Shown one piece after another: positions 1-64,000 of a stretch of 64,000 nucleotides of DNA. The position numbers were made by a program, and so were the translations under genes. The notes beneath the pieces were generated by a model, which saw nothing but the letters and a program-made list of their open reading frames with translations, had not been told where the DNA came from and made no database searches. Position 1 is the stretch's first letter. Every line of letters begins with the position of its first letter. Source of the DNA: Bacillota bacterium (GTDB lineage: Bacteria; Bacillota; Sulfobacillia; Sulfobacillales; Sulfobacillaceae); NCBI GenBank assembly GCA_021820965.1, contig JAKACZ010000022.1:1-64000 (forward strand), given 5' to 3'.

Positions 1-127
1 GGAGATCAGCGTAAGACGTCTGGGGCCACCGGTCCGGGCGCACCGATCAATGAGCCAGGAATCTCCGGGAGCGATCTCGGAAACCCCCGCCTCGGTCTCG
101 TAGAGACCAGGCGGCGGGAGAGTTCAT
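1..127 (+). mobile_element. IS200/IS605-type (TnpB) right-end relic
   Basis: The segment ends in a GC-rich hairpin (cccccgcc...ggcggg) followed by gagttcat, the layout usual for the 3' end of tnpB-carrying IS200/IS605 elements, where the transposon end also forms the scaffold of the TnpB guide RNA. A related copy lies at 32221-32366 on the same strand; both share a stretch beginning tcaatgagccaggaa, a cggaaa-ccccgcc block and the final gagttcat. No tnpB reading frame survives inside the window. Assignment to the TnpB family is by resemblance and not by a database match. Confidence 0.5.
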
Positions 128-187
128 GTATCTAACTTCGTTATAAAATTAGGCAGAAGAAGCATGCAATGCTAAGGAGTATTAAAC

Positions 188-541
188 ATGGACTTGTCTT
201 GGCAATTACGACCAACATGGATTAGGATCTGGCCGAACAACGTGCGCTATGCATTGTTCGTTGACGAAAGCGGGAGTTCCGAAATACCGCGCCGTCCAAA
301 GGCACTCGCTGAGTGGCGTAGCGAGCCACAATATTTTTCTCTGGCTGGGGTGATGATTGATAGGGAGAATTATTTTGACGTTTTCAGGCCGTTGATGACA
401 TCCTTACAGGAGCGATTTTGGCCTCCTGACGGAATGTTTCCATATCCGGCAGGCGTTCGGAGGGTTGTCCTGTATTCTCGTGATATTCGCCGAAAGGAAG
501 GTCCGTTTGCTTCTACGATAATCGATTCATCCGAGTTGTGA
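188..541 (+). CDS. Short DUF3800-like protein (probably truncated)
   Basis: This is a 117-residue protein with a good ribosome binding site (aaggag, 9 bases before the ATG). Around residues 21-29 it has YALFVDESG, the acidic motif that opens DUF3800 proteins, followed by YFSLAGVMID near residue 50 and a SRDIRRKEGPF stretch near residue 97, all in DUF3800-like order. DUF3800 proteins are usually 220-300 residues with a second acidic cluster towards the C-terminus, which is missing here, so this is likely a 3'-truncated copy. The function of the family is not firmly established; a nuclease-like fold and mobile-element association have been suggested. It sits next to a transposon relic. Confidence 0.6.
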   Translation: MDLSWQLRPTWIRIWPNNVRYALFVDESGSSEIPRRPKALAEWRSEPQYFSLAGVMIDRENYFDVFRPLMTSLQERFWPPDGMFPYPAGVRRVVLYSRDIRRKEGPFASTIIDSSEL

Positions 542-1153
542 GAAGTCACCAAAAAGGCACAGCCTTCGAGATAATAGAACCCAAATTATATGGGTATCCG
601 TCATATATAGGGCGGGGTCTTAAGGTATTCTAAAAAAAATAAGCGGAGTTGCCGTAGCCGCTCCGCCGACCAGATTACCCGGTCCCCAGCGCTATTATAA
701 TGCCGATGGATTTGCTGTCAACGGAAAGACGATGATCCGTGTCTGCTATTTGACGTGCGCTGTTGGACACATAAAATGATGCAAAGAGTTTGACCCCGTA
801 AGGCACGCGGCAAGTCTAGCGCGTAATGCGGGTGTCCCTCAAATATGGAACTTGCGTGCGGATGTTACCGAAATGCCACATTTTTTGTCCATGCCTTCTT
901 ACCCGTGCCCACAAGCTGCTCGATTTTGGACGCCACCGGACCGTCCTATACAAGGAGTGCACTTACCGTTCACATTACTCCAACAACATAGCTGGTTCGT
1001 CGCGGATGCCAAGGAAGGCATGGCCTTCCGGTGCCCAACTTGATTCTACCCAACCGTCATGAGAAAAGACGTTCCGTATCTTTATATCCCACATTTGCCG
1101 ACAAATTTTCCCATCCCTTGAGCCACAAGGAGTTTCCGGGTGCGGTTCCGGCA

Positions 1154-1570
1154 GATTAGTGACTACAACCAGGATTGCATCGCCTGCACGACGGATTGCA
1201 CCGCGGCATCGGCCAAGACGGCCTCACAGTCGAGCGCGGCGACGTAGCTCCGTTGCAGCGGCGATGGTCCGGTGAGCGTGAGGCGGGTTGGGCCTCAAAA
1301 ACACCGGGTCTCTCCCCCGCCGGGCCGTAAACGGCCCGCTCATTTCGGGACCCCGAGCCGATGGCTCGGCACCCCAATGAGCCTAGCATAACGTTTCCCG
1401 CAAAAAAGTTCCGTCCCCATATCGCTTGACAGGCTTCGCCGTTTCGGTATACTGACCTCAACTTCTTGATTCGAGCGACTGCTCCCATCCCTATCAAGGT
1501 TCGTGCCTACAAAAAACCCGCCGAAGTCGCCGCGGGGCAATGCTTTGATGAGATATGATTAGTGACTACA
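1154..1570. repeat. 14-bp direct repeats flanking a 389-bp segment
   Basis: The sequence gattagtgactaca occurs at 1154-1167 and again, identical and in the same orientation, at 1557-1570. The enclosed segment contains two adjacent perfect hairpins, cgggccg-taaa-cggcccg at 1321-1338 and ccgagcc-gat-ggctcgg at 1353-1369. No terminal inverted repeats or transposase are visible inside, so this could be a small non-autonomous insertion, a recombination scar or a structured RNA locus. Confidence 0.5.
1426..1453 (+). promoter_or_regulatory. Candidate sigma-A promoter
   Basis: TTGACA at 1426-1431 and TATACT at 1448-1453 are separated by 16 bases, a near-consensus vegetative promoter reading rightward. 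No gene with a ribosome binding site follows within 500 bases, so it would drive either an untranslated RNA or a decayed gene. Confidence 0.4.
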
Positions 1571-2123
1571 CTCTGATGATCAAGCCCCGAAACCCGCATC
1601 ATGACTGCGTTTGGCAATAAATGGTACCAAATGTGGGTTATATCGCGGCGCCGTGTTAAGCCTCCGACTCATTCTTGGACGATCTTCTTACGGGATATCC
1701 GGCCCATTAATGCATTAAGGATTGCTCGTCACGGGTCTCTAATTCGTGAGAGTGACCCCAAATGGTCGCTGTCAATCAACCACAAAATCCAGATTTGCCT
1801 CCATGTGACGACAGCCACTACAACGGAGCGACCAATTGCGTCATCCGGACACTCAAGAAAACTAATCGCCCCCGGATGGATTGCCTCGGCTCTCTTCTCG
1901 CAATATTGGTTCTCTTTCGTGTGAGTACTTCTTACATTGCCAACTCGGGCCGAGCCATCTGGCAATCACGCCGAGGGTGGTGAACCCGGATGTCCTGGTT
2001 GGGCGGGGTGGGTGCTTTGTGCCTTATTGCGCCGGTTTTTCCCATAGGCCTTGTTATCGTGCCGAGTTCGGCTGCTCACCACGGATATGGCCGTGATGCA
2101 ATCAGATATCGCCCAGCACGGAA

Positions 2124-2149
2124 GAAAGCCGCGGGTACTCGCGGCTTTC
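2124..2149 (-). terminator. Terminator after the aldehyde dehydrogenase gene
   Basis: A perfect 10-bp stem (gaaagccgcg / cgcggctttc) with a 6-base loop lies 24 bases beyond the stop codon of the leftward aldehyde dehydrogenase gene. Read on the minus strand it is followed by a pyrimidine-rich tract (ttcc), which fits a rho-independent terminator for the permease-dehydrogenase operon. Confidence 0.6.
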
Positions 2150-2172
2150 CCGATGACAAGTTATGGGCACGC

Positions 2173-3672
2173 TTATTCGGGTACATCGCCCAGGATAGTG
2201 AAATGCCATCCTTTGACCGTTTCATTGTTCAGATCGGCCATGACATGCTTGACGGTCGTGTACTCGTCCAAGGAGTAACGGCTCAAGTCATGGCCAAAGC
2301 CGCTTTGCTTAACCCCGCCATGCGGCATTTCCGAAGTGAGGGGCAGGTGATCATTCAACCAGACTTCTCCAAATGCCAATTCCCGGGAGAAATAAAGCCC
2401 CCGCCGCAAGTTTTCCGTCCAGACGGACGAGGCCAAGCCATAATCCACATCGTTGGCCAGGGCTAGCGCCTCGGCATCGGTGTTAAACGGCAGCACCACC
2501 AGGACCGGGCCAAAGACCTCTTCTTGAACTATGGGCCAATGCTGTTCGACCTGAGTGATGATGGTTGGCGCATAATAATGGCCGCGGCTCAGGTGGGGGG
2601 GCCGTTCACCGCCCAGCAACAGCTTTCCGCCCATCTTGACGGCGTTTTTCACATAGCCGTCAATCTTTTGCCATTGGGCTTGGGATACCACCGGTCCAAG
2701 GTCGGTGCTCAGGCTCAACGGGTCGCCCAGACGTGCTTCACGGTAGGCCTGAACCACGCCGTCCAGGAAATCCTGATAACGCGAACGATGTACGTATACT
2801 CGTGTCGCCGCCGTACAATCTTGGCCGGAATTGACCAAGGAGCCGACCGCGACGCCCCGGATGGCGGCCTCCAAATTGGCATCGTTCAATACGATCGCGG
2901 GGGCCTTGCCGCCAAGCTCCAGATGCAGGCGTTTGACCCGGCTTGCGCCTGCGCTCATGATCTGACGTCCGGTAGCGGTATCCCCTGTCAATGAGATCAT
3001 CGCCACGTCCGGATGTTGGACCAGGGCTTGCCCAATCGTGCGCCCGGGTCCCGCAATGATATTGAGGACGCCGTCGGGGATTCCGGCTTCCTTGGCAATG
3101 GAGCCCAACATTAATGCCGTCACCGGGGTAATACTGGCCGGTTTTAAAATCATGGTGTTGCCGGCGGCTAATGCGGGCGCCAGCTTCCAAACGGCCATCA
3201 TGACAGGGTAATTCCACGGCGCAATGCCTGCCACCACGCCCACTGGCTCCCGGCGAATCCATGAACTGTGGGCGCCGTTATATTCGGATTGAGCTTGCCC
3301 TTCAAGGTTACGGAGCTGCCCGGCAAAATACCGCAAATTGTCGATGGAGAACGGAAGGTCGGAGTAGCGGACTAATTTGACCGGTTTGCCGGACTGCCGC
3401 GCTTCGGCCTCCACGATTTTGTCTTGGTTAGCTTCTAAAAGGTCGGCAAACCGCAGGAGGTGCATTTGCCGCTCCGATAAGGGTAATTTTGACCAGCGTC
3501 CATCATGAAAGGCGGTCTTGGCAGCCTGCACGGCGGTCTCAACGTCGCTTAGGGAGGCCTCTGCCACTTCGTACACAGGCTCTTCGGTGGCCGGGTTGGT
3601 CACGACAAAGGTTTGGTGTTCCGACCCCGGGACAGCTTTTCCGTTGATCCACAATAATAGCGATTGCATCAT
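2173..3672 (-). CDS. patD: Gamma-aminobutyraldehyde dehydrogenase
   Basis: This 499-residue NAD(P)-dependent aldehyde dehydrogenase would oxidise 4-aminobutyraldehyde to GABA in the cytoplasm, the third step from agmatine. The family signature LELGGKAP places the general-base Glu near residue 252, and SGQDCTAATRVYV places the catalytic Cys near residue 286. The APWNYP motif near 151 and the SEMPHGG motif near the C-terminus match the aminobutyraldehyde group (E. coli PatD/YdcW), to which the whole chain is closely similar from memory. It follows the permease gene by 9 bases, is last in a leftward operon, and a strong hairpin lies downstream. Betaine or another omega-aminoaldehyde substrate is possible, but neighbouring putrescine genes favour this call. 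Confidence 0.85.
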   Translation of the reverse strand: MMQSLLLWINGKAVPGSEHQTFVVTNPATEEPVYEVAEASLSDVETAVQAAKTAFHDGRWSKLPLSERQMHLLRFADLLEANQDKIVEAEARQSGKPVKLVRYSDLPFSIDNLRYFAGQLRNLEGQAQSEYNGAHSSWIRREPVGVVAGIAPWNYPVMMAVWKLAPALAAGNTMILKPASITPVTALMLGSIAKEAGIPDGVLNIIAGPGRTIGQALVQHPDVAMISLTGDTATGRQIMSAGASRVKRLHLELGGKAPAIVLNDANLEAAIRGVAVGSLVNSGQDCTAATRVYVHRSRYQDFLDGVVQAYREARLGDPLSLSTDLGPVVSQAQWQKIDGYVKNAVKMGGKLLLGGERPPHLSRGHYYAPTIITQVEQHWPIVQEEVFGPVLVVLPFNTDAEALALANDVDYGLASSVWTENLRRGLYFSRELAFGEVWLNDHLPLTSEMPHGGVKQSGFGHDLSRYSLDEYTTVKHVMADLNNETVKGWHFTILGDVPE

Positions 3673-3681
3673 ATCACTCCT

Positions 3682-5157
3682 TTACGCGTCGCGCATCGCA
3701 TTCATAGTACCGCTAGCGTCGCCGGTTGACCGCAACTTTCGCGGAATGCCGGCGGTAAAATACACAATAGCGCCGAGGACGAGAACAGCGAGCGTTGCCA
3801 AAATGACTTCGTAATTGAGGTACCAGGGCGCCGACGGGGTCAACGGGCGCGCCAAATTAACCATCATGCTGACGCCGTAGATGAGCGCCAGTGCCGCCAC
3901 CACGGGGCCAATGGCCCCGAGCCGGAACCCGCCCTCCTGTGCGCGGAATCCTTTGACTCGCGCAATAATCCATCCCAGCACGATTAGTTGAAACGCCAGG
4001 TAAATACCGACCACGGCGAAGCTGGTCAGGATCGACTCGAAACGAGCGGAAAGGCTGAAAGCCAGTGCCACCACCGCAGATACGATGAGCGCATTGGTCG
4101 GTGTTTGAAAGCGGGGGCTGACTTGGCGGAGCCATTGGTGGCCGAAAATCATGCCGTCGCGCGCATACGAGTAGAAAACGCGCGTGGCGGCAGCTTGTAC
4201 CGCGGCGCCGCAAGACAAAAAGGCCAGGACAACCACCCATAAGAAGATTTGGGACACGGCGGTGCCAAAATTGGCGGCTAGGATGTAGGTAATGGGGTTT
4301 GGCGACTTGGCGGCATTCATGGCCAACAGCATGTTGGGTGTGGCGTGAAGAAAGGCGAACACCGCGTACAGAGTGGTAAACCCGCCAATCAAAAGCGCGG
4401 TAATCATCGCACGTGGCACGTGGCGGCGTGGGTTAATAACTTCCTCTGAGACGTCCGCGGCGGATTCGAAGCCGTAGAAGATAAAGGCAGAAAACAAGAG
4501 CGCCACCAAAAACAACGGGGTGTAGGACCCGTGGCCTTGCACTCCCATGGTTTGGTTGACAATGGACACCGGTTGGTGGCCGAAGAACAACAGCACGGTT
4601 CCAATCCCCAGCGTTCCCAAGATTTCCATCGCGACGCCTACGTTAAGTAAAATGCGCAGCCGATTCACGCCTACAAAATTGATGGCGGTTTGAATTAAGA
4701 CTAAGGCCAGTGTGAGCAAAATTAGCGAAGATTGCGATGGGCTGGTAATTCCGAGTGCTGACGCGACGTATGGAGCCCCGCCGAAGTCCACGGCAGTAAT
4801 AGTGACTAAGAGAGCCCACCCGTAGATCCAGCCGACAAACCAGCCGTAACTCGGGGTGACGAGGCGCCTGGCCCATTGGTAGAGAGCGCCCGCCAGAGGA
4901 AAGGTGTTCGCCAGCTCTGAAAAGATTAGCACCACCATGAGTTGGCCGAACACCACGATGGGGATGCCCCAAAAGAACCGCGGCCCGCCGCTCTGAAGTC
5001 CAAATGCGTAGAGCGAGTAAAAGCCGACCACCGGTGAGAGGTACGTAAACGCGACGCCAAAGTTCGCAAAGAAATGGAGCGTCCGTTTAAGCTCTTGCTG
5101 GTAGCCCAATTGGGCGAGGTGCGCCTGGTCGCGCGCAATCTGGGTTTGGTCGTTCAT
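3682..5157 (-). CDS. APC-superfamily amino acid/polyamine permease
   Basis: This is an integral membrane transporter of the amino acid-polyamine-organocation superfamily with about 12 hydrophobic segments in roughly 490 residues. The first helix carries the unwound motif region (GVAFTYLSPVVGFYSLYAFG) and the chain has the FSELANTFPLAGALYQWARR loop typical of the amino acid/choline/GABA subgroup. The start is taken at the ATG at 5157, which has GGAGG 11 bases upstream; a GTG at 5166 lies only two bases from the same site. It sits between an aminotransferase and the aldehyde dehydrogenase gene, so the likely cargo is putrescine, agmatine, GABA or a related amino compound. The exact substrate cannot be read from sequence. 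Confidence 0.8.
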   Translation of the reverse strand: MNDQTQIARDQAHLAQLGYQQELKRTLHFFANFGVAFTYLSPVVGFYSLYAFGLQSGGPRFFWGIPIVVFGQLMVVLIFSELANTFPLAGALYQWARRLVTPSYGWFVGWIYGWALLVTITAVDFGGAPYVASALGITSPSQSSLILLTLALVLIQTAINFVGVNRLRILLNVGVAMEILGTLGIGTVLLFFGHQPVSIVNQTMGVQGHGSYTPLFLVALLFSAFIFYGFESAADVSEEVINPRRHVPRAMITALLIGGFTTLYAVFAFLHATPNMLLAMNAAKSPNPITYILAANFGTAVSQIFLWVVVLAFLSCGAAVQAAATRVFYSYARDGMIFGHQWLRQVSPRFQTPTNALIVSAVVALAFSLSARFESILTSFAVVGIYLAFQLIVLGWIIARVKGFRAQEGGFRLGAIGPVVAALALIYGVSMMVNLARPLTPSAPWYLNYEVILATLAVLVLGAIVYFTAGIPRKLRSTGDASGTMNAMRDA

Positions 5158-5231
5158 GATTTTCACTTCCTCCCAAGAATTCTGAACCTTATAACAATCC
5201 CTATTGGAGGCTATGCGTCAAATGGCCGACG

Positions 5232-6572
5232 CTACGAGGAACGACGTAAAGCCGCAACACTATCCGCCAGGGCATCCACGATGGTGTCGATCTCTTCCAT
5301 GGTAATCGACAGCGGTGGCGAGAACGTAATCACATCACCCGCCACGCGGATAATCACACCGCGCTCGCGCATGAGGTTGGCTGTCAGGTATCCCCAATGT
5401 GCAGGTGAAGCTTGGGATGATACCGGGCCGACTTCGACCCGCCCCAAAAGGCCGACCGCACCCTCATACCGGAGCCAGTCGGGGTACTCCTTGACCAATG
5501 TTTTTAGCCGGGTTAAAAGGTGCTCACCTAACGACGGCACGCGCTTCATGAACTGTTCTTGTTCGAGTACTTGAATGTTGGCGAGAGCGGCCGCCGCTGC
5601 CACCGGGTGCCCGCTATAAGTATTGCCGTGACGAAATTCCGGGGCGTCGCCCGGCTTGCGCACCGCATCCAGAATTTCGTACCGCGCCATGGTGGCACCC
5701 AGAGGCATGTAGCCTGACGTGATGCCTTTGGCAAATGTCATCAGATCGGGTTGAATTCCGTAGTGTCGGCTGCCGCTCCAACTGCCCAGGCGGCCAAAGC
5801 CAGTGACCACCTCGTCGGCAATAAAGAGGATGTCATACCGGCGACAAATTTCGCGCACACGCCTAAGGTAATCGGGCGGGGGAATGATGACGCCACCTGC
5901 CGCTTGAACGGGTTCAGCGATAAATGCCGCAATCGTCTCGGGATCCTCAAACAGGATTTGCCGCTCTAGCTCGGCAACGCACTGAAACTGGCACGGTTCC
6001 GCCGGGCTATGGTACGCGCAGTGGACCGCGTAGGGAGCCGGCGCGTGCCGCACATCGGCTAAAAGCGGCTCAAAAGCCGCCCGGTTGGCGGTAATGCCGG
6101 CGACGGACAGCGCACCCATTGTCACCCCATGGTAACTATGCTGGCGACCCAGAAACTTGATCCGCTGGGGTTGGCCCTTGGCCTTCCAGTACAAGCGGGA
6201 CAATTTCAATGCAGTTTCGACCGCCTCCGACCCGTCGTTGGCGAAAAACACGGTGCCCATCCCGTCGGCTGCAAAGAGCTCGACTAGCCGGTCAGCCAGA
6301 TCGAGTGAGGGGCGGTTAGCCATGCCGCCAAACGACGAAAACCATGCCAGCCGTTGGGCCTGTTGATACATGGCCTCGATGATTTCCCGGCGGTTGTAGC
6401 CTACGTTAGCCAGCCATAATCCAGCGTGGGCGTCGAGATATCGGTGTCCGCTTTCGTCGTAAACGTAGACACCGTCGGCATGATCAATCACAAATGGCTG
6501 ACCTTCCATCAAGCCTTGCATGTTGGTGTAGGGACCCCATCGAGCAGACAATATTTTTTGCTCCTCTACCAC
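5232..6572 (-). CDS. Class III omega-aminotransferase
   Basis: This PLP-dependent enzyme of 446 residues belongs to the omega-amino acid:pyruvate aminotransferase group. The phosphate-binding segment [10 protein letters not shown] lies near residue 112, the ring-nitrogen Asp in [12 protein letters not shown] near 253 and the Schiff-base Lys in [10 protein letters not shown] near 282. Family members move the terminal amino group of putrescine, GABA, beta-alanine or similar compounds to pyruvate. Because the locus also carries a PatA-type putrescine aminotransferase, this enzyme may act on GABA to give succinic semialdehyde or on a second diamine. It is the first gene of the leftward operon that continues into the permease and dehydrogenase, and it is divergent from the PucR-type regulator. 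Confidence 0.8.
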
Positions 6573-6757
6573 AATATTATGGCGCTATGAATTCGATAAA
6601 AACTGCGGTTTTCGTGCACACCAGCTACGAGTCGACCGAGGATACTCTTTTGCCGGTCAGTTCTATTTTTTCATTCTATTGAATCGCTGTCATTGATCTT
6701 TATGCCCAATAACATCATAATAAATAAGGCATGATGCATAACGGAGGGCCGAGGAAT

Positions 6758-8191
6758 ATGATTACAGTCAGCCACTGCTTGGCATTGCCGGAGTTGGCAC
6801 CTGCGGCGGTTGTCGCCGGGTTTGGCGGTTTAAATCGTTCGGTGCGACTGGCCCATGTTATCGACGAACCGGATATAGCGGCGTGGGCCGCCCATGATGT
6901 GCTGGTCCTTACCACCTTCCATAATCACCCGAACAGCGAAGATTTCTGGACGGCGTTAATTCCGGCACTTGATCAACAACGAGTGGCTGCGCTGTTTGTC
7001 GCAATCGGTCGATATATCGAAAGCATTCCGCTATTAGCCTGCGAGCTGGCAGACCGTTATGCGTTCCCGATTATCACGTTGCCGTTTTCTTTGCCGTTTG
7101 TCACCGTGGCGGAGGCGATTCACCGCCTCATCATTGAGGATAACCGGGTTACGTGGTCCAAGGTGTCGGACATCCAAATCCGGGTGACAGAGTCGGCCGT
7201 GCGTGCCAAATCGGTTGAAGATTTGCTGCACACGTTTTCGGAGATTTTGTCTCGACCTATTGACTTGGTGGAAGACGATAACCAGGCACGGTATTCAGGC
7301 CACACCTTTCCCTTGGGGTCACCTGACTTGTCACACTGGTACCTCTCGGTTCATGGGGCAGCCTTGACTGCTCCGCAACAGGTGATTGCGCGTCAAATGG
7401 CGGGGCTCTTAGCCGTATATCTCTTGCAGCAAAAAATTGCCCGCCAAACCGAATTCGAAATTCAATCCACTTTGCTAGAGCGGCTGGTGTTGGGGAAATG
7501 GCATGATGATGTGGCACATCGCCAGCGCATCCGCGTTTTGGGCTTTCGGGCCGAGCGGGCCCATCATCTGTTGTTGCTTACCGTGCCCGACTTATTGCGA
7601 GTCGGGCCCCGTCACCAGACGCGCTACGAGGATGCCAGAGACTTAGTCAAGCGCTTGGTGGACTGGGAAGATTGCCTAATCAGCGTGACATCCCAAGGGC
7701 TCGTGCTCTTGATCGGTGCCATTCCGGGACGCGTAACCGTGTTGCGAGAACGCCTAACACCGTATTTCGAACAATTTCCCGACAGTACGGGCCTTATCAG
7801 CAGACCGTTGGCTTTGAAGGATATCCCACCGACGTACCAAATCATGACTAAGATGCTGCCGCTGCTGGAGCCCGCCTCGCTGCATAGCCTCCGTGACGCG
7901 CTGTTTCCCACCGTGGTGGCGGAGTTGCCGGTTGATCTGATGCAAACGTTTGTCGCAGCGACATGGGGGCGCGTTCAAGATGCCGTCCTGGCAACCACAC
8001 TAAAGACGTACGTCGAGTGCGGCGGGCGTCGTTTGGAAGTCGCCCAAAGGCTTGGCGTGCACCGCAACACGGTCGCGAATCGAATTGAACAAATTGAGGC
8101 GCTGCTGGAACATGCGTTGGACGCCCAATTCCTCACCCAACTAGAGCTTGCGCATCTGTGGATGCTGACCCAGACGCCTGCCGACTTGTAG
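6758..8191 (+). CDS. PucR-family transcriptional activator
   Basis: A regulator of about 477 residues with the PucR layout. An N-terminal PucR sensing domain (starting MITVSHCLALPEL, with a VIDEPDIAAWAAHDVLVLTT core) is followed by a central GGDEF-like/linker region and a C-terminal helix-turn-helix near residues 420-455 (GGRRLEVAQRLGVHRNTVANRI). PucR relatives activate purine or amino-compound catabolic genes in response to a pathway metabolite. The start at 6758 is chosen because a GAGG site lies just upstream; an earlier ATG at 6731 has none. It is divergent from the aminotransferase operon and convergent with patA-speB, so it probably controls both. Confidence 0.85.
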   Translation: MITVSHCLALPELAPAAVVAGFGGLNRSVRLAHVIDEPDIAAWAAHDVLVLTTFHNHPNSEDFWTALIPALDQQRVAALFVAIGRYIESIPLLACELADRYAFPIITLPFSLPFVTVAEAIHRLIIEDNRVTWSKVSDIQIRVTESAVRAKSVEDLLHTFSEILSRPIDLVEDDNQARYSGHTFPLGSPDLSHWYLSVHGAALTAPQQVIARQMAGLLAVYLLQQKIARQTEFEIQSTLLERLVLGKWHDDVAHRQRIRVLGFRAERAHHLLLLTVPDLLRVGPRHQTRYEDARDLVKRLVDWEDCLISVTSQGLVLLIGAIPGRVTVLRERLTPYFEQFPDSTGLISRPLALKDIPPTYQIMTKMLPLLEPASLHSLRDALFPTVVAELPVDLMQTFVAATWGRVQDAVLATTLKTYVECGGRRLEVAQRLGVHRNTVANRIEQIEALLEHALDAQFLTQLELAHLWMLTQTPADL

Positions 8192-8319
8192 CGTGGTCCG
8201 GCGTCAGGATCGTTTTCAGAGGACGATATGTCACATGAATCCAGAGTGCGCCACTCCTCCGCGGACCTAAAGGCCGAGATTGCTGATGCGAGCTGGCTCA
8301 ACCTATATATGTGGATAAT

Positions 8320-8343
8320 GGCCAAGGGGTTACCTCCTTGGCC
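8320..8343 (-). terminator. Hairpin after patA
   Basis: An 8-bp perfect stem (ggccaagg / ccttggcc) lies between the convergent pucR-like and patA genes, 15 bases beyond the patA stop. No clear T-run follows on either strand, so it may be a weak or bidirectional terminator. Confidence 0.4.
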
Positions 8344-8357
8344 GAGCACACCAACCT

Positions 8358-9698
8358 TTAGGAAATTTCTTGGAGTGCTGAATCCACTGCATTGAGCACG
8401 GCATTAATTTGCTCTTCGGTAATGCAGTAAGGCGGTTCAATCCGGATGACGCGCGAGTTGTTTAATGTGCCGCCGACCAGGATGTGGCGGCGGAAAAGCG
8501 ACTTTGCCACCTCATAGCCTAGTGCGTCATCTCGAAATTCCATGCCGATCAGAAAGCCACGGCCGCGGACATCCACCAATTTTTGTGAATGTTGCTGCTC
8601 AAGAGTTTTTAAACTGCTAAGAAAGTACTCCCCTTTCTTTGCCACGATCCCTGGCACGTCTTCGGAGACTACGGTGTCGATGGCCGCGATGGCGGCTGCC
8701 GCCGACATGGGGTTGCCGCCAAAGGTGGACGAGCCTAAAATGAAGGGGTTTTCCTCCATTTTGTTCCAGAACCGGTGCTGCGTCACCATCGCCGCGATGG
8801 GCGCGACTCCGCCGCCAAAGGCCTTGCCCAATGTCATGATGTCGGGTACGACGCCGCTATGATCCACCCCAAACAGCTTGCCGGTGCGTCCCATTCCGGT
8901 TTGAACCTCGTCCACAATGAGCATGCACTCGTAGCGGTCGCAAATTTCCCGAAGGCGAGGCAGGTAGTTGTCCGGAGGGATGTTGACGCCGCCCTCCCCC
9001 TGAATGGGTTCCACTATCACACCGGCTACGGTCTCGCCCGCCTGGATAAGCTGGTAAATGGCTTGTTCTACCGCGTCAGCCTGACCGTACGGTACGTGCT
9101 GAAAGCCGGGAACCAAAGGGAGGTAAGGCTTTCGGTAAAGTCCTTTGCCGGTGGCGGACAGTGAGCCCATGGTTTTTCCGTGAAAACCTTTTTCAGTCGA
9201 AATGAACCATGTCTTACCGGTCGCCAGACGTGCCAGCTTCAGCGCCATCTCGTTTGCTTCCGTGCCCGCGTTGACGAGGTAGCTGTGTTGTAAGTCGCCG
9301 GGAGTAATCATAGCAACCAGCTTGGACAAGTACCCGCGTAGGGGGTCAATCAACTCTTGGCTGTGGAGTGCTTGATGATTAAGCTGGCTGCGCACGGCGG
9401 CCACCACCCGGGGGTGGCGGTGTCCTAGCAGGTATACTCCGTAGCCTCCTAAGCAATCGATATACTCGTTGCCCTTGGTGTCGTGGAACACGGCACCCTC
9501 ATCTTCCCATTCGGCCACCCCAATGTCATCAGCATAGGATTTGCGGCTCTTCAGGATGGCTTCCGTCACATAGAGAGGAAAGTTTTGCAAGGAGTCTTTC
9601 ACAATGCGCTCTTGTGTCTCAGGATCCAGATGGTCCGATTCGATATAGCCTAAAACTCGTTCGGCCTCTTGTTTTACTGCTTCATAGCTTTCTCGCAT
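8358..9698 (-). CDS. patA: Putrescine aminotransferase
   Basis: This 446-residue class III PLP enzyme converts putrescine plus 2-oxoglutarate (or pyruvate) to 4-aminobutyraldehyde. It matches E. coli PatA/YgjG closely in memory, including the FIDCLGG-type segment (YIDCLGGYGVYLLGHRHP near residue 79), HSQELIDPLR near 112, the GFHGKTMGSLSATGK motif near 171 and the C-terminal GTLNNSRVIRIEPP. The pyridine-nitrogen Asp is in IVDEVQTGMGRTGK near 263 and the Schiff-base Lys in TLGKAFGGG near 292. It lies 16 bases downstream of the ureohydrolase gene on the same strand, so the two form an agmatine-to-aminobutyraldehyde operon. Confidence 0.88.
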   Translation of the reverse strand: MRESYEAVKQEAERVLGYIESDHLDPETQERIVKDSLQNFPLYVTEAILKSRKSYADDIGVAEWEDEGAVFHDTKGNEYIDCLGGYGVYLLGHRHPRVVAAVRSQLNHQALHSQELIDPLRGYLSKLVAMITPGDLQHSYLVNAGTEANEMALKLARLATGKTWFISTEKGFHGKTMGSLSATGKGLYRKPYLPLVPGFQHVPYGQADAVEQAIYQLIQAGETVAGVIVEPIQGEGGVNIPPDNYLPRLREICDRYECMLIVDEVQTGMGRTGKLFGVDHSGVVPDIMTLGKAFGGGVAPIAAMVTQHRFWNKMEENPFILGSSTFGGNPMSAAAAIAAIDTVVSEDVPGIVAKKGEYFLSSLKTLEQQHSQKLVDVRGRGFLIGMEFRDDALGYEVAKSLFRRHILVGGTLNNSRVIRIEPPYCITEEQINAVLNAVDSALQEIS

Positions 9699-9714
9699 GC
9701 TATACCCCCTTCAG

Positions 9715-10653
9715 TTAGTCAGGTTCAGTGAGCAAAAAGAGCAGTGCTTGGGCCACTGTGGCGGCAAAAAGGCTGGACGCGCCGGACGGGTCGAGGTCGG
9801 GCGCCAATTCCACGACGTCGGCCCCGACAACGGAACGGTCGATGTCCTCTAAGAGTTTTAACACCATGTGACTGGTGGGCCCGCCCGATTCCGGGGTGCC
9901 GGTACCAATCGCAAACGCCGGATCAACCACGTCAATGTCCACGGAGACGTAGATGCGCGAGGCATCGCGAATTCGCGTATTGATCCTTTCGACCACCCAG
10001 CTGTGCCCGTATTCAAACCATTCATCCGTCGTGACTTGGCTGATGCCAAACGCGCTGCCGTATTGATCTTCCTCGGCGTTATCCAGACTTCCCCGAATCC
10101 CGATTTGGATGGAGCGATGAGGATCGATGAGTCCCTCCTCAAGGGCGCGGCGAAACACCGTGGCATGGTTGAAGCGGTCGCCCCAGTAATCATCCCAGAG
10201 GTCGTGGTGCGCGTCCAAGTGCACCAATGCTACGGGACCACCCTTGGCTGCCAACACACGCAGATGCGGGAGCACGACCGAATGGTCGCCGCCCAATAGC
10301 AGTACCCGGGATTCAGCGGGCAACTCGTTTAAGCGTGTTTGAACCGCGACGTATGTCCGTTCGACCGACATTGGAACCACGGCCACATCGCCCGCATCAG
10401 CCACGTTGCGGTGCTGATGCGCGAGCCGGCGGTACCCTCGGTGGTATGGATAAAGGCCGGCTGAGTGTCGCCGGATGGATTCGGGCCCCATCCGCGCCCC
10501 CGGACGAAAAGTTGTTCCGCCGTCAAATGGCACGCCCAGTACTACCACAGGCGCCGGATCGGAACGGTCAAAAACGGGATATCTCATAAATGTCGCCGGC
10601 CCGGCAAACCGCGGCATCTCGCGCTCCGGCAGCGGCTCTCGTACGCGGCGCAC
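9715..10653 (-). CDS. speB: Agmatinase-like ureohydrolase
   Basis: This is a 312-residue member of the arginase/agmatinase superfamily, which hydrolyses a guanidino compound to an amine and urea using two Mn ions. All metal-binding motifs are present: GGDHS near residue 121, DAHHD near 147, and SVDIDVVDPAF with the GTGTPESGG loop near 237-257. The start is a GTG with GAGGAGG ten bases upstream. With patA directly downstream, agmatine is the most likely substrate and putrescine the product. Guanidinobutyrate or another guanidino acid remains possible because family members are hard to separate by sequence. No urease genes are seen in this window. Confidence 0.8.
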   Translation of the reverse strand: MRRVREPLPEREMPRFAGPATFMRYPVFDRSDPAPVVVLGVPFDGGTTFRPGARMGPESIRRHSAGLYPYHRGYRRLAHQHRNVADAGDVAVVPMSVERTYVAVQTRLNELPAESRVLLLGGDHSVVLPHLRVLAAKGGPVALVHLDAHHDLWDDYWGDRFNHATVFRRALEEGLIDPHRSIQIGIRGSLDNAEEDQYGSAFGISQVTTDEWFEYGHSWVVERINTRIRDASRIYVSVDIDVVDPAFAIGTGTPESGGPTSHMVLKLLEDIDRSVVGADVVELAPDLDPSGASSLFAATVAQALLFLLTEPD

Positions 10654-10683
10654 AGTAGTATGACCTCCTCAGAACTGCGTTAA

Positions 10684-11378
10684 GATTCTGCGAAACTATT
10701 CGTCTTCAATGCAGCAAATACCTTTGTCATGATGCACTGACTGCAAGTGACGAATTGTGCATTCCGACGAATCGGCGTTTGTGCGAATCCGCTGGGCCGC
10801 CCACTTCTATGAAACCCGCCCTCAGCGTCCATTGATAACTTGACGGTGTCTCCGTAAATTCGTCACGTGGCGCCGATTTGTGTGGTGGTGTCGGCATTAA
10901 CTGGGCGGACTTCGGTGCGGAAGTGTGCAAAACGGCTCTACCGCATTGGCGCCACAGGTGTTGGAATTGACTGTCGTGTATGGGCGCCGCTTGTCGCTGG
11001 CGTTGAATGACCGAGCAAAGCTTGGCACATCAGATTTTCACATGGCTCACCGTCGCGAACTTTTGTCTCGTGTTCTACATTTATAGGGGTGGCGATGGAA
11101 GCACTGTTAAAACCGAACCGGGGCGGGCTCTGCGCCACGTATACATTGAGAGCTACTTGGTTTCATACATCCACTTCCATAACGAACCGAAACGCCCAGG
11201 AGCCGCCCATCCCCCACCTCCGTAGTCGACGCTACGGCCACACCCGCGACGAGCGGAGCGAGGGATTACCATGTTGGCCCGAGCATGGCGGCGCGTCCCA
11301 GGGGAGCAAGTAACACACGATAAACCGGATAGGGTCTACGGTCACAGGCGTGGCGTGGAGACTCCGCCTCCGTATAAT
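10684..11378. other. Intergenic stretch, no gene recognised
   Basis: About 700 bases between the polyamine cluster and the toxin-antitoxin relic. The open frames are short, overlap on both strands and lack ribosome binding sites. Codon pattern and family likeness do not support a gene. A mobile-element remnant is possible but I could not identify one. Confidence 0.4.
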
Positions 11379-11681
11379 TTGACGTCACACTTTACGTATT
11401 ATCGTATCCGTGACCAGCTCATTACCTCGTCGTTTGCCTCTGAGCATTTCGGGTAAATCCGCGAGTACGCACGAAAAGAGCCGCTTGCGATCATGGACAA
11501 CGGCCAGCTCGACACAGTCATCCTGGGGTATGCCCAATACGAGCAGTTAGTTGGTCGACTGTTAGAACTTGAGAAAATGCACGAAGCGGTCGTATTAGAG
11601 GAACGGATTGAGCGCTTGCAGGAGAATCCCGATGTTGCCGTGCCGTGGCGTCAGGTGAGACGCTCTAGTCCAAATGAGTGA
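11379..11681 (+). pseudogene. Antitoxin of a type II TA pair, interrupted by a stop codon
   Basis: Read through one TAA at 11454-11456, this frame gives an antitoxin-like chain: RIRDQLITSSFASEHFG, stop, IREYARKEPLAIMDNG, then a VILGYAQYEQLV stretch. The KEPLAI-x-NG-x-x-x-x-V-I-L-x-Y-x-x-Y pattern is that of Phd/YefM-like antitoxins, whose N-terminal part binds DNA and whose C-terminal part wraps the toxin. Only the part from the ATG at 11493 (62 residues) can be translated alone, and that fragment lacks the DNA-binding half. A TTG at 11379 directly follows a TATAAT at 11373-11378, so the ancestral start is uncertain. The gene overlaps the toxin gene by 8 bases. Confidence 0.55.
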
Positions 11682-11946
11682 TCGGCGGTTCGAAGTTCGG
11701 TTCGATCCGGACGCGTTCCAGAAATATCAAGGCCTCGACCAGTCGGTCGTCATCGACGTGGACAAGGCTTTAGAAAAGCTTGACACACGAGCTGACCAAA
11801 TCGGCAAGTCTCTTGGGAACAAGGATTCCACCAAGCTACACGGGTGTAAGGAAATCAAGCTGCGAAGGGCTGGTCTCAATTATTTTTCGCGTGACCACCG
11901 AAACGGTGGATGTTCTGTGTTTGTCTACGTTCTCAGTATTGTTTAG
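11674..11946 (+). pseudogene. RelE/ParE-like toxin, frameshifted
   Basis: The first 65 or so residues (FEVRFDPDAFQKYQGL ... KLHGCKEIKLRRAGL) have the RelE/ParE pattern, a small mRNA interferase or gyrase-poisoning fold. After KLRRAGL the expected strand sequence (IIFRVTTETVDVL) continues in the +1 frame near 11875, and the final VYVLSI is back in the original frame near 11925, so at least two frameshifts are present. The translated 90-residue product would lack a correct C-terminal sheet. With the antitoxin also damaged, the module is almost certainly dead. Confidence 0.6.
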
Positions 11947-12118
11947 TGTCCTGCATCTCGATCGCCGGCCATCACTCCAAGTGGTGCCATTTTTCATCAA
12001 TGAGGGTGCCCAACTGTCGGGGCACGGGCGTCTCCTATGATAATTCCGGGCTCATGTTTCCCGCCTCGGCCTCCGGGCAGGTACAATAGGGGAAATTTCA
12101 GGGAAAGGGTTGACGCGG

Positions 12119-13627
12119 ATGGCCACGACAGATCCCGAGCATGTGACGTCGGCCAAAAAATCGTGGGTTTGGATTCCGCGTTTTCGCTTTTATACGGTAC
12201 TGGTATTGACCGGATTAGCCATGGTTGCGCCCATCGCAAACTTTCTTAAGGAAGGGCTTAAGGGCGACTTTTGGTGGGTGTATATGAGTGGTCGCTGGAT
12301 GGCGGTGCATCACAGGATTTTGGAGGCAAACCCGGCGGCCTGGAACGGACCAACCCTAGCTGGAAAGACCTGGGTCAATCTGGAATGGGCTTGGCAGCTA
12401 TTCATTTACGCTGTCAATCCCCCCCTTCACCCGCTTGGGTACATTGTGTTGCTGTTCATCTTCGAATTGCTTATGCTTGCGGCCTTTTTGTGGACATTAA
12501 AGGTGATGGCCCCGCGGCTTACAGCCGAGGCCCGGATAGGCCTTTATGCGCTTTATGCGATCATGGCGTTTCCCTATACCGTCAAGCTTAGGGCCGAACT
12601 ATTTTCTTATGTTGCCTTCCCGGTGCTACTTGGGATTTTGTGGCGCGCCCGGGATGATCGCCGTTGGCTTTGGATGTTGGCGCCGTTAACTGTGATCTGG
12701 GCCAACGTGCACGGAAGCTGGCTGATGATTCCCGCATTGGCGGCACTCGAGGCCCTTGGCGTGGCCCTGAAACGGGAATGGAGGCATGCGGGAGTTGTGG
12801 CTGCGATGGGGATTCTGGTTCCGCTGGCGCTGGCCGCCTGCCTGACTCCGTTCCACCTGCGCACGCTGACTTACGCCTGGTGGCTTGACCATAATCATTA
12901 TATTAATACGTATATTCAAGAGTGGCAGTCGGTGAATTTTCACAGCGCCACCTTCATGGCGTTTGGCGCCGCCGTGTTCGCCGCCTGGCTCTGGCGCGGA
13001 CACATTCAGGTTCGCTACCCGGCGCTTCTCGACATCTGGTTTATCGGTATCACCCTGGCGTTTTTCGACCAGGTCCGCATGATAACCTATTTCGGCCTGG
13101 TATTCGCTCTGTGGCTGGGGTATGGGCTTTCGCGGCGCCCACGGTTTGAAGAGTGGCTTCCCGATGATAGCGGGCGGAGGTCCTTGAGGTGGGCGCAGGC
13201 GGCAGGGCTGGCCGGCGGTTTAGCGGTGGCGGTTGTGATCGCAGTCCGTACCGAAGCGCGGTGGACAGCCCCGCTGGTGCCGCCACGGCTAGTCTCTTGG
13301 TTGAATCATACGCCGCATCAGGTGGTCTTGGCTCCGATTGACGATGGCGGCTATCTGGAAGCACACGGAGTGCGGAATGTGTTTGCGGATGGCCGCTCCG
13401 ACTTCTTTTTGGCGCACGGGAGCCGGTTTCAGGATTATGTCGGGTTGATTGTACAGCAGTCGGACCGCCCGTCCCGCGTCGCCTCGATTTTCGCGCGGAA
13501 CCAGGTCGATGCGATCTTATGGCCGCGAGATCAGATGAATAATACCTTGGCCTGGTTTATCGCCGCGCACCATTGGCGGAGAGCCGTGGTCAGCGGGGCC
13601 TGGGCGGTCTATATGGCGCCGCGCTAA
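12119..13627 (+). CDS. Polytopic membrane protein, possibly glycosyltransferase-like
   Basis: A protein of about 502 residues with some ten or more hydrophobic segments between residues 20 and 390 and a hydrophilic C-terminal part of about 110 residues. The first loop (GDFWWVYMSGRWMAVHHRIL, then NLEWAWQLFIY) and the tail motif NVFADGRSDFF resemble a family of bacterial membrane proteins with GT-C-glycosyltransferase-like topology, but no catalytic residues can be assigned safely. The start is placed at the ATG at 12119; a TTG at 12110 is possible. A TACAAT lies near 12083. It converges with the leftward cpaE-like gene and shares 4 bases with its stop. Confidence 0.55.
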   Translation: MATTDPEHVTSAKKSWVWIPRFRFYTVLVLTGLAMVAPIANFLKEGLKGDFWWVYMSGRWMAVHHRILEANPAAWNGPTLAGKTWVNLEWAWQLFIYAVNPPLHPLGYIVLLFIFELLMLAAFLWTLKVMAPRLTAEARIGLYALYAIMAFPYTVKLRAELFSYVAFPVLLGILWRARDDRRWLWMLAPLTVIWANVHGSWLMIPALAALEALGVALKREWRHAGVVAAMGILVPLALAACLTPFHLRTLTYAWWLDHNHYINTYIQEWQSVNFHSATFMAFGAAVFAAWLWRGHIQVRYPALLDIWFIGITLAFFDQVRMITYFGLVFALWLGYGLSRRPRFEEWLPDDSGRRSLRWAQAAGLAGGLAVAVVIAVRTEARWTAPLVPPRLVSWLNHTPHQVVLAPIDDGGYLEAHGVRNVFADGRSDFFLAHGSRFQDYVGLIVQQSDRPSRVASIFARNQVDAILWPRDQMNNTLAWFIAAHHWRRAVVSGAWAVYMAPR

Positions 13628-14781
13628 TGCCGGCGGCTGCGCGGGACAAGGCGTCTGAGACGGAGTGTGGCCTGAGCGGCTGAATCGTCGGCTAATGCGT
13701 CGGCCATGGTAGTTAGCGCCCGCGACAGGGGCGCATTGGGCTCTTGGGTAATGAATGGCAAGCCCTGATTGGCGTGACGAACCGGCATCGACCCGGCGCT
13801 GGGCAGTTCAAATATCTGCGGAGTTTTTAGGATGGCGGCGATATCACTTCGTTCGATACCGGTGCGCGAACCGGTTCGGTTGATGACCAGTCGCACCTTT
13901 TCGGCAGGATAGCGGAAGTCTTCGCGGAACAAGGTGAGCGCTTGTCCTACCGTTCGCAGGGTGACCACATCCGGTGTGCAGACGGTCAGAATAACGTCGC
14001 TTAGATCAAGCCCCATAATGTTCGTTTCCTGATAGCCGGGTGCCAAGTCCAGCACCACGAATGCGTACTCTTCCCGTAAAAGCTCCAAAATCTTAACCAA
14101 CTGCGGCGGCGCAATGTCCTCGGCCTCTTCCGGTGTATGGGGGGCGGCGAGCACGGATATATTCGATGCGTAGTTCATCATGGCGGCTTTGAGCACGCCA
14201 GGGTCGATACCGGAGAGAATCACGTCGTGAATGTCAAATCGCGGCTGAAGCGCCAACATAGGAGCGACATCACCAAATGACAGGTCGAGGTCGACAACCG
14301 CGACCGGTTCATGCCGTCGTTCCGCCAAAGCCACCGCTAGGTTGACGGCGATGGTGGTTTTGCCGACACCGCCTTTTGAGGAGAACACTGAGATGACCTG
14401 ACCCAGCTTCTTGTCCCGAGGATATAGCGGCACCGCCGTCCGATCCAAGGCCGCCATGAGCTCGGCTTGCCACGTCTCCCGGGTTAAGAAGTCTTTGGCT
14501 CTGACCTGAAGTGCCAGCCGAGTGGCTTGGGGTATGCTGCCGGAGGCGATAATCACAATCGGGTAAGGAGCGGCGGCTAACCCCGCGGCCGTGCCCGGCT
14601 CCGCCTCGACCAGACGGTCGTCTACCACCAAGACACCCGGGTTGTCCCGCGCGCAATCCCTAAGGGCGCTTGTCAGCGATGCGGACGAGCCCACCACCAC
14701 CGCCTGGTCAGGGCGGTCCTTGAGAAATTGGGCCAACTCGCCCCGAAAATCGTCGGCGATGGCGAGATATGCGGAAAACAC
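13624..14781 (-). CDS. cpaE: CpaE-like Tad pilus ATPase (leftward arm)
   Basis: A 385-residue protein with an atypical receiver-like N-terminal domain (residues 1-120, no clear phospho-acceptor) and a MinD/ParA-type ATPase domain. The deviant Walker A, SSKGGVGKTT, is near residues 134-143, followed by VVDLDLSFGD near 161 and VVLDLAPGY near 240. CpaE/TadZ proteins sit at the cytoplasmic membrane face and position the Tad secretion machine at a pole. It is the last gene of a leftward unit behind tadG-like and tadE-like genes, and a second, diverged copy lies on the other arm at 17990. Its basic tail (RLRRLVPRSRRH) may contact membrane or DNA. Confidence 0.8.
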   Translation of the reverse strand: MFSAYLAIADDFRGELAQFLKDRPDQAVVVGSSASLTSALRDCARDNPGVLVVDDRLVEAEPGTAAGLAAAPYPIVIIASGSIPQATRLALQVRAKDFLTRETWQAELMAALDRTAVPLYPRDKKLGQVISVFSSKGGVGKTTIAVNLAVALAERRHEPVAVVDLDLSFGDVAPMLALQPRFDIHDVILSGIDPGVLKAAMMNYASNISVLAAPHTPEEAEDIAPPQLVKILELLREEYAFVVLDLAPGYQETNIMGLDLSDVILTVCTPDVVTLRTVGQALTLFREDFRYPAEKVRLVINRTGSRTGIERSDIAAILKTPQIFELPSAGSMPVRHANQGLPFITQEPNAPLSRALTTMADALADDSAAQATLRLRRLVPRSRRH

Positions 14782-14826
14782 GCCGGGTTACCCTCCTTTC
14801 GCATGCAAATGGTACGCGGATGTGGA

Positions 14827-15417
14827 TTAGCAGCCGCCCGGCTGTATCAGCCAGGTTACGTTGCTCGACGGTGGTGGGGGCGACGTCCATTGTGCGGTCT
14901 CATAATACGGGGGTCCGGTAGGTTCGCTGGTGGTTATCGCATTGGACGCCTGGCTGTTCTGCACCAGCATTTCATAGGTATCCGTAATTTCCACCGTCGA
15001 TGGCAGAAGCTTGGGGATGGGTACAACAGGATGGTAGGGTACCCTCACGGTCAACAGCACCTCGTTGTCCTGAAAATCACTTTGGTTTCCGATGACGACG
15101 GCATAGGTGATGGGCGTGGACGGGACCGAACCGGCCAGCCAACGATTGGCTTTTAACTGGTCATCAACGATGCCGTAAACGGTGACGGATTTGCCCTGGG
15201 ACAGCTGGGTCTGGGCGGAGTCTCCCGGGCAGCCGAGTGAACTGCCGATGGTCGCAGCCCGCACACCCAGCCGTGTGGCCTGCTGCACGGTATCCACCGC
15301 GTTGATATAAAGGCCGTAGGAAATGATGCCGAGCAGGAGAACCAACAAGATGGGCAGAATGATGGCCATCTCAACCAGTGCTTGTCCAGACTGCGACTTC
15401 CAGTCCACGGGCTTCAT
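14827..15417 (-). CDS. tadE: TadE-like pseudopilin
   Basis: A 196-residue protein that starts with a class III prepilin-like region: a short basic leader, then GQALVEMAIILPILLVLLLGII, in which the Glu five residues after the cleavage Gly is kept. The rest is an extracytoplasmic domain with a Ser/Thr/Pro-rich end and a terminal Cys that could pair with the Cys near residue 63. TadE-type pseudopilins are processed by a TadV/CpaA peptidase and aid Flp pilus assembly. The start codon overlaps the stop of the upstream tadG-like gene by 4 bases, so the two are translationally coupled. Confidence 0.75.
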   Translation of the reverse strand: MKPVDWKSQSGQALVEMAIILPILLVLLLGIISYGLYINAVDTVQQATRLGVRAATIGSSLGCPGDSAQTQLSQGKSVTVYGIVDDQLKANRWLAGSVPSTPITYAVVIGNQSDFQDNEVLLTVRVPYHPVVPIPKLLPSTVEITDTYEMLVQNSQASNAITTSEPTGPPYYETAQWTSPPPPSSNVTWLIQPGGC

Positions 15418-16715
15418 TGGATTAGACTCGCTTGCTGCACCGGCACCGCGGCGTTTTCGGACGGGGTGTAGGTGATATTCACATTGCCCTTCAGGTTCAC
15501 TCGGTAGCCAATCACTGCGCCGCTAACATCCTCGTTGCCGTTGAGGTCAACGTAGCCGTCGGGCGCGTAGAGGATGCTGCTGACATTGACGTTTCCGTCC
15601 ACCACAATCGAGCCAGCGTCGGGCGGGTTGTGGGCGGCAGGTGCGTTGGCACTTTCTGCGACCTGCCCGTTACTGGTGAAAGCCGCCACAGCCAGGGCAC
15701 CCCCACCGGATTGCGAGACATTTCCCGCCATGAAAATCCCGCCGCCAAACGTAACCAAGGAACCAGTGATAATGGCGTTGCCGTTCACGATAATGTTGCC
15801 ATCGCGCACTAAATAGTGGCCGGTTACGGCCGTATTGCCGGTCGCATTGCCGTTCTTATGGCCGTTAATGACCAAGTTGCCGTAAATCACATAGTTTCCG
15901 TTGACGGTCTGATCCTTGCCAATGGTCATGCCCACCGGATTCGAGGACGAGCCGACGACGATGGCGTTGGGCGGCGTGGCCTGGGCAACCGACCACTGCG
16001 GCATGGCAATTTGGTTCGCGGGGGCGACGATCGGGCCGGCACAGTCGGGGCTTTCTTTCTTACTCGCCGAATCCTCCGTGCTCGTCGAATCCCCCGTGTT
16101 CCGCGAATCTTCGGTACTCGTCGTACCCTCCTTAATTACCGAAGGGTCTCCTTCGCAAGCGCCATCTACCGAGATATTGCCTTGCAACTGGAGGTCATTG
16201 TTGGAATGGACGTTCGCGGTCGGACTCCCGTTTGAGCTGATCACAGCCGCGTTACCGATAAGGGTCAGCGGGGGATCTCCGGCATTGGGATCGCCTTGAA
16301 AGACCGCATAGGTGAAGGGTGCTCCGGGTCCGTAGGTTGCCGCCGCGTTAACATGAACGGCAAAGTGGGAATGCCCGAAGAGTGCGGCAAAGGTTCCGGG
16401 AGCATTAACCATGGCCGAGACCTCCACGGTGTTGGGCCGGCTTGACGACACTGTAAGCTTGACATGGGACGCGCCGGGGTCGTCTTGCGACACCAGCGCG
16501 GCTTGATCGCCAGGGGCATTGGGATCGCCCATCATAAGCGCTTTGGCTCCGGCCAATGCGCCCGCGTCCACGGCGTTTTGCAGCTTCTGCTGGGAGTAAT
16601 AGACCGTTCCCACCGTCAAGCCGACGCCGGCCATTCCGATCAAGAGCGGCATGGCCAGGGCCACTATGACCAACGCCTGGCCCTGGCGCCGACGCCACCA
16701 GACTCTCTGCCGCAT
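15414..16715 (-). CDS. TadG-like protein with Asn-Gly repeat domain
   Basis: A 433-residue protein. Residues 1-60 form the TadE/G N-terminal module: arginine-rich leader, GQALVIVALAMPLLIGMAGV membrane segment, then VDAGALAGAKAL. Residues 150-430 repeat short units built on NGN or GN followed by a valine or isoleucine strand, suggesting a beta-helix-like or polymer-forming passenger outside the cell. Between about 200 and 240 lies a low-complexity acidic insert with repeated STEDS units. TadG proteins normally carry von Willebrand A domains, which are absent here. It is first in the leftward arm, divergent from flp, and has a GGAAG site upstream of the ATG. Confidence 0.65.
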   Translation of the reverse strand: MRQRVWWRRRQGQALVIVALAMPLLIGMAGVGLTVGTVYYSQQKLQNAVDAGALAGAKALMMGDPNAPGDQAALVSQDDPGASHVKLTVSSSRPNTVEVSAMVNAPGTFAALFGHSHFAVHVNAAATYGPGAPFTYAVFQGDPNAGDPPLTLIGNAAVISSNGSPTANVHSNNDLQLQGNISVDGACEGDPSVIKEGTTSTEDSRNTGDSTSTEDSASKKESPDCAGPIVAPANQIAMPQWSVAQATPPNAIVVGSSSNPVGMTIGKDQTVNGNYVIYGNLVINGHKNGNATGNTAVTGHYLVRDGNIIVNGNAIITGSLVTFGGGIFMAGNVSQSGGGALAVAAFTSNGQVAESANAPAAHNPPDAGSIVVDGNVNVSSILYAPDGYVDLNGNEDVSGAVIGYRVNLKGNVNITYTPSENAAVPVQQASLIQ

Positions 16716-16961
16716 TCGGGTTATCTTCCTTTCCTTTGCCCAGTCGCCAAAAATCCCTCATTTATGCGTAACATGAAAAATTCGACGGGGATATCCAAAT
16801 CCCTCTTCTTCGGGGCGGCTTTCTTCATGCGCGGGCGAATCGGCGATCAAATGTCGAAAGATGAAAAAAGACGCAATCGAAAAGAGGGAAACCCTGGGAG
16901 GTGGGCGAACGGATCTGAACATGACCGGTAATAGCCGGAAAAACGGAGGGGAGGGTGAACG

Positions 16962-17150
16962 ATGAACACGATTATGGAATTCATCACCACGTTGCTCGGC
17001 CGTCTACACCGCGAACAAGAAGGCCAGGCGCTGGTTGAGTATGCACTCATCCTGGCATTGGTTGCGGTCGTCGTGATCGTCGTGTTGCATTTTCTGGGCC
17101 ACAGCGTCAGCAACACATTGAACAACGTCGCGAACAGCGTTGGGGGTTAG
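16962..17150 (+). CDS. flp: Flp-type pilin
   Basis: A 62-residue class IVb pilin precursor, the main subunit of the Tad pilus. The leader is followed by EGQALVEYALILALVAVVVIVVLHFLG; cleavage would fall after the Gly, leaving Glu at position 5 and Tyr at position 6 of the mature chain, as in known Flp pilins. The ribosome binding site is strong (ggaggggaggg). The 246 bases upstream, shared with the divergent tadG-like gene, must hold both promoters; I saw no riboswitch there. A hairpin follows the gene before cpaB, which would let pilin mRNA outnumber the rest of the operon. Confidence 0.85.
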   Translation: MNTIMEFITTLLGRLHREQEGQALVEYALILALVAVVVIVVLHFLGHSVSNTLNNVANSVGG

Positions 17151-17168
17151 GTTAATGGCTGCACGGTA

Positions 17169-17204
17169 AAGGCGCACGAACGCATCTAAAAGCGCGTGCG
17201 CCTT
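17169..17204 (+). terminator. Hairpin between flp and cpaB
   Basis: A perfect 10-bp stem (aaggcgcacg / cgtgcgcctt) with a 16-base loop, starting 18 bases after the flp stop. No T-run follows, so it is more likely an attenuating or mRNA-protecting element than a full terminator. Confidence 0.45.
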
Positions 17205-17235
17205 CGTCACCGATTAATGGGAAGGGCGGTGACTC

Positions 17236-17976
17236 ATGATTGGGGGAGAACGGGTCGGGTCATTTTTTCGCATCAACCGGTGGCTCATTGTGAGCCTCGT
17301 CGCGCTGGGTGCGGCCGTGTATCTTTCTGCCCGTTACGTGCAACAGCTGTCCGTGGCCACGCCCAAGAGCACCTCCGCTCCCGCCGTTACCACCGTCTTG
17401 GTGGCCCGGACGCCGCTTACCGCCTACACCGTCATCACCGCGGCAGCGTTACGGCCTGAATCGGTGTTGTCCTCGGATGTGCCGCCGGGCGCACTGACCA
17501 GTATGAGTCAAGCTGTCGGGAAATGGACCAGCGTACCGATTGCTCCAGGGCTTCCCGTTGTGAGCTCCGATGTGTTCGCTCCTCAGTCGGCCGATGTATT
17601 AGCCTCTCGCATTCATCCGGGGGATATGGCAGTTGATTTGCCGCTGGGGGCCAATCAAGTCGTGGATGGGCTGATTGAGCCAGGAGATACCATTAGCTTG
17701 TTTACCACCATCACGGAGAAAGGCGGCCAACAGGCCACCGAAGACTTTCTCAACCAAGTCAAAGTGCTGGCTGTGAACGGCAGCATGGCTCCGCCGTCAT
17801 CGTCAACAGCCGGGCAAAACTTGACCTTAATTTTGGCCTTGCCGCCAAAAGAGGTGTCGGAACTTCTGTTCATGCAGCAAAAAGGGCCGGTTGAAGCGGT
17901 ACTGGATGCTCCCAATGCCACGACCACACCACCGCCGCCGTTTAACACATCTCAGTGGCAGAGTCCGGTTCGCTAA
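17236..17976 (+). CDS. cpaB: CpaB/RcpC-like pilus assembly protein with SAF domain
   Basis: A 246-residue protein anchored by one N-terminal membrane helix (WLIVSLVALGAAVYLSA, residues 16-32). A SAF domain follows (residues about 50-120: VLVARTPLTAYTVITAAAL ... GLPVVSSDV), then the RcpC region with VDLPLGANQVVDGLIEPGDTISLF near 134-157. CpaB proteins act outside the membrane in Tad pilus assembly. In diderms they work near the secretin, and in this secretin-free locus they presumably contact peptidoglycan or the platform. It is the second gene of the rightward arm; 13 bases separate it from the next gene. Confidence 0.8.
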   Translation: MIGGERVGSFFRINRWLIVSLVALGAAVYLSARYVQQLSVATPKSTSAPAVTTVLVARTPLTAYTVITAAALRPESVLSSDVPPGALTSMSQAVGKWTSVPIAPGLPVVSSDVFAPQSADVLASRIHPGDMAVDLPLGANQVVDGLIEPGDTISLFTTITEKGGQQATEDFLNQVKVLAVNGSMAPPSSSTAGQNLTLILALPPKEVSELLFMQQKGPVEAVLDAPNATTTPPPPFNTSQWQSPVR

Positions 17977-17989
17977 AGGAGATGATGGG

Positions 17990-19117
17990 ATGCTATCGGT
18001 CCACGTGCTCGCGGGGCCAATGGTGATGGGGGCGGTCTCCTCCGTGTTGGCGCCCGACCCCGAGGTGCAACTCGATACGCGGACAAACAACGTGCGGGAA
18101 GCCGTCAACTTGCGCCTTGGGTCGGACGATGTGCTCCTTATCGACGACTTGCTTTTGGCACAAGCGCCGGGACTGGTCGCGTCAATCAAGGGGGTTCCGT
18201 GCCGTAAGATCCTGGTGGGCCGTGTGGCCGACCCGGATGCGGCACGCCGCGCCCTGGTGCTTGAGGCTGTCAATATGGTTGACCCGGATCGGTTGAGCGA
18301 GGACCTTTTGGAAGTTCTCAAAAGTCTGGTTCAGCCCGCCACCGTCACCGATCCATGGGTTGGGGTTGTCTATTCGGCTAAGGGCGGCGTGGGCAAATCC
18401 ACCGTGGCACTAAACTTAGCGTGGGCCTTGGCCATTCAATCTGATCATGATGTGGCGCTGATGGATGCCGATCCGCTGGGCGACATCGGCGCGATGATCC
18501 AGGACAAGCCTGGAGCCACCCTCATTGATGTGGCGCGCGGTTTGGCGGCGGGGATGTCCGAGGAAAAGGCGCTTTCCAGCCTCTATCGGGTGAAGCCCCT
18601 GGGGCTAACGGTGGTACCCGCCGCACCGAGTCCCCAGGACGCCCAAAAGATTAGTATGGAGGAATTTGAGACGGTGCTCCGGCTATTGGCGGCAAGTCAC
18701 CCTTACGTGGTGGTGGATGTGGCTACCGGTCTCACCGATCTCAATCTGATTGCGATGGACCAGGCCACCGAAATCATCGTGCTCACCGCACCCGAGCGGG
18801 TCACCTTAGGAACGGTGAAACGGGCCGTGGAGGTTCTCAAGCGTCTATACCCGAACAAGTTAGCCCTGCTATTGAATCGGGCGGATTCAGACACCGGTGT
18901 TGGTGTGCGCGAAGTCGAGCAGGAGTTGTCGGTGCCTGTCCAGTATGTGCTGCCCAGTGGAGGCAGCGCGCCGGTCCGTGCGACCAACCGGGGGCGGCCG
19001 CTGGTGTTGGCCGACGCCAAAAATACACTGGCGCGGGCGATCACGGCGATCGCTCAGGAAATTGTCGGAGGCCGTGAAGGCACGCGCAGGCGTCCACGCC
19101 GCTGGTTTGCCCATTAG
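17990..19117 (+). CDS. tadZ: TadZ/CpaE-like ATPase (rightward arm)
   Basis: A protein of about 375 residues, with an N-terminal receiver-like domain (1-115) and a MinD-type ATPase domain bearing SAKGGVGKST near 129-138, MDADPLGDIGAMI near 160 and VVVDVATGLTD near 240. The start at 17990 has AAAGGAG upstream; an open frame continues further upstream but has no initiation signal. Although paired in function with the leftward cpaE copy, the two share only the general architecture, so they look like old paralogues. TadZ localises the pilus machine. Confidence 0.8.
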   Translation: MLSVHVLAGPMVMGAVSSVLAPDPEVQLDTRTNNVREAVNLRLGSDDVLLIDDLLLAQAPGLVASIKGVPCRKILVGRVADPDAARRALVLEAVNMVDPDRLSEDLLEVLKSLVQPATVTDPWVGVVYSAKGGVGKSTVALNLAWALAIQSDHDVALMDADPLGDIGAMIQDKPGATLIDVARGLAAGMSEEKALSSLYRVKPLGLTVVPAAPSPQDAQKISMEEFETVLRLLAASHPYVVVDVATGLTDLNLIAMDQATEIIVLTAPERVTLGTVKRAVEVLKRLYPNKLALLLNRADSDTGVGVREVEQELSVPVQYVLPSGGSAPVRATNRGRPLVLADAKNTLARAITAIAQEIVGGREGTRRRPRRWFAH

Positions 19118-19130
19118 GAGGTGAAGAGAG

Positions 19131-20513
19131 ATGTCGCTTCGGGACCGGATGCAGGAAGTGACGGTACACAAAACGGAGCTCAAACCGGCACCCCCAACCC
19201 GCCCGCCCAAGCTTGCGGCCCCGGTAAATCCGGTCGTTGCGCGCGAAGCGCCGGCTTACCTAAGTGAGCGTTTTTTCATCTTGAAAGCGGATGTGCAAAA
19301 GGCGCTGTTGGCACGCATTCAAAATCCCGAGGAGTTGACCCGGAAGCAACTTCGCGAGGAAATTCTGGTGCTGGTGGATTCAAATCCCGGGGTCTCGCCC
19401 ATTGAAAAAGATGCGCTGACCGAGGGTTTGGTCGACGAAATACTGGGATTTGGCCCGATACAACCCCTGCTTGACGATCCCGAAATCTCTGAGGTGATGA
19501 TTAACGGCTACGACCTCGTCTACGTCGAGCGCAATGGGCAGCTGATTCGGACCGGGGCGAGCTTTCGTGATGAGGCCCACCTCCGAGCGACTTTGGAGAA
19601 GATGCTGGCATACTCGGGGCGGCGCATTGACGAATCCAGCCCCATGGTGGATGCGCGCCTTCCCGACGGTTCGCGTCTGAACGCGGTATTGCGGCCGCTT
19701 GCTGTGAGCGGAGATGCCGTCACCATTCGAAAGTTTTCAAAAGATCCGTTCATTGTCGCCCAATTGGTTCAGATGGGCACGCTCTCCAAGAACATGGCCG
19801 AGTTTCTTGAAGCGGCCGTGCAAGGCAAGCTCAACCTGGTAGTATCGGGCGGCACCGGATCCGGAAAAACCACGACGTTAAATGCTCTCTCCGCCTTTAT
19901 CCCGCCAAATGAACGCATCATTACCATTGAGGACGCGGCCGAGATTCAACTACAGCAGGAGCACAAGGTCACGCTTGAGACGCGTCCGCCCAACATCGAA
20001 GGACGGGGCGGTATTCCTATGCGTGAATTGGTACGCAACGCGCTGCGCATGCGGCCGGATCGCATCATTGTGGGGGAGGTGCGCGGCGGCGAAGCGCTGG
20101 ACATGCTGCAGGCGATGAACACCGGCCACGAGGGCAGCCTCACCACGGTACATGCGAATAGTCCGCGCGACTGCCTCAGCCGTATTGAGACCATGGTGAT
20201 GATGGCCGGTGTGGAACTGCCCCTGACCGCGATTCGTTCGCAGATCGCTTCCGCGATTGACGTGGTCGTGCAGCAGGCGAGGCTCTTGGATGGGTCACGC
20301 CGGATTGTGCGAATCACCGAGGTTGTGGGCATGGAGAGCGGTGTTATTACCATGCAGGATTTGTTTGCTTTCGAACAGAGCGGCGTGGATGAATCCGGCC
20401 GGGTTGCGGGTCGCTTTGTCAGCTATGGCATTCGACCCCGTAACGCCGAGCGGTTAAAGGCCCAAGGCATCGACCTGCCGCCGCACCTGTTTGGCGTTGA
20501 GGGGGGTGCCTAA
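19131..20513 (+). CDS. cpaF: Tad secretion ATPase CpaF/TadA
   Basis: A 460-residue hexameric secretion ATPase that powers pilus extension, and in some systems retraction, at the cytoplasmic membrane. The N-terminal domain (about 45-200) leads into Walker A SGGTGSGKTT near 239-248, the Asp box (IITIEDAAEIQL near 263), Walker B (RPDRIIVGEVRGGEAL near 308) and the His box (TGHEGSLTTVHAN). All catalytic elements are intact. The gene follows tadZ by 13 bases with a good AGGAGGTG site, and its stop codon overlaps the tadB start by one base. Confidence 0.9.
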   Translation: MSLRDRMQEVTVHKTELKPAPPTRPPKLAAPVNPVVAREAPAYLSERFFILKADVQKALLARIQNPEELTRKQLREEILVLVDSNPGVSPIEKDALTEGLVDEILGFGPIQPLLDDPEISEVMINGYDLVYVERNGQLIRTGASFRDEAHLRATLEKMLAYSGRRIDESSPMVDARLPDGSRLNAVLRPLAVSGDAVTIRKFSKDPFIVAQLVQMGTLSKNMAEFLEAAVQGKLNLVVSGGTGSGKTTTLNALSAFIPPNERIITIEDAAEIQLQQEHKVTLETRPPNIEGRGGIPMRELVRNALRMRPDRIIVGEVRGGEALDMLQAMNTGHEGSLTTVHANSPRDCLSRIETMVMMAGVELPLTAIRSQIASAIDVVVQQARLLDGSRRIVRITEVVGMESGVITMQDLFAFEQSGVDESGRVAGRFVSYGIRPRNAERLKAQGIDLPPHLFGVEGGA

Positions 20514-21418
20514 TGGCGCTGCTGGGCCTAGCCGTGCTCTGGCCGCTGGTGCTGCTTGCGCTGGCCCTAGCGTGGCGGCAGGTGGCGCATGCGCGTTTGG
20601 TTAAACGGCGCGTGAGCTTAATTCGGCATGAAGTGATGCCGGTCGCTGATTTCGGCGAAACCCGCCGGCCGGGTCTGCGAGAACGTTGGAGCGCCGGTCC
20701 GGCTGCCGCCGCGCTGCGGCTTCGCATTAGCGAGTACATCCTCTTCCGAACGATTAGCTTTCTGGGTCCGTTCGTCGTCGGCTACGTGATACGCGGTGTG
20801 GTGGGCGGCCTGCTTTTAGGTGCGGTCGGTCTGGCCGTCCTAACCGGATACTTTCGCACCAAGCAAAACCGCTGGCTCAAGGATGCTGAAGCCGCTCTGC
20901 CGGAGTTTTTGCGGGGGGTGGCAAGCACGCTGCGTGCCGGATCCTCCCTGTCTCAAGCGATGGCCTTGGTAGCGGTGGATACCGCGGGAGCGTTGGGCGA
21001 TGAGGTGAGGCGGGTATTGAAACGGGAAGCACTGGGATTCAGCATCAACGAGACGCTGAATGAGCTTACCCAGCGCATCCCGTCCCGGGACCTGGCGCTG
21101 GCGGTGATGGCTATCACCATCCAGCGCGAGGTGGGAGGATCGCTGGCTGACGTGCTTGACAACATTGTGCAAACCATTGTTGACCGCCAGCGGCTCAAAT
21201 CCGAGGTCCGAGTACTGACCGCGCAGGGACGGTATAGCGGATGGCTTCTCACCGTGCTTCCGTTCGTGCTGGGGCTGCTTCTTTACTTCACCGACCCTTC
21301 CTATATGGGCGCGCTTATCTCGTCCCGTTTGGGCTGGGGCTTGTTGGGCGGCGCGGTGTTGTTGGTGCTGATCGGCGGCTTTGTCATCAACCGGATGGTG
21401 AAGGCGCCGGAAATGTAG
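20513..21418 (+). CDS. tadB: TadB-like pilus platform protein
   Basis: A 301-residue membrane protein of the GspF/TadB type that forms the inner platform on which the CpaF ATPase acts. Hydrophobic segments lie near residues 1-20, 82-108, 240-260 and 270-293. The cytoplasmic GspF domain lies between (LPEFLRGVASTLRAGSSLSQAM near 128 to VGGSLADVLDNIVQTI near 205). It is translationally coupled to cpaF through a TAATG overlap and followed by tadC. Confidence 0.85.
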   Translation: MALLGLAVLWPLVLLALALAWRQVAHARLVKRRVSLIRHEVMPVADFGETRRPGLRERWSAGPAAAALRLRISEYILFRTISFLGPFVVGYVIRGVVGGLLLGAVGLAVLTGYFRTKQNRWLKDAEAALPEFLRGVASTLRAGSSLSQAMALVAVDTAGALGDEVRRVLKREALGFSINETLNELTQRIPSRDLALAVMAITIQREVGGSLADVLDNIVQTIVDRQRLKSEVRVLTAQGRYSGWLLTVLPFVLGLLLYFTDPSYMGALISSRLGWGLLGGAVLLVLIGGFVINRMVKAPEM

Positions 21419-21439
21419 CTTGGGAGGAGGTGAGCGTGC

Positions 21440-22366
21440 TTGACATCGGCCATTTATATTCCGGCATTGCTGTTCGCCGTCGGCTTCATTGCTCTGGACC
21501 GGTGGTGGTCGGAGCACCGCGCCGCCCGCTGGCAGAAGACTCTGGATTCGAGGATGTCCGGGAATTGGGCGGTTGAACCGGGTGACGGTGATGTTCTTGC
21601 CGCGCCGTATCTCAAGCGGGTGATCATCCCTCAGTTAGAAGGCTTTCGCCGCCGGTTGGCCCTTCGGATTACACCGACCAATTTTCACGACGAGCTGGCG
21701 GAAAAACTGCAGCTGGCCGGCATCAAACAATCCGCCGAAGTTTTCTTTTTTACGCGGATCGCGTCGTCCTTGGTTGTGCTGCTAATCAGCAGTTTGGCCG
21801 CTCTGTCGCTCTCGAACCTGTCGCAGGACGAACGAGTGTTGGGCCCCATTGTGCTGACTTTGGTTGTTTATTTGTATCCCAGCGTGCACCTCAACACCCG
21901 GGCGCAGGCGCGGTTGGCTGAGATTGATCGGGAACTGCCGGAAGTATTTGACCTCTTGAGCGTGAGCGTCGAGGCCGGGCTGGCCTTCGACGGCGCGCTG
22001 AGAAAAGTCGTGAGCAACCTTGACGGGCCCGCACGTGAAGAGTTTTCACGGGTGCTGGCGGACATGCAGCTCGGTATTCCGCGAGCGGGGGCGCTAACCT
22101 CGTTGGCGCGCAGGACCCGATCGGCTCCGCTGCGCCGTTTTGCCGGGTTGGTCACTCAATCAGACCGCACTGGCGGCGGCCTGGGTGCCGCCCTCAAAGT
22201 GCAGGCCAGAGATATCAAGGAATATCGGGCAGCACGGGCACGGGAAAAAGCGGCCACCATCCCCATTAAAATTATCATACCGATGGTCGTCTTTATTTTT
22301 CCTGCAATGTTTGTCATAATTCTTGGACCGGCATTAATTTCGGTGCTCAAAACATTCCATCCCTAG
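21440..22366 (+). CDS. tadC: TadC-like pilus platform protein
   Basis: A 308-residue partner of TadB with the same GspF domain: ELPEVFDLLSVSVEAGLAFDGAL near 170-192 and the TGGGLGAALKVQARDIKEYRAARAREKA block near 245-275, followed by a final membrane helix (IIIPMVVFIFPAMFVIILGPALI). Membrane segments also lie near 8-20 and 105-150. The start is a TTG at 21440 with GGGAGGAGG nine bases upstream; no in-frame ATG or GTG fits this site. It completes the TadBC platform. Confidence 0.85.
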   Translation: MTSAIYIPALLFAVGFIALDRWWSEHRAARWQKTLDSRMSGNWAVEPGDGDVLAAPYLKRVIIPQLEGFRRRLALRITPTNFHDELAEKLQLAGIKQSAEVFFFTRIASSLVVLLISSLAALSLSNLSQDERVLGPIVLTLVVYLYPSVHLNTRAQARLAEIDRELPEVFDLLSVSVEAGLAFDGALRKVVSNLDGPAREEFSRVLADMQLGIPRAGALTSLARRTRSAPLRRFAGLVTQSDRTGGGLGAALKVQARDIKEYRAARAREKAATIPIKIIIPMVVFIFPAMFVIILGPALISVLKTFHP

Positions 22367-22384
22367 ATAGAAGGGGTCCGGCCG

Positions 22385-22771
22385 ATGACCTATTTAACCA
22401 TGCGGGTTCCATCAACCGGACTGGTGGTGGGAGACCGTGTTCGGCTGGCCGATGGGCCGTGGCAGCGCTTCTTGGGGTTGATGGGGACGCGCGAACTGCC
22501 ATCCGGGGGCGGCATGCTGTTTCCCAGGACCAATGCCGTTCATGGGTTTTTTATGCGATATCCGGTGCGCCTGGCATACCTCGATGCCCGTGGCACGATC
22601 GTGGCGATGGCCGTGCTGAAGCCTTGGCGCATCGGACCAATCATTCGCGGTGCCAAATATGTGCTGGAACTGCCGGATAACCCCTCGACCCACATCCTCC
22701 ATCCTGGCGACCGGCTCAGCTGGGAGGTTAACCGCAAGAAAGCTTTCACTGCTGCACCTCCGACGGCGTAA
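22385..22771 (+). CDS. DUF192 protein
   Basis: A 128-residue protein covering the DUF192 domain, recognised by RFLGLMGTRELPSGGGMLFP near 29-48, the VHGFFMRYPVRLAYLD stretch near 53-68 and the ending VLELPDN ... LHPGDRLSW. It lies 18 bases after tadC and closes the rightward Tad operon. DUF192 genes are found at the ends of Tad operons in other Gram-positives. Its role is unknown. Confidence 0.75.
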   Translation: MTYLTMRVPSTGLVVGDRVRLADGPWQRFLGLMGTRELPSGGGMLFPRTNAVHGFFMRYPVRLAYLDARGTIVAMAVLKPWRIGPIIRGAKYVLELPDNPSTHILHPGDRLSWEVNRKKAFTAAPPTA

Positions 22772-22835
22772 AGCGGGAGGTTACTGAGTATTTACGGACG
22801 TGGCGGGGCGGAGATCGTGAGGGAAGACGGAAAGG

Positions 22836-23213
22836 TTAGGATGTAAGGTCGATGGCCCCCCGGCGCCAGAGCTGCCATAAGCGTGTGCCGTCATTAGGGA
22901 TAAGGCCCCAAGGAGTGAGATTGCCAATCCATTGCAGCGCCAAGATGAGGAGCCACCAGTGAATGTTCTTCGGCGAGATCACTATGGCAGCCAGGACCAC
23001 CAGGAACTCGGCAAATGGCCCAGCGGCTAGAGTCCAAGCCACTTGTCGTGTGGAGAGTGTCTTGACCGACAGGCGAACGCCCACTAAGAATCCTCTCACA
23101 TGAATCCCGAGAAAACGCCCCCCCAATGCACGCGTCAGGAGCGCGTGACCCGCCTCGTGAGCAGCCACCATGGCGCAGGCCACGACGAGCAGCATCAAGA
23201 CCGTGTTAAGCAA
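22836..23213 (-). CDS. Minimal M50 (site-2 protease-like) membrane metalloprotease
   Basis: A protein of about 125 residues with four hydrophobic segments. The zinc site HEAGH lies in the first of them (AAHEAGHALLTRALGG) and the second motif, N-x-x-P-x-x-x-x-P-x-D-G, is present as NLTPWGLIPNDG near the end, so both halves of the catalytic centre survive. It has no PDZ or CBS domain and is much shorter than RseP/SpoIVFB. The start is placed at the TTG at 23213, eight bases from a GGAGG; a TTG at 23228 would include that site in the coding region. The substrate is unknown. Confidence 0.6.
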   Translation of the reverse strand: MLNTVLMLLVVACAMVAAHEAGHALLTRALGGRFLGIHVRGFLVGVRLSVKTLSTRQVAWTLAAGPFAEFLVVLAAIVISPKNIHWWLLILALQWIGNLTPWGLIPNDGTRLWQLWRRGAIDLTS

Positions 23214-23457
23214 TTTCCTCTCCTCCAACAGTGTATATATTTGTCTACCGAGTCCTGGTTTGCATAGCGCCTATGGCCAATACCAGCGTTCGGCACCAAG
23301 ATTCAGGCCAACAAGTCCGAGAATCCGATGATTGGCCCACCGGAACCAATAACCCCCTGCTACCCCTCCAGACGCCACATGACTTTGCTGGTCAAGGGCA
23401 GCATGGGTGCTCTTGTTGCGCACGCGTCCCTCTTATCCGCTGTCGTTGCGGCGCTTT

Positions 23458-24144
23458 TCACGACCCCAGGCTCATCCCAATCCGAGCCAGGTCTATCGTC
23501 CCTTGCTCGGTAACGTGCACCGACCGGGGTACGCTCCCCCGCTCGAGCCATCCCAGCGCAATGAGACGTTGGGTGACCGCCTTCGCGAGTGGGCCGGCTA
23601 AATGCGGCACGCGCTCGGTCCAGTCCACCGCGTGCTGGGGAACAAATTGCCCCGGTTCGACCGTGATATCCAGACGCGCCAGCCACTCTGCCCCGGCCTC
23701 GGTTATGGTGTATCCGGTAGGTGCGGAGACCACCCAGCCCTGAACCAGCCAGGCGCGTGTCAGGGCGACCCCTAACTTTCCCGCCAGATGATCATAGCAG
23801 GTGCGGCCCTGCCGGAGAGCGTCTCGCTGCTGTGTTCCACGGAGTGATTGAGCCGGTGCGGGAGGGGACAGCGCGGCCAACTTCTCGAGGAGCTCAGCCA
23901 CTGCAACCGTGGCCAAGCGATAGTATCGGTGTCGTCCCTGGGGCATCATCGTCAAAAGACCGCCAGCGACCAGTTGCTCGAGGTGATGGCTAGCCGTCGC
24001 GGGCCGAATCCCAGCTACCCGCGCCAGATCTCCCGCCGGCCAGGCCTGCCCGTCTACCAATGCCATCAACATGGTCAAGCGTCGCCGGTCTCCCAGCAAT
24101 TCCCCGGTCTGGATCAGTGTCTCGTGGATGTTCAACGGCAGCAT
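23458..24144 (-). CDS. ArsR-type winged-helix regulator with C-terminal extension
   Basis: A 228-residue regulator. Residues 1-80 are an ArsR/HTH_20-type winged helix (LLGDRRRLTMLMALVDGQAW, GIRPATASHHLEQLVAGGLL, then GRHRYYRLA). The C-terminal half has a TCYDHLAGKLGVAL motif near 124-137, found in a subgroup of these proteins that often neighbour transporter genes. It is divergent from an MFS efflux gene whose coding sequence is now broken, so its usual target is probably that pump. No metal-binding Cys pair typical of ArsR/SmtB sensors is seen, so an organic ligand is more likely. Confidence 0.75.
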   Translation of the reverse strand: MLPLNIHETLIQTGELLGDRRRLTMLMALVDGQAWPAGDLARVAGIRPATASHHLEQLVAGGLLTMMPQGRHRYYRLATVAVAELLEKLAALSPPAPAQSLRGTQQRDALRQGRTCYDHLAGKLGVALTRAWLVQGWVVSAPTGYTITEAGAEWLARLDITVEPGQFVPQHAVDWTERVPHLAGPLAKAVTQRLIALGWLERGSVPRSVHVTEQGTIDLARIGMSLGS

Positions 24145-24210
24145 GCCTCCTGCGATTTAATTTTCATTTCGACGGCGCTCAAAATATTGGACCAGTATGA
24201 TCCTACCACA

Positions 24211-25617
24211 ATGAGACGCATAGACGATCTTGCCTTAATCCGATCAACGATTGTTGAGGAGCCGTGGGTTTGGGTTGCGGGCCTCGGGCTTTTTTTGGCC
24301 ACCCTCGACACCGGGATAATTAACATCGCGCTTCCGACATTGCAAAATGCCTGGCACGCCACCGCGGCCGCAGCGGCCTGAACCGTGATAGCTTATACTC
24401 TGGCCTTGGCCGGCACGGTACTCTTTTGGGGGCGGTTGGCGGACCACATCGGCGCAGACCGTCTGTTTGGGCTGGGTCTCGGCTTGTTCGCGCTAGCATC
24501 GGCTGCCTGTGGGGCGGCGCCGAGTCTCGCGTGGCTGGTAGGGGCGCGTGCCGCTCAGGGGCTCGGCAGCGCCATGATTCAAGGGACCGCCGCGGCCTTA
24601 ATTACCAGGCGGTTGCCCGAAGCGGCCCGAACCCGGGCGATTGGAACGCTCGCCCTCTTTCAGGGTCTGGGACCCGTCATCGGCCCGACGGTCGGTGGCC
24701 TGTTACTCGCCGGGTTCTCGTGGCGCAGCCTCTTTTGGGTTAATTTGCCCGTAACTGTGCCTTTGGGGCTGTGGGCGATGCGACACGGATCCGCAATACG
24801 ACGTCGGCCGGCTGAAACCCGCGCCCTGGACGCGGTGGGCCAGACGCTTCTCCTTACCATGGTCGTCGCGGCACTGCTGGCCCTGACGGAGCACGGTGCG
24901 GCGCGCGACTTTTGGCTCGGCTTAACGCTCATAAGTGGAGGAACGCTTGTCTGGTGGGAACGGCGGACGCTGACACCGCTCATGCCACGCAACTTGACCG
25001 CGCCCCTGGCGTTTTGGAGTGCGGTCGCAGCGATGCTCATCGTCGGGGGAGCCACATCTCTCGGATTTATCAGATGCGCCCTACATGCTGCAACAGACCC
25101 GTTCCTTGCTCCCCTGGCAGATTGGGCTAATCAACATGTCCGCGCCCGCCATGCTTGTCTTGTTCTCGCGCCGCGCGAGCCGCCTCATCGGTCCCCTGCC
25201 CCCGCTGTTGCTCATGACCACGGGGCTTGGACTCATGGCCGGAGCGTTTGTCCTGTTGGCCATCATCGTACGGGATCCCGCCATCACAATCCCGCCATCA
25301 CAATGACGGTGGCGTCCCTCGGCATCTATGGTCTCGGTGCCGCGCTCTTCTTTCCGAGCAACTTGGCGGAGCTCTTGTCCTCCGTTGGTTCCGAGGCGCA
25401 CGGCCGAGTGGGCGCATTGCAACGACTTTCGATTAACTTGGGAACCGCCCTGGACGCCGCCATCGTCGGTACAACTCTGACCTGGGGAAAAGCTTCGGCC
25501 CATGCCGTAACCACGGTTGGGATTCGCCTGAGTTGGTTGTGGGGGGCCGGCACCCTCATTCTGGCGGGCTTACTTACGTCATTTGTTGCCATGTATTCGC
25601 GCTCTCACCAGGCCTAG
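24211..25617 (+). pseudogene. MFS drug-efflux transporter, broken
   Basis: Joined across its lesions this would be a 14-helix-type MFS pump (EmrB/QacA-like) of about 465 residues, with LATLDTGIINIALPTLQ in helix 1 and LAWLVGARAAQGLGSAMIQGTAAALI later. Three lesions are visible. The first is a TGA at 24379-24381 where the family has a Trp. The second is a one-base gain (or two-base loss) near 25070, after which LQQTRSLLPWQIGLINM continues in another frame. The third is a 14-base tandem duplication at 25277-25304 that restores the first frame. The pieces remain highly recognisable, so inactivation looks recent. Confidence 0.75.
25277..25304 (+). repeat. 14-base tandem duplication
   Basis: The unit cccgccatcacaat is repeated twice in a row inside the broken MFS gene. 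Fourteen bases shift the frame by two and compensate the earlier one-base shift, so this duplication is one of the events that damaged the gene. Confidence 0.8.
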
Positions 25618-25856
25618 CACGCATTGGAAAACGAAAGCGACACTAGCAGGCATACGGACGCAGTCTGGAGGCGTCATGGTGTTGCGCTGATGGCGGACGA
25701 CAGGGTGGTCGTGTTTTTGTGCCATCTCGACTTCCATTTTTGGAGTGGCTGGGACAATGACGCTTGGACTTTAATCGCCTGGTCGATCGAGTCATGGCTG
25801 GCAATTGATCGGTGTGATACCATCAAAGAGACGAGATAGAAAGCGGGGGCTGAGCG

Positions 25857-26882
25857 ATGTCTCGTGACCGGGCGATACAGCCGCCGTCAAAGGCGCTTAA
25901 AGCATTGGGCGTGGTAGCTTCCGTCGGGATGCTGATTGTCAACCTGGTCGGATTCTTGGATACAGAAACCGGGTCTGCGCTTGGCTGTGGCAGCGACTGG
26001 CCACTCTGTAACGGTAAGATTATCCCGGCGCTCTCCAACGAGCACGTCGATATCGAGTTTGCGCACCGCGCGTTGGTTGGCGGATTCGCGATAATCGCCG
26101 CGGTGTTTTTGATATGGGCGCTGGTGCTCTATCGGCAATTTATTGAAGCCAAGGTCTTTGCCTGGCTTGGCATTGCCTTTATTATCATTCAGGCAGGACT
26201 GGGCGCGTTGGCCGTGTTGTTTGTCAATCCGCCGCCAATTTTGGCTCTTCACTTAGGATTTGGTATGCTGGCGATGATTGGTACGGTGCTACTGACGGTC
26301 TTCGTATTTCAGATGGGTGCTCAGGCACGAGGGCGAGAATCCGGGTTGTCGCTTCGCTTGGACGCCGTGTCAGCCAAGACTCGTTGGGGCATCATATTTA
26401 TCTGGATCTACACCTATATCGCCATCTACTGGGGTTCATACGTGGCATTCCGCGGCGCGGGTGAATCTTGCCCCAGTTGGCCGCTCTGTCATGGCCAAAT
26501 TTTTCCTGGGTTTTCAGGTGCCGTTGGACTGGACTTTATCCATCGCCTTTTTGCGGTGGGGTTGGCCATTCTCTCCGTATGGCTGCTCATCCATCTCCGC
26601 TCTGCCAGCCGAGGACGGCCAGATCTGAGGCGCGGCGGCGTATGGTTTTTGATATCCGTATTGACGCAAATTGCCACAGGCGCCAACCTGGCCACCAGTA
26701 ACTTTACGACCGGACCATACATGCTTCATATTGGGACACTCATGTTCCTGTTTACCATGCTGAGCTATTTGGGCCTTCAAGCAATGCCGTCCGGTCTGGC
26801 CAGTCGCAGTCTTATTTCTCCCACGCCAAGCGGCTCACCGAACCGCATTCGCCAGGGTGACGAGATTGCTGGAGAGTCGTAG
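25857..26882 (+). CDS. ctaA: Heme A synthase
   Basis: A 341-residue, eight-helix membrane enzyme that oxidises the C8 methyl of heme O to give heme A for aa3-type oxidases. The four heme-ligand His candidates are in EFAHR (near 63), LALHLGFG (near 129), DFIHRL (near 223) and YMLHIGTL (near 286). The paired extracytoplasmic Cys residues appear in both halves (ALGCGSDWPLCNG and ESCPSWPLCHG), matching the Bacillus-type CtaA. It has a plausible site (gcggggg) upstream and stands alone; the oxidase genes are not in this window. Confidence 0.88.
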   Translation: MSRDRAIQPPSKALKALGVVASVGMLIVNLVGFLDTETGSALGCGSDWPLCNGKIIPALSNEHVDIEFAHRALVGGFAIIAAVFLIWALVLYRQFIEAKVFAWLGIAFIIIQAGLGALAVLFVNPPPILALHLGFGMLAMIGTVLLTVFVFQMGAQARGRESGLSLRLDAVSAKTRWGIIFIWIYTYIAIYWGSYVAFRGAGESCPSWPLCHGQIFPGFSGAVGLDFIHRLFAVGLAILSVWLLIHLRSASRGRPDLRRGGVWFLISVLTQIATGANLATSNFTTGPYMLHIGTLMFLFTMLSYLGLQAMPSGLASRSLISPTPSGSPNRIRQGDEIAGES

Positions 26883-27007
26883 TGCGTCTAGTGTCCGGTG
26901 ACCTCTAACGCGTTTGTCATGACCTTACCGTTCCGTCGTCACCAATTCGTGTGACGTTGACACAAACTAGGGCATTCTATATCATAAGGAGCCGCATAAG
27001 CAAAATA

Positions 27008-27053
27008 AAAGCCGTCCTAGTCGGGTAAACTGGGAGGACGCCGGTCGGCTTTA
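27008..27053 (+). terminator. Imperfect hairpin downstream of ctaA
   Basis: An outer stem (aaagccg / cggcttt) encloses an inner stem (gtcct / aggac) with small mismatches. It begins about 125 bases after the ctaA stop and may end that transcript, although no long T-run follows. Confidence 0.35.
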
Positions 27054-27074
27054 CGAATCGGGGTTCTTAGATTT

Positions 27075-27650
27075 TCAGGCCGTCTCGCAGCGAACGGTTA
27101 GGTCTGAAGAACTCCAACAAGATGTCATGAGGTAGCGTCGAGAGGCGCTACCTCTTCTTTTTTGACGTGGTCTTGGTGCACATGTCGAGCGTCCGCAAAT
27201 CGCATCCAAGTTGGGATGAAATAAGGGATGCCAGGCAATGTAGCGCTGGTTTTGGGGATCCATGACGACCTGCCAGGACTCCAGCAACTGATGACTTCGT
27301 GGCCCGTCGGATGGGGCAGGAGACGGGAGAAATAAGGCATCCATGAAGCGCGCATCTTGACGCAGTGGAAATGGCGCTCGACGCTGGTTTGGTCCTTGTA
27401 TTTCCACAGTAAGTCTCTGAGGCTGATAAGCGGGTGGCACCGTGGTAATCAGTAAATAACGTGCTCCGGCGGCACAGAACCCGGTTTTCTTTTTCATTGC
27501 TTCCACCTGCCGTGACTGAACACGTGGTTGATACTGCAAAGCGGCCTGGTACGGCCATAGAGCGTACGGCCTCGTCACCGGGAACTATTGACCAAATGCC
27601 GCCATCGAGTCGACTTGCTCACATAACGCGTTGGCACTGGTTGGTTTGAG
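27075..27650 (-). pseudogene. Transposase relic (IS1634/IS4-like DDE family)
   Basis: Three minus-strand frames must be joined to read a C-terminal transposase segment. The core TSVERHFHCVK is in one frame and continues as ARFMDALFLPSP in another, then further as ISCWSPGRSSW. The order (E-x-x-F near a K, then F-[MV]-DALF and a leucine-rich tail) resembles the last catalytic Glu region of IS1634-type transposases. No complete open frame, inverted repeats or target duplication were found, so this is a decayed fragment. Confidence 0.45.
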
Positions 27651-27744
27651 TTGCGCAAATTCACCCCGAAATCACCCCCTTCTCATCACTCCAGGGTGAT
27701 TTTCGTTTGAACGCTATCACTCAATAATCGCGTTGGGTGATGAT

Positions 27745-28428
27745 ATGACTCTGCGGGTTGCTCTCCTGACTGAATCGAAAATTGTCGCGTCGGGCCTGGA
27801 GCGATCATTAACCGAACAGTCCATGCTCGACATCGAAGCGATACGCTGGAACCTTGAGTATGTTTCCGACGAGTTGATCAAACCTTCTCAACGTCAGGTG
27901 GACTGCGTCGTCATCTATTCTGATGTGATTGCCAGACTTGAAGGAATGCAACTGGAGGACCGGTTGGATTCAGTACCCATCATCGTCATTTTGGACGAAC
28001 CCAGCCGTGAGCAGCTTTTACGAATCATGGCGTGGAATCCCCGAGTTGTGTTGACGCGTCATGCGGCGGAGGAGGTCCTGACGGTGGCCGCGTACCTTGC
28101 GACCGTGTCTGATGTGTTTGTGATGGCAGCGCCGGTGCTGAATGGCTGGATGGAGTTGCTGGCTCGAACAGAAAAACCCTATGACTTAACCACTCGGGAG
28201 TACGAGGTGTTGAGGTTTCTGAACTATGGTCTAAGCGACGCGCGGATTGCGGAACGCCTCTATCTGTCGGTGCATACCGTCAAGCAGCACGTGAGTCACG
28301 TGCTCCAGAAGCTTCAAGTGGCCAATCGCTATGATGCGGCCACAGTGGCGAGGCGCGAAGGGCTTGTTCCGGATGTGACCTTGGAGCGGGAACTGGTGCC
28401 GCGCCAGAAGTTGAGAGGGCGGCAATGA
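27745..28428 (+). CDS. LuxR-type regulator with receiver-like domain
   Basis: A regulator of about 227 residues. The N-terminal half resembles a NarL-type receiver (MTLRVALLTESKIVASGLERSL) but lacks a clear phospho-acceptor Asp in the usual loop, so control by phosphorylation is doubtful. The C-terminal HTH is typical: LTTREYEVLRFLNYGLSDARIAERLYLSVHTVKQHV near 153-188. The start is set at the ATG at 27745 in place of a TTG at 27733. Its stop overlaps the VKOR start by four bases (ATGA), so it is the first gene of the secretion/folding operon and probably its regulator. Confidence 0.75.
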   Translation: MTLRVALLTESKIVASGLERSLTEQSMLDIEAIRWNLEYVSDELIKPSQRQVDCVVIYSDVIARLEGMQLEDRLDSVPIIVILDEPSREQLLRIMAWNPRVVLTRHAAEEVLTVAAYLATVSDVFVMAAPVLNGWMELLARTEKPYDLTTREYEVLRFLNYGLSDARIAERLYLSVHTVKQHVSHVLQKLQVANRYDAATVARREGLVPDVTLERELVPRQKLRGRQ

Positions 28429-28844
28429 AGGGACTCATGGCTTTCTTCCTGGGCTTGGTGGCTGCTGTCGGGATGTACCTCACGGTGACTACCTTGACAC
28501 ATACAACCGTGGCTTGCCCGGCGGCACCTGGTGGATTGATAAACTGCGGCCGGGTTCTCTCCTCTTCGGGTAGCACAATTTTTTCCGTGCCCTTGGCCGC
28601 GTATGGTCTGGTGTGGACTGTCAGCCGAAGCCTTCTCCGCCGGCTGAGCGCGTTAGTCGCATGGTCTCTGGTGGGGTTCGGAGGCGTGGCCTGGGGTCTC
28701 TCCCATGAATGGATGGTGGGCTCGCTGTGCCTTTGGTGCACCATCATGCAAATTCTGATCGTAGCGGCCGTGGGCATCCAGCTGGGGTTGCTTAAGGCCA
28801 GGCGAAGCATTAATGCGCTCGACCGATATAAACAAGCCCATTGA
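28425..28844 (+). CDS. VKOR-family disulfide-generating membrane protein
   Basis: A 139-residue, four-helix homologue of vitamin K epoxide reductase. The active-site pair is C102-L-W-C105 (GSLCLWCTIMQ) and the shuttle pair is C31 and C41 on the outer loop (ACPAAPGGLINCGRVLSS), with the conserved Ser/Thr region just after. In bacteria VKOR replaces DsbB: it oxidises a thioredoxin-like partner and passes electrons to quinone. Such a partner with CxxC lies four genes downstream, and the secreted protein coded next has exactly two cysteines after its signal peptide. Translation is coupled to the upstream regulator. Confidence 0.85.
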   Translation: MKGLMAFFLGLVAAVGMYLTVTTLTHTTVACPAAPGGLINCGRVLSSSGSTIFSVPLAAYGLVWTVSRSLLRRLSALVAWSLVGFGGVAWGLSHEWMVGSLCLWCTIMQILIVAAVGIQLGLLKARRSINALDRYKQAH

Positions 28845-28862
28845 TGGATGGTGTTCCGTTCG

Positions 28863-28903
28863 TGCGACACGCTACAGTGCAGTCGCAACTACCATTCAAT
28901 GGT
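28863..28903. promoter_or_regulatory. Palindromic candidate operator before the secreted-protein gene
   Basis: Two inverted repeats lie in the 95-base gap after the VKOR gene: gcgac / gtcgc spanning 28863-28886 and the perfect palindrome accatt-c-aatggt at 28891-28903. They sit 37 bases or more upstream of the next start codon, a position suited to a regulator-binding site. The adjacent LuxR-type protein is the obvious candidate. Confidence 0.35.
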
Positions 28904-28939
28904 ATGTGCAATCTTGTGGTATGAAAGGACTGAAGTTGG

Positions 28940-29419
28940 ATGTTGCGAAAGATTTCGCGGGTGGTGCTGCCAGCCTTGGCTGTCGCCTTGGTGGGTGGTA
29001 CGGCTTACGGTTTCATGGCGAGCAATACGGTGTCGGCATCATATGCCGGTCAAGGCGCTGGCACAATCAGCGGGTACACGGTGCAGCACGTTCGCTACGA
29101 TTTGACACCGGGCGGGCGGCATATCCAGGAGGTGTTTTTGGAACTGAACAGTGCAACAAAATCGAAAATGCCTCAAGTTGACCTCTGGTTTTCTAACGCT
29201 AGCGGTAATTACGGCACGGATGGTGCAGTCTATCAATGTACTGTCGCTGATCCCTCTGTTGAGTGGGATGCGGCTTGTGTTCCCAATGGCGTCGCGGCGG
29301 CGGTATCGAGCGCGTACGATCTGACCGTGTCGGCGGCACAGGCAGGCCTGGTATTCCCTCAAACCTTGTCGAACCCTGCTTTGATAACCGTTGCACCGGA
29401 CGAAAGCCACTTGAAGTAG
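28940..29419 (+). CDS. Secreted protein with SipW-type signal peptide
   Basis: A 159-residue exported protein. The first 30 residues (basic MLRKISR, hydrophobic core, then VALVGGTAYGFMASNTV) follow the signal pattern of TasA/CalY-type proteins cleaved by SipW signal peptidases. The mature part is Thr/Ser/Gly-rich, predicted beta-sheet, with only two cysteines (C100 and C113) that could form one disulfide. A matching ER-type signal peptidase and disulfide machinery are encoded in the same operon. The sequence itself resembles no family I can name, so a fibre or biofilm-matrix role is inference. A strong hairpin follows the stop. Confidence 0.65.
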   Translation: MLRKISRVVLPALAVALVGGTAYGFMASNTVSASYAGQGAGTISGYTVQHVRYDLTPGGRHIQEVFLELNSATKSKMPQVDLWFSNASGNYGTDGAVYQCTVADPSVEWDAACVPNGVAAAVSSAYDLTVSAAQAGLVFPQTLSNPALITVAPDESHLK

Positions 29420-29423
29420 TTGT

Positions 29424-29446
29424 GACGGGGAGGTTTCCTCCCCGTC
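29424..29446 (+). terminator. Perfect hairpin after the secreted-protein gene
   Basis: A 10-bp GC-rich perfect stem (gacggggagg / cctccccgtc) with a three-base loop, 5 bases after the stop. It is followed by atctaata and not a T-run, so partial termination or 3'-end protection of the upstream mRNA is likely. It would give more substrate than processing enzymes. Confidence 0.55.
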
Positions 29447-29470
29447 ATCTAATATCTCGGAGGTTAATCT

Positions 29471-29635
29471 ATGTACAGGATTTTGACGCTAGCATTCTTG
29501 ACCCTTTTCGTATTACTGCTAAGCGGATCGTCCTATGCGCTTTTGGCCAATAATCAAGTTCCGTCGACCAACCTGGGGCTGACCACAATTCCCGTTCAGG
29601 GGCTGGCGCCTAAACAGTCCTCCAAGGGCTCATGA
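29471..29635 (+). CDS. 54-residue secreted peptide
   Basis: A small gene with a good site (cggagg) seven bases before its ATG and a stop that overlaps the next start as ATGA. The product opens with MYRILTLAFLTLFVLLLSG, a signal-peptide core, then SSYALLANNQV, which resembles the cleavage region of SipW-type substrates. The mature peptide would be only about 30 residues (ending GLAPKQSSKGS), with no cysteine. It may be an accessory subunit, an anchor or a starter of the same assembly. No family is recognised. Confidence 0.6.
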   Translation: MYRILTLAFLTLFVLLLSGSSYALLANNQVPSTNLGLTTIPVQGLAPKQSSKGS

Positions 29636-31245
29636 AGCGGGCGCGAATGTTTCTGGCGCTGGTGTTGGTGGCGGGTTTTGCATTTGTTTGGCACTGGCTC
29701 GGGCCCACGGCGTTAGGCGGCTCCATGAACTATCTCACAGTCTACGGCACCAGCATGAAGCCGCGCTTTACGGCGGGCGATCTGGTGATTGTGGAGCGCC
29801 AGGCCCACTATCATGTGGGGGAACTTGTCGCCTATCACAATAAGCAGCTACATTCCATCGTCTTTCACCAAATAGTGAAGAAGACGGGAAACCGCTACGT
29901 GTTCAAAGGGCTCAACAACCATTTTGAGGATGCTTACCATCCCGCCAAGAAGGACTTAATTGGCGCCTATTGGGCCTCGGTTCCCCACGCGGGCTTGTAC
30001 CTCCGACGAATGATGCGGCCATTGCCGGTTTCCATGTTGATGGCGTTAATTGCCTTCTTATGGTTGATGGACATGTTTCCCGCGTCGAGAAAAAAGGCGA
30101 AGAAAGGACGAAAGCGGATGAAGCACCAAAATCAAAGACGGATAGGACAACGGAGTTCGGCTCGGAACCTTTTGACGGGAATTGCCGGATTCTTGATCGC
30201 ATTGATGGCCCTCTCGCTCTATTTTTGGATAAGTGCGCTACGTGCGCCGCTCGTGCAGAAAGTATCCACCGCGTATCCCTTTACGGAGCGAGCGGCGTTC
30301 AGCTATCAGGAGAAGGTTCCGCTGAATGCGGTTTATAGCCAGGGTCTCTTGACCACCGGGCAGCCAATATTCATCAATCTGGTCCGTTCTTTTCCGATTC
30401 GCGTTCAATATTGGCTGACTGGCGGCTCGCAGCCGGTGTCTCATCTTCACGGAACTTACTCACTCGACATGGCGGTCCACGATAGTTTAGGATGGACACG
30501 TACCATTCCGCTGGTTTCCACCAGACCGTTTACCGGCACGACGATTCGTCTGGCGTCCACCGTGAGCACTGTTTTTCTGAGTCACTTGATGACTCAAGTG
30601 GATTCCCTAACCAAAGAGCCGTATTCTACTTACACCATGGACATTGTCGCCCATGTGGACGCCCGTGGCCAAGTGGGTTCGACTCCCTTGGTGACCTCCT
30701 TTAATCCGTCGCTGCCCTTCTCGATGAGTAATGTGGCGCTTCAAGTGACACCTCCATCACCTTTTATGACCATTCGCCAAACTTTGTCCCCCACCCACTC
30801 GTCCATGGTGCATGCCACTCAGCGATATCCCAATCAGTTCTCAGTGCTGGGCCTTAAATTGTCTTTGCCCGATGCCAAGCTGATCTTCGGTATTGCAAGC
30901 GGCGTCTTTTTGGTGGGAACGGCCCTCATGTTGTGGCTGCGCCGCCGCCTGTATCGATTAGACGATGAAAATCTACGCATTCAGACTCGGTATGGGAGCG
31001 CCTTAATCCCGCTGCAAGGATTCGAGAAATGGGATGACGTACCCAAGGCACGCGTGATGACCATGGAACATCTCGTCCGAATTGCTGAAAACGTGGACGG
31101 CGAAATTTTGCATTGGGGCTCCGAGAATTCACATATGTATTTTGTGGAAACCGGTGACCGAGTTTTTTACTACCAAGTGTCGGAACAAGTTCCCGATGTG
31201 CAGCCGGCGGCTCCGGCCCAGGCTGACCAGGGTGGTTCGTCGTGA
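29632..31245 (+). CDS. sipW: ER/archaeal-type signal peptidase I fused to a DUF5305-like domain
   Basis: A 537-residue fusion. Residues 1-150 are an S26B signal peptidase: an N-terminal membrane helix, nucleophile S41 in TVYGTSMKPRF, H79 in VFHQIVKK (His where most bacterial enzymes use Lys) and D100 in GLNNHFEDAY, then a second membrane helix. After a very basic linker (about 152-175) come another helix and an extracytoplasmic domain ending in a helix near 415-440 and a cytoplasmic tail. This second part resembles DUF5305, which occurs in archaea and some bacteria near such peptidases. Coupling to the 54-residue peptide gene and the nearby SipW-type signal peptide indicate its substrates. 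Confidence 0.78.
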   Translation: MKRARMFLALVLVAGFAFVWHWLGPTALGGSMNYLTVYGTSMKPRFTAGDLVIVERQAHYHVGELVAYHNKQLHSIVFHQIVKKTGNRYVFKGLNNHFEDAYHPAKKDLIGAYWASVPHAGLYLRRMMRPLPVSMLMALIAFLWLMDMFPASRKKAKKGRKRMKHQNQRRIGQRSSARNLLTGIAGFLIALMALSLYFWISALRAPLVQKVSTAYPFTERAAFSYQEKVPLNAVYSQGLLTTGQPIFINLVRSFPIRVQYWLTGGSQPVSHLHGTYSLDMAVHDSLGWTRTIPLVSTRPFTGTTIRLASTVSTVFLSHLMTQVDSLTKEPYSTYTMDIVAHVDARGQVGSTPLVTSFNPSLPFSMSNVALQVTPPSPFMTIRQTLSPTHSSMVHATQRYPNQFSVLGLKLSLPDAKLIFGIASGVFLVGTALMLWLRRRLYRLDDENLRIQTRYGSALIPLQGFEKWDDVPKARVMTMEHLVRIAENVDGEILHWGSENSHMYFVETGDRVFYYQVSEQVPDVQPAAPAQADQGGSS

Positions 31246-31868
31246 GCGTGACCCATGTTCCTTCCAGCCCACGCTGGCCGCTAATCGGAATGATGACGGC
31301 GCTGGGGATTTATGTGCTGGTGCTAGGGTTGTTTGTGTCTCTGCATAAGCCGGTTGAGGCTAAGGGCACCGCTGCTCCGCGTATCTCACACGTCTCGGCC
31401 TCAGGCGTTTATTCCCTGCAGGGGACACGGACGACATTGTTGGATGGGAAGCGAGGGGCTCTCCTCTTGCTAATGGCACCCTGGTGCAAGTACTGTGCCT
31501 ATGAAGACGCCTATGTTATTCCACGGTTGGCGCACCTCTCAGGGATCACCTTCGATGTGGTTGATGTGTCCAATCGCGGGGGATTTGCCAATCCGGGGCC
31601 GGTCAATCCCGCTTTTAGCGGCCACGATCAGATTGGCTCCCCTCTTTCTCTGCGCGGCCGGGAGCGGGTGATGCGGCGATACCGGACTCGGTTTGGACTC
31701 ATGGGTCCCGATGAACAGGTTGTGGTGGCCAATCCCCGCCAGTGGCCGGTGACATCATATCCGACCTGGGTCTTTGTTTCGAGCCGGGGCCAGATATTGC
31801 GAGTATTGCCGGGAGCCGTCACTAAGCCTCAAATGGACAGCCTGTTGAAGGAGATTTTGAAAATGTAA
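31242..31868 (+). CDS. Membrane-anchored thioredoxin-like protein
   Basis: A 208-residue protein with one N-terminal membrane helix (residues 13-33) and an outside thioredoxin fold. The redox pair is C82-K-Y-C85 in LLLLMAPWCKYCAYED, and the cis-Pro is in VTSYPTWVFVSSRG near 170. An insertion of about 45 residues lies between the CxxC helix and the cis-Pro strand. It is the natural partner of the VKOR protein and would oxidise or isomerise exported proteins, first of all the two-cysteine secreted protein of this operon. Its ATG overlaps the signal peptidase stop (ATGA-type), so the last genes are translationally coupled. Confidence 0.8.
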   Translation: MSVTHVPSSPRWPLIGMMTALGIYVLVLGLFVSLHKPVEAKGTAAPRISHVSASGVYSLQGTRTTLLDGKRGALLLLMAPWCKYCAYEDAYVIPRLAHLSGITFDVVDVSNRGGFANPGPVNPAFSGHDQIGSPLSLRGRERVMRRYRTRFGLMGPDEQVVVANPRQWPVTSYPTWVFVSSRGQILRVLPGAVTKPQMDSLLKEILKM

Positions 31869-32220
31869 CTGGTGTAGCCGTACGATTGCCTACAGATCAG
31901 AAGCACCGATAATATAATGTGATGGAATCGTGCTTGGAATATGCGATATCGTGTGGCCGTAGGCCAGGAAGCCGCGGCCACCTTCCTTACGGGCGGAGAT
32001 TATCGATGTTTGAGGTGCGACACGCCCCGCCTTTTGAGATTGATGAACACAATACCTGCGCATTCCCATCCGGCGGATGCTGCGCCTTCTTAGGCTGCAG
32101 CCAAGAGGGGGTCAAGTCCCACGGGGATTTCCTTCGGTCACAGGTTAGCCCGCAGGGCTAGACATGTTAAAACTTTTGTTTTATAATAAGAATATAGGGC
32201 TGGAGCGGTCCGAATTCACG
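31869..32220. other. Intergenic stretch, no gene recognised
   Basis: About 350 bases after the thioredoxin gene. Short frames are open but none has a ribosome binding site or family likeness. It merges into the transposon-end relic that follows and is probably part of the same mobile-element graveyard. Confidence 0.35.
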
Positions 32221-32366
32221 CCTGGGGAGATCCCACGAAGGCCATACGCTTCCCGCGCAGTGGTCAATGAGCCAGGAACCTTCGGCGAGATTTACAGCGA
32301 GTGCTGGCGGAGCGATCCCGGAAATCCCCGCCCGGGTCCGTTGGATTAGGCAGTGGGAGAGTTCAT
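32221..32366 (+). mobile_element. Second TnpB-type right-end relic
   Basis: This stretch resembles the window's first 127 bases: tcaatgagccaggaa near 32264, gcgatcccggaaatccccgcc near 32314 and the final gagttcat near 32360-32366. Such ends carry the scaffold of the TnpB guide RNA, with the guide read from the flanking DNA after ttcat. No intact tnpB frame lies upstream. The two copies differ by several insertions, so they are old and independent. Confidence 0.5.
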
Positions 32367-32396
32367 AAGCCAGGCTTGCCTTCCGTGTGGAACGTC

Positions 32397-32463
32397 AGCG
32401 ATCGGCAAGATCGCTTTTGGCGAAGATTTTTGGCAGATTGAACCTCCCCGGCCTGCAGGCCGG
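32397..32463. repeat. Pair of hairpins in transposon-relic region
   Basis: A 7-bp stem (agcgatc / gatcgct, 32397-32415) is followed by a 16-base perfect palindrome ccggcctgcaggccgg (32448-32463) that is flanked by cctcc and tggggaa. They lie just beyond the transposon-end relic and may belong to a second, nested element. A further hairpin, tctccc / gggaga, lies at 32711-32730. Confidence 0.4.
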
Positions 32464-32794
32464 AGATTCTGGGGAAACCACCGTGGTTGCGTCGCGGGTC
32501 GTGAGACCCTCCGGACTTGCACCGCTTATTCCCCCGGCAACATCGGCGGGGTTCAGCCGCAACTACGCCCTGACGTTCCCTGGAGGGGAACGGGACGGCG
32601 ATACGTGTGGGCTTCACGCGTCAGAATTCTAGTGCCACTGTGTTAGAGTGGTCGGTAGAGGTGTTCTCAACGTTTTAACGTCTTGTCGTGATGACGCGAT
32701 ACATTTTGCGTCTCCCGCGCTTGTGGGAGACAACCACCGATAGCGCTGATGGTGGCATTAGACAAGTCTCCCTCACGGCGAACGCCTTATGACC

Positions 32795-32880
32795 GAAGGG
32801 AACCCCTACACTGAACCAACAGGAGGGGATATCTTCGCCCTCAAGGGCAGAGTTTTACGGCGCATCTGACAAAAGCTGAG
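32795..32880 (+). repeat. Hairpin repeat, copy A
   Basis: One of three related copies in this window (others 37425-37530 and 47498-47611). Shared landmarks in order are a cccc ... ggggata pair, a short GC stem with ccct or similar loop, and gagttttacggcgcatctga. This copy ends about 50 bases upstream of a pseudo-receiver gene. Confidence 0.6.
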
Positions 32881-32931
32881 GAGGCCGTTGAGCAGCAGAC
32901 ACTAGAGCGCTGCATTTCGGAGGCAACAAAC

Positions 32932-33309
32932 GTGGGCGTTTCGAATGGTGCCAAGCTTTATGTTGGCTATGTGGAATCGAGTCTCAATGATTTTCGTATT
33001 GTCTCCCGTCTCTTGGCACATCCCTCGATTGAGCTGCGGAAGGCTCTGGAGGGCGGCGTCCTCTTGAATGCAGATCCCCGTCTCTTACGGGAACTAGACA
33101 TGGTTTTGGCGCACGTTGAACTTCGGGATATGAACGGATTTCAACTAGGGCAAAAGCTCCGTGAAAAAATGCCGGGCTTGCTGTTTGTGCTAACGGGATT
33201 TGACCAGGAGTTTGATAAATTGGCACACGAAGCCAGTTTTGAGTTTTTAGCACTGCCGGATGTGAGCCCCGCGGCTTTGTGGCGACTGGTTGAAAACCAT
33301 CGCTCGTAA
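32932..33309 (+). CDS. Stand-alone pseudo-receiver domain protein
   Basis: A 125-residue CheY-like protein starting from GTG with CGGAGG upstream. The receiver pattern is clear in MVLAHVELRDMNGFQLGQKLREKMPGLLFVLTG (58-90), but the phospho-acceptor Asp position is occupied by His 61, and the acidic pair near the N-terminus (here YVES) is incomplete. It should therefore not be phosphorylated in the normal way and may work by binding another protein. No output domain is present. It stands alone, next to a membrane LuxR-type protein on the other strand. Confidence 0.65.
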   Translation: MGVSNGAKLYVGYVESSLNDFRIVSRLLAHPSIELRKALEGGVLLNADPRLLRELDMVLAHVELRDMNGFQLGQKLREKMPGLLFVLTGFDQEFDKLAHEASFEFLALPDVSPAALWRLVENHRS

Positions 33310-33514
33310 TCTTCGCCACCCTATTGGCGTGACGTTGACGGTTCATGCGCTTAATTTTCGACCTGTACAATAGGGCTCGGGGTTCCGCCGCTGCCACATT
33401 GCATACGTTCGGACCGCGGAACCTTCAATCCGCCGCCGTTAAAAGTCCTTACTCCCGGCTCGGGCTTTGGGGGGACATGGTTATGCGAGGCCGACCGCCA
33501 TCAGACCTGGGTCG

Positions 33515-33547
33515 ACGCCAGGATCCTTACCCCCCGAGTCCTGGCGT
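33515..33547 (-). terminator. Hairpin after the membrane LuxR gene
   Basis: A 9-bp perfect stem (acgccagga / tcctggcgt) with a 15-base loop lies about 20 bases beyond the stop of the leftward LuxR-type gene. It is a plausible terminator, although the T-run is on the plus side. Confidence 0.4.
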
Positions 33548-33567
33548 TTAGATCTTTGTGGCCGCCC

Positions 33568-34884
33568 TTATTGCTCCGCACTCCGTTCATGCTGCCGGCC
33601 AATGAGGTCCAATAGTTCCTGTCGGTTCTTCGTTTCGGTCTTGCGGTAAATGTTTTTCAAATGGGTCTTAAGTGTGTTGATTGATACGTAGAGCTCTCCA
33701 AGAATGGCCTGGTTGCTTTTTCCTTGTAACAAGAGCGACACAATTCGCCGCTCTTGGGGGGTCAGTTTGGCCCAGACAAAGAGCGCCTCGGGGTTCCCCT
33801 GATATCCACGCCGCGCTGGAGAGGCGGCACTCCCGGTCGAAAGCAAGAGCGGAGTCAAAGCGACAATCATTACGATGGCGACAAAGAGCCATGATGGCTT
33901 GGACCCGGTCAAGAGCGGCAGCCACCACCCGGCGCCAAACGCGGTTATAGTGACGCCCACGGCAATGCCGAGTTCCTCTGGGGCGCGGTAGAGCGAGTCC
34001 ACTAGCGATACGGCCCACCATGCGCTTAGTAAATTGGCCGCGACCAAAAGAGCAATTTTCCATCCAAAGATCGCGCCGCGGGTGTACGGGTCGAAGAACC
34101 CGAGGAGTGTGATGGCTAACAACACCGCGGATCCGTGTGCCAATAGTGATCGCTTGCGCGGTAAGGCAAAGGCAAGGACGGCTAGGACTAAGAACGAGAG
34201 GGTGGTCACAATAACGGTGGGTAGCCACGCTAGTGACGAGAGATTTGACGCGAGGCGGCTGATTTCCTCGGCCCCCATACCCAAGACGAAAAACAAACCA
34301 AGCGCGCCGGCCCCGGTCCGATTCGGGCGGACTGGCCTCAGCGTTTGTTTGCGCGGGAGGTCAGGCGGCAACGCAAGAGCCATGACATCGGCGGGGATCA
34401 TGCCCGCAGACAGCACCAACCGCCCGCTCGCCAATTCCAGCGACACCAGGGCAACCAGCAAGCCCGCCAAGAGGGTCATGCCGGCCCACCCGAAAATGAA
34501 TGGCAGCTTCTGCATTGAGAGGGGTTGAGTCAGTATTGCAAGCCAGAAAATAATGAGAGGGACGGCGGCAGCTAATTCAATCACGGCCCATATTGCCTCG
34601 GAGGAAGCGATCAGTCCGATTGCGGACAAAAGGAGGAACCATGGCAGGGCGCACCATCGAACCCAGCGCCAATGGCTCCTAAGCCAGTTGGCGCTCAGCA
34701 GAAGGCCACTAGAGATGAAGGTGGCGGCCAGGGCAGCGAGAAACACCGCGGTTGTCGCCGGCCCCACGGGCCAAGGGGTGAAGTGAATCATTTCAAGGAT
34801 CAAACCCTCCAACCACCCGAATAGAGCTATGGTATAGGCTATCAGTGAGAGTTCCTGGTGCCACGGCGAAATGCGTTCGGTCAC
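33568..34884 (-). CDS. Membrane-bound LuxR-type regulator (multi-helix N-terminus)
   Basis: A 438-residue protein with about twelve hydrophobic segments between residues 15 and 350 and a C-terminal LuxR helix-turn-helix: KLTPQERRIVSLLLQGKSNQAILGELYVSINTLKTHLKNIYRKT near 372-415. Proteins with 12 membrane helices fused to a LuxR domain are known mostly from Actinobacteria (Eggerthella-type) and are thought to act from the membrane. Here the membrane part could sense a small molecule or membrane state. The gene is divergent from a NarL-type response regulator, with a 128-base gap containing an AT-rich stretch. Confidence 0.7.
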   Translation of the reverse strand: MTERISPWHQELSLIAYTIALFGWLEGLILEMIHFTPWPVGPATTAVFLAALAATFISSGLLLSANWLRSHWRWVRWCALPWFLLLSAIGLIASSEAIWAVIELAAAVPLIIFWLAILTQPLSMQKLPFIFGWAGMTLLAGLLVALVSLELASGRLVLSAGMIPADVMALALPPDLPRKQTLRPVRPNRTGAGALGLFFVLGMGAEEISRLASNLSSLAWLPTVIVTTLSFLVLAVLAFALPRKRSLLAHGSAVLLAITLLGFFDPYTRGAIFGWKIALLVAANLLSAWWAVSLVDSLYRAPEELGIAVGVTITAFGAGWWLPLLTGSKPSWLFVAIVMIVALTPLLLSTGSAASPARRGYQGNPEALFVWAKLTPQERRIVSLLLQGKSNQAILGELYVSINTLKTHLKNIYRKTETKNRQELLDLIGRQHERSAEQ

Positions 34885-35012
34885 GATAAGAATCCTCCAT
34901 TGGGATTGACCTGTAATCTAGGTAGAATTTAATAGGTTGATGGGTCACCCTAATAGAGTGTTAACCCCTTAGTTCACCCGGGGGAATCCCCGGGGTTAGG
35001 AAGTGTGAGGCA

Positions 35013-35672
35013 GTGGCAGACATAATTCGGGTCGTGATCGTCGAGGACGAAGATCTCTTCCGCGATCTCTTGGCCTCATCACTTGCCGGTTTCCCGAAAA
35101 TTAGCGTGGTAAACGCCTATCGCGCCGGGGATGAGGCCTTGCGCCGTTTCTCCGATGACACTCCGGATGTCGTTCTGCTTGACATTAATCTGGGAGCAGG
35201 AGATACCGGAGTGCACATCGGTCTCAAAATGCGGCAGATGGACAGTGACGTCGGTATTGTCCTCCTATCGAACTATGATCAACCCGGGGTTCTAAGAACC
35301 ATTACCCAAAGCCAGGCTGCAGGGTGGTCGTACCTTCTCAAGAAATCCGTGGCCAACGCTAGTATCATCGTTCGGGCCGTCGAAGGTGCGCGAGCGGGGC
35401 TGATGATCCTCGATCCGCACCTTGTTCATGCATTCCAACCAACGCCCGCCGGGCTAGTGGCCAAACTTACTCCGCGCCAGCGCGAGGTTCTCGGGTTGAT
35501 GGCGCAAGGATACTCCAACGCTGGGATCGCGGAGAAGCTGGTCTTGCAGCCTAAGTCGGTTGAAAACACCATTTCTCAAATATACCAAGGCCTCGGGATC
35601 AACGCGTTGCAAGGCAGTATTCATGCGCGCGTAAAGGCGGCGCTTATCTTCTTGAACGAATGCACTCTTTAA
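35013..35672 (+). CDS. NarL/FixJ-type response regulator
   Basis: A 219-residue two-component regulator. The receiver is complete: EDED near 11-14, phospho-acceptor Asp 57 in DVVLLDINLG, and a conserved Lys in YLLKKSV near 108. The output is a LuxR helix-turn-helix (LTPRQREVLGLMAQGYSNAGIAEKLVLQPKSVENTI near 151-186). The start is a GTG with a weak GAGG site. The histidine kinase 264 bases downstream is the likely partner. It is read away from the membrane LuxR gene. Confidence 0.8.
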   Translation: MADIIRVVIVEDEDLFRDLLASSLAGFPKISVVNAYRAGDEALRRFSDDTPDVVLLDINLGAGDTGVHIGLKMRQMDSDVGIVLLSNYDQPGVLRTITQSQAAGWSYLLKKSVANASIIVRAVEGARAGLMILDPHLVHAFQPTPAGLVAKLTPRQREVLGLMAQGYSNAGIAEKLVLQPKSVENTISQIYQGLGINALQGSIHARVKAALIFLNECTL

Positions 35673-35936
35673 GGTGAGCGTGTGGCTGGCAAGGTTGTTG
35701 TTCTTATCAGGCTCCCGGTTAAGGAAGATCAATAATTGTTCGACAGGTCTCGAGTCGGGCTCTGTGCCAGGACTTTGGCAGTCTATGATTCGACACCAGT
35801 GCTGTCGAAGCGGAACTCTTAGCGTCGCACGATTTTCGTGTTGCAGAAAAGGCGAAGACAGGAAAGGTTTTATCGAAAGAGAAATACATGGGGACAGGTG
35901 TCGCTATAGAAAAATCAGAGAGGTATCCAACGCGTA

Positions 35937-37061
35937 ATGAATAGCAGATATACCGGATTGAGTCTCAATAATACAGCGGTTGCTGCGCGGCAGGCGATGG
36001 GGGTCGAGCATGTGCAAATCTGCCGTATTTCCCGTCGAACCAATAAACTCATGACTGTGGCGACAAGTTCTGGGGCGGATTCGGACCAACAAGTTGTCAT
36101 GTCAAGGCGGATTGACGACCCCTCGCTGACTCAACTGTGGCAAAACCACCGCCCGGGCAATCCAGTCGAGGTCCATTTTGGCAGAGTCGACCAGCGCTAC
36201 GCGGTTTTGCTGCCGATGGAGGTTGAGGGAAGCATTTGGGGTGTTCTTGCTTGTTTTCAGCGCCCGCCATTTTCCGACGATCAAAGAGAGCGGTCACGCC
36301 CCGTCGTCTTGTTGGTTGAGCAAGTGCTGGCTCAGCGCATACGTCGGTTAGGGTGTGCTCAGAGGCTAGGCAGGGCGCGTCGGATAGAAGGGAAGATTGT
36401 TGAGGCGGAGGAAAGCTTCCGGCGGGGTGTGGCGGAGGAGTTGCACGGCAGGGTTCAGACGAAGCTGCTGATGGTGTCGCACACCCTTGAGTGGTGCCGC
36501 CAGCATGTATCCGAGGTCGATGCGGTCCGGGTTAGGCTGTCGCAAGTGATACGGGATGTCGAATCCATCCGTGAGGAGGACGTCCGCAAACTCAGCCATA
36601 GATTGCATCCCGGCCTAATCCGTGTAGCATTGCGCCCTGCTGTCCATCATCTCGTCGCCACGTACTCGTCCGTCATGACGGTGGACGTTGAAGAATCAGA
36701 CGAGTTTTGTCATGCCGACAGTCCGATGGATAGCCTTATTCCCGAAGATGCGAGGATTGCAACCTACCGAGTCATTGAAGAGGCGCTCTCGAACGCTCTT
36801 CGCCACGGTCAAGCGCGACACGCCACCGTCCGACTGAATATCCGCCGCAACGCGTTGGTGGTTGACGTGTGGGATGACGGGTGTGGCTTTGTCGCTAAAC
36901 CGGGACCCGGCGGCATCGGGCTTGAATTATTGGACATCCGACTGGCAATTGCAGGCGGAAAACTCCGAGTTGGCTCCACCTCGCAGGGCACTCTCGTATC
37001 AGCAGAAATTCCTCTCAAGGGTAGACTTCTGTACACGTCCCCGTCCGTGAGTCAGGCGTAA
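35937..37061 (+). CDS. Soluble NarX-type histidine kinase with GAF-like domain
   Basis: A 374-residue cytoplasmic sensor kinase. Residues about 10-135 look like a GAF domain. The HisKA_3 dimerisation/phospho-acceptor region follows, with His 170 in RRGVAEELHGRVQTKL. The HATPase region has the N box EEALSNALRHG near 280 and the G1 box VWDDGCGF near 311, then GGIGLELLDIRLAIAGG. No membrane segment is present, so the stimulus is internal or arrives by diffusion. It probably phosphorylates the NarL-type regulator upstream. The 264 bases between them hold no gene. Confidence 0.8.
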   Translation: MNSRYTGLSLNNTAVAARQAMGVEHVQICRISRRTNKLMTVATSSGADSDQQVVMSRRIDDPSLTQLWQNHRPGNPVEVHFGRVDQRYAVLLPMEVEGSIWGVLACFQRPPFSDDQRERSRPVVLLVEQVLAQRIRRLGCAQRLGRARRIEGKIVEAEESFRRGVAEELHGRVQTKLLMVSHTLEWCRQHVSEVDAVRVRLSQVIRDVESIREEDVRKLSHRLHPGLIRVALRPAVHHLVATYSSVMTVDVEESDEFCHADSPMDSLIPEDARIATYRVIEEALSNALRHGQARHATVRLNIRRNALVVDVWDDGCGFVAKPGPGGIGLELLDIRLAIAGGKLRVGSTSQGTLVSAEIPLKGRLLYTSPSVSQA

Positions 37062-37330
37062 CCCATGCCGCTCGTGGGGATGTGTGTTCACTGCGCACTG
37101 CTCACAGAACATTGGCATGACTGGCGCAGGGTAGCATTGGTGGGCCTCTAAGAATTCGACGGCGAGTGGGCTCGTGGGTATTGGCTAAGCACCGACCTTG
37201 AAGGTCGCGATCTTCCGCCTGGTGAATGGCCTGAAAGGCGTGTCGTCACGCTGAACCCGTAAGAAGGACCATTCGACTATCGAGCGGGCCCTATGGGGTG
37301 CCTCTGACCCTCAAGTTGCTTTGCCGGATT
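37062..37330 (+). pseudogene. Possible transposase remnant
   Basis: Conceptual translation across stop codons gives WRRVALVGL, stop, EFDGEWARGYWLSTDLEGRDLPPGEW, which recalls the DDE-transposase core strand pattern (Y-W-L-S-T-D-L). There is no intact frame and no end repeats were found. It directly precedes copy B of the hairpin repeat. Support is weak. Confidence 0.2.
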
Positions 37331-37424
37331 AGCGGGGGCAACCTGGGGGACCTCCGCTCACCATCATTCGACGATAGCAATGGAAGGCCCCCGATTGGCA
37401 CCTGTAGGGTCAGCGCTTCCCTAC

Positions 37425-37530
37425 GACAGTAGAGGAAATCCCCAAGTCTGCCCAAAAGCAGGGGATATCTCTGAGCCACCGGAGTTTTACGGGGCATCTG
37501 GACAAAGCGGTGAAGCGCCCCTGGCGATTA
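37425..37530 (+). repeat. Hairpin repeat, copy B
   Basis: The second copy of the window's hairpin repeat. It keeps gaggaaatcccc, ctgcccaaaagcaggggata and gagttttacgg, and ends in gcatctgg followed by a degenerate tail. The middle GC stem is degraded here. Confidence 0.6.
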
Positions 37531-37632
37531 CAACGCGTGCTCAGTTCAGAAGCGGGCCGCTCAAATCGGTGTCAACAATTGGCATGTTTACCTAGCCAAA
37601 ATAGAGCCTGAGGCTTGCAACAAGCCTACGCA

Positions 37633-38001
37633 TCAGGTTCGTTTCTGGTCAATGAGAGACCCCTCTGACTGACCGCGTCCCCATATCGCCAAACGTTCGA
37701 GTTCTTCGCTGGTCGGCTGAATCCGGCTTTGACCGCTTGCAATGAGGGCAGCCCATAATTCCAGAGACTGTCGAATAGGCAGGTCGGCAGCGTCAGGGGA
37801 TTTGAAAATTTGTCCAAGTAGTCTTCGGGCCCCGGTAAATTGCGACTTGGACCAATGCACAAAAGCCGCCGCCAGCCAAATGGCAATCTGATAGCGAGCG
37901 TTTTTGTTCTTGCGCCATGGGTTTTCGAGAATCTCATGCGCCTCAAAATACCGGCCATCACTCATGGCTTGGACATATTCATCCCACTCATCGATTGGCA
38001 T
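37633..38001 (-). CDS. DUF309 protein
   Basis: A 122-residue, all-helical protein with the DUF309 signature near residues 15-30 (DGRYFEAHEILENPWR), followed by a helix with IAIWLAAAFVHWSKSQFTGARRLL. DUF309 proteins are common in Firmicutes and related bacteria, often near riboflavin or segregation genes, and have no proven function. No operon partner is visible; the neighbours are transcribed from separate units. Confidence 0.75.
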   Translation of the reverse strand: MPIDEWDEYVQAMSDGRYFEAHEILENPWRKNKNARYQIAIWLAAAFVHWSKSQFTGARRLLGQIFKSPDAADLPIRQSLELWAALIASGQSRIQPTSEELERLAIWGRGQSEGSLIDQKRT

Positions 38002-38214
38002 ATTGGCATGAATGTCTCCTTAAAGTGTAGCTGTCTTCATCAGCATATCACGACATCGCAAACCGACCGTCGGATGTTTGGGCACAATCGGGAGGTTGTA
38101 AATGTATGCCACTCCTGGACTACTCCCCGTTTTGATGGGCCTACGCTGGCGCGCTTCCCGGTTCAAGCTCATGACGAGTCCCCAATGATGTGTCGGCTCT
38201 TATTGGTAGGGCTG

Positions 38215-41049
38215 CTAACGATGTTTTACGGATGAAACCCAGGGTGCAAAGTGGTGATTCCAGGAAAGCCCGCTGACCATGACGACAACGGCGTCAACAA
38301 TGTGGTGAGGTCCGTTGACGTATCCTACCGCCTCATACTGCTCCGGGCTTTCTGACTTCCACATGGCACCGGTCAAGACATGGACCAACGACGCCTCATG
38401 TGGATTCGAGTACGCGCGGGCCATTGCTTGGGCCAAACCGAGCGGGGTAAGATAGTTTCCGAGTGCGCCTCCGGTCCAGTCATTGACAGTGGCAGGCTGC
38501 CCCCTGAGAAGCGCCTCTGCTTCCAAACCGGACTTGGGGCCGAGTGCGCTCGCCAGTTGCTGGGATGGCGCAAGGGAGATGACCTGGAGGCTTTGTCGGA
38601 TAAGTGCCGCCACCGAGTTGCCGCCCGTTTGGGCGACCGGCTTAGTATTGGCAGGCAGTGTTGAAACGCCCACGGGCCTCCCACCCTTAAGAGTGATACC
38701 GGCTTGCGTTAAAGCATCTTCAAACTGTTGCGTTGCCGTGAGTGCCGGATCAGGCGGAGCGATGATTTTAGTTGCCTGAAAGCCGGTAGGAATAGTTCCC
38801 GAGACGACGAAGGTGTTGCTGTTGAAAGCGAGGCTGGTATCGAGGGAGGGAGTCGTGCCTGCGGCGGTGACGGTGGTATTGTTTTGTACCGCTATGGGCG
38901 TGTCGGCTGGTGTTACCGAAATGTGTGCAGCGGTGCCCACCGTCGTTCCGTGAATAGACAGCCGGACGTGGTCAAAGCCCAGGTACAGCGGTGATGCGGG
39001 GGCGGCCCATCCTTCGCCTAACGCCTCCCAGGCGAGGCCTCCGGGCCATCGAGTTTGTTGGAATCCATGGCGAGGGTTCACATACTCGATCGGCCCGTTA
39101 ATTTGTTTGATGCCCTGACTGGCCACCGATTGGGCAAGGCTCGTGAGCGTTTTCGGGCCGAGGTCGTTGTTGTTGCCGTCGAGAACCAATGCACCGCGTA
39201 AGGTTCCCTGCACAACCGGACCCGCCGCCAGCACCTGAACCGCCGGCAAAATGGCTCCCAGGTGTTGAAGCGCCGCCATATCCAGCACGATCCGAGGGCT
39301 CAGCCCGGCCCGGATGAGCGTGCCGCCATTTTGCTGAAAGATGGGTTCCCCGGTGGCCACATTTACAACGGCCACTGCCGTGGAACTGCCATTATCGTAC
39401 GCCGGAATGTGAGCCAAGAGCGGTCGAAGCATGACCGGCAGACTTCCACTAATCGGTGCCGGTGTGGCGGTGGCGCTGACGGGAGGCACGTGGGGCCACG
39501 CCGCAATCTCGTTCATCATTTGCCCCACGGCAGAATTGGGAAAAGTGTTTTGGGATGTAGGGGTGCCATCGTTCAAGATGGCGAATGCGATGACATTGCC
39601 GTTTTCCGCCTGAACATATCCGGCAAGATTCCATTGGTTGGTTAAATTGCCGGGTTTCACAAAGATTTGGGTGTGAGCCGGAAGGGCCACCGTCCATGAC
39701 GGCGGGCAGAGAAATCCGCATGCGTGAGGATTGTCGATTTGAATCATAGAATGCTCAAACGTCGTGAACCAGGGCTGAGTGGCTGCGTAACGAAGAAGGT
39801 TCACGACATCTTGGGCGCTCATTTGGTTCAACGGGGAAAGCCCGGAACCGTCCACCTGAATACTCCCCGCACTTACGCCCACGCTCCGGGAGAAGGCCGA
39901 CATGATGCGTTCGGATCCGGAAGGCGACCCGGTTCCGTATCCGGGCACGCTGAGTTCGCGGTACAGGTTGTCCGCCATTTGATTAATGGAGTATCGATTT
40001 TGGATGGTGAGTTCCTGGCTTAGCCGCGGTGACGTGTGTGTGGCAACGGTCGTGAGGCCAGAAGGAAGGGTTGCGGCAGTCGTCGCGGGGCTTGAGACCG
40101 GGACGCCAGCAGCTCTCAGGGCGTTCTCGAAAAGTGATGCGGCATAAAGCGCGGGGTTTGAGACAGATAGCACGAACGGCCCCGCCTGGCTGTATTGGGG
40201 GATATGGCCGGTTACCACGATGCGGTTGGTCCCGAGGACACGCGTGACCCTGACGGCGGCCATGCCAGTGCCGCTGGTTGTGGCACGATTGATGACGTGG
40301 AAGTAGCCCGGATCCGTGGCCGCTCCATTAAACTTGAAGGTCACCATGGGGTGTTGGCCGGCCAGGCCGGAGCCCTGAACCCAGACCGCAACTTCGCTTC
40401 TTTCCGCCATGAGCGCGCTGACTCCGGCCGAATAATTTTGGGGAATTCCGCCAATGGGCCAGCCAATGCCGTAGGTGGGAGGAGCAAATTGAGAGCCGAT
40501 TCCAATCACCTGGCTGACACTTGGCAGCTGGGCGGCCACCTGGTTGGCCAGCACTTCGAGAGTTTTGCTACCGTTGGCTTCCAGCCAGGGATCGCCTCCG
40601 CCCACCAGGTAAATCGGGCGCGGTTGACCGGCAGCGACATCGCTGGGCACCATGACCTCAGTCTTATAGGTAAAATTGGGCCCGAGGGTGGCCAACGCCG
40701 CAGCCGATGTGAAGAGTTTGGTCACGGATCCAGGGGTCACTCGCAGTGTAGGGTGTACCGACGCCAGAACTTGACCAGTGCTTACGTCATAAGCGTAGGC
40801 GGACACCGTGGAATGCACCAAACCGGGATATCGAGCGAGCTTTAGCCAGTTTTGCGCCAATGTGTTGGGTGGGAGTGTTACTGCCGCCTTTCGGGCGGCA
40901 CTCACGGCGGGGCGGCTGGATGCCGTAAATATGCGGCTTGGCGGCTTCGCGGACGCTACCTTAATGTTGACGCCGGAGTGTGGGATCAGGATCCCTGTTA
41001 AAGCTGCCGCTACTGCTCCGGCTATCGTGCGAAGTCCTCCGTAAGACAT
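38215..41049 (-). CDS. Double-domain PBP4-type D-Ala-D-Ala carboxypeptidase (S13 family)
   Basis: A protein of 944 residues, twice the usual length of DacB/PBP4. It starts at the ATG at 41049, behind AGGGGG, with a signal peptide (LRTIAGAVAAALTGILIPHSG). The first S13 domain has the catalytic SVTK (S108-K111), an SIN-type motif (RYSINQMADNLY near 358) and KPGNLT near 465 in place of KTG. The second half repeats the fold (GSSTAVAVVNVATGEPIFQQNGG ...) but the serine-lysine motif has become SPRI, so it is probably inactive. Family enzymes trim or cut peptidoglycan peptides outside the membrane. Confidence 0.75.
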   Translation of the reverse strand: MSYGGLRTIAGAVAAALTGILIPHSGVNIKVASAKPPSRIFTASSRPAVSAARKAAVTLPPNTLAQNWLKLARYPGLVHSTVSAYAYDVSTGQVLASVHPTLRVTPGSVTKLFTSAAALATLGPNFTYKTEVMVPSDVAAGQPRPIYLVGGGDPWLEANGSKTLEVLANQVAAQLPSVSQVIGIGSQFAPPTYGIGWPIGGIPQNYSAGVSALMAERSEVAVWVQGSGLAGQHPMVTFKFNGAATDPGYFHVINRATTSGTGMAAVRVTRVLGTNRIVVTGHIPQYSQAGPFVLSVSNPALYAASLFENALRAAGVPVSSPATTAATLPSGLTTVATHTSPRLSQELTIQNRYSINQMADNLYRELSVPGYGTGSPSGSERIMSAFSRSVGVSAGSIQVDGSGLSPLNQMSAQDVVNLLRYAATQPWFTTFEHSMIQIDNPHACGFLCPPSWTVALPAHTQIFVKPGNLTNQWNLAGYVQAENGNVIAFAILNDGTPTSQNTFPNSAVGQMMNEIAAWPHVPPVSATATPAPISGSLPVMLRPLLAHIPAYDNGSSTAVAVVNVATGEPIFQQNGGTLIRAGLSPRIVLDMAALQHLGAILPAVQVLAAGPVVQGTLRGALVLDGNNNDLGPKTLTSLAQSVASQGIKQINGPIEYVNPRHGFQQTRWPGGLAWEALGEGWAAPASPLYLGFDHVRLSIHGTTVGTAAHISVTPADTPIAVQNNTTVTAAGTTPSLDTSLAFNSNTFVVSGTIPTGFQATKIIAPPDPALTATQQFEDALTQAGITLKGGRPVGVSTLPANTKPVAQTGGNSVAALIRQSLQVISLAPSQQLASALGPKSGLEAEALLRGQPATVNDWTGGALGNYLTPLGLAQAMARAYSNPHEASLVHVLTGAMWKSESPEQYEAVGYVNGPHHIVDAVVVMVSGLSWNHHFAPWVSSVKHR

Positions 41050-41220
41050 GCCAATCCCCCTGAAAATATTGTCGGTGATAAAACGCTGGCCATGCTGCAA
41101 AGGTTACGAGCGCTCTGTCACCGCTTGCATTTCCATGCGGCAGGAAGAACGCCTGCTTTGGTGAGGAGTTTTTCGGAGCGGGGTGTGCCCGCGTGGGCTT
41201 CGCGGTGCGCCGGTTAAGGT

Positions 41221-41787
41221 TCAGCACCCGGCGAAATCGGAAAAAAAGCCCTCGACAATGCACTCTCGTTCGGGGTCGTACACCGCCCAGTCAGGAAATT
41301 GAATGCGATTCCACGCTTTTCCCGGGAGCCGGCGCCCCAGTATGGTGCTGAAATATACCGTCAGAATGCGGCCATGAGAGACGACTACCGTCCGACCGGG
41401 ATGAGCCGCGTGATGAACTGCGGACACCGCTTTAACGACGCGGGCAGCGGCGCGATCCCAGGGTTCAAAGGCGGGGTCGGCGGTGCCTTGCAGATAGTTG
41501 GCGAACCGCTGTTGCAGGTCGTCGGAACGATTAAACCACTCGGCCGTCAATTCTTGCAATCCGGGCCAGACACGCACCGAAACGCCGCCCTGGTCAGCGA
41601 GAATTTCGGCCGTCTCGATCGCCTTGCGCTCCGTGCTGGAGGCGATAAAGGACACGTTATTGAAGTCCATGCGGGCGGCCAATTGGCGGACCGCCGCGCG
41701 GCCGTCATCAGTCAGTCGCCAAGCCGAGGGCGATATCGCAGGGTCGATGAGCGCGGGTCCGTGCCGCACCAAGTCAATGAGACTCAT
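41221..41787 (-). CDS. Histidine phosphatase superfamily protein
   Basis: A protein of about 188 residues in the phosphoglycerate-mutase-like superfamily. The phospho-acceptor His is in the N-terminal LIDLVRHGPA, the second-site residues are in FIASSTERKAIETAEIL, and the second His is in VVVSHGRILTVYFS near 150. The start is set at the ATG at 41787, which fits the family N-terminus; the frame remains open for 38 more codons upstream. Substrates of this branch range from sugar phosphates to proteins and cannot be assigned here. Confidence 0.75.
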   Translation of the reverse strand: MSLIDLVRHGPALIDPAISPSAWRLTDDGRAAVRQLAARMDFNNVSFIASSTERKAIETAEILADQGGVSVRVWPGLQELTAEWFNRSDDLQQRFANYLQGTADPAFEPWDRAAARVVKAVSAVHHAAHPGRTVVVSHGRILTVYFSTILGRRLPGKAWNRIQFPDWAVYDPERECIVEGFFSDFAGC

Positions 41788-42088
41788 GGCACGGTAGTGG
41801 TGAGACGTCGCACTGCTCCAAGGTCCCATGACACGTAAAGCGAGTGGCGGAAATACGTCTCCTGCGCAGTGCCGGGTCGCAGCCAGGCCGTTGGCGGGCA
41901 ATGATCATGGCAACGCCTCCTCAATCACAACCGGTGGCGGGTTCATTGTGTATCGTTTCATCCAGGGAGCGATCGCCCTGTGCGGGTTTCTGGAAACGAT
42001 TGTACCGCCAATCGGGAGCCACCAATCGATCACCGTGTATGGACCTATGCGCACCCCTGTAACTGCACCGCCATCAGGCGACAATGCG

Positions 42089-43912
42089 TTATTGGACCGG
42101 AGCCGATTGATGCTGCGTTATTTCTACCAGTGTCATAATCAAACCCAAGTGGGAAAATCCCTGGGGAAAGTTTCCGTGCGGCTCGCCGGTGCTCTGATCG
42201 GCGTGCTCGCCCAGTAAACCTAGCTCGGTGCGATATTGCAAAATTCCTTTTACAAGCCTCCTGGAGTCGGCCATGCGGCCGAGACGCACATAGACACGGG
42301 CCAGCCAGAAGGTGGCCAGCACGAACGGGTGGGTGGCCGAACCGAGCATGTCGCTGGCATAGCGGTACACCCAATGCTCCGAGACTAGTTGATTTTCAAT
42401 TTGTTTGAGCGTGCCTAAAAAGCGGGGATCGTCTGGTGCGCAGTATCCGTACAACGGCATTACCAAGAGCGCTGCATCCACCGCCTGGCCGTGAAATGCC
42501 TGGGTGTAGGATCCGAGTTCATTGTTGTATGCGTCGCTATCGATACGCTGTCGGATTTTGTCCGCCGTCTTTTTCCAGTGTTCGGCCTGCACTTGTTCGC
42601 CCAATGCTTCCGCCATTTTGGAGCCATACGCTAGTGCGACCCAGCACATCAACTGTGAATGGGTGTAGTAGTCATCTTGCTCCCGAAACTCCCATAGGCT
42701 GGCATCCTTGTTGTGGTGGTTGCGTTCGACCCAGTGGACCAATAGGCGGATGCGGTGCCAATAGAAGTTTAAGAATTCGGTGTCGTGCGTGAGGTCATAA
42801 TAGCGCCACACCGTCCAAAGAAAATCGCCCTCAATATCTAGCTGCAACTGGCGGGTGGCGGCGTTGCCCTCGCGACAAGGCACTGAGTTTTTATACCCCG
42901 AAAGCCACTCCAGCGAATGCTCGCCACGGATTAGAGTGCCGTCAACGTGGAAAAACGGCGCATCGAACGGCTTTCCCTGCAAATCGATGCAGTTGAGCAT
43001 AAAGTCGAGAAAGCGGCGCGATCCCACGTGATCTCCGGCCATCAAAAGTGCTTCCGCCGCGTATGAACCATCCCGAACCCAGGCGTAGCGGTAGTCCCAT
43101 TGCCGGGTCTCCCCGATCGTTTCCGGGAGTGATGTGGTAGGCGCGGCAATAATGGCACCGTTGGTCTGATAGGTGAGACCGTACAGTACTAAGAGAGAAC
43201 GGCGGTATGCGTTTCGGTATGGACCGTGATACGGGGGTAGATGGGTCATGCTGTGGCGCCAAAACGCCACGTTTTGCCTCAGAGCAAAGTTGACAGGTTC
43301 ACTTTCTATGTCCTCAACCAGGTCGGCCATTTGCTCTGCAATGGCATCGGCAGCCTCGATTAAGCGATCTTCGTCGTCGGCAACGTATTGGGCAATGAGT
43401 TCATAGTGTCCTGGCGGGAGATGCCAAGTGCCCTGGTTCAGGTGGACCTCCAACTCATCCACGACCTCGCGGTGCAGCGCGTTGATGGCAAAGACTAGGC
43501 CTTCCCGTTCCAAAGGGTTGCGGAAGATGGCGCCGGCCCGTACAGAGGTCGGCGCGGCCTGCACCAGCCCATAACGAAACCGTGGTCGCAATTCCACAAT
43601 CATGGGCAGATCGCTGCGGATAAGCCGTCGTAACTCGGGACGACCGACAGTGAGATAGTCATATACGGTGGCGCTGCCTTTGGCGCTCCGCCATGTGGTT
43701 TTCAGGATGTTGGTATCCTCAATGTATTCTTGGGAGGATTCAGCATCGTCGACGTCCGGATACACGCGAAAATAGCCGTTTTCCACAGTGCCCAGGATTT
43801 TTGCGAAGACCGCCGGGCTATCGAAGCGGGGAAAGGCCAGCCAATCGACCGAACCATCGGGGCTCACCAACCCGGCGGTGTGGGAATTGGAAATGAAACC
43901 GTAAAATTGCAT
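42089..43912 (-). CDS. GH15 glucoamylase/trehalase-like glycoside hydrolase
   Basis: A 607-residue cytoplasmic enzyme of glycoside hydrolase family 15. It begins with the typical ISNSHTAGLVSPDGSVDWLAFPRFD N-terminal domain, and the (alpha/alpha)6 barrel includes RQWDYRYAWVRDGSY near 270-284. The likely general acid is E408 in SLWEFREQ and the general base is in LLGEHAD near 577. Family members of this type split trehalose or short alpha-glucans to glucose. No signal peptide is seen. The gene stands alone, with the divergent space towards the broken IS630 copy upstream. Confidence 0.82.
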   Translation of the reverse strand: MQFYGFISNSHTAGLVSPDGSVDWLAFPRFDSPAVFAKILGTVENGYFRVYPDVDDAESSQEYIEDTNILKTTWRSAKGSATVYDYLTVGRPELRRLIRSDLPMIVELRPRFRYGLVQAAPTSVRAGAIFRNPLEREGLVFAINALHREVVDELEVHLNQGTWHLPPGHYELIAQYVADDEDRLIEAADAIAEQMADLVEDIESEPVNFALRQNVAFWRHSMTHLPPYHGPYRNAYRRSLLVLYGLTYQTNGAIIAAPTTSLPETIGETRQWDYRYAWVRDGSYAAEALLMAGDHVGSRRFLDFMLNCIDLQGKPFDAPFFHVDGTLIRGEHSLEWLSGYKNSVPCREGNAATRQLQLDIEGDFLWTVWRYYDLTHDTEFLNFYWHRIRLLVHWVERNHHNKDASLWEFREQDDYYTHSQLMCWVALAYGSKMAEALGEQVQAEHWKKTADKIRQRIDSDAYNNELGSYTQAFHGQAVDAALLVMPLYGYCAPDDPRFLGTLKQIENQLVSEHWVYRYASDMLGSATHPFVLATFWLARVYVRLGRMADSRRLVKGILQYRTELGLLGEHADQSTGEPHGNFPQGFSHLGLIMTLVEITQHQSAPVQ

Positions 43913-44321
43913 GGGTCACCTCTTTGCTTTCGCATGAGTTCCACTCTTAGGGTAGCCCGGCGATGCCCATTGGACCGTTTCCCGAAGAGCAACACTAATG
44001 TCCTGATTATAACGTACCCGCTCAGAACGAAGATTGGGGCCGTTTGTTGCGACACATGTCCACATCCACCTTCTTATCATTGCTGGTCAGCTTTGTTGCC
44101 ATGTATCTGTATACCCGATCAAAAAGATTTTTGAATCAGACTTGGAAGATTTTGTCTGAACGCGGTCGGGCGGATTCGCTATCGTACACTCGCCCTTCGT
44201 TGACATACGAGGAGTGTATCATGCGCAGACCCGCTCTCGCGCCCGTGAATCCGCCCAAGCCTCGACCATCATCTCCTCTCGATAACCCCGGTTCGCAGAC
44301 CTAGAATTCATCCACATTGCG
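43913..44321. other. Intergenic stretch, no gene recognised
   Basis: About 400 bases between the GH15 gene and the IS630 relic. It contains a small inverted repeat, tacactc at 44185-44191 and gagtgta at 44212-44218. No credible gene or element end was found. Confidence 0.35.
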
Positions 44322-45191
44322 ATGAAACACATCCAGGACCGCCGCTTGTTCGAACGGTACCAAACCGTCTCCCGGGTCTTACAAGGCTATCCGTATCAGT
44401 AGGTGAGCCAGATCATTGGACGGTCGGTGACGACCGTCGCCAATTATATGAAGGCCTATCGCCGGGGAGGCTTGGGTGCCCTAAACCTACGCCATTCACC
44501 CAGCCGCCCGCACCGCCTTACCCCGGACCAGGAGCGCCAGACCATGGATGTGGTCACGCATCACGTCCCCCAAGAGGGTGGCTTTCCGGCCGAGATGACT
44601 TGGACCGCACCACTGGTGGCGCGGTATATCACGAATGAGGTGGAGTTTTCCGTACGGGAGCCCGGAGAAATTTGTACCAGATTGTGCGCAATTCTTCGAT
44701 TTCGTCCAAGATTGTCTACAACAAGACGGGTACGGCGTCTATCTGAACAGCAAGTGGCGCTGGTCGAACGGACAGCCTATGACTGCCCAAGACGTACTCT
44801 ATGAAATCCTTACCGTCACCACCGACACCTATATCAATAGTCAGTGCGTGGTCGACTTGTTCACCCCATTAGCTGCCCGCTTCACCGATCTTCCGATTAC
44901 CGTCGTCTTGGATAATGCCCGCTACCAGCGCAATCACTTCGTCATGGTCGAGGCGGAACGCCTCGGGATTACCTTGCTTGGGCTGCCCACCTATGCCCCG
45001 AATCTCAATCTCATTGAACGGCTCTGGAAGTTTGTGAAAGCCGAGTGTCTCCATGGGCGCGACTACGCCACGTTTGCCCCCTTTAAACAAGCCATTATCG
45101 ACTGCTTGGAGGACCCCGAGGGCCGCCCCATAAAGCCAAACTCGCCACCCTGCGCACGCTAAAATTTCAGCTGTTTGATGCAGCCGCCTAA
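44322..45191 (+). pseudogene. IS630-family transposase, broken and chimeric
   Basis: The N-terminal part (MKHIQDRRLFERYQTVSRVL ... RSVTTVANYMKAYRRGGLGAL) is the IS630 helix-turn-helix, cut by a TAG at 44400-44402. The catalytic C-terminal part is in another frame: ITVVLDNARYQR, then GLPTYAPNLNLIERLWKFVKAECL with the final Glu. A further frameshift near 45125 leads to KLATLRTLKFQLFDAAA. Between the two parts the first catalytic Asp block is missing and a stretch reading WRWSNGQPMTAQDVLYE is present, which looks like a piece of a family 5 solute-binding protein. The element is dead. Confidence 0.75.
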
Positions 45192-45529
45192 CGAACCGGC
45201 GCTTATCATCGGAGCGGCGATCGCCCGTGTATTGAGGCGGGTAGCATTGCTATGGCCAGCCCACCTGGCGAAACGCCGAGTCACTGCCGACAGCCCCACG
45301 ACCGTGCGCAATCGGTCATGAGGTGACTCATCCTGCCGGGGGATCGGTTAGCTAATCATCGATTGTTCCGTTATGGCTTCTCCGAGGACAGTCTCATCGC
45401 GGCTACCCATCAGCCGTATGCCGACGACCCAACAGAGAACTGTAGATAGCGGGCCAATTATTGTAAACAGACATTTGAGACAAGACTGGGGTTTGAGGCC
45501 ACTTCGACGTCATAATTAGGAAAGTCCCG
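45192..45529. other. Intergenic stretch, no gene recognised
   Basis: About 340 bases between the IS630 relic and the MoeB-like gene. It probably includes the right flank of the element, but I could not find an inverted repeat matching the left side. No gene is supported. Confidence 0.35.
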
Positions 45530-46693
45530 CTAGGGAGAGACGAGTGGCCGTCCGGAGGCTTCCCATGCGGAAGTACCGCCCGAAAGGGTCCAAGCCGTAT
45601 AGCCGAGGGAACGGAGATACTGAGCAGCATAGCTGCTGCGAACGCCGATTTGGCACACCAGCAGCATGGGCTTAGCGCCGATTGTGCGAGCCATGCTGTC
45701 CAATTCCTCCATGGAACAATAGCTAGCTTCGGGGATATGCCCCCGGGTGTATTCCTCGATATTGCGAATGTCAATGACCTGAATTCCGGCACCGTTTATC
45801 ATGCGGGCGACTTCATCCACATTGACGGAAAACGGTTGAGCGGTGTCGGCCCCCGCTTGTGCATTGAGCAAACTTTCGGAACCGCAAAAGGAGTCGTAGT
45901 CGATAAGGGTGGTGACGGTGGGCCGGTCACCGCACACGACACAGGCCCGATTGCGCCTAAAAGGCATGCGCTGCCAGTTTCCACGGAGGGCATCGTAGAC
46001 AGACAGGTGGCTTTGCTCGTTTGGTTCCAGCCCCAATAACAGCTTAAGCGTTTCCACCGCCTCCATGCTGCCCAGAACGCCCGCTACCGCACCCAAAATG
46101 CCAGCTTCGGCGCAGTTGGGAACAGATCCCGGGGAAGGCGGCGTGGGGAACAGGCAGCGATAGCAGCCATGTGCGGGACGATACACAGCAAGCTGTCCCT
46201 CAAAACGCAGGATAGCGGCATCCACCAGTGGTTTTCCTAACAACACCGCGGCGTCATTGACCAGATAGCGAGTGGGAAAGTTGTCACTGCCGTTGACAAT
46301 GATGTCGTAGTCCGAAAATATCGCCAGGGCGTTCTTGCTAGTCAGAAACTCGTGGTGCTCCACCACCTGGACATCGGGATTGAGCGTACGGAGTCGACTG
46401 GCTCCTGAGCGAGTCTTGGGCGCGCCCACTTGGCTCTCGTCATGGAGTATCTGGCGATGGAGATTGGATAGGTCAACCGTATCGCCGTCAACCAGCCCGA
46501 TTGTGCCGACACCAGCTGCCGCTAGGTAGGCGGAAGCGGCCGATCCCAAGGCGCCCACGCCAACAATGAGAACGCGGCTTTCCAACAATCGCTCTTGGCC
46601 CGAAAAGCCCACTTGGGGAAGTACCATCTGCCGTTGGTAACGGGCCATCATGCGTGCGTTCCAGCGTCGTTGCTTGGTCTCCTCGATACTCAT
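45530..46693 (-). CDS. moeB: MoeB/ThiF-like E1 enzyme fused to rhodanese domain
   Basis: A protein of about 387 residues. The adenylation domain (residues 15-250) has GVGALGSAASAYLAAAGVG for ATP, NGSDNFPTRY near 135, and Cys pairs that bind zinc (CYRCLF near 180 and CVVCGD near 255). The C-terminal rhodanese domain (290-385) has its active Cys in LLVCQIGVRSSYAA. Such fusions activate the C-terminus of a ubiquitin-like sulfur carrier (MoaD or ThiS) and load sulfur for molybdopterin, thiamine or tRNA thiolation. The start at 46693 follows GGAGGTGG directly. No carrier gene is adjacent, so which pathway it serves is open. Confidence 0.82.
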   Translation of the reverse strand: MSIEETKQRRWNARMMARYQRQMVLPQVGFSGQERLLESRVLIVGVGALGSAASAYLAAAGVGTIGLVDGDTVDLSNLHRQILHDESQVGAPKTRSGASRLRTLNPDVQVVEHHEFLTSKNALAIFSDYDIIVNGSDNFPTRYLVNDAAVLLGKPLVDAAILRFEGQLAVYRPAHGCYRCLFPTPPSPGSVPNCAEAGILGAVAGVLGSMEAVETLKLLLGLEPNEQSHLSVYDALRGNWQRMPFRRNRACVVCGDRPTVTTLIDYDSFCGSESLLNAQAGADTAQPFSVNVDEVARMINGAGIQVIDIRNIEEYTRGHIPEASYCSMEELDSMARTIGAKPMLLVCQIGVRSSYAAQYLRSLGYTAWTLSGGTSAWEASGRPLVSP

Positions 46694-47199
46694 TTCCACC
46701 TCCGTTAACGTCACGTCAATGCCCGGAATCGCTTTCAAAATCCACAGTGTCGCGAAGCGCGGTATATGGCCGTCGTCGTCAGAGCTAGTCCGCGAAAGTT
46801 GTTACGTCGGGTCCGTTCCGACGCGCAACGGGCCAAGCGCGTTACAGTGTATACGGGCGCCAGAATAGTGGCCGAAGAGCCCCTTGGCGCTTCCGATGAG
46901 GACATACACGTGGCCACATCCTTTCGTGATCGCCGGCGGCACGAGCCCCTGATATCCGTCCGTTGGGAGTTCATCGTACGCAAGATCAGGCCGCGTAAGG
47001 CGAACTCTTCTGGTCAAGAGTATAGCATCGCTCATGCGTAGTGTCGTCACCACAGCTGAATGAGTGACGCTCGCTATCGCCTCAAGGGGATAGTTCTGAC
47101 GAATTTGGCCCGTCCTCTCACGAGATTCGGCAATCTGAGGGGGTATAGAACACGCCTCCAATGCAGCTACACGGCGCAGAAGGGTGGCCCGCGTCTGGG
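46694..47199. other. Intergenic stretch, no gene recognised
   Basis: About 500 bases upstream of the MoeB-like gene, with overlapping open frames on both strands and no ribosome binding site. It may contain the far 3' part of the decayed tnpB copy that begins on its right side. Confidence 0.35.
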
Positions 47200-47480
47200 C
47201 ATCTACGACTTCCCGCGGTGGGATATTCAGAGGGCCACCGCTTACCAGGGTTCTTCTCGCCTGGCCGTAGATACGTGGGCGAGCGAAGCTCGGGGAACTT
47301 GGCCACCCGTCCCTTCGGCTTGTGATGATGGCCGCATGACGGACACTGGCTGGAGGTCTTCCGTGCTAGTGGAGGCACACCATGCCAGCCGATTGACACT
47401 TGTGGGCAAGGTACTCCGTGTGTTCCCGCTGCGCCATGCGCTGATTCTGATGAAAGTCTTTAGAGACATTTCGGACGCGT
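47200..47480 (-). pseudogene. tnpB relic (zinc-ribbon region)
   Basis: Read leftward across frameshifts, this is the C-terminal part of a TnpB (IS605 OrfB) nuclease: TEYLAHKCQSAGMVCLH, then TSSQCPSCGHHHKPKGRV, the first half of the zinc ribbon. The second CxxC half is lost. The hairpin repeat copy C lies directly upstream in the reading direction, so the two probably come from one element. No full frame exists. Confidence 0.6.
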
Positions 47481-47497
47481 ACCGGGTTCCTCACATG

Positions 47498-47611
47498 ACC
47501 GACGGTAGGAGGAAATCCCCGGATCTGCCCAACAGCAGGGGATACCTCCGCCCTAAACGGCGGAGTTTTACGGCGCATCTGATAAAACGGGTGCAGTCGC
47601 CCCTGACCACC
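47498..47611 (+). repeat. Hairpin repeat, copy C (best preserved)
   Basis: The clearest of three copies. In order it has tcccc...gggga, a perfect 7-bp stem ctccgcc-ctaaac-ggcggag, and gtttta...taaaac around cggcgcatctga. It abuts the tnpB relic, which suggests it is an end or internal structural element of an IS200/IS605-like transposon. Confidence 0.6.
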
Positions 47612-47800
47612 TTTCGGGGAGGCTCTGGCTTTCCCATTAATCAACCTTCAGCCTCTGAGATACGCGGTGACCCGGGTGTCTTTGAGGTGCGAAATCAGGT
47701 ACCTATGTGGTGACCGCGCCAACGGACACGACTTTGCCCTAACCATAGCAAGTCTTTTCGACGCTCTTGGCCGTGCGTGGGGCCGCAGTAGAGAATTTCC

Positions 47801-47829
47801 TTGCAGGATGCCTTGTGCTCCGATATGAT
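47801..47829 (+). promoter_or_regulatory. Candidate sigma-A promoter of the MetE-like gene
   Basis: TTGCAG at 47801-47806 and TATGAT at 47824-47829 have the ideal 17-base spacing and lie 64 bases before the GTG start. No S-box or T-box leader is recognisable between them. Confidence 0.5.
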
Positions 47830-47893
47830 GCGGTCACATCCATGGTGTCGAATTGCGTGGCGTGGTACGGCATCCTAAGAGGAGGCGAAGTGC

Positions 47894-49021
47894 GTGGCTG
47901 GTCAGGACCGGTTGTCGTTGTTTCGATTACACCCCCCTTTTCGCGCCGATCACGTCGGCAGTCTTTTACGGCCCACACGTGTCAAAGAGGCACGGCGCAT
48001 GCGCCAACAAGGGCGCATGGCGGCTGACACGCTGAGAGCAATTGAAAACGAAGAAATCGAGCGTATTGTAGCGCGGCAGAAGTCCCTGGGGCTTGAGGCT
48101 GTCACAGATGGAGAACTTCGGCGCAGCTGGTGGCACTACGACTTTTTAGAAGGTCTCCAGGGAGTCGAGCCGACGGAAGGATCCGGGATTCAGTTTCGGG
48201 GAACCCAAACCCCCGGCCGCGGCATACGGGTGGCGGGACGGCTGGATTTCGACCGGCATCCCATGCTGAACGATTTCATCTTCCTAAAGACGGCGGCAGG
48301 CCAGCATGCGGCAAAAATGACCATTCCCAGCCCCTCAATGCTTCACTTCCGCGGACAGATGAACCCCGACCTCTATCCAGACACCGACGTCTTTTTCAGT
48401 GATTTGGCCCAGACATATCAAAAGGCGATTCGGGCTTTTTATGATATTGGGTGTCGCTATCTTCAGCTGGATGACACAGCCTGGGCATATCTTTGTTCTG
48501 CGGTTGAGCGTCAAAAGGTTCGAGACCGAGGCTGGGATCCTGAGGATTTGACTCACCTCTATGCGGAGACGCTGAGAGCCGCGCTGGCGGACCGTCCCGC
48601 CGACATGTGGATTACCATGCACGTCTGCCGCGGAAACTTCCGATCCACCTGGATTGCAGAAGGGGGTTATGAGCCGGTTGCCCCAACCCTGTTTCAACAC
48701 ATTCCCGTTGACGGTTTTTTCCTCGAATATGATAGCGAGCGAGCGGGAGGATTTGAGCCGCTGCGCCATGTGACCCGATCGGATTTATCCATTGTATTGG
48801 GATTAGTGACCTCGAAAACGCCGACAATTGAAGCCAAAGATGCGCTCAAGCGGCGGATTGAAGAGGCCAGCCGCTACCTTCCACTCAATCAGCTGTGCCT
48901 AAGCCCGCAATGCGGCTTTGCCTCGACCGAAGACGGCAATCTTTTGACCGAAGACCAGCAGTGGGAGAAGCTCGCGGTGGTCGTGGATGTGGCCCATGAG
49001 GCATGGCACTATGGCTATTAG
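47894..49021 (+). CDS. MetE C-terminal-like methyltransferase (YxjG/YxjH type)
   Basis: A 375-residue protein equivalent to the catalytic half of cobalamin-independent methionine synthase, like Bacillus YxjG/YxjH. The zinc ligands are visible as HVCRGN (near 237), E in FLEYD (near 277) and C in CLSPQCGFAS (near 337). An N-terminal FRADHVGSLLRP motif matches the family. Members transfer methyl groups to homocysteine, with methyl donors that are not always folate. The start is GTG with GAGGAGG upstream. It converges with a transporter gene and shares four bases with its stop. Confidence 0.8.
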   Translation: MAGQDRLSLFRLHPPFRADHVGSLLRPTRVKEARRMRQQGRMAADTLRAIENEEIERIVARQKSLGLEAVTDGELRRSWWHYDFLEGLQGVEPTEGSGIQFRGTQTPGRGIRVAGRLDFDRHPMLNDFIFLKTAAGQHAAKMTIPSPSMLHFRGQMNPDLYPDTDVFFSDLAQTYQKAIRAFYDIGCRYLQLDDTAWAYLCSAVERQKVRDRGWDPEDLTHLYAETLRAALADRPADMWITMHVCRGNFRSTWIAEGGYEPVAPTLFQHIPVDGFFLEYDSERAGGFEPLRHVTRSDLSIVLGLVTSKTPTIEAKDALKRRIEEASRYLPLNQLCLSPQCGFASTEDGNLLTEDQQWEKLAVVVDVAHEAWHYGY

Positions 49022-50253
49022 GGCTGTCCGCCCGATCTCACGGCCCGATGCGGCGCCACATCATCGATGAAAATATCGCGCGCTGCCCCTAGCCCTGCGA
49101 CCGTCATCATCACGGATACAGCGAGCAGCAGTATTAACGGCCAGGTCCAGGAATGTGTCGCCGCGTGCAGGTAGCCGACCGTCACCGGCCCGGCTGCTGC
49201 CACGATGTAGCCGACAGACTGGGCCATGCCTGAAATCTGTCCGGCATTTTGGTGATCGCGGGTGCGCAGACTGAAGAAGGCCAAGGCTAGACTGATGCTG
49301 ACACCGGACCCAAATCCGGCGACAATCGTCCAGATAATCGCCATAATGCGGCCCGGCGTCAAAAGCAGGCCCGCGTAGCCGAAGAGGAACATACCGGCCA
49401 CCGCCCACACCAGGGTATGCTGGGTAGGCTTTCGATCGGCCAGAATGGGCATAATGAAGGTGCCGGGAAGACTGACAATCTGAACTAAGGACACCAGCCA
49501 GCCAGCCAGAGAAAGACTGAGCCCGCGGTCGTGCAGCAAGGTCGGAAGCCAGGACACATTGACGTAAAACAACAGCGATTGGAGCCCCATGAAAAGCGTG
49601 ATCTGCCAGGCAACGGTAGACCGCCAAAAGCTCTGGCCTTGAACAGGGTCGGGGAGATGCCGCTGTTTGAGGTGAGGAAGCCAGGCCAAAAGGCCCAGCA
49701 GGGTCAAGAGCACCCACACCGACAGAGCGCCTCGCCAGCCTAAACCCAGGTGTTGGGACAGTGGGACGCTGATGCCCGACCCGATCCCGGCAAAGACATT
49801 CATGACGGTGACGTAGGTTCCGGTGAGGAGGCCAACTTGGGTGGGAAAGTCGCGCTTAATTAAGCTGGGCAGCAAAACGTTGCCGATCGCGACGCCGGCG
49901 CCGATTAAGAACATGCCCGCTAAAAGAGCAGCGGATGAACCTTCCGAACGCAGCAGGGTACCCAGTGCCAAGATCATAAGACCGCTAAACAGCGTACGTT
50001 CGATGCCCAGGCGATTGGCGATGCGTGGCGCCATTGGCGAAATTAAGCCGAAAGAAATTAAGGGCAGGGTGGTGACCAACCCGGAGAGGGTGGGTGAGAG
50101 CCCCGTACCTCGGGAAATGAAGTCAATGAGGGGTCCGACACCGGTTATCGTCGGGCGTAAATTGGCGGCCATCAAGATAATGGCCGTCAGAATAAAAATG
50201 CGGGAGCGTCGGTTCCCGACCGTCTTACTCAACTCCTGTCTTAACACTGGCAT
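49018..50253 (-). CDS. MFS transporter, CynX/NimT-like
   Basis: A 12-helix major facilitator of about 411 residues in the CynX/NimT branch, recognised by FILTAIILMAANLRPTITGVGPL near the start and by the PSLIKRDFP loop after helix 4. Relatives carry cyanate, 2-nitroimidazole and other small anions or drugs, so the substrate is open. The start is placed at the ATG at 50253. There a TACAAT lies only seven bases upstream and no ribosome binding site is seen, suggesting a leaderless message. The frame continues upstream without initiation signals. It is convergent with the MetE-like gene. Confidence 0.75.
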   Translation of the reverse strand: MPVLRQELSKTVGNRRSRIFILTAIILMAANLRPTITGVGPLIDFISRGTGLSPTLSGLVTTLPLISFGLISPMAPRIANRLGIERTLFSGLMILALGTLLRSEGSSAALLAGMFLIGAGVAIGNVLLPSLIKRDFPTQVGLLTGTYVTVMNVFAGIGSGISVPLSQHLGLGWRGALSVWVLLTLLGLLAWLPHLKQRHLPDPVQGQSFWRSTVAWQITLFMGLQSLLFYVNVSWLPTLLHDRGLSLSLAGWLVSLVQIVSLPGTFIMPILADRKPTQHTLVWAVAGMFLFGYAGLLLTPGRIMAIIWTIVAGFGSGVSISLALAFFSLRTRDHQNAGQISGMAQSVGYIVAAAGPVTVGYLHAATHSWTWPLILLLAVSVMMTVAGLGAARDIFIDDVAPHRAVRSGGQP

Positions 50254-50971
50254 GCATAATATTGTAGCGTGTGGGTGCTCTGCTCTCAAATAGGGCGCTC
50301 CGCCTCGAAAAGTGAACCCCAACGAATGATCGGCTATGTAAGATGTGGGCGGATGGCGCAAGATCTCAAGCGGGGCCGCCTCGCCGCCTGTCCGCTTGAC
50401 CTCGATAAGAGGTCCGACGCCTCCGTAGGGCGACGTCGGGGGCGACGTCCCTGATTAATCGGGGATTCTCCTCCGCATGCTCCAAGGCAGCAATAGGGGA
50501 CACCAGCACGTTCGGATCAAAACGGTTCCGCGCATACCTGATAGCACGGAGCTCACGATCCCTCAGATGAACGCCTGCACATTTTTCATGCCGGGAGGTG
50601 CCGCCGCGCGGCATGGGGAACTGTTCCGATCATAAAATAAGAATCCCCGACAGTCTTGTGGGACCGCGTGACTTTGGCCCAGGTGATTGCCGCCGCCCTG
50701 CCCCCGGCTGCGCGTTGCCAGGTCCCGCCCAGGGGATCTTGAAGGCCGAAGAAAATCCGACATCAGGGGCCGGGCTGAGGGCCTTTTGACTCCATTTGGG
50801 ACGTGCGCCCAACGTTGCGCTGTGCGGTGGCTTTTGGCGGTCGCCTGGCGCATATTTACTGCGGAGTTCTCCATGGCAGACTTCAGTCGCACCACACGCG
50901 TCTCGACGGATAAATCACGAATTCCGGTTCGATTGACGATTGGGTATCATAGTAGGCGGAGGTGACAGCTC
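50254..50971. other. Intergenic stretch with a possible oxidase remnant
   Basis: About 720 bases without an intact gene. On the minus strand near 50480-50550 a reading RELRAIRYARNRFDPNVLV resembles the C-terminal end of FAD-linked oxidases (berberine-type), but nothing of the rest remains in frame. The right part shows no recognisable feature apart from the GGAGGTGA site of the next gene. Confidence 0.35.
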
Positions 50972-51952
<981 letters not shown>

Positions 51953-52010
51953 TACGGCTGACGCAAGCTCACGGCGCCTCCGTCGACTCCAGCCGCCCCC
52001 TGGACAGTCG

Positions 52011-53732
52011 GTGGTTAGACAATGCGGCGGCATGGGTCTACCATACGGTCAGATGAAACACGAAGGATCGCATCCCGTTAATAGGCGTTGGCGTGCGGCC
52101 CCTGTCACCGTATTGCTGGCGGCGGGGGCGGCCTGGATATTGGTGTTGGCCCGGTTCTCGTTCACCTGGCACACACGATATCGGAAGACACTCCTGGCAC
52201 TCTCGACCCTTGAGGAAAGTAAGCGTATCAAAAGTCTACCGGTTCGCTCCCATTTGATTCACTTTGCAGCCTCACTACTAGGCGCACCAGCGGGGGTCTC
52301 GAGTCAGGCCGCGGAGAGGAGTCGGCTGATCGAGGCGTCGATCCACACGCTGCACAATTTGGCGTCCACTCAATGGTTCGTCGCGCCCCCCCTTTGGGTC
52401 ATTGGTTTTGTGGCGATGGCTGTTTCGATGTTCTGGTTGAAGGAAGGGCGGCTGGCGGCGCTTGAATTTGAACGCGGGATTCTGAAGGAACAGCTGCTGG
52501 CGATAGCGCGCGGGTGGGCCTCGTTGGCGACGAATCCGGATGGCCGCCAAGTCATGCAGAACATTTTATCGGAGCTCACGGCGCACACAGCGGTCACTGC
52601 TGCCGCTATCTATCGTTTAACTGAGGTAAAATCAAACTGCCTCGAGCTCTACGTGTCGTTTGGCGACATCTCCCTGTCCCAAGGTCCGATCCCAAAACTG
52701 TTTCTTGAACCCGAACGCGGTTTGGTGGGAGAAGCTTTGGCGTTCAATCAGCCACGATATACCGGGGACTACGCCGAAGCAGGGTATCTCATCCCGGGGA
52801 CGCGGATGCCGCGCGTGGCTGTGTTTCCCGCGCGATATCACGAGCGTAACTGGGGTATTCTTATGTTGTCGTCTAACCAGGCGGGGTGGTTCTACACCTA
52901 CCGCGACGTGCTTGAGGTGTTGGCGCAAGAAGTAGCTCTGGCGGCCGCGTCCGCCGATATGGCGGAACAATCGCGCCGGCACCAACGGATGGAAGACCGC
53001 GCCCGAATGCAGTCCGATATTTTGGCCAACGTGTCACATGAGCTCAGGACGCCGCTAGGCCTCATCAAAGGATACTTGGAAACGCTGCAAACGTCCGAGT
53101 CGCAATTGTCAACGGAGGACCGACGCGATTTTTTGAGTGTGGCGGTTCAAGAGACGCAGGAGCTTGAATTGCTGATTGAGCAGCTCTTGACGATGTCCCG
53201 GATGGAAAGTGCCGAGACTCCGCATCGGCCCCAATGGTTTACGGTCGATGCATGGATCGCACAAGCCCTGGCCCGGCATCCTGTCTGGGACCGCAAACGG
53301 ATTCAGGTGGTGACCTCACGCGACGGGGAACTGGTCTTTGGCGATCGCCGCAACTTGACCACTGTCTTGAGCAGTCTTCTGGAAAACGCGTTAAAGTATT
53401 CCGTGGGGGTTGTCGAGGTCCACATCAATATTTTGTCGAACTCGTGGAGCCTGGGAGTACGCGACCACGGGCCCGGAGTCGCCCCCGACGTGGTGGATCG
53501 GGTATTCGAGCGCTTCTATCGCGCCCCTGAGCATGCGCAGTCGGAGATTCGCGGGTCAGGCTTGGGCCTTTCCATTGCCAAACGGATTGTTGAGATGCAC
53601 GGGGGAGACATTTGGGCGGACAATGCCCCCGGCGGCGGATTTATGGTGACAGCTCGTCTGCCGCGGGGGGATGCTGCCAAAAGGGAGGATACGGCCCGTG
53701 GACGACGGCGGATTAGTTCTAGTCATCGATGA
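52011..53732 (+). CDS. Membrane histidine kinase with GAF domain, upstream of kdp
   Basis: A protein of up to 573 residues. Two membrane helices (about 32-49 and 124-143) bracket an outside loop of about 75 residues. A GAF-like domain follows (175-315), then HisKA with His 343 in ILANVSHELRTPLG and an HATPase domain (SSLLENALKYS, VRDHGPGV, GSGLGLSIAKRIVEMHGG). The GTG at 52011 and a later ATG at 52053 are both possible starts. It overlaps the response regulator gene by 35 bases and stands before kdpFABC, so it probably takes the kinase part of KdpD, but it lacks the KdpD N-terminal domain. Confidence 0.8.
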   Translation: MVRQCGGMGLPYGQMKHEGSHPVNRRWRAAPVTVLLAAGAAWILVLARFSFTWHTRYRKTLLALSTLEESKRIKSLPVRSHLIHFAASLLGAPAGVSSQAAERSRLIEASIHTLHNLASTQWFVAPPLWVIGFVAMAVSMFWLKEGRLAALEFERGILKEQLLAIARGWASLATNPDGRQVMQNILSELTAHTAVTAAAIYRLTEVKSNCLELYVSFGDISLSQGPIPKLFLEPERGLVGEALAFNQPRYTGDYAEAGYLIPGTRMPRVAVFPARYHERNWGILMLSSNQAGWFYTYRDVLEVLAQEVALAAASADMAEQSRRHQRMEDRARMQSDILANVSHELRTPLGLIKGYLETLQTSESQLSTEDRRDFLSVAVQETQELELLIEQLLTMSRMESAETPHRPQWFTVDAWIAQALARHPVWDRKRIQVVTSRDGELVFGDRRNLTTVLSSLLENALKYSVGVVEVHINILSNSWSLGVRDHGPGVAPDVVDRVFERFYRAPEHAQSEIRGSGLGLSIAKRIVEMHGGDIWADNAPGGGFMVTARLPRGDAAKREDTARGRRRISSSHR

Positions 53733-54399
53733 CGAGGCTAAATATCGTCGGCTCATTAAGACCAACCTGATGTTGGCCGGCTACGCGGTAGTCGAGGCAG
53801 CCGACGGTCACGAAGCATTAACAGAAATCTATCAGCACGAACCGGACCTCATTCTTTTGGACTTGCGTTTGCCCGACATGGATGGATTTCAGCTTTGTGA
53901 ACGCATTCGAAAACTGTCGACGGTTCCGGTGATGGCATTGACCGCCTTAAATACCGAGCAGGACACCATTCAGGCGTTGGATTTCGGGGCGGACGATTAC
54001 TTGGCCAAGCCGTTTTCACCGGGCGAAATGCTGGCGAGAATCCGCGCGCTATTGCGTCGCAGCCGCGATTTACTACAGGCCGAAGCCCAAGGCTGCGGCG
54101 ATGTGCGACTTTTGGCCGACACGCGGGAAATTGAGGGACCCACCGGTCGCACGCGACTGACGCCGATCGAATGGAAGTTATGCCGGGAGTTCACGGCTCA
54201 TTGCGGCAAGGTACTCACGCACGAGCACCTGCTAACGCATGTGTGGGGCCCGGGGTACCAGAGCGAAAACGAGTATTTACGTGTGTATATCCGCCGCCTC
54301 CGCAGCTACATTGAACCTGATCCCCATCACCCCGTCTACTTGGTGTCCCATGCCGGTATTGGGTATACTTTATACCCTAAACCGCACGGGATGGAATAG
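53698..54399 (+). CDS. kdpE: OmpR-family response regulator, KdpE-like
   Basis: A 233-residue regulator with a complete receiver (IDDE near 10-13, phospho-acceptor D55 in LILLDLRLPDMDGF, Lys in YLAKPF near 104) and an OmpR winged helix (TRLTPIEWKLCREF near 150; NEYLRVYIRRLRSYIE near 200). The start is the GTG at 53698, nine bases from GGAGG, in place of an upstream ATG at 53671 inside the kinase gene. Its position and the T-rich KdpE-type box just downstream indicate control of kdpFABC. Confidence 0.82.
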   Translation: MDDGGLVLVIDDEAKYRRLIKTNLMLAGYAVVEAADGHEALTEIYQHEPDLILLDLRLPDMDGFQLCERIRKLSTVPVMALTALNTEQDTIQALDFGADDYLAKPFSPGEMLARIRALLRRSRDLLQAEAQGCGDVRLLADTREIEGPTGRTRLTPIEWKLCREFTAHCGKVLTHEHLLTHVWGPGYQSENEYLRVYIRRLRSYIEPDPHHPVYLVSHAGIGYTLYPKPHGME

Positions 54400-54428
54400 G
54401 GCCCGAAAGGCTGTGTCGGTTCCCCTTT

Positions 54429-54444
54429 TTTATACTTTTTTTAC
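54429..54444 (+). promoter_or_regulatory. KdpE-type T-rich binding site
   Basis: The 16-base run tttatactttttttac lies between the kdpE-like gene and the kdp operon. As I recall it, the E. coli KdpE target upstream of kdpFABC is nearly the same sequence. A perfect small palindrome, ccgta-ttt-tacgg, lies at 54455-54467 just after it and could be a second operator or a weak terminator. Confidence 0.6.
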
Positions 54445-54524
54445 GTGGTGACGACCGTATTTTACGGACTTTTTCACTGCAACACCGGAATACTTACTTA
54501 AGACGGTTTAGGGAAGGTGATCGC

Positions 54525-54608
54525 GTGCTGGACCTTGAGATGATCGCGCTGATTGTGGCGTTGATGGCTCTAATGCTGGGCTTGCTTCATTATTTGTTGC
54601 GCGTGTGA
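54525..54608 (+). CDS. 27-residue membrane peptide ahead of kdpF
   Basis: A GTG-started frame with a gggaaggtg stretch upstream codes a 27-residue peptide with a single hydrophobic helix (MIALIVALMALMLGLL) and a short HYLLRV end. It is 20 bases ahead of kdpF and in the same direction. It is similar in size and form to KdpF but lacks its tail motif; it might be a second small subunit or a leader peptide. Support is only from position, start signals and composition. Confidence 0.4.
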   Translation: MLDLEMIALIVALMALMLGLLHYLLRV

Positions 54609-54628
54609 CGCTAAAGGAGGGTTCTTCG

Positions 54629-54712
54629 ATGGCGGGTGGGATCTTGCTTGGCCTTTCAGCGGCCGTTTGCATTTATCTGGTATATGTGATTATTCACCCG
54701 GAGAAATTTTAG
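54629..54712 (+). CDS. kdpF: KdpF small subunit
   Basis: A 27-residue single-helix peptide (GILLGLSAAVCIYLVYVII) ending in HPEKF, the form typical of KdpF, which stabilises the KdpABC complex in the membrane. It has a strong AAAGGAGG site and lies 20 bases ahead of the kdpA start. Confidence 0.75.
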   Translation: MAGGILLGLSAAVCIYLVYVIIHPEKF

Positions 54713-54732
54713 CGCACCTAGGAGATGATTCT

Positions 54733-56427
54733 GTGTCATTGCAAACGGCAGCCGTGTGGGTGGTAGTTGTAGGCATCTTTCTTATTGCGGTCAAGCCCTT
54801 GGGGATCTATATCGCCCGGGTTTTTTCCTACGAGCCGACATTTTTGGACCGCCCCATGCGGCCGGTCGAACATGCCATTTTCCGGTTGTTTGGCATCGAT
54901 CCTGCCACATCGATGAGCGCCAAGCAGTATGCTACCGCACTCATTTTGACCAACTTTGTGTGGATCCTCATCAGCTACGTGTTACTTCGCCTGCAGGGCC
55001 ACTTGCCGTGGAATCCCGAGCATCTCCAGGCCATTAATCCGCAGCTGGCATTCAATACCGCTACCAGCTTCGGCACCAATACCAACTGGCAGGCATACGC
55101 CGGCGAAAGTACTATGTCGTACTTTTCCCAGTTCGGGAATTTGGAGTTTCTGCAGTTTGTGACGCCTGCCGTCGGCGGAACCATAGCGATCGCGTTCATT
55201 CGGGCTTTGTCGGGCAAGAAAATGGGAAACTTTTTTGTCGATTTGGTGCTGATGTGCACGCGGGTGCTGTTACCGTTGTCGATTGTGTTTACCCTGCTTT
55301 TAGTCTGGCAGGGCGTGCCGGAAACGCTCGCACCCTACCTGCACGTGCACACCGTTACCGGCCATACGCAGGTGGTGACGCGTGGGCCCATTGCATCGTG
55401 GGACGCCATTGAGCACGTGGGAACGAACGGTGGCGGGTTTACCAATGCCAACAGCGCCAATCCCTTGGAAAATCCGACGCCTTTGACAAGCCTTTTTGAA
55501 ATGGTCTCTGAAGGCCTCCTGCCTGTCGCGTTCTTCTACACGTTGGGTATTATGACCGGCAGAACCAAGATGGCATGGACCTTGATTGGCGTGGCGGGCC
55601 TCATTTTTTTGGGCATGGGAGCCATGATATACTTCCCGACGGAAATGGGCAGCCCCATTATCAATGCGTTGGGGCTGCACGGACACGTCTACCGGGTCGG
55701 GACCGAACTTCGGTTCGGTACCGGTGAAACCTCGCTTTTTGAAACGGCGACAATGGCGTTCACGACCGGAACCGTGTCGATGGCTCATGACAGCGCGCTG
55801 CCCATTCCCGGCTTGGCCTTCATGATCGGCATGTTTTTGAATTTAGTGTTCGGCGGAAAGGGTGTCGGCCTCATCAATATGGTGATGCTGGTCATCATTA
55901 CCGTGTTTTTGATGGGTCTGATGGTTGGACGCACGCCGGAGTTTTTGGGAAAAAAGATTGAAGCGCGGGAAGTGTCACTGGCGTCGATTGCTTTCTTGCT
56001 GCATCCGTTTCTCATTCTTGTCGGTACAGCTTTGTCGGTGGCATTGCCAGCCGGGCTGACGGGAATATTGAATCCGGGACCGCATGGTTTCTCCGAAATT
56101 CTTTACGCTGTGTCTTCGGGCGCTGCCAACAACGGCTCCGCGTTTGGCGGCCTCGCTGCCTCACAGCCCTATTACGAGATACTGATCGGGGTCATCATGA
56201 TTATCGGTCGCTTTGCCTCCGTTATCGCCATGTTCTTGCTGGGCGAGTCTCTTCTTAAAAAGAAGTCGGTGCCGACGACATCGGGAACCATGCGCACCGA
56301 AGGGGTGCTGTTCGGTGGGATTTTGATCGGCGCGGTAGCGGTCCTGAATGCCCTGACGTTCTTCCCGGTGGTTGCGCTGGGTCCGCTGGCCGAGCACTAC
56401 CTACTGCTGGCACACCATCTCTTTTAG
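54733..56427 (+). CDS. kdpA: Potassium-transporting ATPase subunit A
   Basis: A 564-residue membrane subunit that forms the K+-selective channel of the KdpFABC pump. The four selectivity-loop regions are visible: FGTNTNWQAY, GTNGGGFTNAN, FTTGTVSMAHD and AANNGSAFGG. The GTG at 54733 is chosen because TAGGAGA lies seven bases upstream and the protein then starts with the normal first helix; the open frame extends 22 codons further upstream across the end of kdpF. Length is usual for the family. Confidence 0.93.
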   Translation: MSLQTAAVWVVVVGIFLIAVKPLGIYIARVFSYEPTFLDRPMRPVEHAIFRLFGIDPATSMSAKQYATALILTNFVWILISYVLLRLQGHLPWNPEHLQAINPQLAFNTATSFGTNTNWQAYAGESTMSYFSQFGNLEFLQFVTPAVGGTIAIAFIRALSGKKMGNFFVDLVLMCTRVLLPLSIVFTLLLVWQGVPETLAPYLHVHTVTGHTQVVTRGPIASWDAIEHVGTNGGGFTNANSANPLENPTPLTSLFEMVSEGLLPVAFFYTLGIMTGRTKMAWTLIGVAGLIFLGMGAMIYFPTEMGSPIINALGLHGHVYRVGTELRFGTGETSLFETATMAFTTGTVSMAHDSALPIPGLAFMIGMFLNLVFGGKGVGLINMVMLVIITVFLMGLMVGRTPEFLGKKIEAREVSLASIAFLLHPFLILVGTALSVALPAGLTGILNPGPHGFSEILYAVSSGAANNGSAFGGLAASQPYYEILIGVIMIIGRFASVIAMFLLGESLLKKKSVPTTSGTMRTEGVLFGGILIGAVAVLNALTFFPVVALGPLAEHYLLLAHHLF

Positions 56428-56454
56428 GCCGGATCGGAGGAGGATTATTCGTTT

Positions 56455-58482
56455 ATGGCAGAAGCATCTGCAGTGTCCAGCAACAAGATGGACAACAAGT
56501 ACTTTGTCGACGTGTTGAAAGACACCTTTTCAAAACTTAGCCCCGTGCAAATGATTCACAATCCGGTCATGTTTGTGGTGGAAATCGGAACTGTGGTCAC
56601 CTTGGTGTTCGCTCTGGGATCGTTAGGGAAGGCGCAATTTGGCTATGAATTGCTTGTGACAGTGATTCTCTACTTTACCCTTCTCTTTGCGACTTTCGCC
56701 GAGTCGTATGCGGAGGCCCGCGGTCGCGCGCAGGCAGACTTTTTGCGTCGGACTAAGTCCTTTACCAAGGCCCGGCTGCTTGAGCCGTCCGGCGCAACGC
56801 GCATGGTCGACGCGGCCGAACTAAAAAAAGGCGACCGGGTGGTGGTGGAGGCCGGGGACATTATCGCCAGCGATGGCGTTGTGGTCAACGGCGTGGGGTC
56901 GGTGGACGAATCTGCCATTACCGGGGAATCGGCCCCAGTATTAAAAACGCGGGATGATGCGGTGACCGGCGGAACCACACTGCTGTCGGACCGCCTCATT
57001 GTGGAAATCACCGCCAATCCTGGAGAAACATTCTTAGACCGCATGATTGCCCTTGTCGAAGGGGCCAGCAGGCAGAAGACCCCGAACGAAATCGCGCTGT
57101 CGGCCCTGTTGGCGGTGCTAACCCTCATCTTTGTGTTAGTGGTGGCAACCTTGGTACCGCAAGCACGGTATTACGGGTCCCATGCCACCAACATTACCAC
57201 CATGGTGGCGCTGCTGGTGTGCCTGATTCCCACCACTATTGGTGCGCTCTTATCCGCCATTGGGATTGCCGGAATGAACCGCGTGGCGCAGGTCGACGTG
57301 GTTGCCAAGAGCGGGCGTGCCGTGGAGGCGGCCGGTGATATCGACGTTTTGATTTTGGACAAGACGGGAACCATTACCGTCGGCAACCGCATGGCGACCG
57401 AATTCATGCCGCTTGATGGGGTGTCGGGCGAGGAACTGGCCGAATGTGCGCTATTGTCGTCTCTGGCCGACACAACACCGGAAGGGCGGTCGGTGGTGGA
57501 GCTTGCCCAGAAAATGCTCCGCCCGGATGCGGTGCCGAATGGCGAGGGCGAGCCTGTCCCATTTTCGGCTCAAACTCGCATGAGCGGGATCGATCTCACC
57601 GACGGGCGGCAGATTCGCAAGGGAGCGGTCAGCGCCATTGTGGAAATTACGCAGTCCGACACCAAGGATGCGTTGAACAAGCTGGCTGAAGAGGTTGCAG
57701 GAGATGGGGGAACCCCTTTGGCGGTGGAAATTGACGGCCGAGCACTTGGGGTCATCCGCCTGAAAGATATTGTCAAGAGCGGGTTAAAAGAGCGCTTTGA
57801 CGATTTTCGCAAAATGGGCATCCGCACCGTCATGGCCACCGGAGACAACCGCATCACGGCAGCCGTTATCGCCCAGGAGGCGGGGGTTGACGACTTTATT
57901 GCCGAACTGAAACCCGAGGACAAGATTGTGGTGATCAAAAAGGAGCAATCAGAAGGGCGGCTGGTGGCCATGACCGGTGACGGCACCAATGATGCTCCTG
58001 CCCTAGCCCAAGCCGACGTCGGCCTCGCCATGAATTCCGGCACAATGGCAGCCAAGGAAGCCGGGAATATGATTGATTTGGAGTCGAACCCGACCAAGCT
58101 CTTAGATGTGGTCATGGTGGGCAAGCAACTCTTGATTACGCGCGGGGCGCTGACGACGTTTTCCATCGCCAATGACATCGCCAAATATTTTGCCATCATT
58201 CCGGCCATGTTTGCTGCGGTGCCCACGTTATCGGTGTTGTCGAAGCTGAACATTATGGGGTTGAAGACGCCGCACGGCGCGGTTTTGTCGGCGCTGATAT
58301 TTAACGCGCTCATTATCCCGGCCCTAATCCCGTTCGCTATTCGCGGAGTAAAATACCGGGCCGAATCGGCAGACCGTATGTTGGCGCGAAATATCTTTAA
58401 CTGGGGCGTATTGGGCGTCATTATTCCCTTTGTGGCGATTTGGGGAATCGACCGTGTTCTCGGACTGTTTGGTCTGGCATAG
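56455..58482 (+). CDS. kdpB: Potassium-transporting ATPase subunit B
   Basis: A 675-residue P-type ATPase that provides energy for high-affinity K+ uptake. The phosphorylated Asp is D302 in LILDKTGTITVG. The actuator motif TGES is at 156-159, and the hinge MTGDGTNDAPALAQADVGLAMN is near 504-525. The Ser of TGES, a regulatory phosphorylation site in E. coli, is kept. GGAGGA lies just before the ATG. It lies 27 bases after kdpA. Confidence 0.94.
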   Translation: MAEASAVSSNKMDNKYFVDVLKDTFSKLSPVQMIHNPVMFVVEIGTVVTLVFALGSLGKAQFGYELLVTVILYFTLLFATFAESYAEARGRAQADFLRRTKSFTKARLLEPSGATRMVDAAELKKGDRVVVEAGDIIASDGVVVNGVGSVDESAITGESAPVLKTRDDAVTGGTTLLSDRLIVEITANPGETFLDRMIALVEGASRQKTPNEIALSALLAVLTLIFVLVVATLVPQARYYGSHATNITTMVALLVCLIPTTIGALLSAIGIAGMNRVAQVDVVAKSGRAVEAAGDIDVLILDKTGTITVGNRMATEFMPLDGVSGEELAECALLSSLADTTPEGRSVVELAQKMLRPDAVPNGEGEPVPFSAQTRMSGIDLTDGRQIRKGAVSAIVEITQSDTKDALNKLAEEVAGDGGTPLAVEIDGRALGVIRLKDIVKSGLKERFDDFRKMGIRTVMATGDNRITAAVIAQEAGVDDFIAELKPEDKIVVIKKEQSEGRLVAMTGDGTNDAPALAQADVGLAMNSGTMAAKEAGNMIDLESNPTKLLDVVMVGKQLLITRGALTTFSIANDIAKYFAIIPAMFAAVPTLSVLSKLNIMGLKTPHGAVLSALIFNALIIPALIPFAIRGVKYRAESADRMLARNIFNWGVLGVIIPFVAIWGIDRVLGLFGLA

Positions 58483-58494
58483 GAGGTGCGCACG

Positions 58495-59091
58495 GTGAAA
58501 TATATTAAACCATTGGTTGGCGTGACCGTATTTCTTTGGCTGCTTCTAGCGTTGGCCTATCCCTTGGGCATGACCGGCATAAGTCAGCTGGTCTTCCCAT
58601 ACCAAGCTAATGGAAGTCCGGTGACATTGAATGGCCGGGTTGTGGCGTCTGCGATTGTTGGACAGTACTTTAACCAGAAGGGGTACTTCTGGGGCCGCCC
58701 GTCGGATACCGTCAACGCTGTCACGGGAAAGCCCCAACCGTATAACGCCGCCAATTCAGGCTCGAGCAACCTCGGGCCCACCAATAAGGTGTTGGTGCAT
58801 CGCATTGAAGCGCGCATCGCCCACCTGCAACAGACTAACCCCGGGTTGACGGTAAGCCAAATCCCGCCCGACTTGGTGGAAGGTTCCGGTTCTGGGCTCG
58901 ACCCGGATATCAGTCCGCAGGCGGCCTTGATACAAATACCGCGTGTGGCCAAGGCGACCGGGCTATCCCCCGCCTATCTTCGTGCCCTGGTACACCAAGC
59001 GACCACCGGCCCGCAGTGGGGACTGTTCGGCCGCCGGGTCGTGAATGTCACGACGCTTAACATCGACATTTACCAGGCGAAGCACGGATAG
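58495..59091 (+). CDS. kdpC: Potassium-transporting ATPase subunit C
   Basis: A 198-residue subunit with one N-terminal membrane helix (PLVGVTVFLWLLLALAYPLGMTGI) and an outside domain with YFNQKGYFWGRPSD near 62 and DLVEGSGSGLDPDISPQAA near 125, all KdpC hallmarks. KdpC stabilises and tunes the pump. The GTG at 58495 has AGGAGG eight bases upstream; another GTG at 58486 is too close to it. Confidence 0.92.
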   Translation: MKYIKPLVGVTVFLWLLLALAYPLGMTGISQLVFPYQANGSPVTLNGRVVASAIVGQYFNQKGYFWGRPSDTVNAVTGKPQPYNAANSGSSNLGPTNKVLVHRIEARIAHLQQTNPGLTVSQIPPDLVEGSGSGLDPDISPQAALIQIPRVAKATGLSPAYLRALVHQATTGPQWGLFGRRVVNVTTLNIDIYQAKHG

Positions 59092-59177
59092 CCGCCTGAC
59101 CGGTTCGCGGTGCCAATCTGTTACCGATTGCCTTTGAGGGCGTCTTCGGCGGATACTATGAGGAGGGAGGATGAGGC

Positions 59178-60380
59178 ATGTCCGAGGACGCGTCGCTGAA
59201 CCACAAAGCTGCATATCACCCGCGCGGCGGCCGCTTGAAAATTTTTGTCGGGGCCGCGCCCGGCGTGGGGAAAACCTATACCATGCTCCGCCAGGCCCAC
59301 GATCTCAGGACCCAGGGGGTGGACGTGGTGGTTGGCTACTGCGAAATCCACAATCGGGCCGAGACCCGCGCCCTCTTGGCCGACTTGGAAGTGGTACCGC
59401 GGCATACGGTTGACTTTCATGGTCGAAAATTTGAAGAACTCAACCTCAACGCCATCCTGGCCCGTCGACCGGAGCTGGTGGTTATCGATGAGCTGGCGCA
59501 CACCAATGTGCCGGGGTCCCGCAATCAGAAGCGGTACATCGACGTCGAAGAGATTTTGGACCACGGCATTGACGTGATGACCGCCGTCAATATCCAACAC
59601 TTCGAGACAGTTGCCGAGGAGGCGGCCCAAATTATCGGCACCCCGGTGCGCGAAATTATTCCCGAGACATTTTTGGATCGGGCCGATGAATTGGAGTTAA
59701 TCGACGTCACGCCGGAGACCATCCGACGGCGGATGCTCGACGGTCTCATCTATCCCCCGGAAAAAGTCCCTTCGGCGTTGGACCACTACTTTCGCTATGA
59801 GAACCTTGCCAGTCTCCGTGAGCTCGCGCTACGCGAAGTGGCGGAAGATGTGGACCAGCGACTCCAGGAGTCCCATGAGCGACAGAAAATTGAAGGACCG
59901 GTGGGAGCGCGCGAAAACGTGATGGTGTGCGCGAGCTACCCCGACCGGGCCGCCCACCTCATTCACATCGGCGCCCGCATGTCCGACCGCATGAAAACAG
60001 ATCTCATTGTCGTGACGGTGGTGAACCAGTTTGAGTCGGATTGGTCGGCTAAGGAAGAGCCGGCGATGGTCGCCCAGTGTCGCCAATTAGCGGAGCAACA
60101 TCATGCCCGGTTTGTGATGGAGCCCCTCCGCGACCGCTCAATCGGTGAGGCCATCTTAGATGTTGCAAAGCAGTATAATGTGACACAAATCGTCATCGGT
60201 CAGCCGCGCCATGGCAGCAAGTGGCGACGTCTTGTCACGGGCGACCCCGTTTCGTACCTGCTCAGAAACCTGCGCTTCATTGATTTACGTATTGTCGGGT
60301 GGCGCGAGCGTCCGCGGTGGAATGATCCCGGCAACCTGGTGGACAGCGGCGCGTCCCGGCATGAAGAGACATCGTTTTAA
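59178..60380 (+). CDS. Stand-alone KdpD N-terminal sensor protein (first copy)
   Basis: A 400-residue protein with only the KdpD sensor part. The KdpD domain begins with FVGAAPGVGKTYTML (Walker A near 25-33) and VVIDELAHTNVPGSRNQKRY near 101, and ends near 220. A universal-stress-protein-type domain follows (245-375, with VIGQPRHGSKWRRLVTGDPVSYLL). No membrane helices, HisKA or ATPase domain are present. In full KdpD this region senses internal signals, and in some Firmicutes its USP domain binds c-di-AMP. It is read in the kdp direction 86 bases after kdpC. Confidence 0.8.
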   Translation: MSEDASLNHKAAYHPRGGRLKIFVGAAPGVGKTYTMLRQAHDLRTQGVDVVVGYCEIHNRAETRALLADLEVVPRHTVDFHGRKFEELNLNAILARRPELVVIDELAHTNVPGSRNQKRYIDVEEILDHGIDVMTAVNIQHFETVAEEAAQIIGTPVREIIPETFLDRADELELIDVTPETIRRRMLDGLIYPPEKVPSALDHYFRYENLASLRELALREVAEDVDQRLQESHERQKIEGPVGARENVMVCASYPDRAAHLIHIGARMSDRMKTDLIVVTVVNQFESDWSAKEEPAMVAQCRQLAEQHHARFVMEPLRDRSIGEAILDVAKQYNVTQIVIGQPRHGSKWRRLVTGDPVSYLLRNLRFIDLRIVGWRERPRWNDPGNLVDSGASRHEETSF

Positions 60381-60418
60381 CGGAACCAAGGAAAGTCTTA
60401 TGCGCAGTGGAGGATTTG

Positions 60419-61591
60419 ATGCTCTCAAATAATAAACGCCCGACCGTAGCTTCCGGCCGTCTCACCATCTACGTTGGGTCGGCACCCGGGGTTGGGAAGA
60501 CGTACAAAATGTTGCAGGATGCGCATGTCGTTCGGGAGAAGGGCGTCGACGTGGTGATTGGTTGGCTGGAGACCCACGGACGCCAGGAGACGTGGGCGCA
60601 GGTCAAAGACCTCGAGATTATTCCACCCAAAAGGGTCTGGTTTGGGGATCACGAGTATGCCGAGATGGATGTCGCGGAGATTAAGCGCCGGCGTCCTCAG
60701 GTGGCTCTGATTGATGAGCTGGCTCACTCCAACGTCCCTGAAGCGGGTGCCAACGCCAAACGCTATCAAGACGTCATCGAGGTTTTGGACGCTGGCATTG
60801 ACGTGGTGACGACGGTCAATATTCAGCACCTGGAGAGTCTGTACGACAAGGTGGCCCACATTACGGGCGTGAGCGTGCGTGAGCGGATCCCTGACTGGTT
60901 TGTAGATCGGGCGCGCGAACTGAAATTGGTGGATGTGCCGCCCGAGACCCTGCAGGAACGCCTGAAGCAAGGGAAAATCTACGCCCTGAACAAGGTCGAA
61001 TCCGCGCTGGCCCATTTCTTTCAGCTGGGAAACTTGTCGGCCCTCAGAGAATTAGCGTTGCTAGAAGTGGCCGACGATGTGGACGCGCGGCTTGACGCCA
61101 TCCGCGAAACCCGTCTGATGCCGGCAACCCGTGACAAGCTGATGGTATGCGTGAATTACCGTCCCCACTCCGAACAGCTAATCCGTCGGGGATGGCGTAT
61201 TGCCGACCGCCTGTCTGCTGACCTATTTGTTCTCATCGTCCTTACCAGTCCGCCGGAACGGGGCCTCTCGCAACGGGAACAGCATCTCTTGGACAATATT
61301 CGCGCGCTGAGCCAGCAGTTTAACGCCCAAGTGATTACCCGCGTCGCAGCGGCACCGACAATTGGCCAGACGATTGTCCAAGTGGCCAACGAGCTGGGGA
61401 TTTCGCAAATTATCATGGGGCAGCCTCTGAGTCGGCCGCGATGGCGGACTCTATGGGCGGAAAACCCCGTCAACTATGTGCTGGAACATGCGGAGTTCGT
61501 GGATCTTCTGGTTGTTTTCAACGTGCGTGCGGAAGAACCCGAACGGCAGGGGCAGAACGCGGCGAGACACCACCGGTCGGCAAAAGTCTAG
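60419..61591 (+). CDS. Stand-alone KdpD N-terminal sensor protein (second copy)
   Basis: A 390-residue paralogue of the preceding protein with the same domains: IYVGSAPGVGKTYKML near 17-32, VALIDELAHSNVPEAGANAKRY near 95, and a USP-type domain ending in QIIMGQPLSRPRWRTLWAENPVNYVL. The start at 60419 has GGAGG five bases upstream. The two copies have clearly diverged, particularly in the USP part and tail, so they may sense different ligands or act as heteromers. Its stop overlaps the convergent gene by four bases. Confidence 0.8.
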   Translation: MLSNNKRPTVASGRLTIYVGSAPGVGKTYKMLQDAHVVREKGVDVVIGWLETHGRQETWAQVKDLEIIPPKRVWFGDHEYAEMDVAEIKRRRPQVALIDELAHSNVPEAGANAKRYQDVIEVLDAGIDVVTTVNIQHLESLYDKVAHITGVSVRERIPDWFVDRARELKLVDVPPETLQERLKQGKIYALNKVESALAHFFQLGNLSALRELALLEVADDVDARLDAIRETRLMPATRDKLMVCVNYRPHSEQLIRRGWRIADRLSADLFVLIVLTSPPERGLSQREQHLLDNIRALSQQFNAQVITRVAAAPTIGQTIVQVANELGISQIIMGQPLSRPRWRTLWAENPVNYVLEHAEFVDLLVVFNVRAEEPERQGQNAARHHRSAKV

Positions 61592-61983
61592 CCATTTTGG
61601 CTTTGACGGCCCACCAAAACGAGCCGCACAACGTGTCCCAGCCAGGCGCCGGCGAGCCCTAAGAGAAGCGCCAGAAGAAGCGTGAACACCCACACGATGA
61701 GGCCCGCACGCCCAAATCCCATGATGGCGGCGATAAGGTTGGCGCTTTTTCCCAGCGGATAGTTAAACGAGGCGATTAAGAGAGGAAGGGCGTACCCCGC
61801 CAACGACAGGACAACCGCGCCAACATACTGGCGCACGGCTGACTTGACCGCCAACGTCCACAAAAAGGCGATGACCAGGGGTGCCAGCCAAAAGTCCAAT
61901 CCGGAAGTTAGGCCCCAGACCAATAAAACGCTAATGGCGAGGCTTGCCGCCCGATAGCGGGGTGTGTCGACAGGGATTTTCAT
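61588..61983 (-). CDS. Small four-helix membrane protein
   Basis: A 131-residue hydrophobic protein with about four membrane helices (ASLAISVLLVWGL, FWLAPLVIAFLWTLAV, YVGAVVLSLAGYALPLLIA, GLIVWVFTLLLALLLGLAGAWLG). It ends in a short basic tail. I recognise no family. It follows the penicillin-acylase-like gene by 27 bases in the same direction and may be cotranscribed. Confidence 0.55.
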   Translation of the reverse strand: MKIPVDTPRYRAASLAISVLLVWGLTSGLDFWLAPLVIAFLWTLAVKSAVRQYVGAVVLSLAGYALPLLIASFNYPLGKSANLIAAIMGFGRAGLIVWVFTLLLALLLGLAGAWLGHVVRLVLVGRQSQNG

Positions 61984-62010
61984 GCTCTCACGCTCCTCTT
62001 CGGCTTTTCG

Positions 62011-64000
62011 CTACGGATTCAGTGTCCACACGGCTGCTCCCGGTTCATGTTTGGCTTGCAAGAACGATTCCATCCGGTAGTAGTGGCCCGTCCACCATGC
62101 CGGAATTTGGTTCTCGTACCAGGGAGACACCGGGTTTTCGCTCTGGCCGCCAGGATACACGCTTTCGGCGAAGGGGGTTTTGCCCGGGCCCTGCCAGTTC
62201 ACAATCATGCGCCAACTTGGGCCGGCATGGGACACAAGTCCGCCGTCGGCTGCGTTGACCGTCCAGGAGTCGCCGCCGGAGGGGCGCGGACCATAGCCCA
62301 ATTCCGGTATTTGAGTCAGCGAGGCAAAGTCGCGAAAGTGCACCTTGCCCCATTGCCACTGATTCGGATCCTTCCCAAGCTTTTTGGTCAGCAGCGCCAC
62401 CGCGCGCTGAAATGCTTGGCGCATCACCTCAGCTGCGCTCCGCCGGGTTCCGTCCGGCAGGGAGAAGGCGGGGTTGGCGGGATCGTTCGCGGTCCATGCC
62501 TCTAAATCGTCGACCAGCGGAGTCCCAACGGTTGAAGTGGTCTTGAGCGCGAGATTCGGATCGTGAGAAACCGGCACACGCTTCGCTTTCCACCAGGGCC
62601 CGAATGTCGCCTGTAGGTACTGGTTAATGAAATACCACCAAATGGTGGCCTCGGGCGAGTTCAGACTCATCGTCCCGTTCCATCCCCGGAGAAGCTGGGC
62701 GGACTGGGCTTCGGCGGGGGTGAGATTGGCACCGTTTAGCGCGCGGATTAGCTCCGGCACCATAGAGGCGGCCAGCGAGTCCTGGGTGTTGTTTTGCAAC
62801 CGCTGGAAACCCGTCGGGGTGAGATTGTGGGCGTGAATCAGCGTCCGGTAGATGGTGTCGGCGCGAAATCCGGTGCTGAAAAAGTCCATCGCATTTCCGA
62901 TGTAATACGGGTAATGGTTAGACACCTCGCGCTGGTTTGCGGAGAACAAAAAGCCGGATGCCGGATTGTATGCCTGCGGAATGGCGGTGAAGGGGATGGT
63001 GCCGACAATGTCCTCGCGGCCGGTGCCGGAGAGCACAGTCCATGGATTTCCCTGTGCCACTTCCGGGTAATAGCCGGCGGAGATGAGGCCAATATTTCCC
63101 CGGCTGTCGGCATAGATAAAGTTTTGGCTGGGAGCATGCCAGAGTTTCAATGCTGTGCGGAACTGAGCGAAATTATTGGCGCGGTTGATTTGCAGAAGGC
63201 TTTGCACATCGTTTGACGGCAGAGCGCCAATCCAGTCTACGGCTAGCGTTTGACCCGACTGGGTCATCAGCGGCCCGTGGACGGTAAGTCTCACCGTCAA
63301 TGGGACCGGCTTATGGCCTTTGACCGGAATGTCGTAGCGCACAAGCTTCATGGAGCGCCAGCGGCCTTTCCAGTAGTAGGCGTTGGGGTGGGCGGCACTG
63401 GTCTTTTCCCGGTACAGGAACGTCGCCTGGTTTTGTACGTTGGTCAAACTCCAAGCAATACTTTGGTTGTGGCCGATAAGGATCAGTGGAACACCGGGAA
63501 TGGATACCCCGGAAAAATGGTACCCCGGCGCGAGTCCGGCGATTTGGTACCAAATCGCGGGCAGGGTTTGGCTCAGATGCGGGTCTCCTGCCATCATGGT
63601 TTGGTTATTAGCGGTCCTGGATCCGGAGACCGCCCAGTTATTGCTGTCGGAAAAACTATGGTGAAAAGCGCGCGTGATTGCGATGACGTCGCCTAGCGCG
63701 GCAGCTTTGGCTGCGCTCGATGACGATCCCGCCGCACTGGCATGATTGGCCGAGGCGGCGATATTGGATAATGCGCCGGTGGGAACGCCACCCACCAGTG
63801 CGGATCCCTTTTGCACCGCCGTCTGCGATTCGATCGGGGCTAACGGAAGCTTTTTATATGGGCCCGGCTCGTAAGGATGCTGGACGTTGGGCTCGCCCAG
63901 GGGAAACCAGGCCATGGTGCGGCGCCGGCCCAGCGACTGGGCCAACAGATGATACTCAATCGGCGCGGTGGTGTAGTCCAAACTTTGGGTCATGTCGCCT
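62011..64000 (-). CDS. Penicillin acylase family Ntn-hydrolase (5' end cut by window)
   Basis: The visible 660 or more residues cover the end of the alpha chain, spacer and whole beta chain of a penicillin/acyl-homoserine-lactone acylase-type enzyme. The autocatalytic nucleophile is the first Ser of SNNWAVSGSRT (near residue 117 from the first visible Met). Later family landmarks are AGDPHLSQTLPAIWYQ, LIGHNQSIAWSLTNVQ and GYGPRPSGGDSWTVNA. An Ala/Ser-rich stretch precedes the cleavage site and is probably the removed spacer. The family is exported and hydrolyses amides; substrates include beta-lactams and quorum-sensing lactones. The true start lies beyond 64000. Confidence 0.85.
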   Translation of the reverse strand, partial: GDMTQSLDYTTAPIEYHLLAQSLGRRRTMAWFPLGEPNVQHPYEPGPYKKLPLAPIESQTAVQKGSALVGGVPTGALSNIAASANHASAAGSSSSAAKAAALGDVIAITRAFHHSFSDSNNWAVSGSRTANNQTMMAGDPHLSQTLPAIWYQIAGLAPGYHFSGVSIPGVPLILIGHNQSIAWSLTNVQNQATFLYREKTSAAHPNAYYWKGRWRSMKLVRYDIPVKGHKPVPLTVRLTVHGPLMTQSGQTLAVDWIGALPSNDVQSLLQINRANNFAQFRTALKLWHAPSQNFIYADSRGNIGLISAGYYPEVAQGNPWTVLSGTGREDIVGTIPFTAIPQAYNPASGFLFSANQREVSNHYPYYIGNAMDFFSTGFRADTIYRTLIHAHNLTPTGFQRLQNNTQDSLAASMVPELIRALNGANLTPAEAQSAQLLRGWNGTMSLNSPEATIWWYFINQYLQATFGPWWKAKRVPVSHDPNLALKTTSTVGTPLVDDLEAWTANDPANPAFSLPDGTRRSAAEVMRQAFQRAVALLTKKLGKDPNQWQWGKVHFRDFASLTQIPELGYGPRPSGGDSWTVNAADGGLVSHAGPSWRMIVNWQGPGKTPFAESVYPGGQSENPVSPWYENQIPAWWTGHYYRMESFLQAKHEPGAAVWTLNP

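Follow-up and report, generated by a model that had tools for sequence, protein, structure and literature searches.

A SipW-type operon from a Bacillota bacterium that probably makes a disulfide-stabilised donor-strand fibre

TasA fibres form by donor-strand exchange, and TapA is their likely starter (PMC9674648). B. subtilis TapA reduced to its mature residues 44-57 still supports proper biofilms, and the tapA stop codon overlaps the sipW start (PMC10151520). The window analysed here (the whole stretch of 64,000 nucleotides from a Bacillota bacterium of the order Sulfobacillales) contains an operon that probably produces and processes a thin extracellular matrix fibre of the SipW-type, donor-strand, disulfide-stabilised kind (Table 1). 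Most likely the system would work as TapA, SipW and TasA do, without detectable homology of the subunit.

An ORF check confirmed the six consecutive genes listed by a first-pass annotation made from the sequence alone: all are real, on the plus strand, between 27745 and 31868. Overlaps of 4 nt occur at three of the five junctions (LuxR/VKOR; PEP/SIP, where the PEP stop overlaps the SIP start; and SIP/TRX), and the remaining two are gaps of 95 nt and 51 nt. The arrangement is not a product of chance because it recurs in related genomes, where a search with a SIP alignment as query returned 10 loci and one with a single SIP protein returned none. LuxR-type genes adjoin most of the related loci, in divergent orientation in several; the regulator of the window has an alternative TTG start at 27733 and a receiver-like N-terminus that matches poorly.

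Table 1. Features of the operon, in window coordinates.
Feature	Coordinates	Strand	Properties
LuxR-type regulator	27745..28428	+	GerE 6.6e-15; 227 aa counted from ATG
VKOR-type disulfide oxidase, membrane protein	28425..28844	+	139 aa; PF07884 2.5e-9
SUB, secreted subunit	28940..29419	+	159 aa; SipW-type N-terminus GGTAYG|FMASNTV; two Cys; mature part about 29012-29419
Predicted donor-strand extension of mature SUB	29012..29068	+	FMASNTVSASYAGQGAGTI; alternating conservation, low pLDDT
Stem-loop	29422..29448	+	GTGACGGGGAGG-TTT-CCTCCCCGTCAT; directly behind SUB, before PEP
PEP, secreted peptide	29471..29635	+	54 aa; mature LLANNQVPSTNLGLTTIPV...; apparent copy of SUB extension
SIP, ER-type (Ser-His-Asp) signal peptidase I fused to DUF5305 region	29632..31245	+	TIGR02228 and DUF5305 profiles
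TRX, membrane-anchored thioredoxin-like protein	31242..31868	+	WCxxC; insert SxxGGxAxPGPxxPxFxGxD conserved

On sequence evidence, SUB and SIP are the core of the operon, and SUB belongs to an undescribed family common to Chloroflexota and the order of the window. SUB was found in 28 of 400 Chloroflexota genomes and in 8 of 42 genomes of the order; SIP is also present in every one of them (28/28 and 8/8), and the SUB gene lies directly upstream of SIP in nearly all loci read. The first-pass annotation had proposed a dedicated substrate-peptidase pair, to be abandoned if homologues of the secreted protein never occurred with this peptidase, or if the C-terminal domain proved unrelated and the peptidase a housekeeping enzyme. 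These counts contradict the former, the latter was not borne out either, and the pair stands. SIP has the marks of an ER-type (S26B, SipW-like) enzyme: it matches the archaeal/ER-type profile TIGR02228 (58.9 bits, 5.1e-16, cut-off 51.85) and Peptidase_S24 (6.3e-9), has Ser and His with no Lys dyad, and keeps Ser41, His79 and Asp100 invariant in nine homologues. The match to DUF5305 (PF17231; 1.4e-6, 28.4 bits against a cut-off of 29) covers only profile positions of about 118-217; in a genome search against DUF5305 the window SIP scored 29.8 bits and its paralogue 33.1. Hydropathy gives four membrane helices, with the DUF5305 core outside, followed by the fourth helix and a C-terminal domain of about 100 residues in the cytosol, so that the outside domain first described is right for the core and not for what follows it. 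A literature search found no mention of DUF5305, which gains a likely workplace as a partner of ER-type signal peptidases in specialised secretion.

VKOR has the four redox cysteines, a CxxC among them, of membrane proteins of this type, and all four (Cys31, Cys41, Cys102 and Cys105) are invariant. TRX scores 5e-5 against Pfam Thioredoxin_2, below the cut-off, and clusters with its counterparts at three other SIP loci (88/84, long branches). We infer that the pair oxidises SUB. A doubtful alternative is that VKOR and TRX serve the whole cell and not SUB, in which case TRX might even reduce or repair instead of oxidise. It would suit this alternative that the redox genes, found at six loci of the order, are missing from four of its loci and from all Chloroflexota loci read, that 8 of the 37 aligned SUBs (all eight from Chloroflexota) have no cysteine, and that a tree of the VKORs at SIP loci does not support their monophyly. 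However, the same genome has housekeeping copies of VKOR and TRX away from these loci, both of its SIP loci carry their own VKOR/TRX pair, and the 11 SUB sequences of the order all retain both cysteines. A dedicated disulfide machinery is supported for several genomes of the order, where the two genes co-locate with the operon, but not as a general rule.

SUB matches no Pfam or NCBIfam model, and a PDB sequence search with its profile gave no significant match. Its predicted layout is that of a donor-strand subunit (a free, alternating N-terminal extension and a small beta-sandwich): in an AF2 model of the family, residues 20-96 form an Ig-like sandwich of six strands (pLDDT about 90) and the first 19 residues are disordered (pLDDT about 36), while alternate residues of the extension FxAxNxV are conserved (F1-A3-N5-V7). 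The window SUB itself was modelled poorly (pLDDT 51, from an alignment of 11 sequences), so the fold was read across from a relative that is 39% identical. As modelled, fold and extension are those expected of donor-strand fibre subunits. Fold searches with the model returned generic Ig-like matches only (best VIA, Z 6.6), with no solved fibre protein prominent; TasA, threads and bundling pili are absent from the lists, an absence that excludes nothing. The Bap C region (7dm0) is one of the generic matches.

Given that an Ig-like sandwich is generic and known from monomeric domains too, and that the polymer is itself deduced, SUB could be a monomeric secreted protein (an adhesin, an enzyme inhibitor or a signal) that needs its own signal peptidase and makes no fibre. 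This is unlikely in view of four observations. First, the extension is conserved in alternation yet disordered in the model, and PEP looks like a free, stand-alone copy of it. PEP has no family match; against the SUB N-terminal profile, 1 of 1000 of its own shuffles reaches the score of the window PEP, and 0 of 1000 do so for the PEPs of three relatives. Its mature N-terminus resembles that of SUB, as expected of a TapA-like initiator, and it contains no complete V-set Ig domain, ending about 30 residues past the signal. Besides the window and the paralogous locus of the same genome, only loci L022 and L027 yielded a PEP. Second, a stem-loop lies behind SUB: the 51-nt gap before PEP has a minimum free energy of -22.9 kcal/mol (z -4.4), and 23 of the 25 loci that could be tested have z at or below -2. 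Third, the longer proteins encoded at loci L073-L075 include a SUB-like domain that lacks the extension, and a profile detects an LPXTG anchor in the one from L073; this fits the logic of a terminal subunit. Fourth, there is the close parallel with tapA-sipW-tasA. Both the likely role of PEP and the stem-loop had been missed by the first-pass annotation.

The same parallel could mean that the operon is simply a diverged TasA/camelysin operon, with which it shares its logic and the kinds of gene involved: a SipW-type signal, an ER-type peptidase and a small partner encoded alongside. This is quite improbable: besides lacking any family match, among them TasA/camelysin (Peptidase_M73), SUB gave an hhalign probability of 0.1% against the TasA-like proteins of the same order, and its mature domain (about 95-135 aa) is smaller than TasA. 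Other genomes of the order carry canonical SipW-TasA loci; none of the 42 genomes has both systems, but chance gives this at p 0.12, and mutual exclusion was not upheld. The SipW-TasA loci of two congeners adjoin the same ctaA gene. Spacing between ctaA and the DUF309 gene ranges from adjacency (G007) through 2.2 kb (G006) to 10.7 kb (the window), which suggests that the interval is a variable island, unproven as an island boundary. A further alternative, that SUB assembles into a surface layer or coat and that SIP and the redox pair serve to process it, is very improbable: SUB is small, presumably abundant and disulfide-bearing, and a Deinococcus S-layer protein is among its weak fold matches, but one extension and one groove predict linear polymers, and S-layer proteins are usually large, with cell-wall binding domains that are absent from SUB.

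c-di-GMP is the usual biofilm signal, and relatives of the operon have a link to it that the earlier annotation did not pick up. Riboswitches for c-di-GMP lie directly before SUB in six Chloroflexota loci, EAL is fused to SIP in two Chloroflexota cases, and an EAL-GGDEF gene lies inside the operon at six loci, including the paralogous locus of the window genome; the window operon has no c-di-GMP riboswitch and no EAL/GGDEF. The riboswitches and the fusions suggest two points at which c-di-GMP bears on fibre production, the RNA and the maturation step.

In the fibre model favoured here, the LuxR protein would set expression of the operon, and the stem-loop would hold SUB mRNA above the level of PEP and SIP mRNA. 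SUB would be exported via Sec and its signal cut by SIP at AY(A/G)|F. The cut would free the FxAxNxV... extension, with which the Ig-like sandwich of the next SUB, open on its own, would be completed, so that a head-to-tail polymer is built, presumably with a matrix function. PEP would complete the first SUB and thereby start (or end) the fibre, as the TapA N-terminus does for TasA. The SUB cysteine pair, Cys100 and Cys113, would form a disulfide across a beta-hairpin, locking the small domain; VKOR would presumably re-oxidise TRX, or both would act in series. In relatives, the same kit would be wired to c-di-GMP.

To our knowledge, little has been established about the genes for matrix fibres in Chloroflexota or in the Bacillota order of the window, and the operon is a testable candidate for both. 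It is possible, though we offer it tentatively, that these loci encode a second class of donor-strand matrix fibres in bacteria, independent of the first: the subunit would be very small (about 95-135 residues), a naturally free donor-strand peptide would act as initiator, an operon-encoded VKOR/thioredoxin pair would lock the subunit by a disulfide, and in some Chloroflexota the cytosolic end of SIP is an EAL domain, through which c-di-GMP could influence subunit maturation directly. As a fibre starter, a free donor-strand peptide would be nearly as simple as can be conceived, which agrees with the working shortened TapA.

Among known systems, B. subtilis tapA-sipW-tasA is like the window operon in its dedicated ER-type signal peptidase, the conserved mature N-terminus of its subunit and a small co-encoded partner that shares this N-terminus and overlaps the peptidase start codon. 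The window operon differs in a subunit that is smaller and unrelated by sequence, a partner down to about 30 mature residues, a peptidase fused to DUF5305, its own VKOR and thioredoxin and, in its relatives, EAL/GGDEF genes or riboswitches. The Bacillus cereus region sipW-TasA/CalY-BC1280 (CapP) likewise brings SipW together with fibre subunits and a partner of chaperone-like kind, but CapP is larger, with a DUF4047 domain and repeats, and no redox genes appear in the passages covered (PMC13082335). Stand-alone DUF5305 genes of other Bacillota usually have an ER-type signal peptidase gene and genes of other secreted proteins as neighbours, with a sortase gene at some loci; there DUF5305 and the peptidase are separate genes and not a fusion, with no SUB and no VKOR/TRX match in the loci read. 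Archaeal threads and bundling pili also link beta-sandwich subunits through N-terminal donor strands and have a putative one-sided cap protein, but they belong to different families, and threads are strengthened by isopeptide bonds and glycans (PMC9715654), where the window system likely uses a disulfide.

SUB, the small secreted subunit, and SIP, the ER-type signal peptidase fused to DUF5305, form a pair. Full-length SIP was found in 9 of the 61 genomes compared. SUB occurs in 8 of 42 genomes of the order Sulfobacillales, and SIP is present in all eight (in the ninth SIP genome of the order, the contig begins at SIP). The fusion is common in Chloroflexota, with about 30 SIP genomes among 400 sampled evenly, and SUB is in exactly 28 of the same 400, all of which (28/28) are also SIP genomes. 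The first-pass annotation had made its reading depend on the secreted protein occurring together with the peptidase, and it does so in every SUB genome of both groups. SIP stands without SUB only where its match is partial or starts at a contig end (G906, G923). SUB lies immediately 5′ of SIP at nearly all loci read (about 1 kb upstream at L160), and a few genomes have extra, unlinked SUB copies. Near SIP, some Chloroflexota loci (L039:8413-8859, also L120, L124 and L131) encode small proteins whose signal resembles that of SUB and which contain RTX-like glycine/aspartate repeats; these may be further SIP substrates. Stand-alone DUF5305 genes are widespread among other Bacillota (L100, L110, L118 and other DUF5305 loci); their neighbours are an ER-type signal peptidase, further secreted proteins and, at some loci, a sortase, an apparently undescribed neighbourhood.

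All six open reading frames of the first-pass annotation were found in place, with 4-base overlaps at three of five junctions and gaps of 95 nt 5′ and 51 nt 3′ of SUB. Neither SUB nor PEP, the short secreted peptide, matched a family in profile searches. The Ser-His-Asp peptidase assignment holds: TIGR02228 scores above cut-off, and Ser41, His79 and Asp100 are invariant among homologues, as are four cysteines in VKOR (the disulfide oxidase) and two in TRX (a membrane thioredoxin-like protein). The proposed outside domain of SIP is right in part: from hydropathy and charge, the peptidase part plus some 220 residues of a second region are predicted to lie outside, after which the chain would cross the membrane in a helix and end in a cytosolic tail about 100 residues long.

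Coordinates of the window operon and of c-di-GMP-linked features at Chloroflexota loci
Feature	Position	Strand	Details
LuxR-type regulator	27745-28428		GerE by profile search
VKOR	28425-28844		VKOR profile
SUB	28940-29419		159 aa
PEP	29471-29635		54 aa
SIP	29632-31245		537 aa; TIGR02228 archaeal/ER-type signal peptidase above cut-off; DUF5305 at cut-off
TRX	31242-31868		weak thioredoxin-like match; WCxxC motif
c-di-GMP-I riboswitch before SUB	L148:8576-8664
c-di-GMP-I riboswitch before SUB	L151:5699-5789
c-di-GMP-I riboswitch before SUB	L158:2609-2699
c-di-GMP-I riboswitch before SUB	L160:9776-9865
c-di-GMP-I riboswitch before SUB	L163:8742-8831
c-di-GMP-I riboswitch before SUB	L166:5198-5289
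SIP-DUF5305-EAL fusion	L149:2258-4738	+	826 aa; EAL 6e-57
SIP-DUF5305-EAL fusion	L157:6006-8408	-	800 aa; EAL 3e-46

The mature SUB domain is small (about 95-135 residues). A model of the L134 SUB, built with 37 sequences, has six strands, pLDDT of about 90 over residues 20-96 and a disordered stretch of 19 residues at the start; fold searches returned generic Ig-like matches only. Its Cys 67 and 77 lie on neighbouring hairpin strands, by register at most one residue off facing each other. The pair is invariant in 11/11 SUBs of the order and present in 29 of 37 aligned SUBs, the eight without any being all from Chloroflexota. The extension (the N-terminal stretch of mature SUB) keeps F, A, N and V at positions 1, 3, 5 and 7 and varies at 4, 6 and 8, the pattern expected of a strand plugging one face into a groove. 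Donor-strand polymerisation is described for TasA (PMC9674648) and archaeal threads (PMC9715654); the predicted SUB fold and its extension fit such a mechanism, though they are not proof of it.

Four PEPs were identified, in the window and at L022, L024 and L027. Each looks like the extension alone, since no more than 1 in 1000 of its own shuffles equals its score against the SUB extension profile. In B. subtilis, the first mature residues of TapA are common with TasA and their donation starts the fibre; tapA overlaps sipW by stop/start codon, and TapA functions even with only mature residues 44-57 secreted (PMC10151520). PEP similarly has a subunit-like N-terminus and a stop overlapping the SIP start, and would be a natural form of this minimal TapA. 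At L073-L075, a longer protein carries a SUB-like domain without the extension, with an LPXTG anchor on that of L073. PEP would be a donor without acceptor and the longer protein an acceptor without donor, as the two fibre ends would need; the two were never found within one genome.

Disulfide machinery belonging to the operon, as first proposed, is borne out in part: VKOR (window, L020, L021, L024, L027) and TRX (window, L021, L024, L027, L028, whose contig stops just past TRX) each lie within a few kb at 5 of the 10 loci of the order, with additional copies elsewhere, but the system does without them at the Chloroflexota loci read and at four loci of the order. Of this genome's three VKOR genes and five TRX-like matches, each SIP locus holds one of each kind; the rest lie elsewhere. 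TRX from four of five loci cluster together in the tree (88/84, long branches), whereas the VKORs at SIP loci have no common grouping. From the separate copies and these differing trees it seems that this order gained a local oxidising pair, perhaps more than once. Co-location, and the retention of both cysteines by all SUBs of the order, suggest that SUB is its substrate. The paralogous locus in this genome, L024, has a divergent LuxR gene, SUB, a 60-aa PEP, SIP, an EAL-GGDEF gene, TRX and VKOR; among the ten loci, only the window has upstream LuxR and VKOR genes that are co-directional with the rest. L020 and L023 have two SUB genes in place of SUB and PEP, and a TAG stop (L021:6625-6647) splits the SIP of G035 between its peptidase and DUF5305 parts.

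A strong stem-loop (29422-29448; z -4.4 for the gap) separates SUB from the next gene in the window, and z is -2 or lower in 23 of the 25 loci whose SUB 3′ gap is long enough to fold. Such elements 3′ of a major subunit gene often increase its mRNA share, and this one may hint at expression. Links to c-di-GMP recur. c-di-GMP-I riboswitches directly precede SUB, on its strand, in 6 of 21 Chloroflexota loci, where no further c-di-GMP riboswitch was found, and an EAL domain forms the C-terminal end of two Chloroflexota SIPs, on the predicted cytosolic side. Most catalytic motifs are kept in that of L149; in L157 the Asp pair is gone, and the domain may act as a sensor. EAL or EAL-GGDEF genes lie within a few kb at 6 of the 10 loci of the order (L021, L022, L024, L026, L027, L028), the EAL-GGDEF proteins retaining most motifs; the window operon has no c-di-GMP riboswitch, EAL or EAL-GGDEF gene. 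Riboswitches of the same class (L073:4323-4406, L074:5782-5865, L075:2764-2847) also lie 3′ of the SUB-like-domain gene, before a further gene.

The window operon follows ctaA, whose close form is single in the genus. Beside ctaA, congeners have a canonical SipW-TasA-like cluster (G004, G005), apparent sugar-nucleotide and glycosyltransferase-type genes, identified by eye (G002, G003), or a DUF309-like gene that in the window is 10.7 kb further on (G007); the region has the look of a surface island that varies between genomes. SUB and a TasA-like protein never occur together in a genome of the order, which is not significant at these numbers (p 0.12). Elsewhere in the window are an imperfect direct repeat (about 80%; 32816-32883 and 37452-37515, no Rfam match) either side of a regulator cluster (32932-37061); a Tad-like pilus cluster, by eye (13624-22366: TadE/G-like, CpaB-like, two CpaE-like, CpaF, TadB, TadC); a 961-aa protein (38215-41100, minus strand) in which two PBP4-type carboxypeptidase domains, the second of them diverged, appear to lie in tandem; and a kdp operon with two KdpD-like sensor halves in tandem behind it (54667-61591).

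The secretion part of this reading is well supported, fibre formation is likely, oxidation of SUB plausible, and the adaptation to acidic surroundings raised in the first-pass annotation a possibility. No test that could be made here showed kinship with TasA, and SUB represents a new family of subunits, paired with a peptidase fused to DUF5305. In our judgement the operon works like the TapA-SipW-TasA kit of B. subtilis: the logic is similar, but SUB has no detectable relationship to TasA and the peptidase here is fused to DUF5305.
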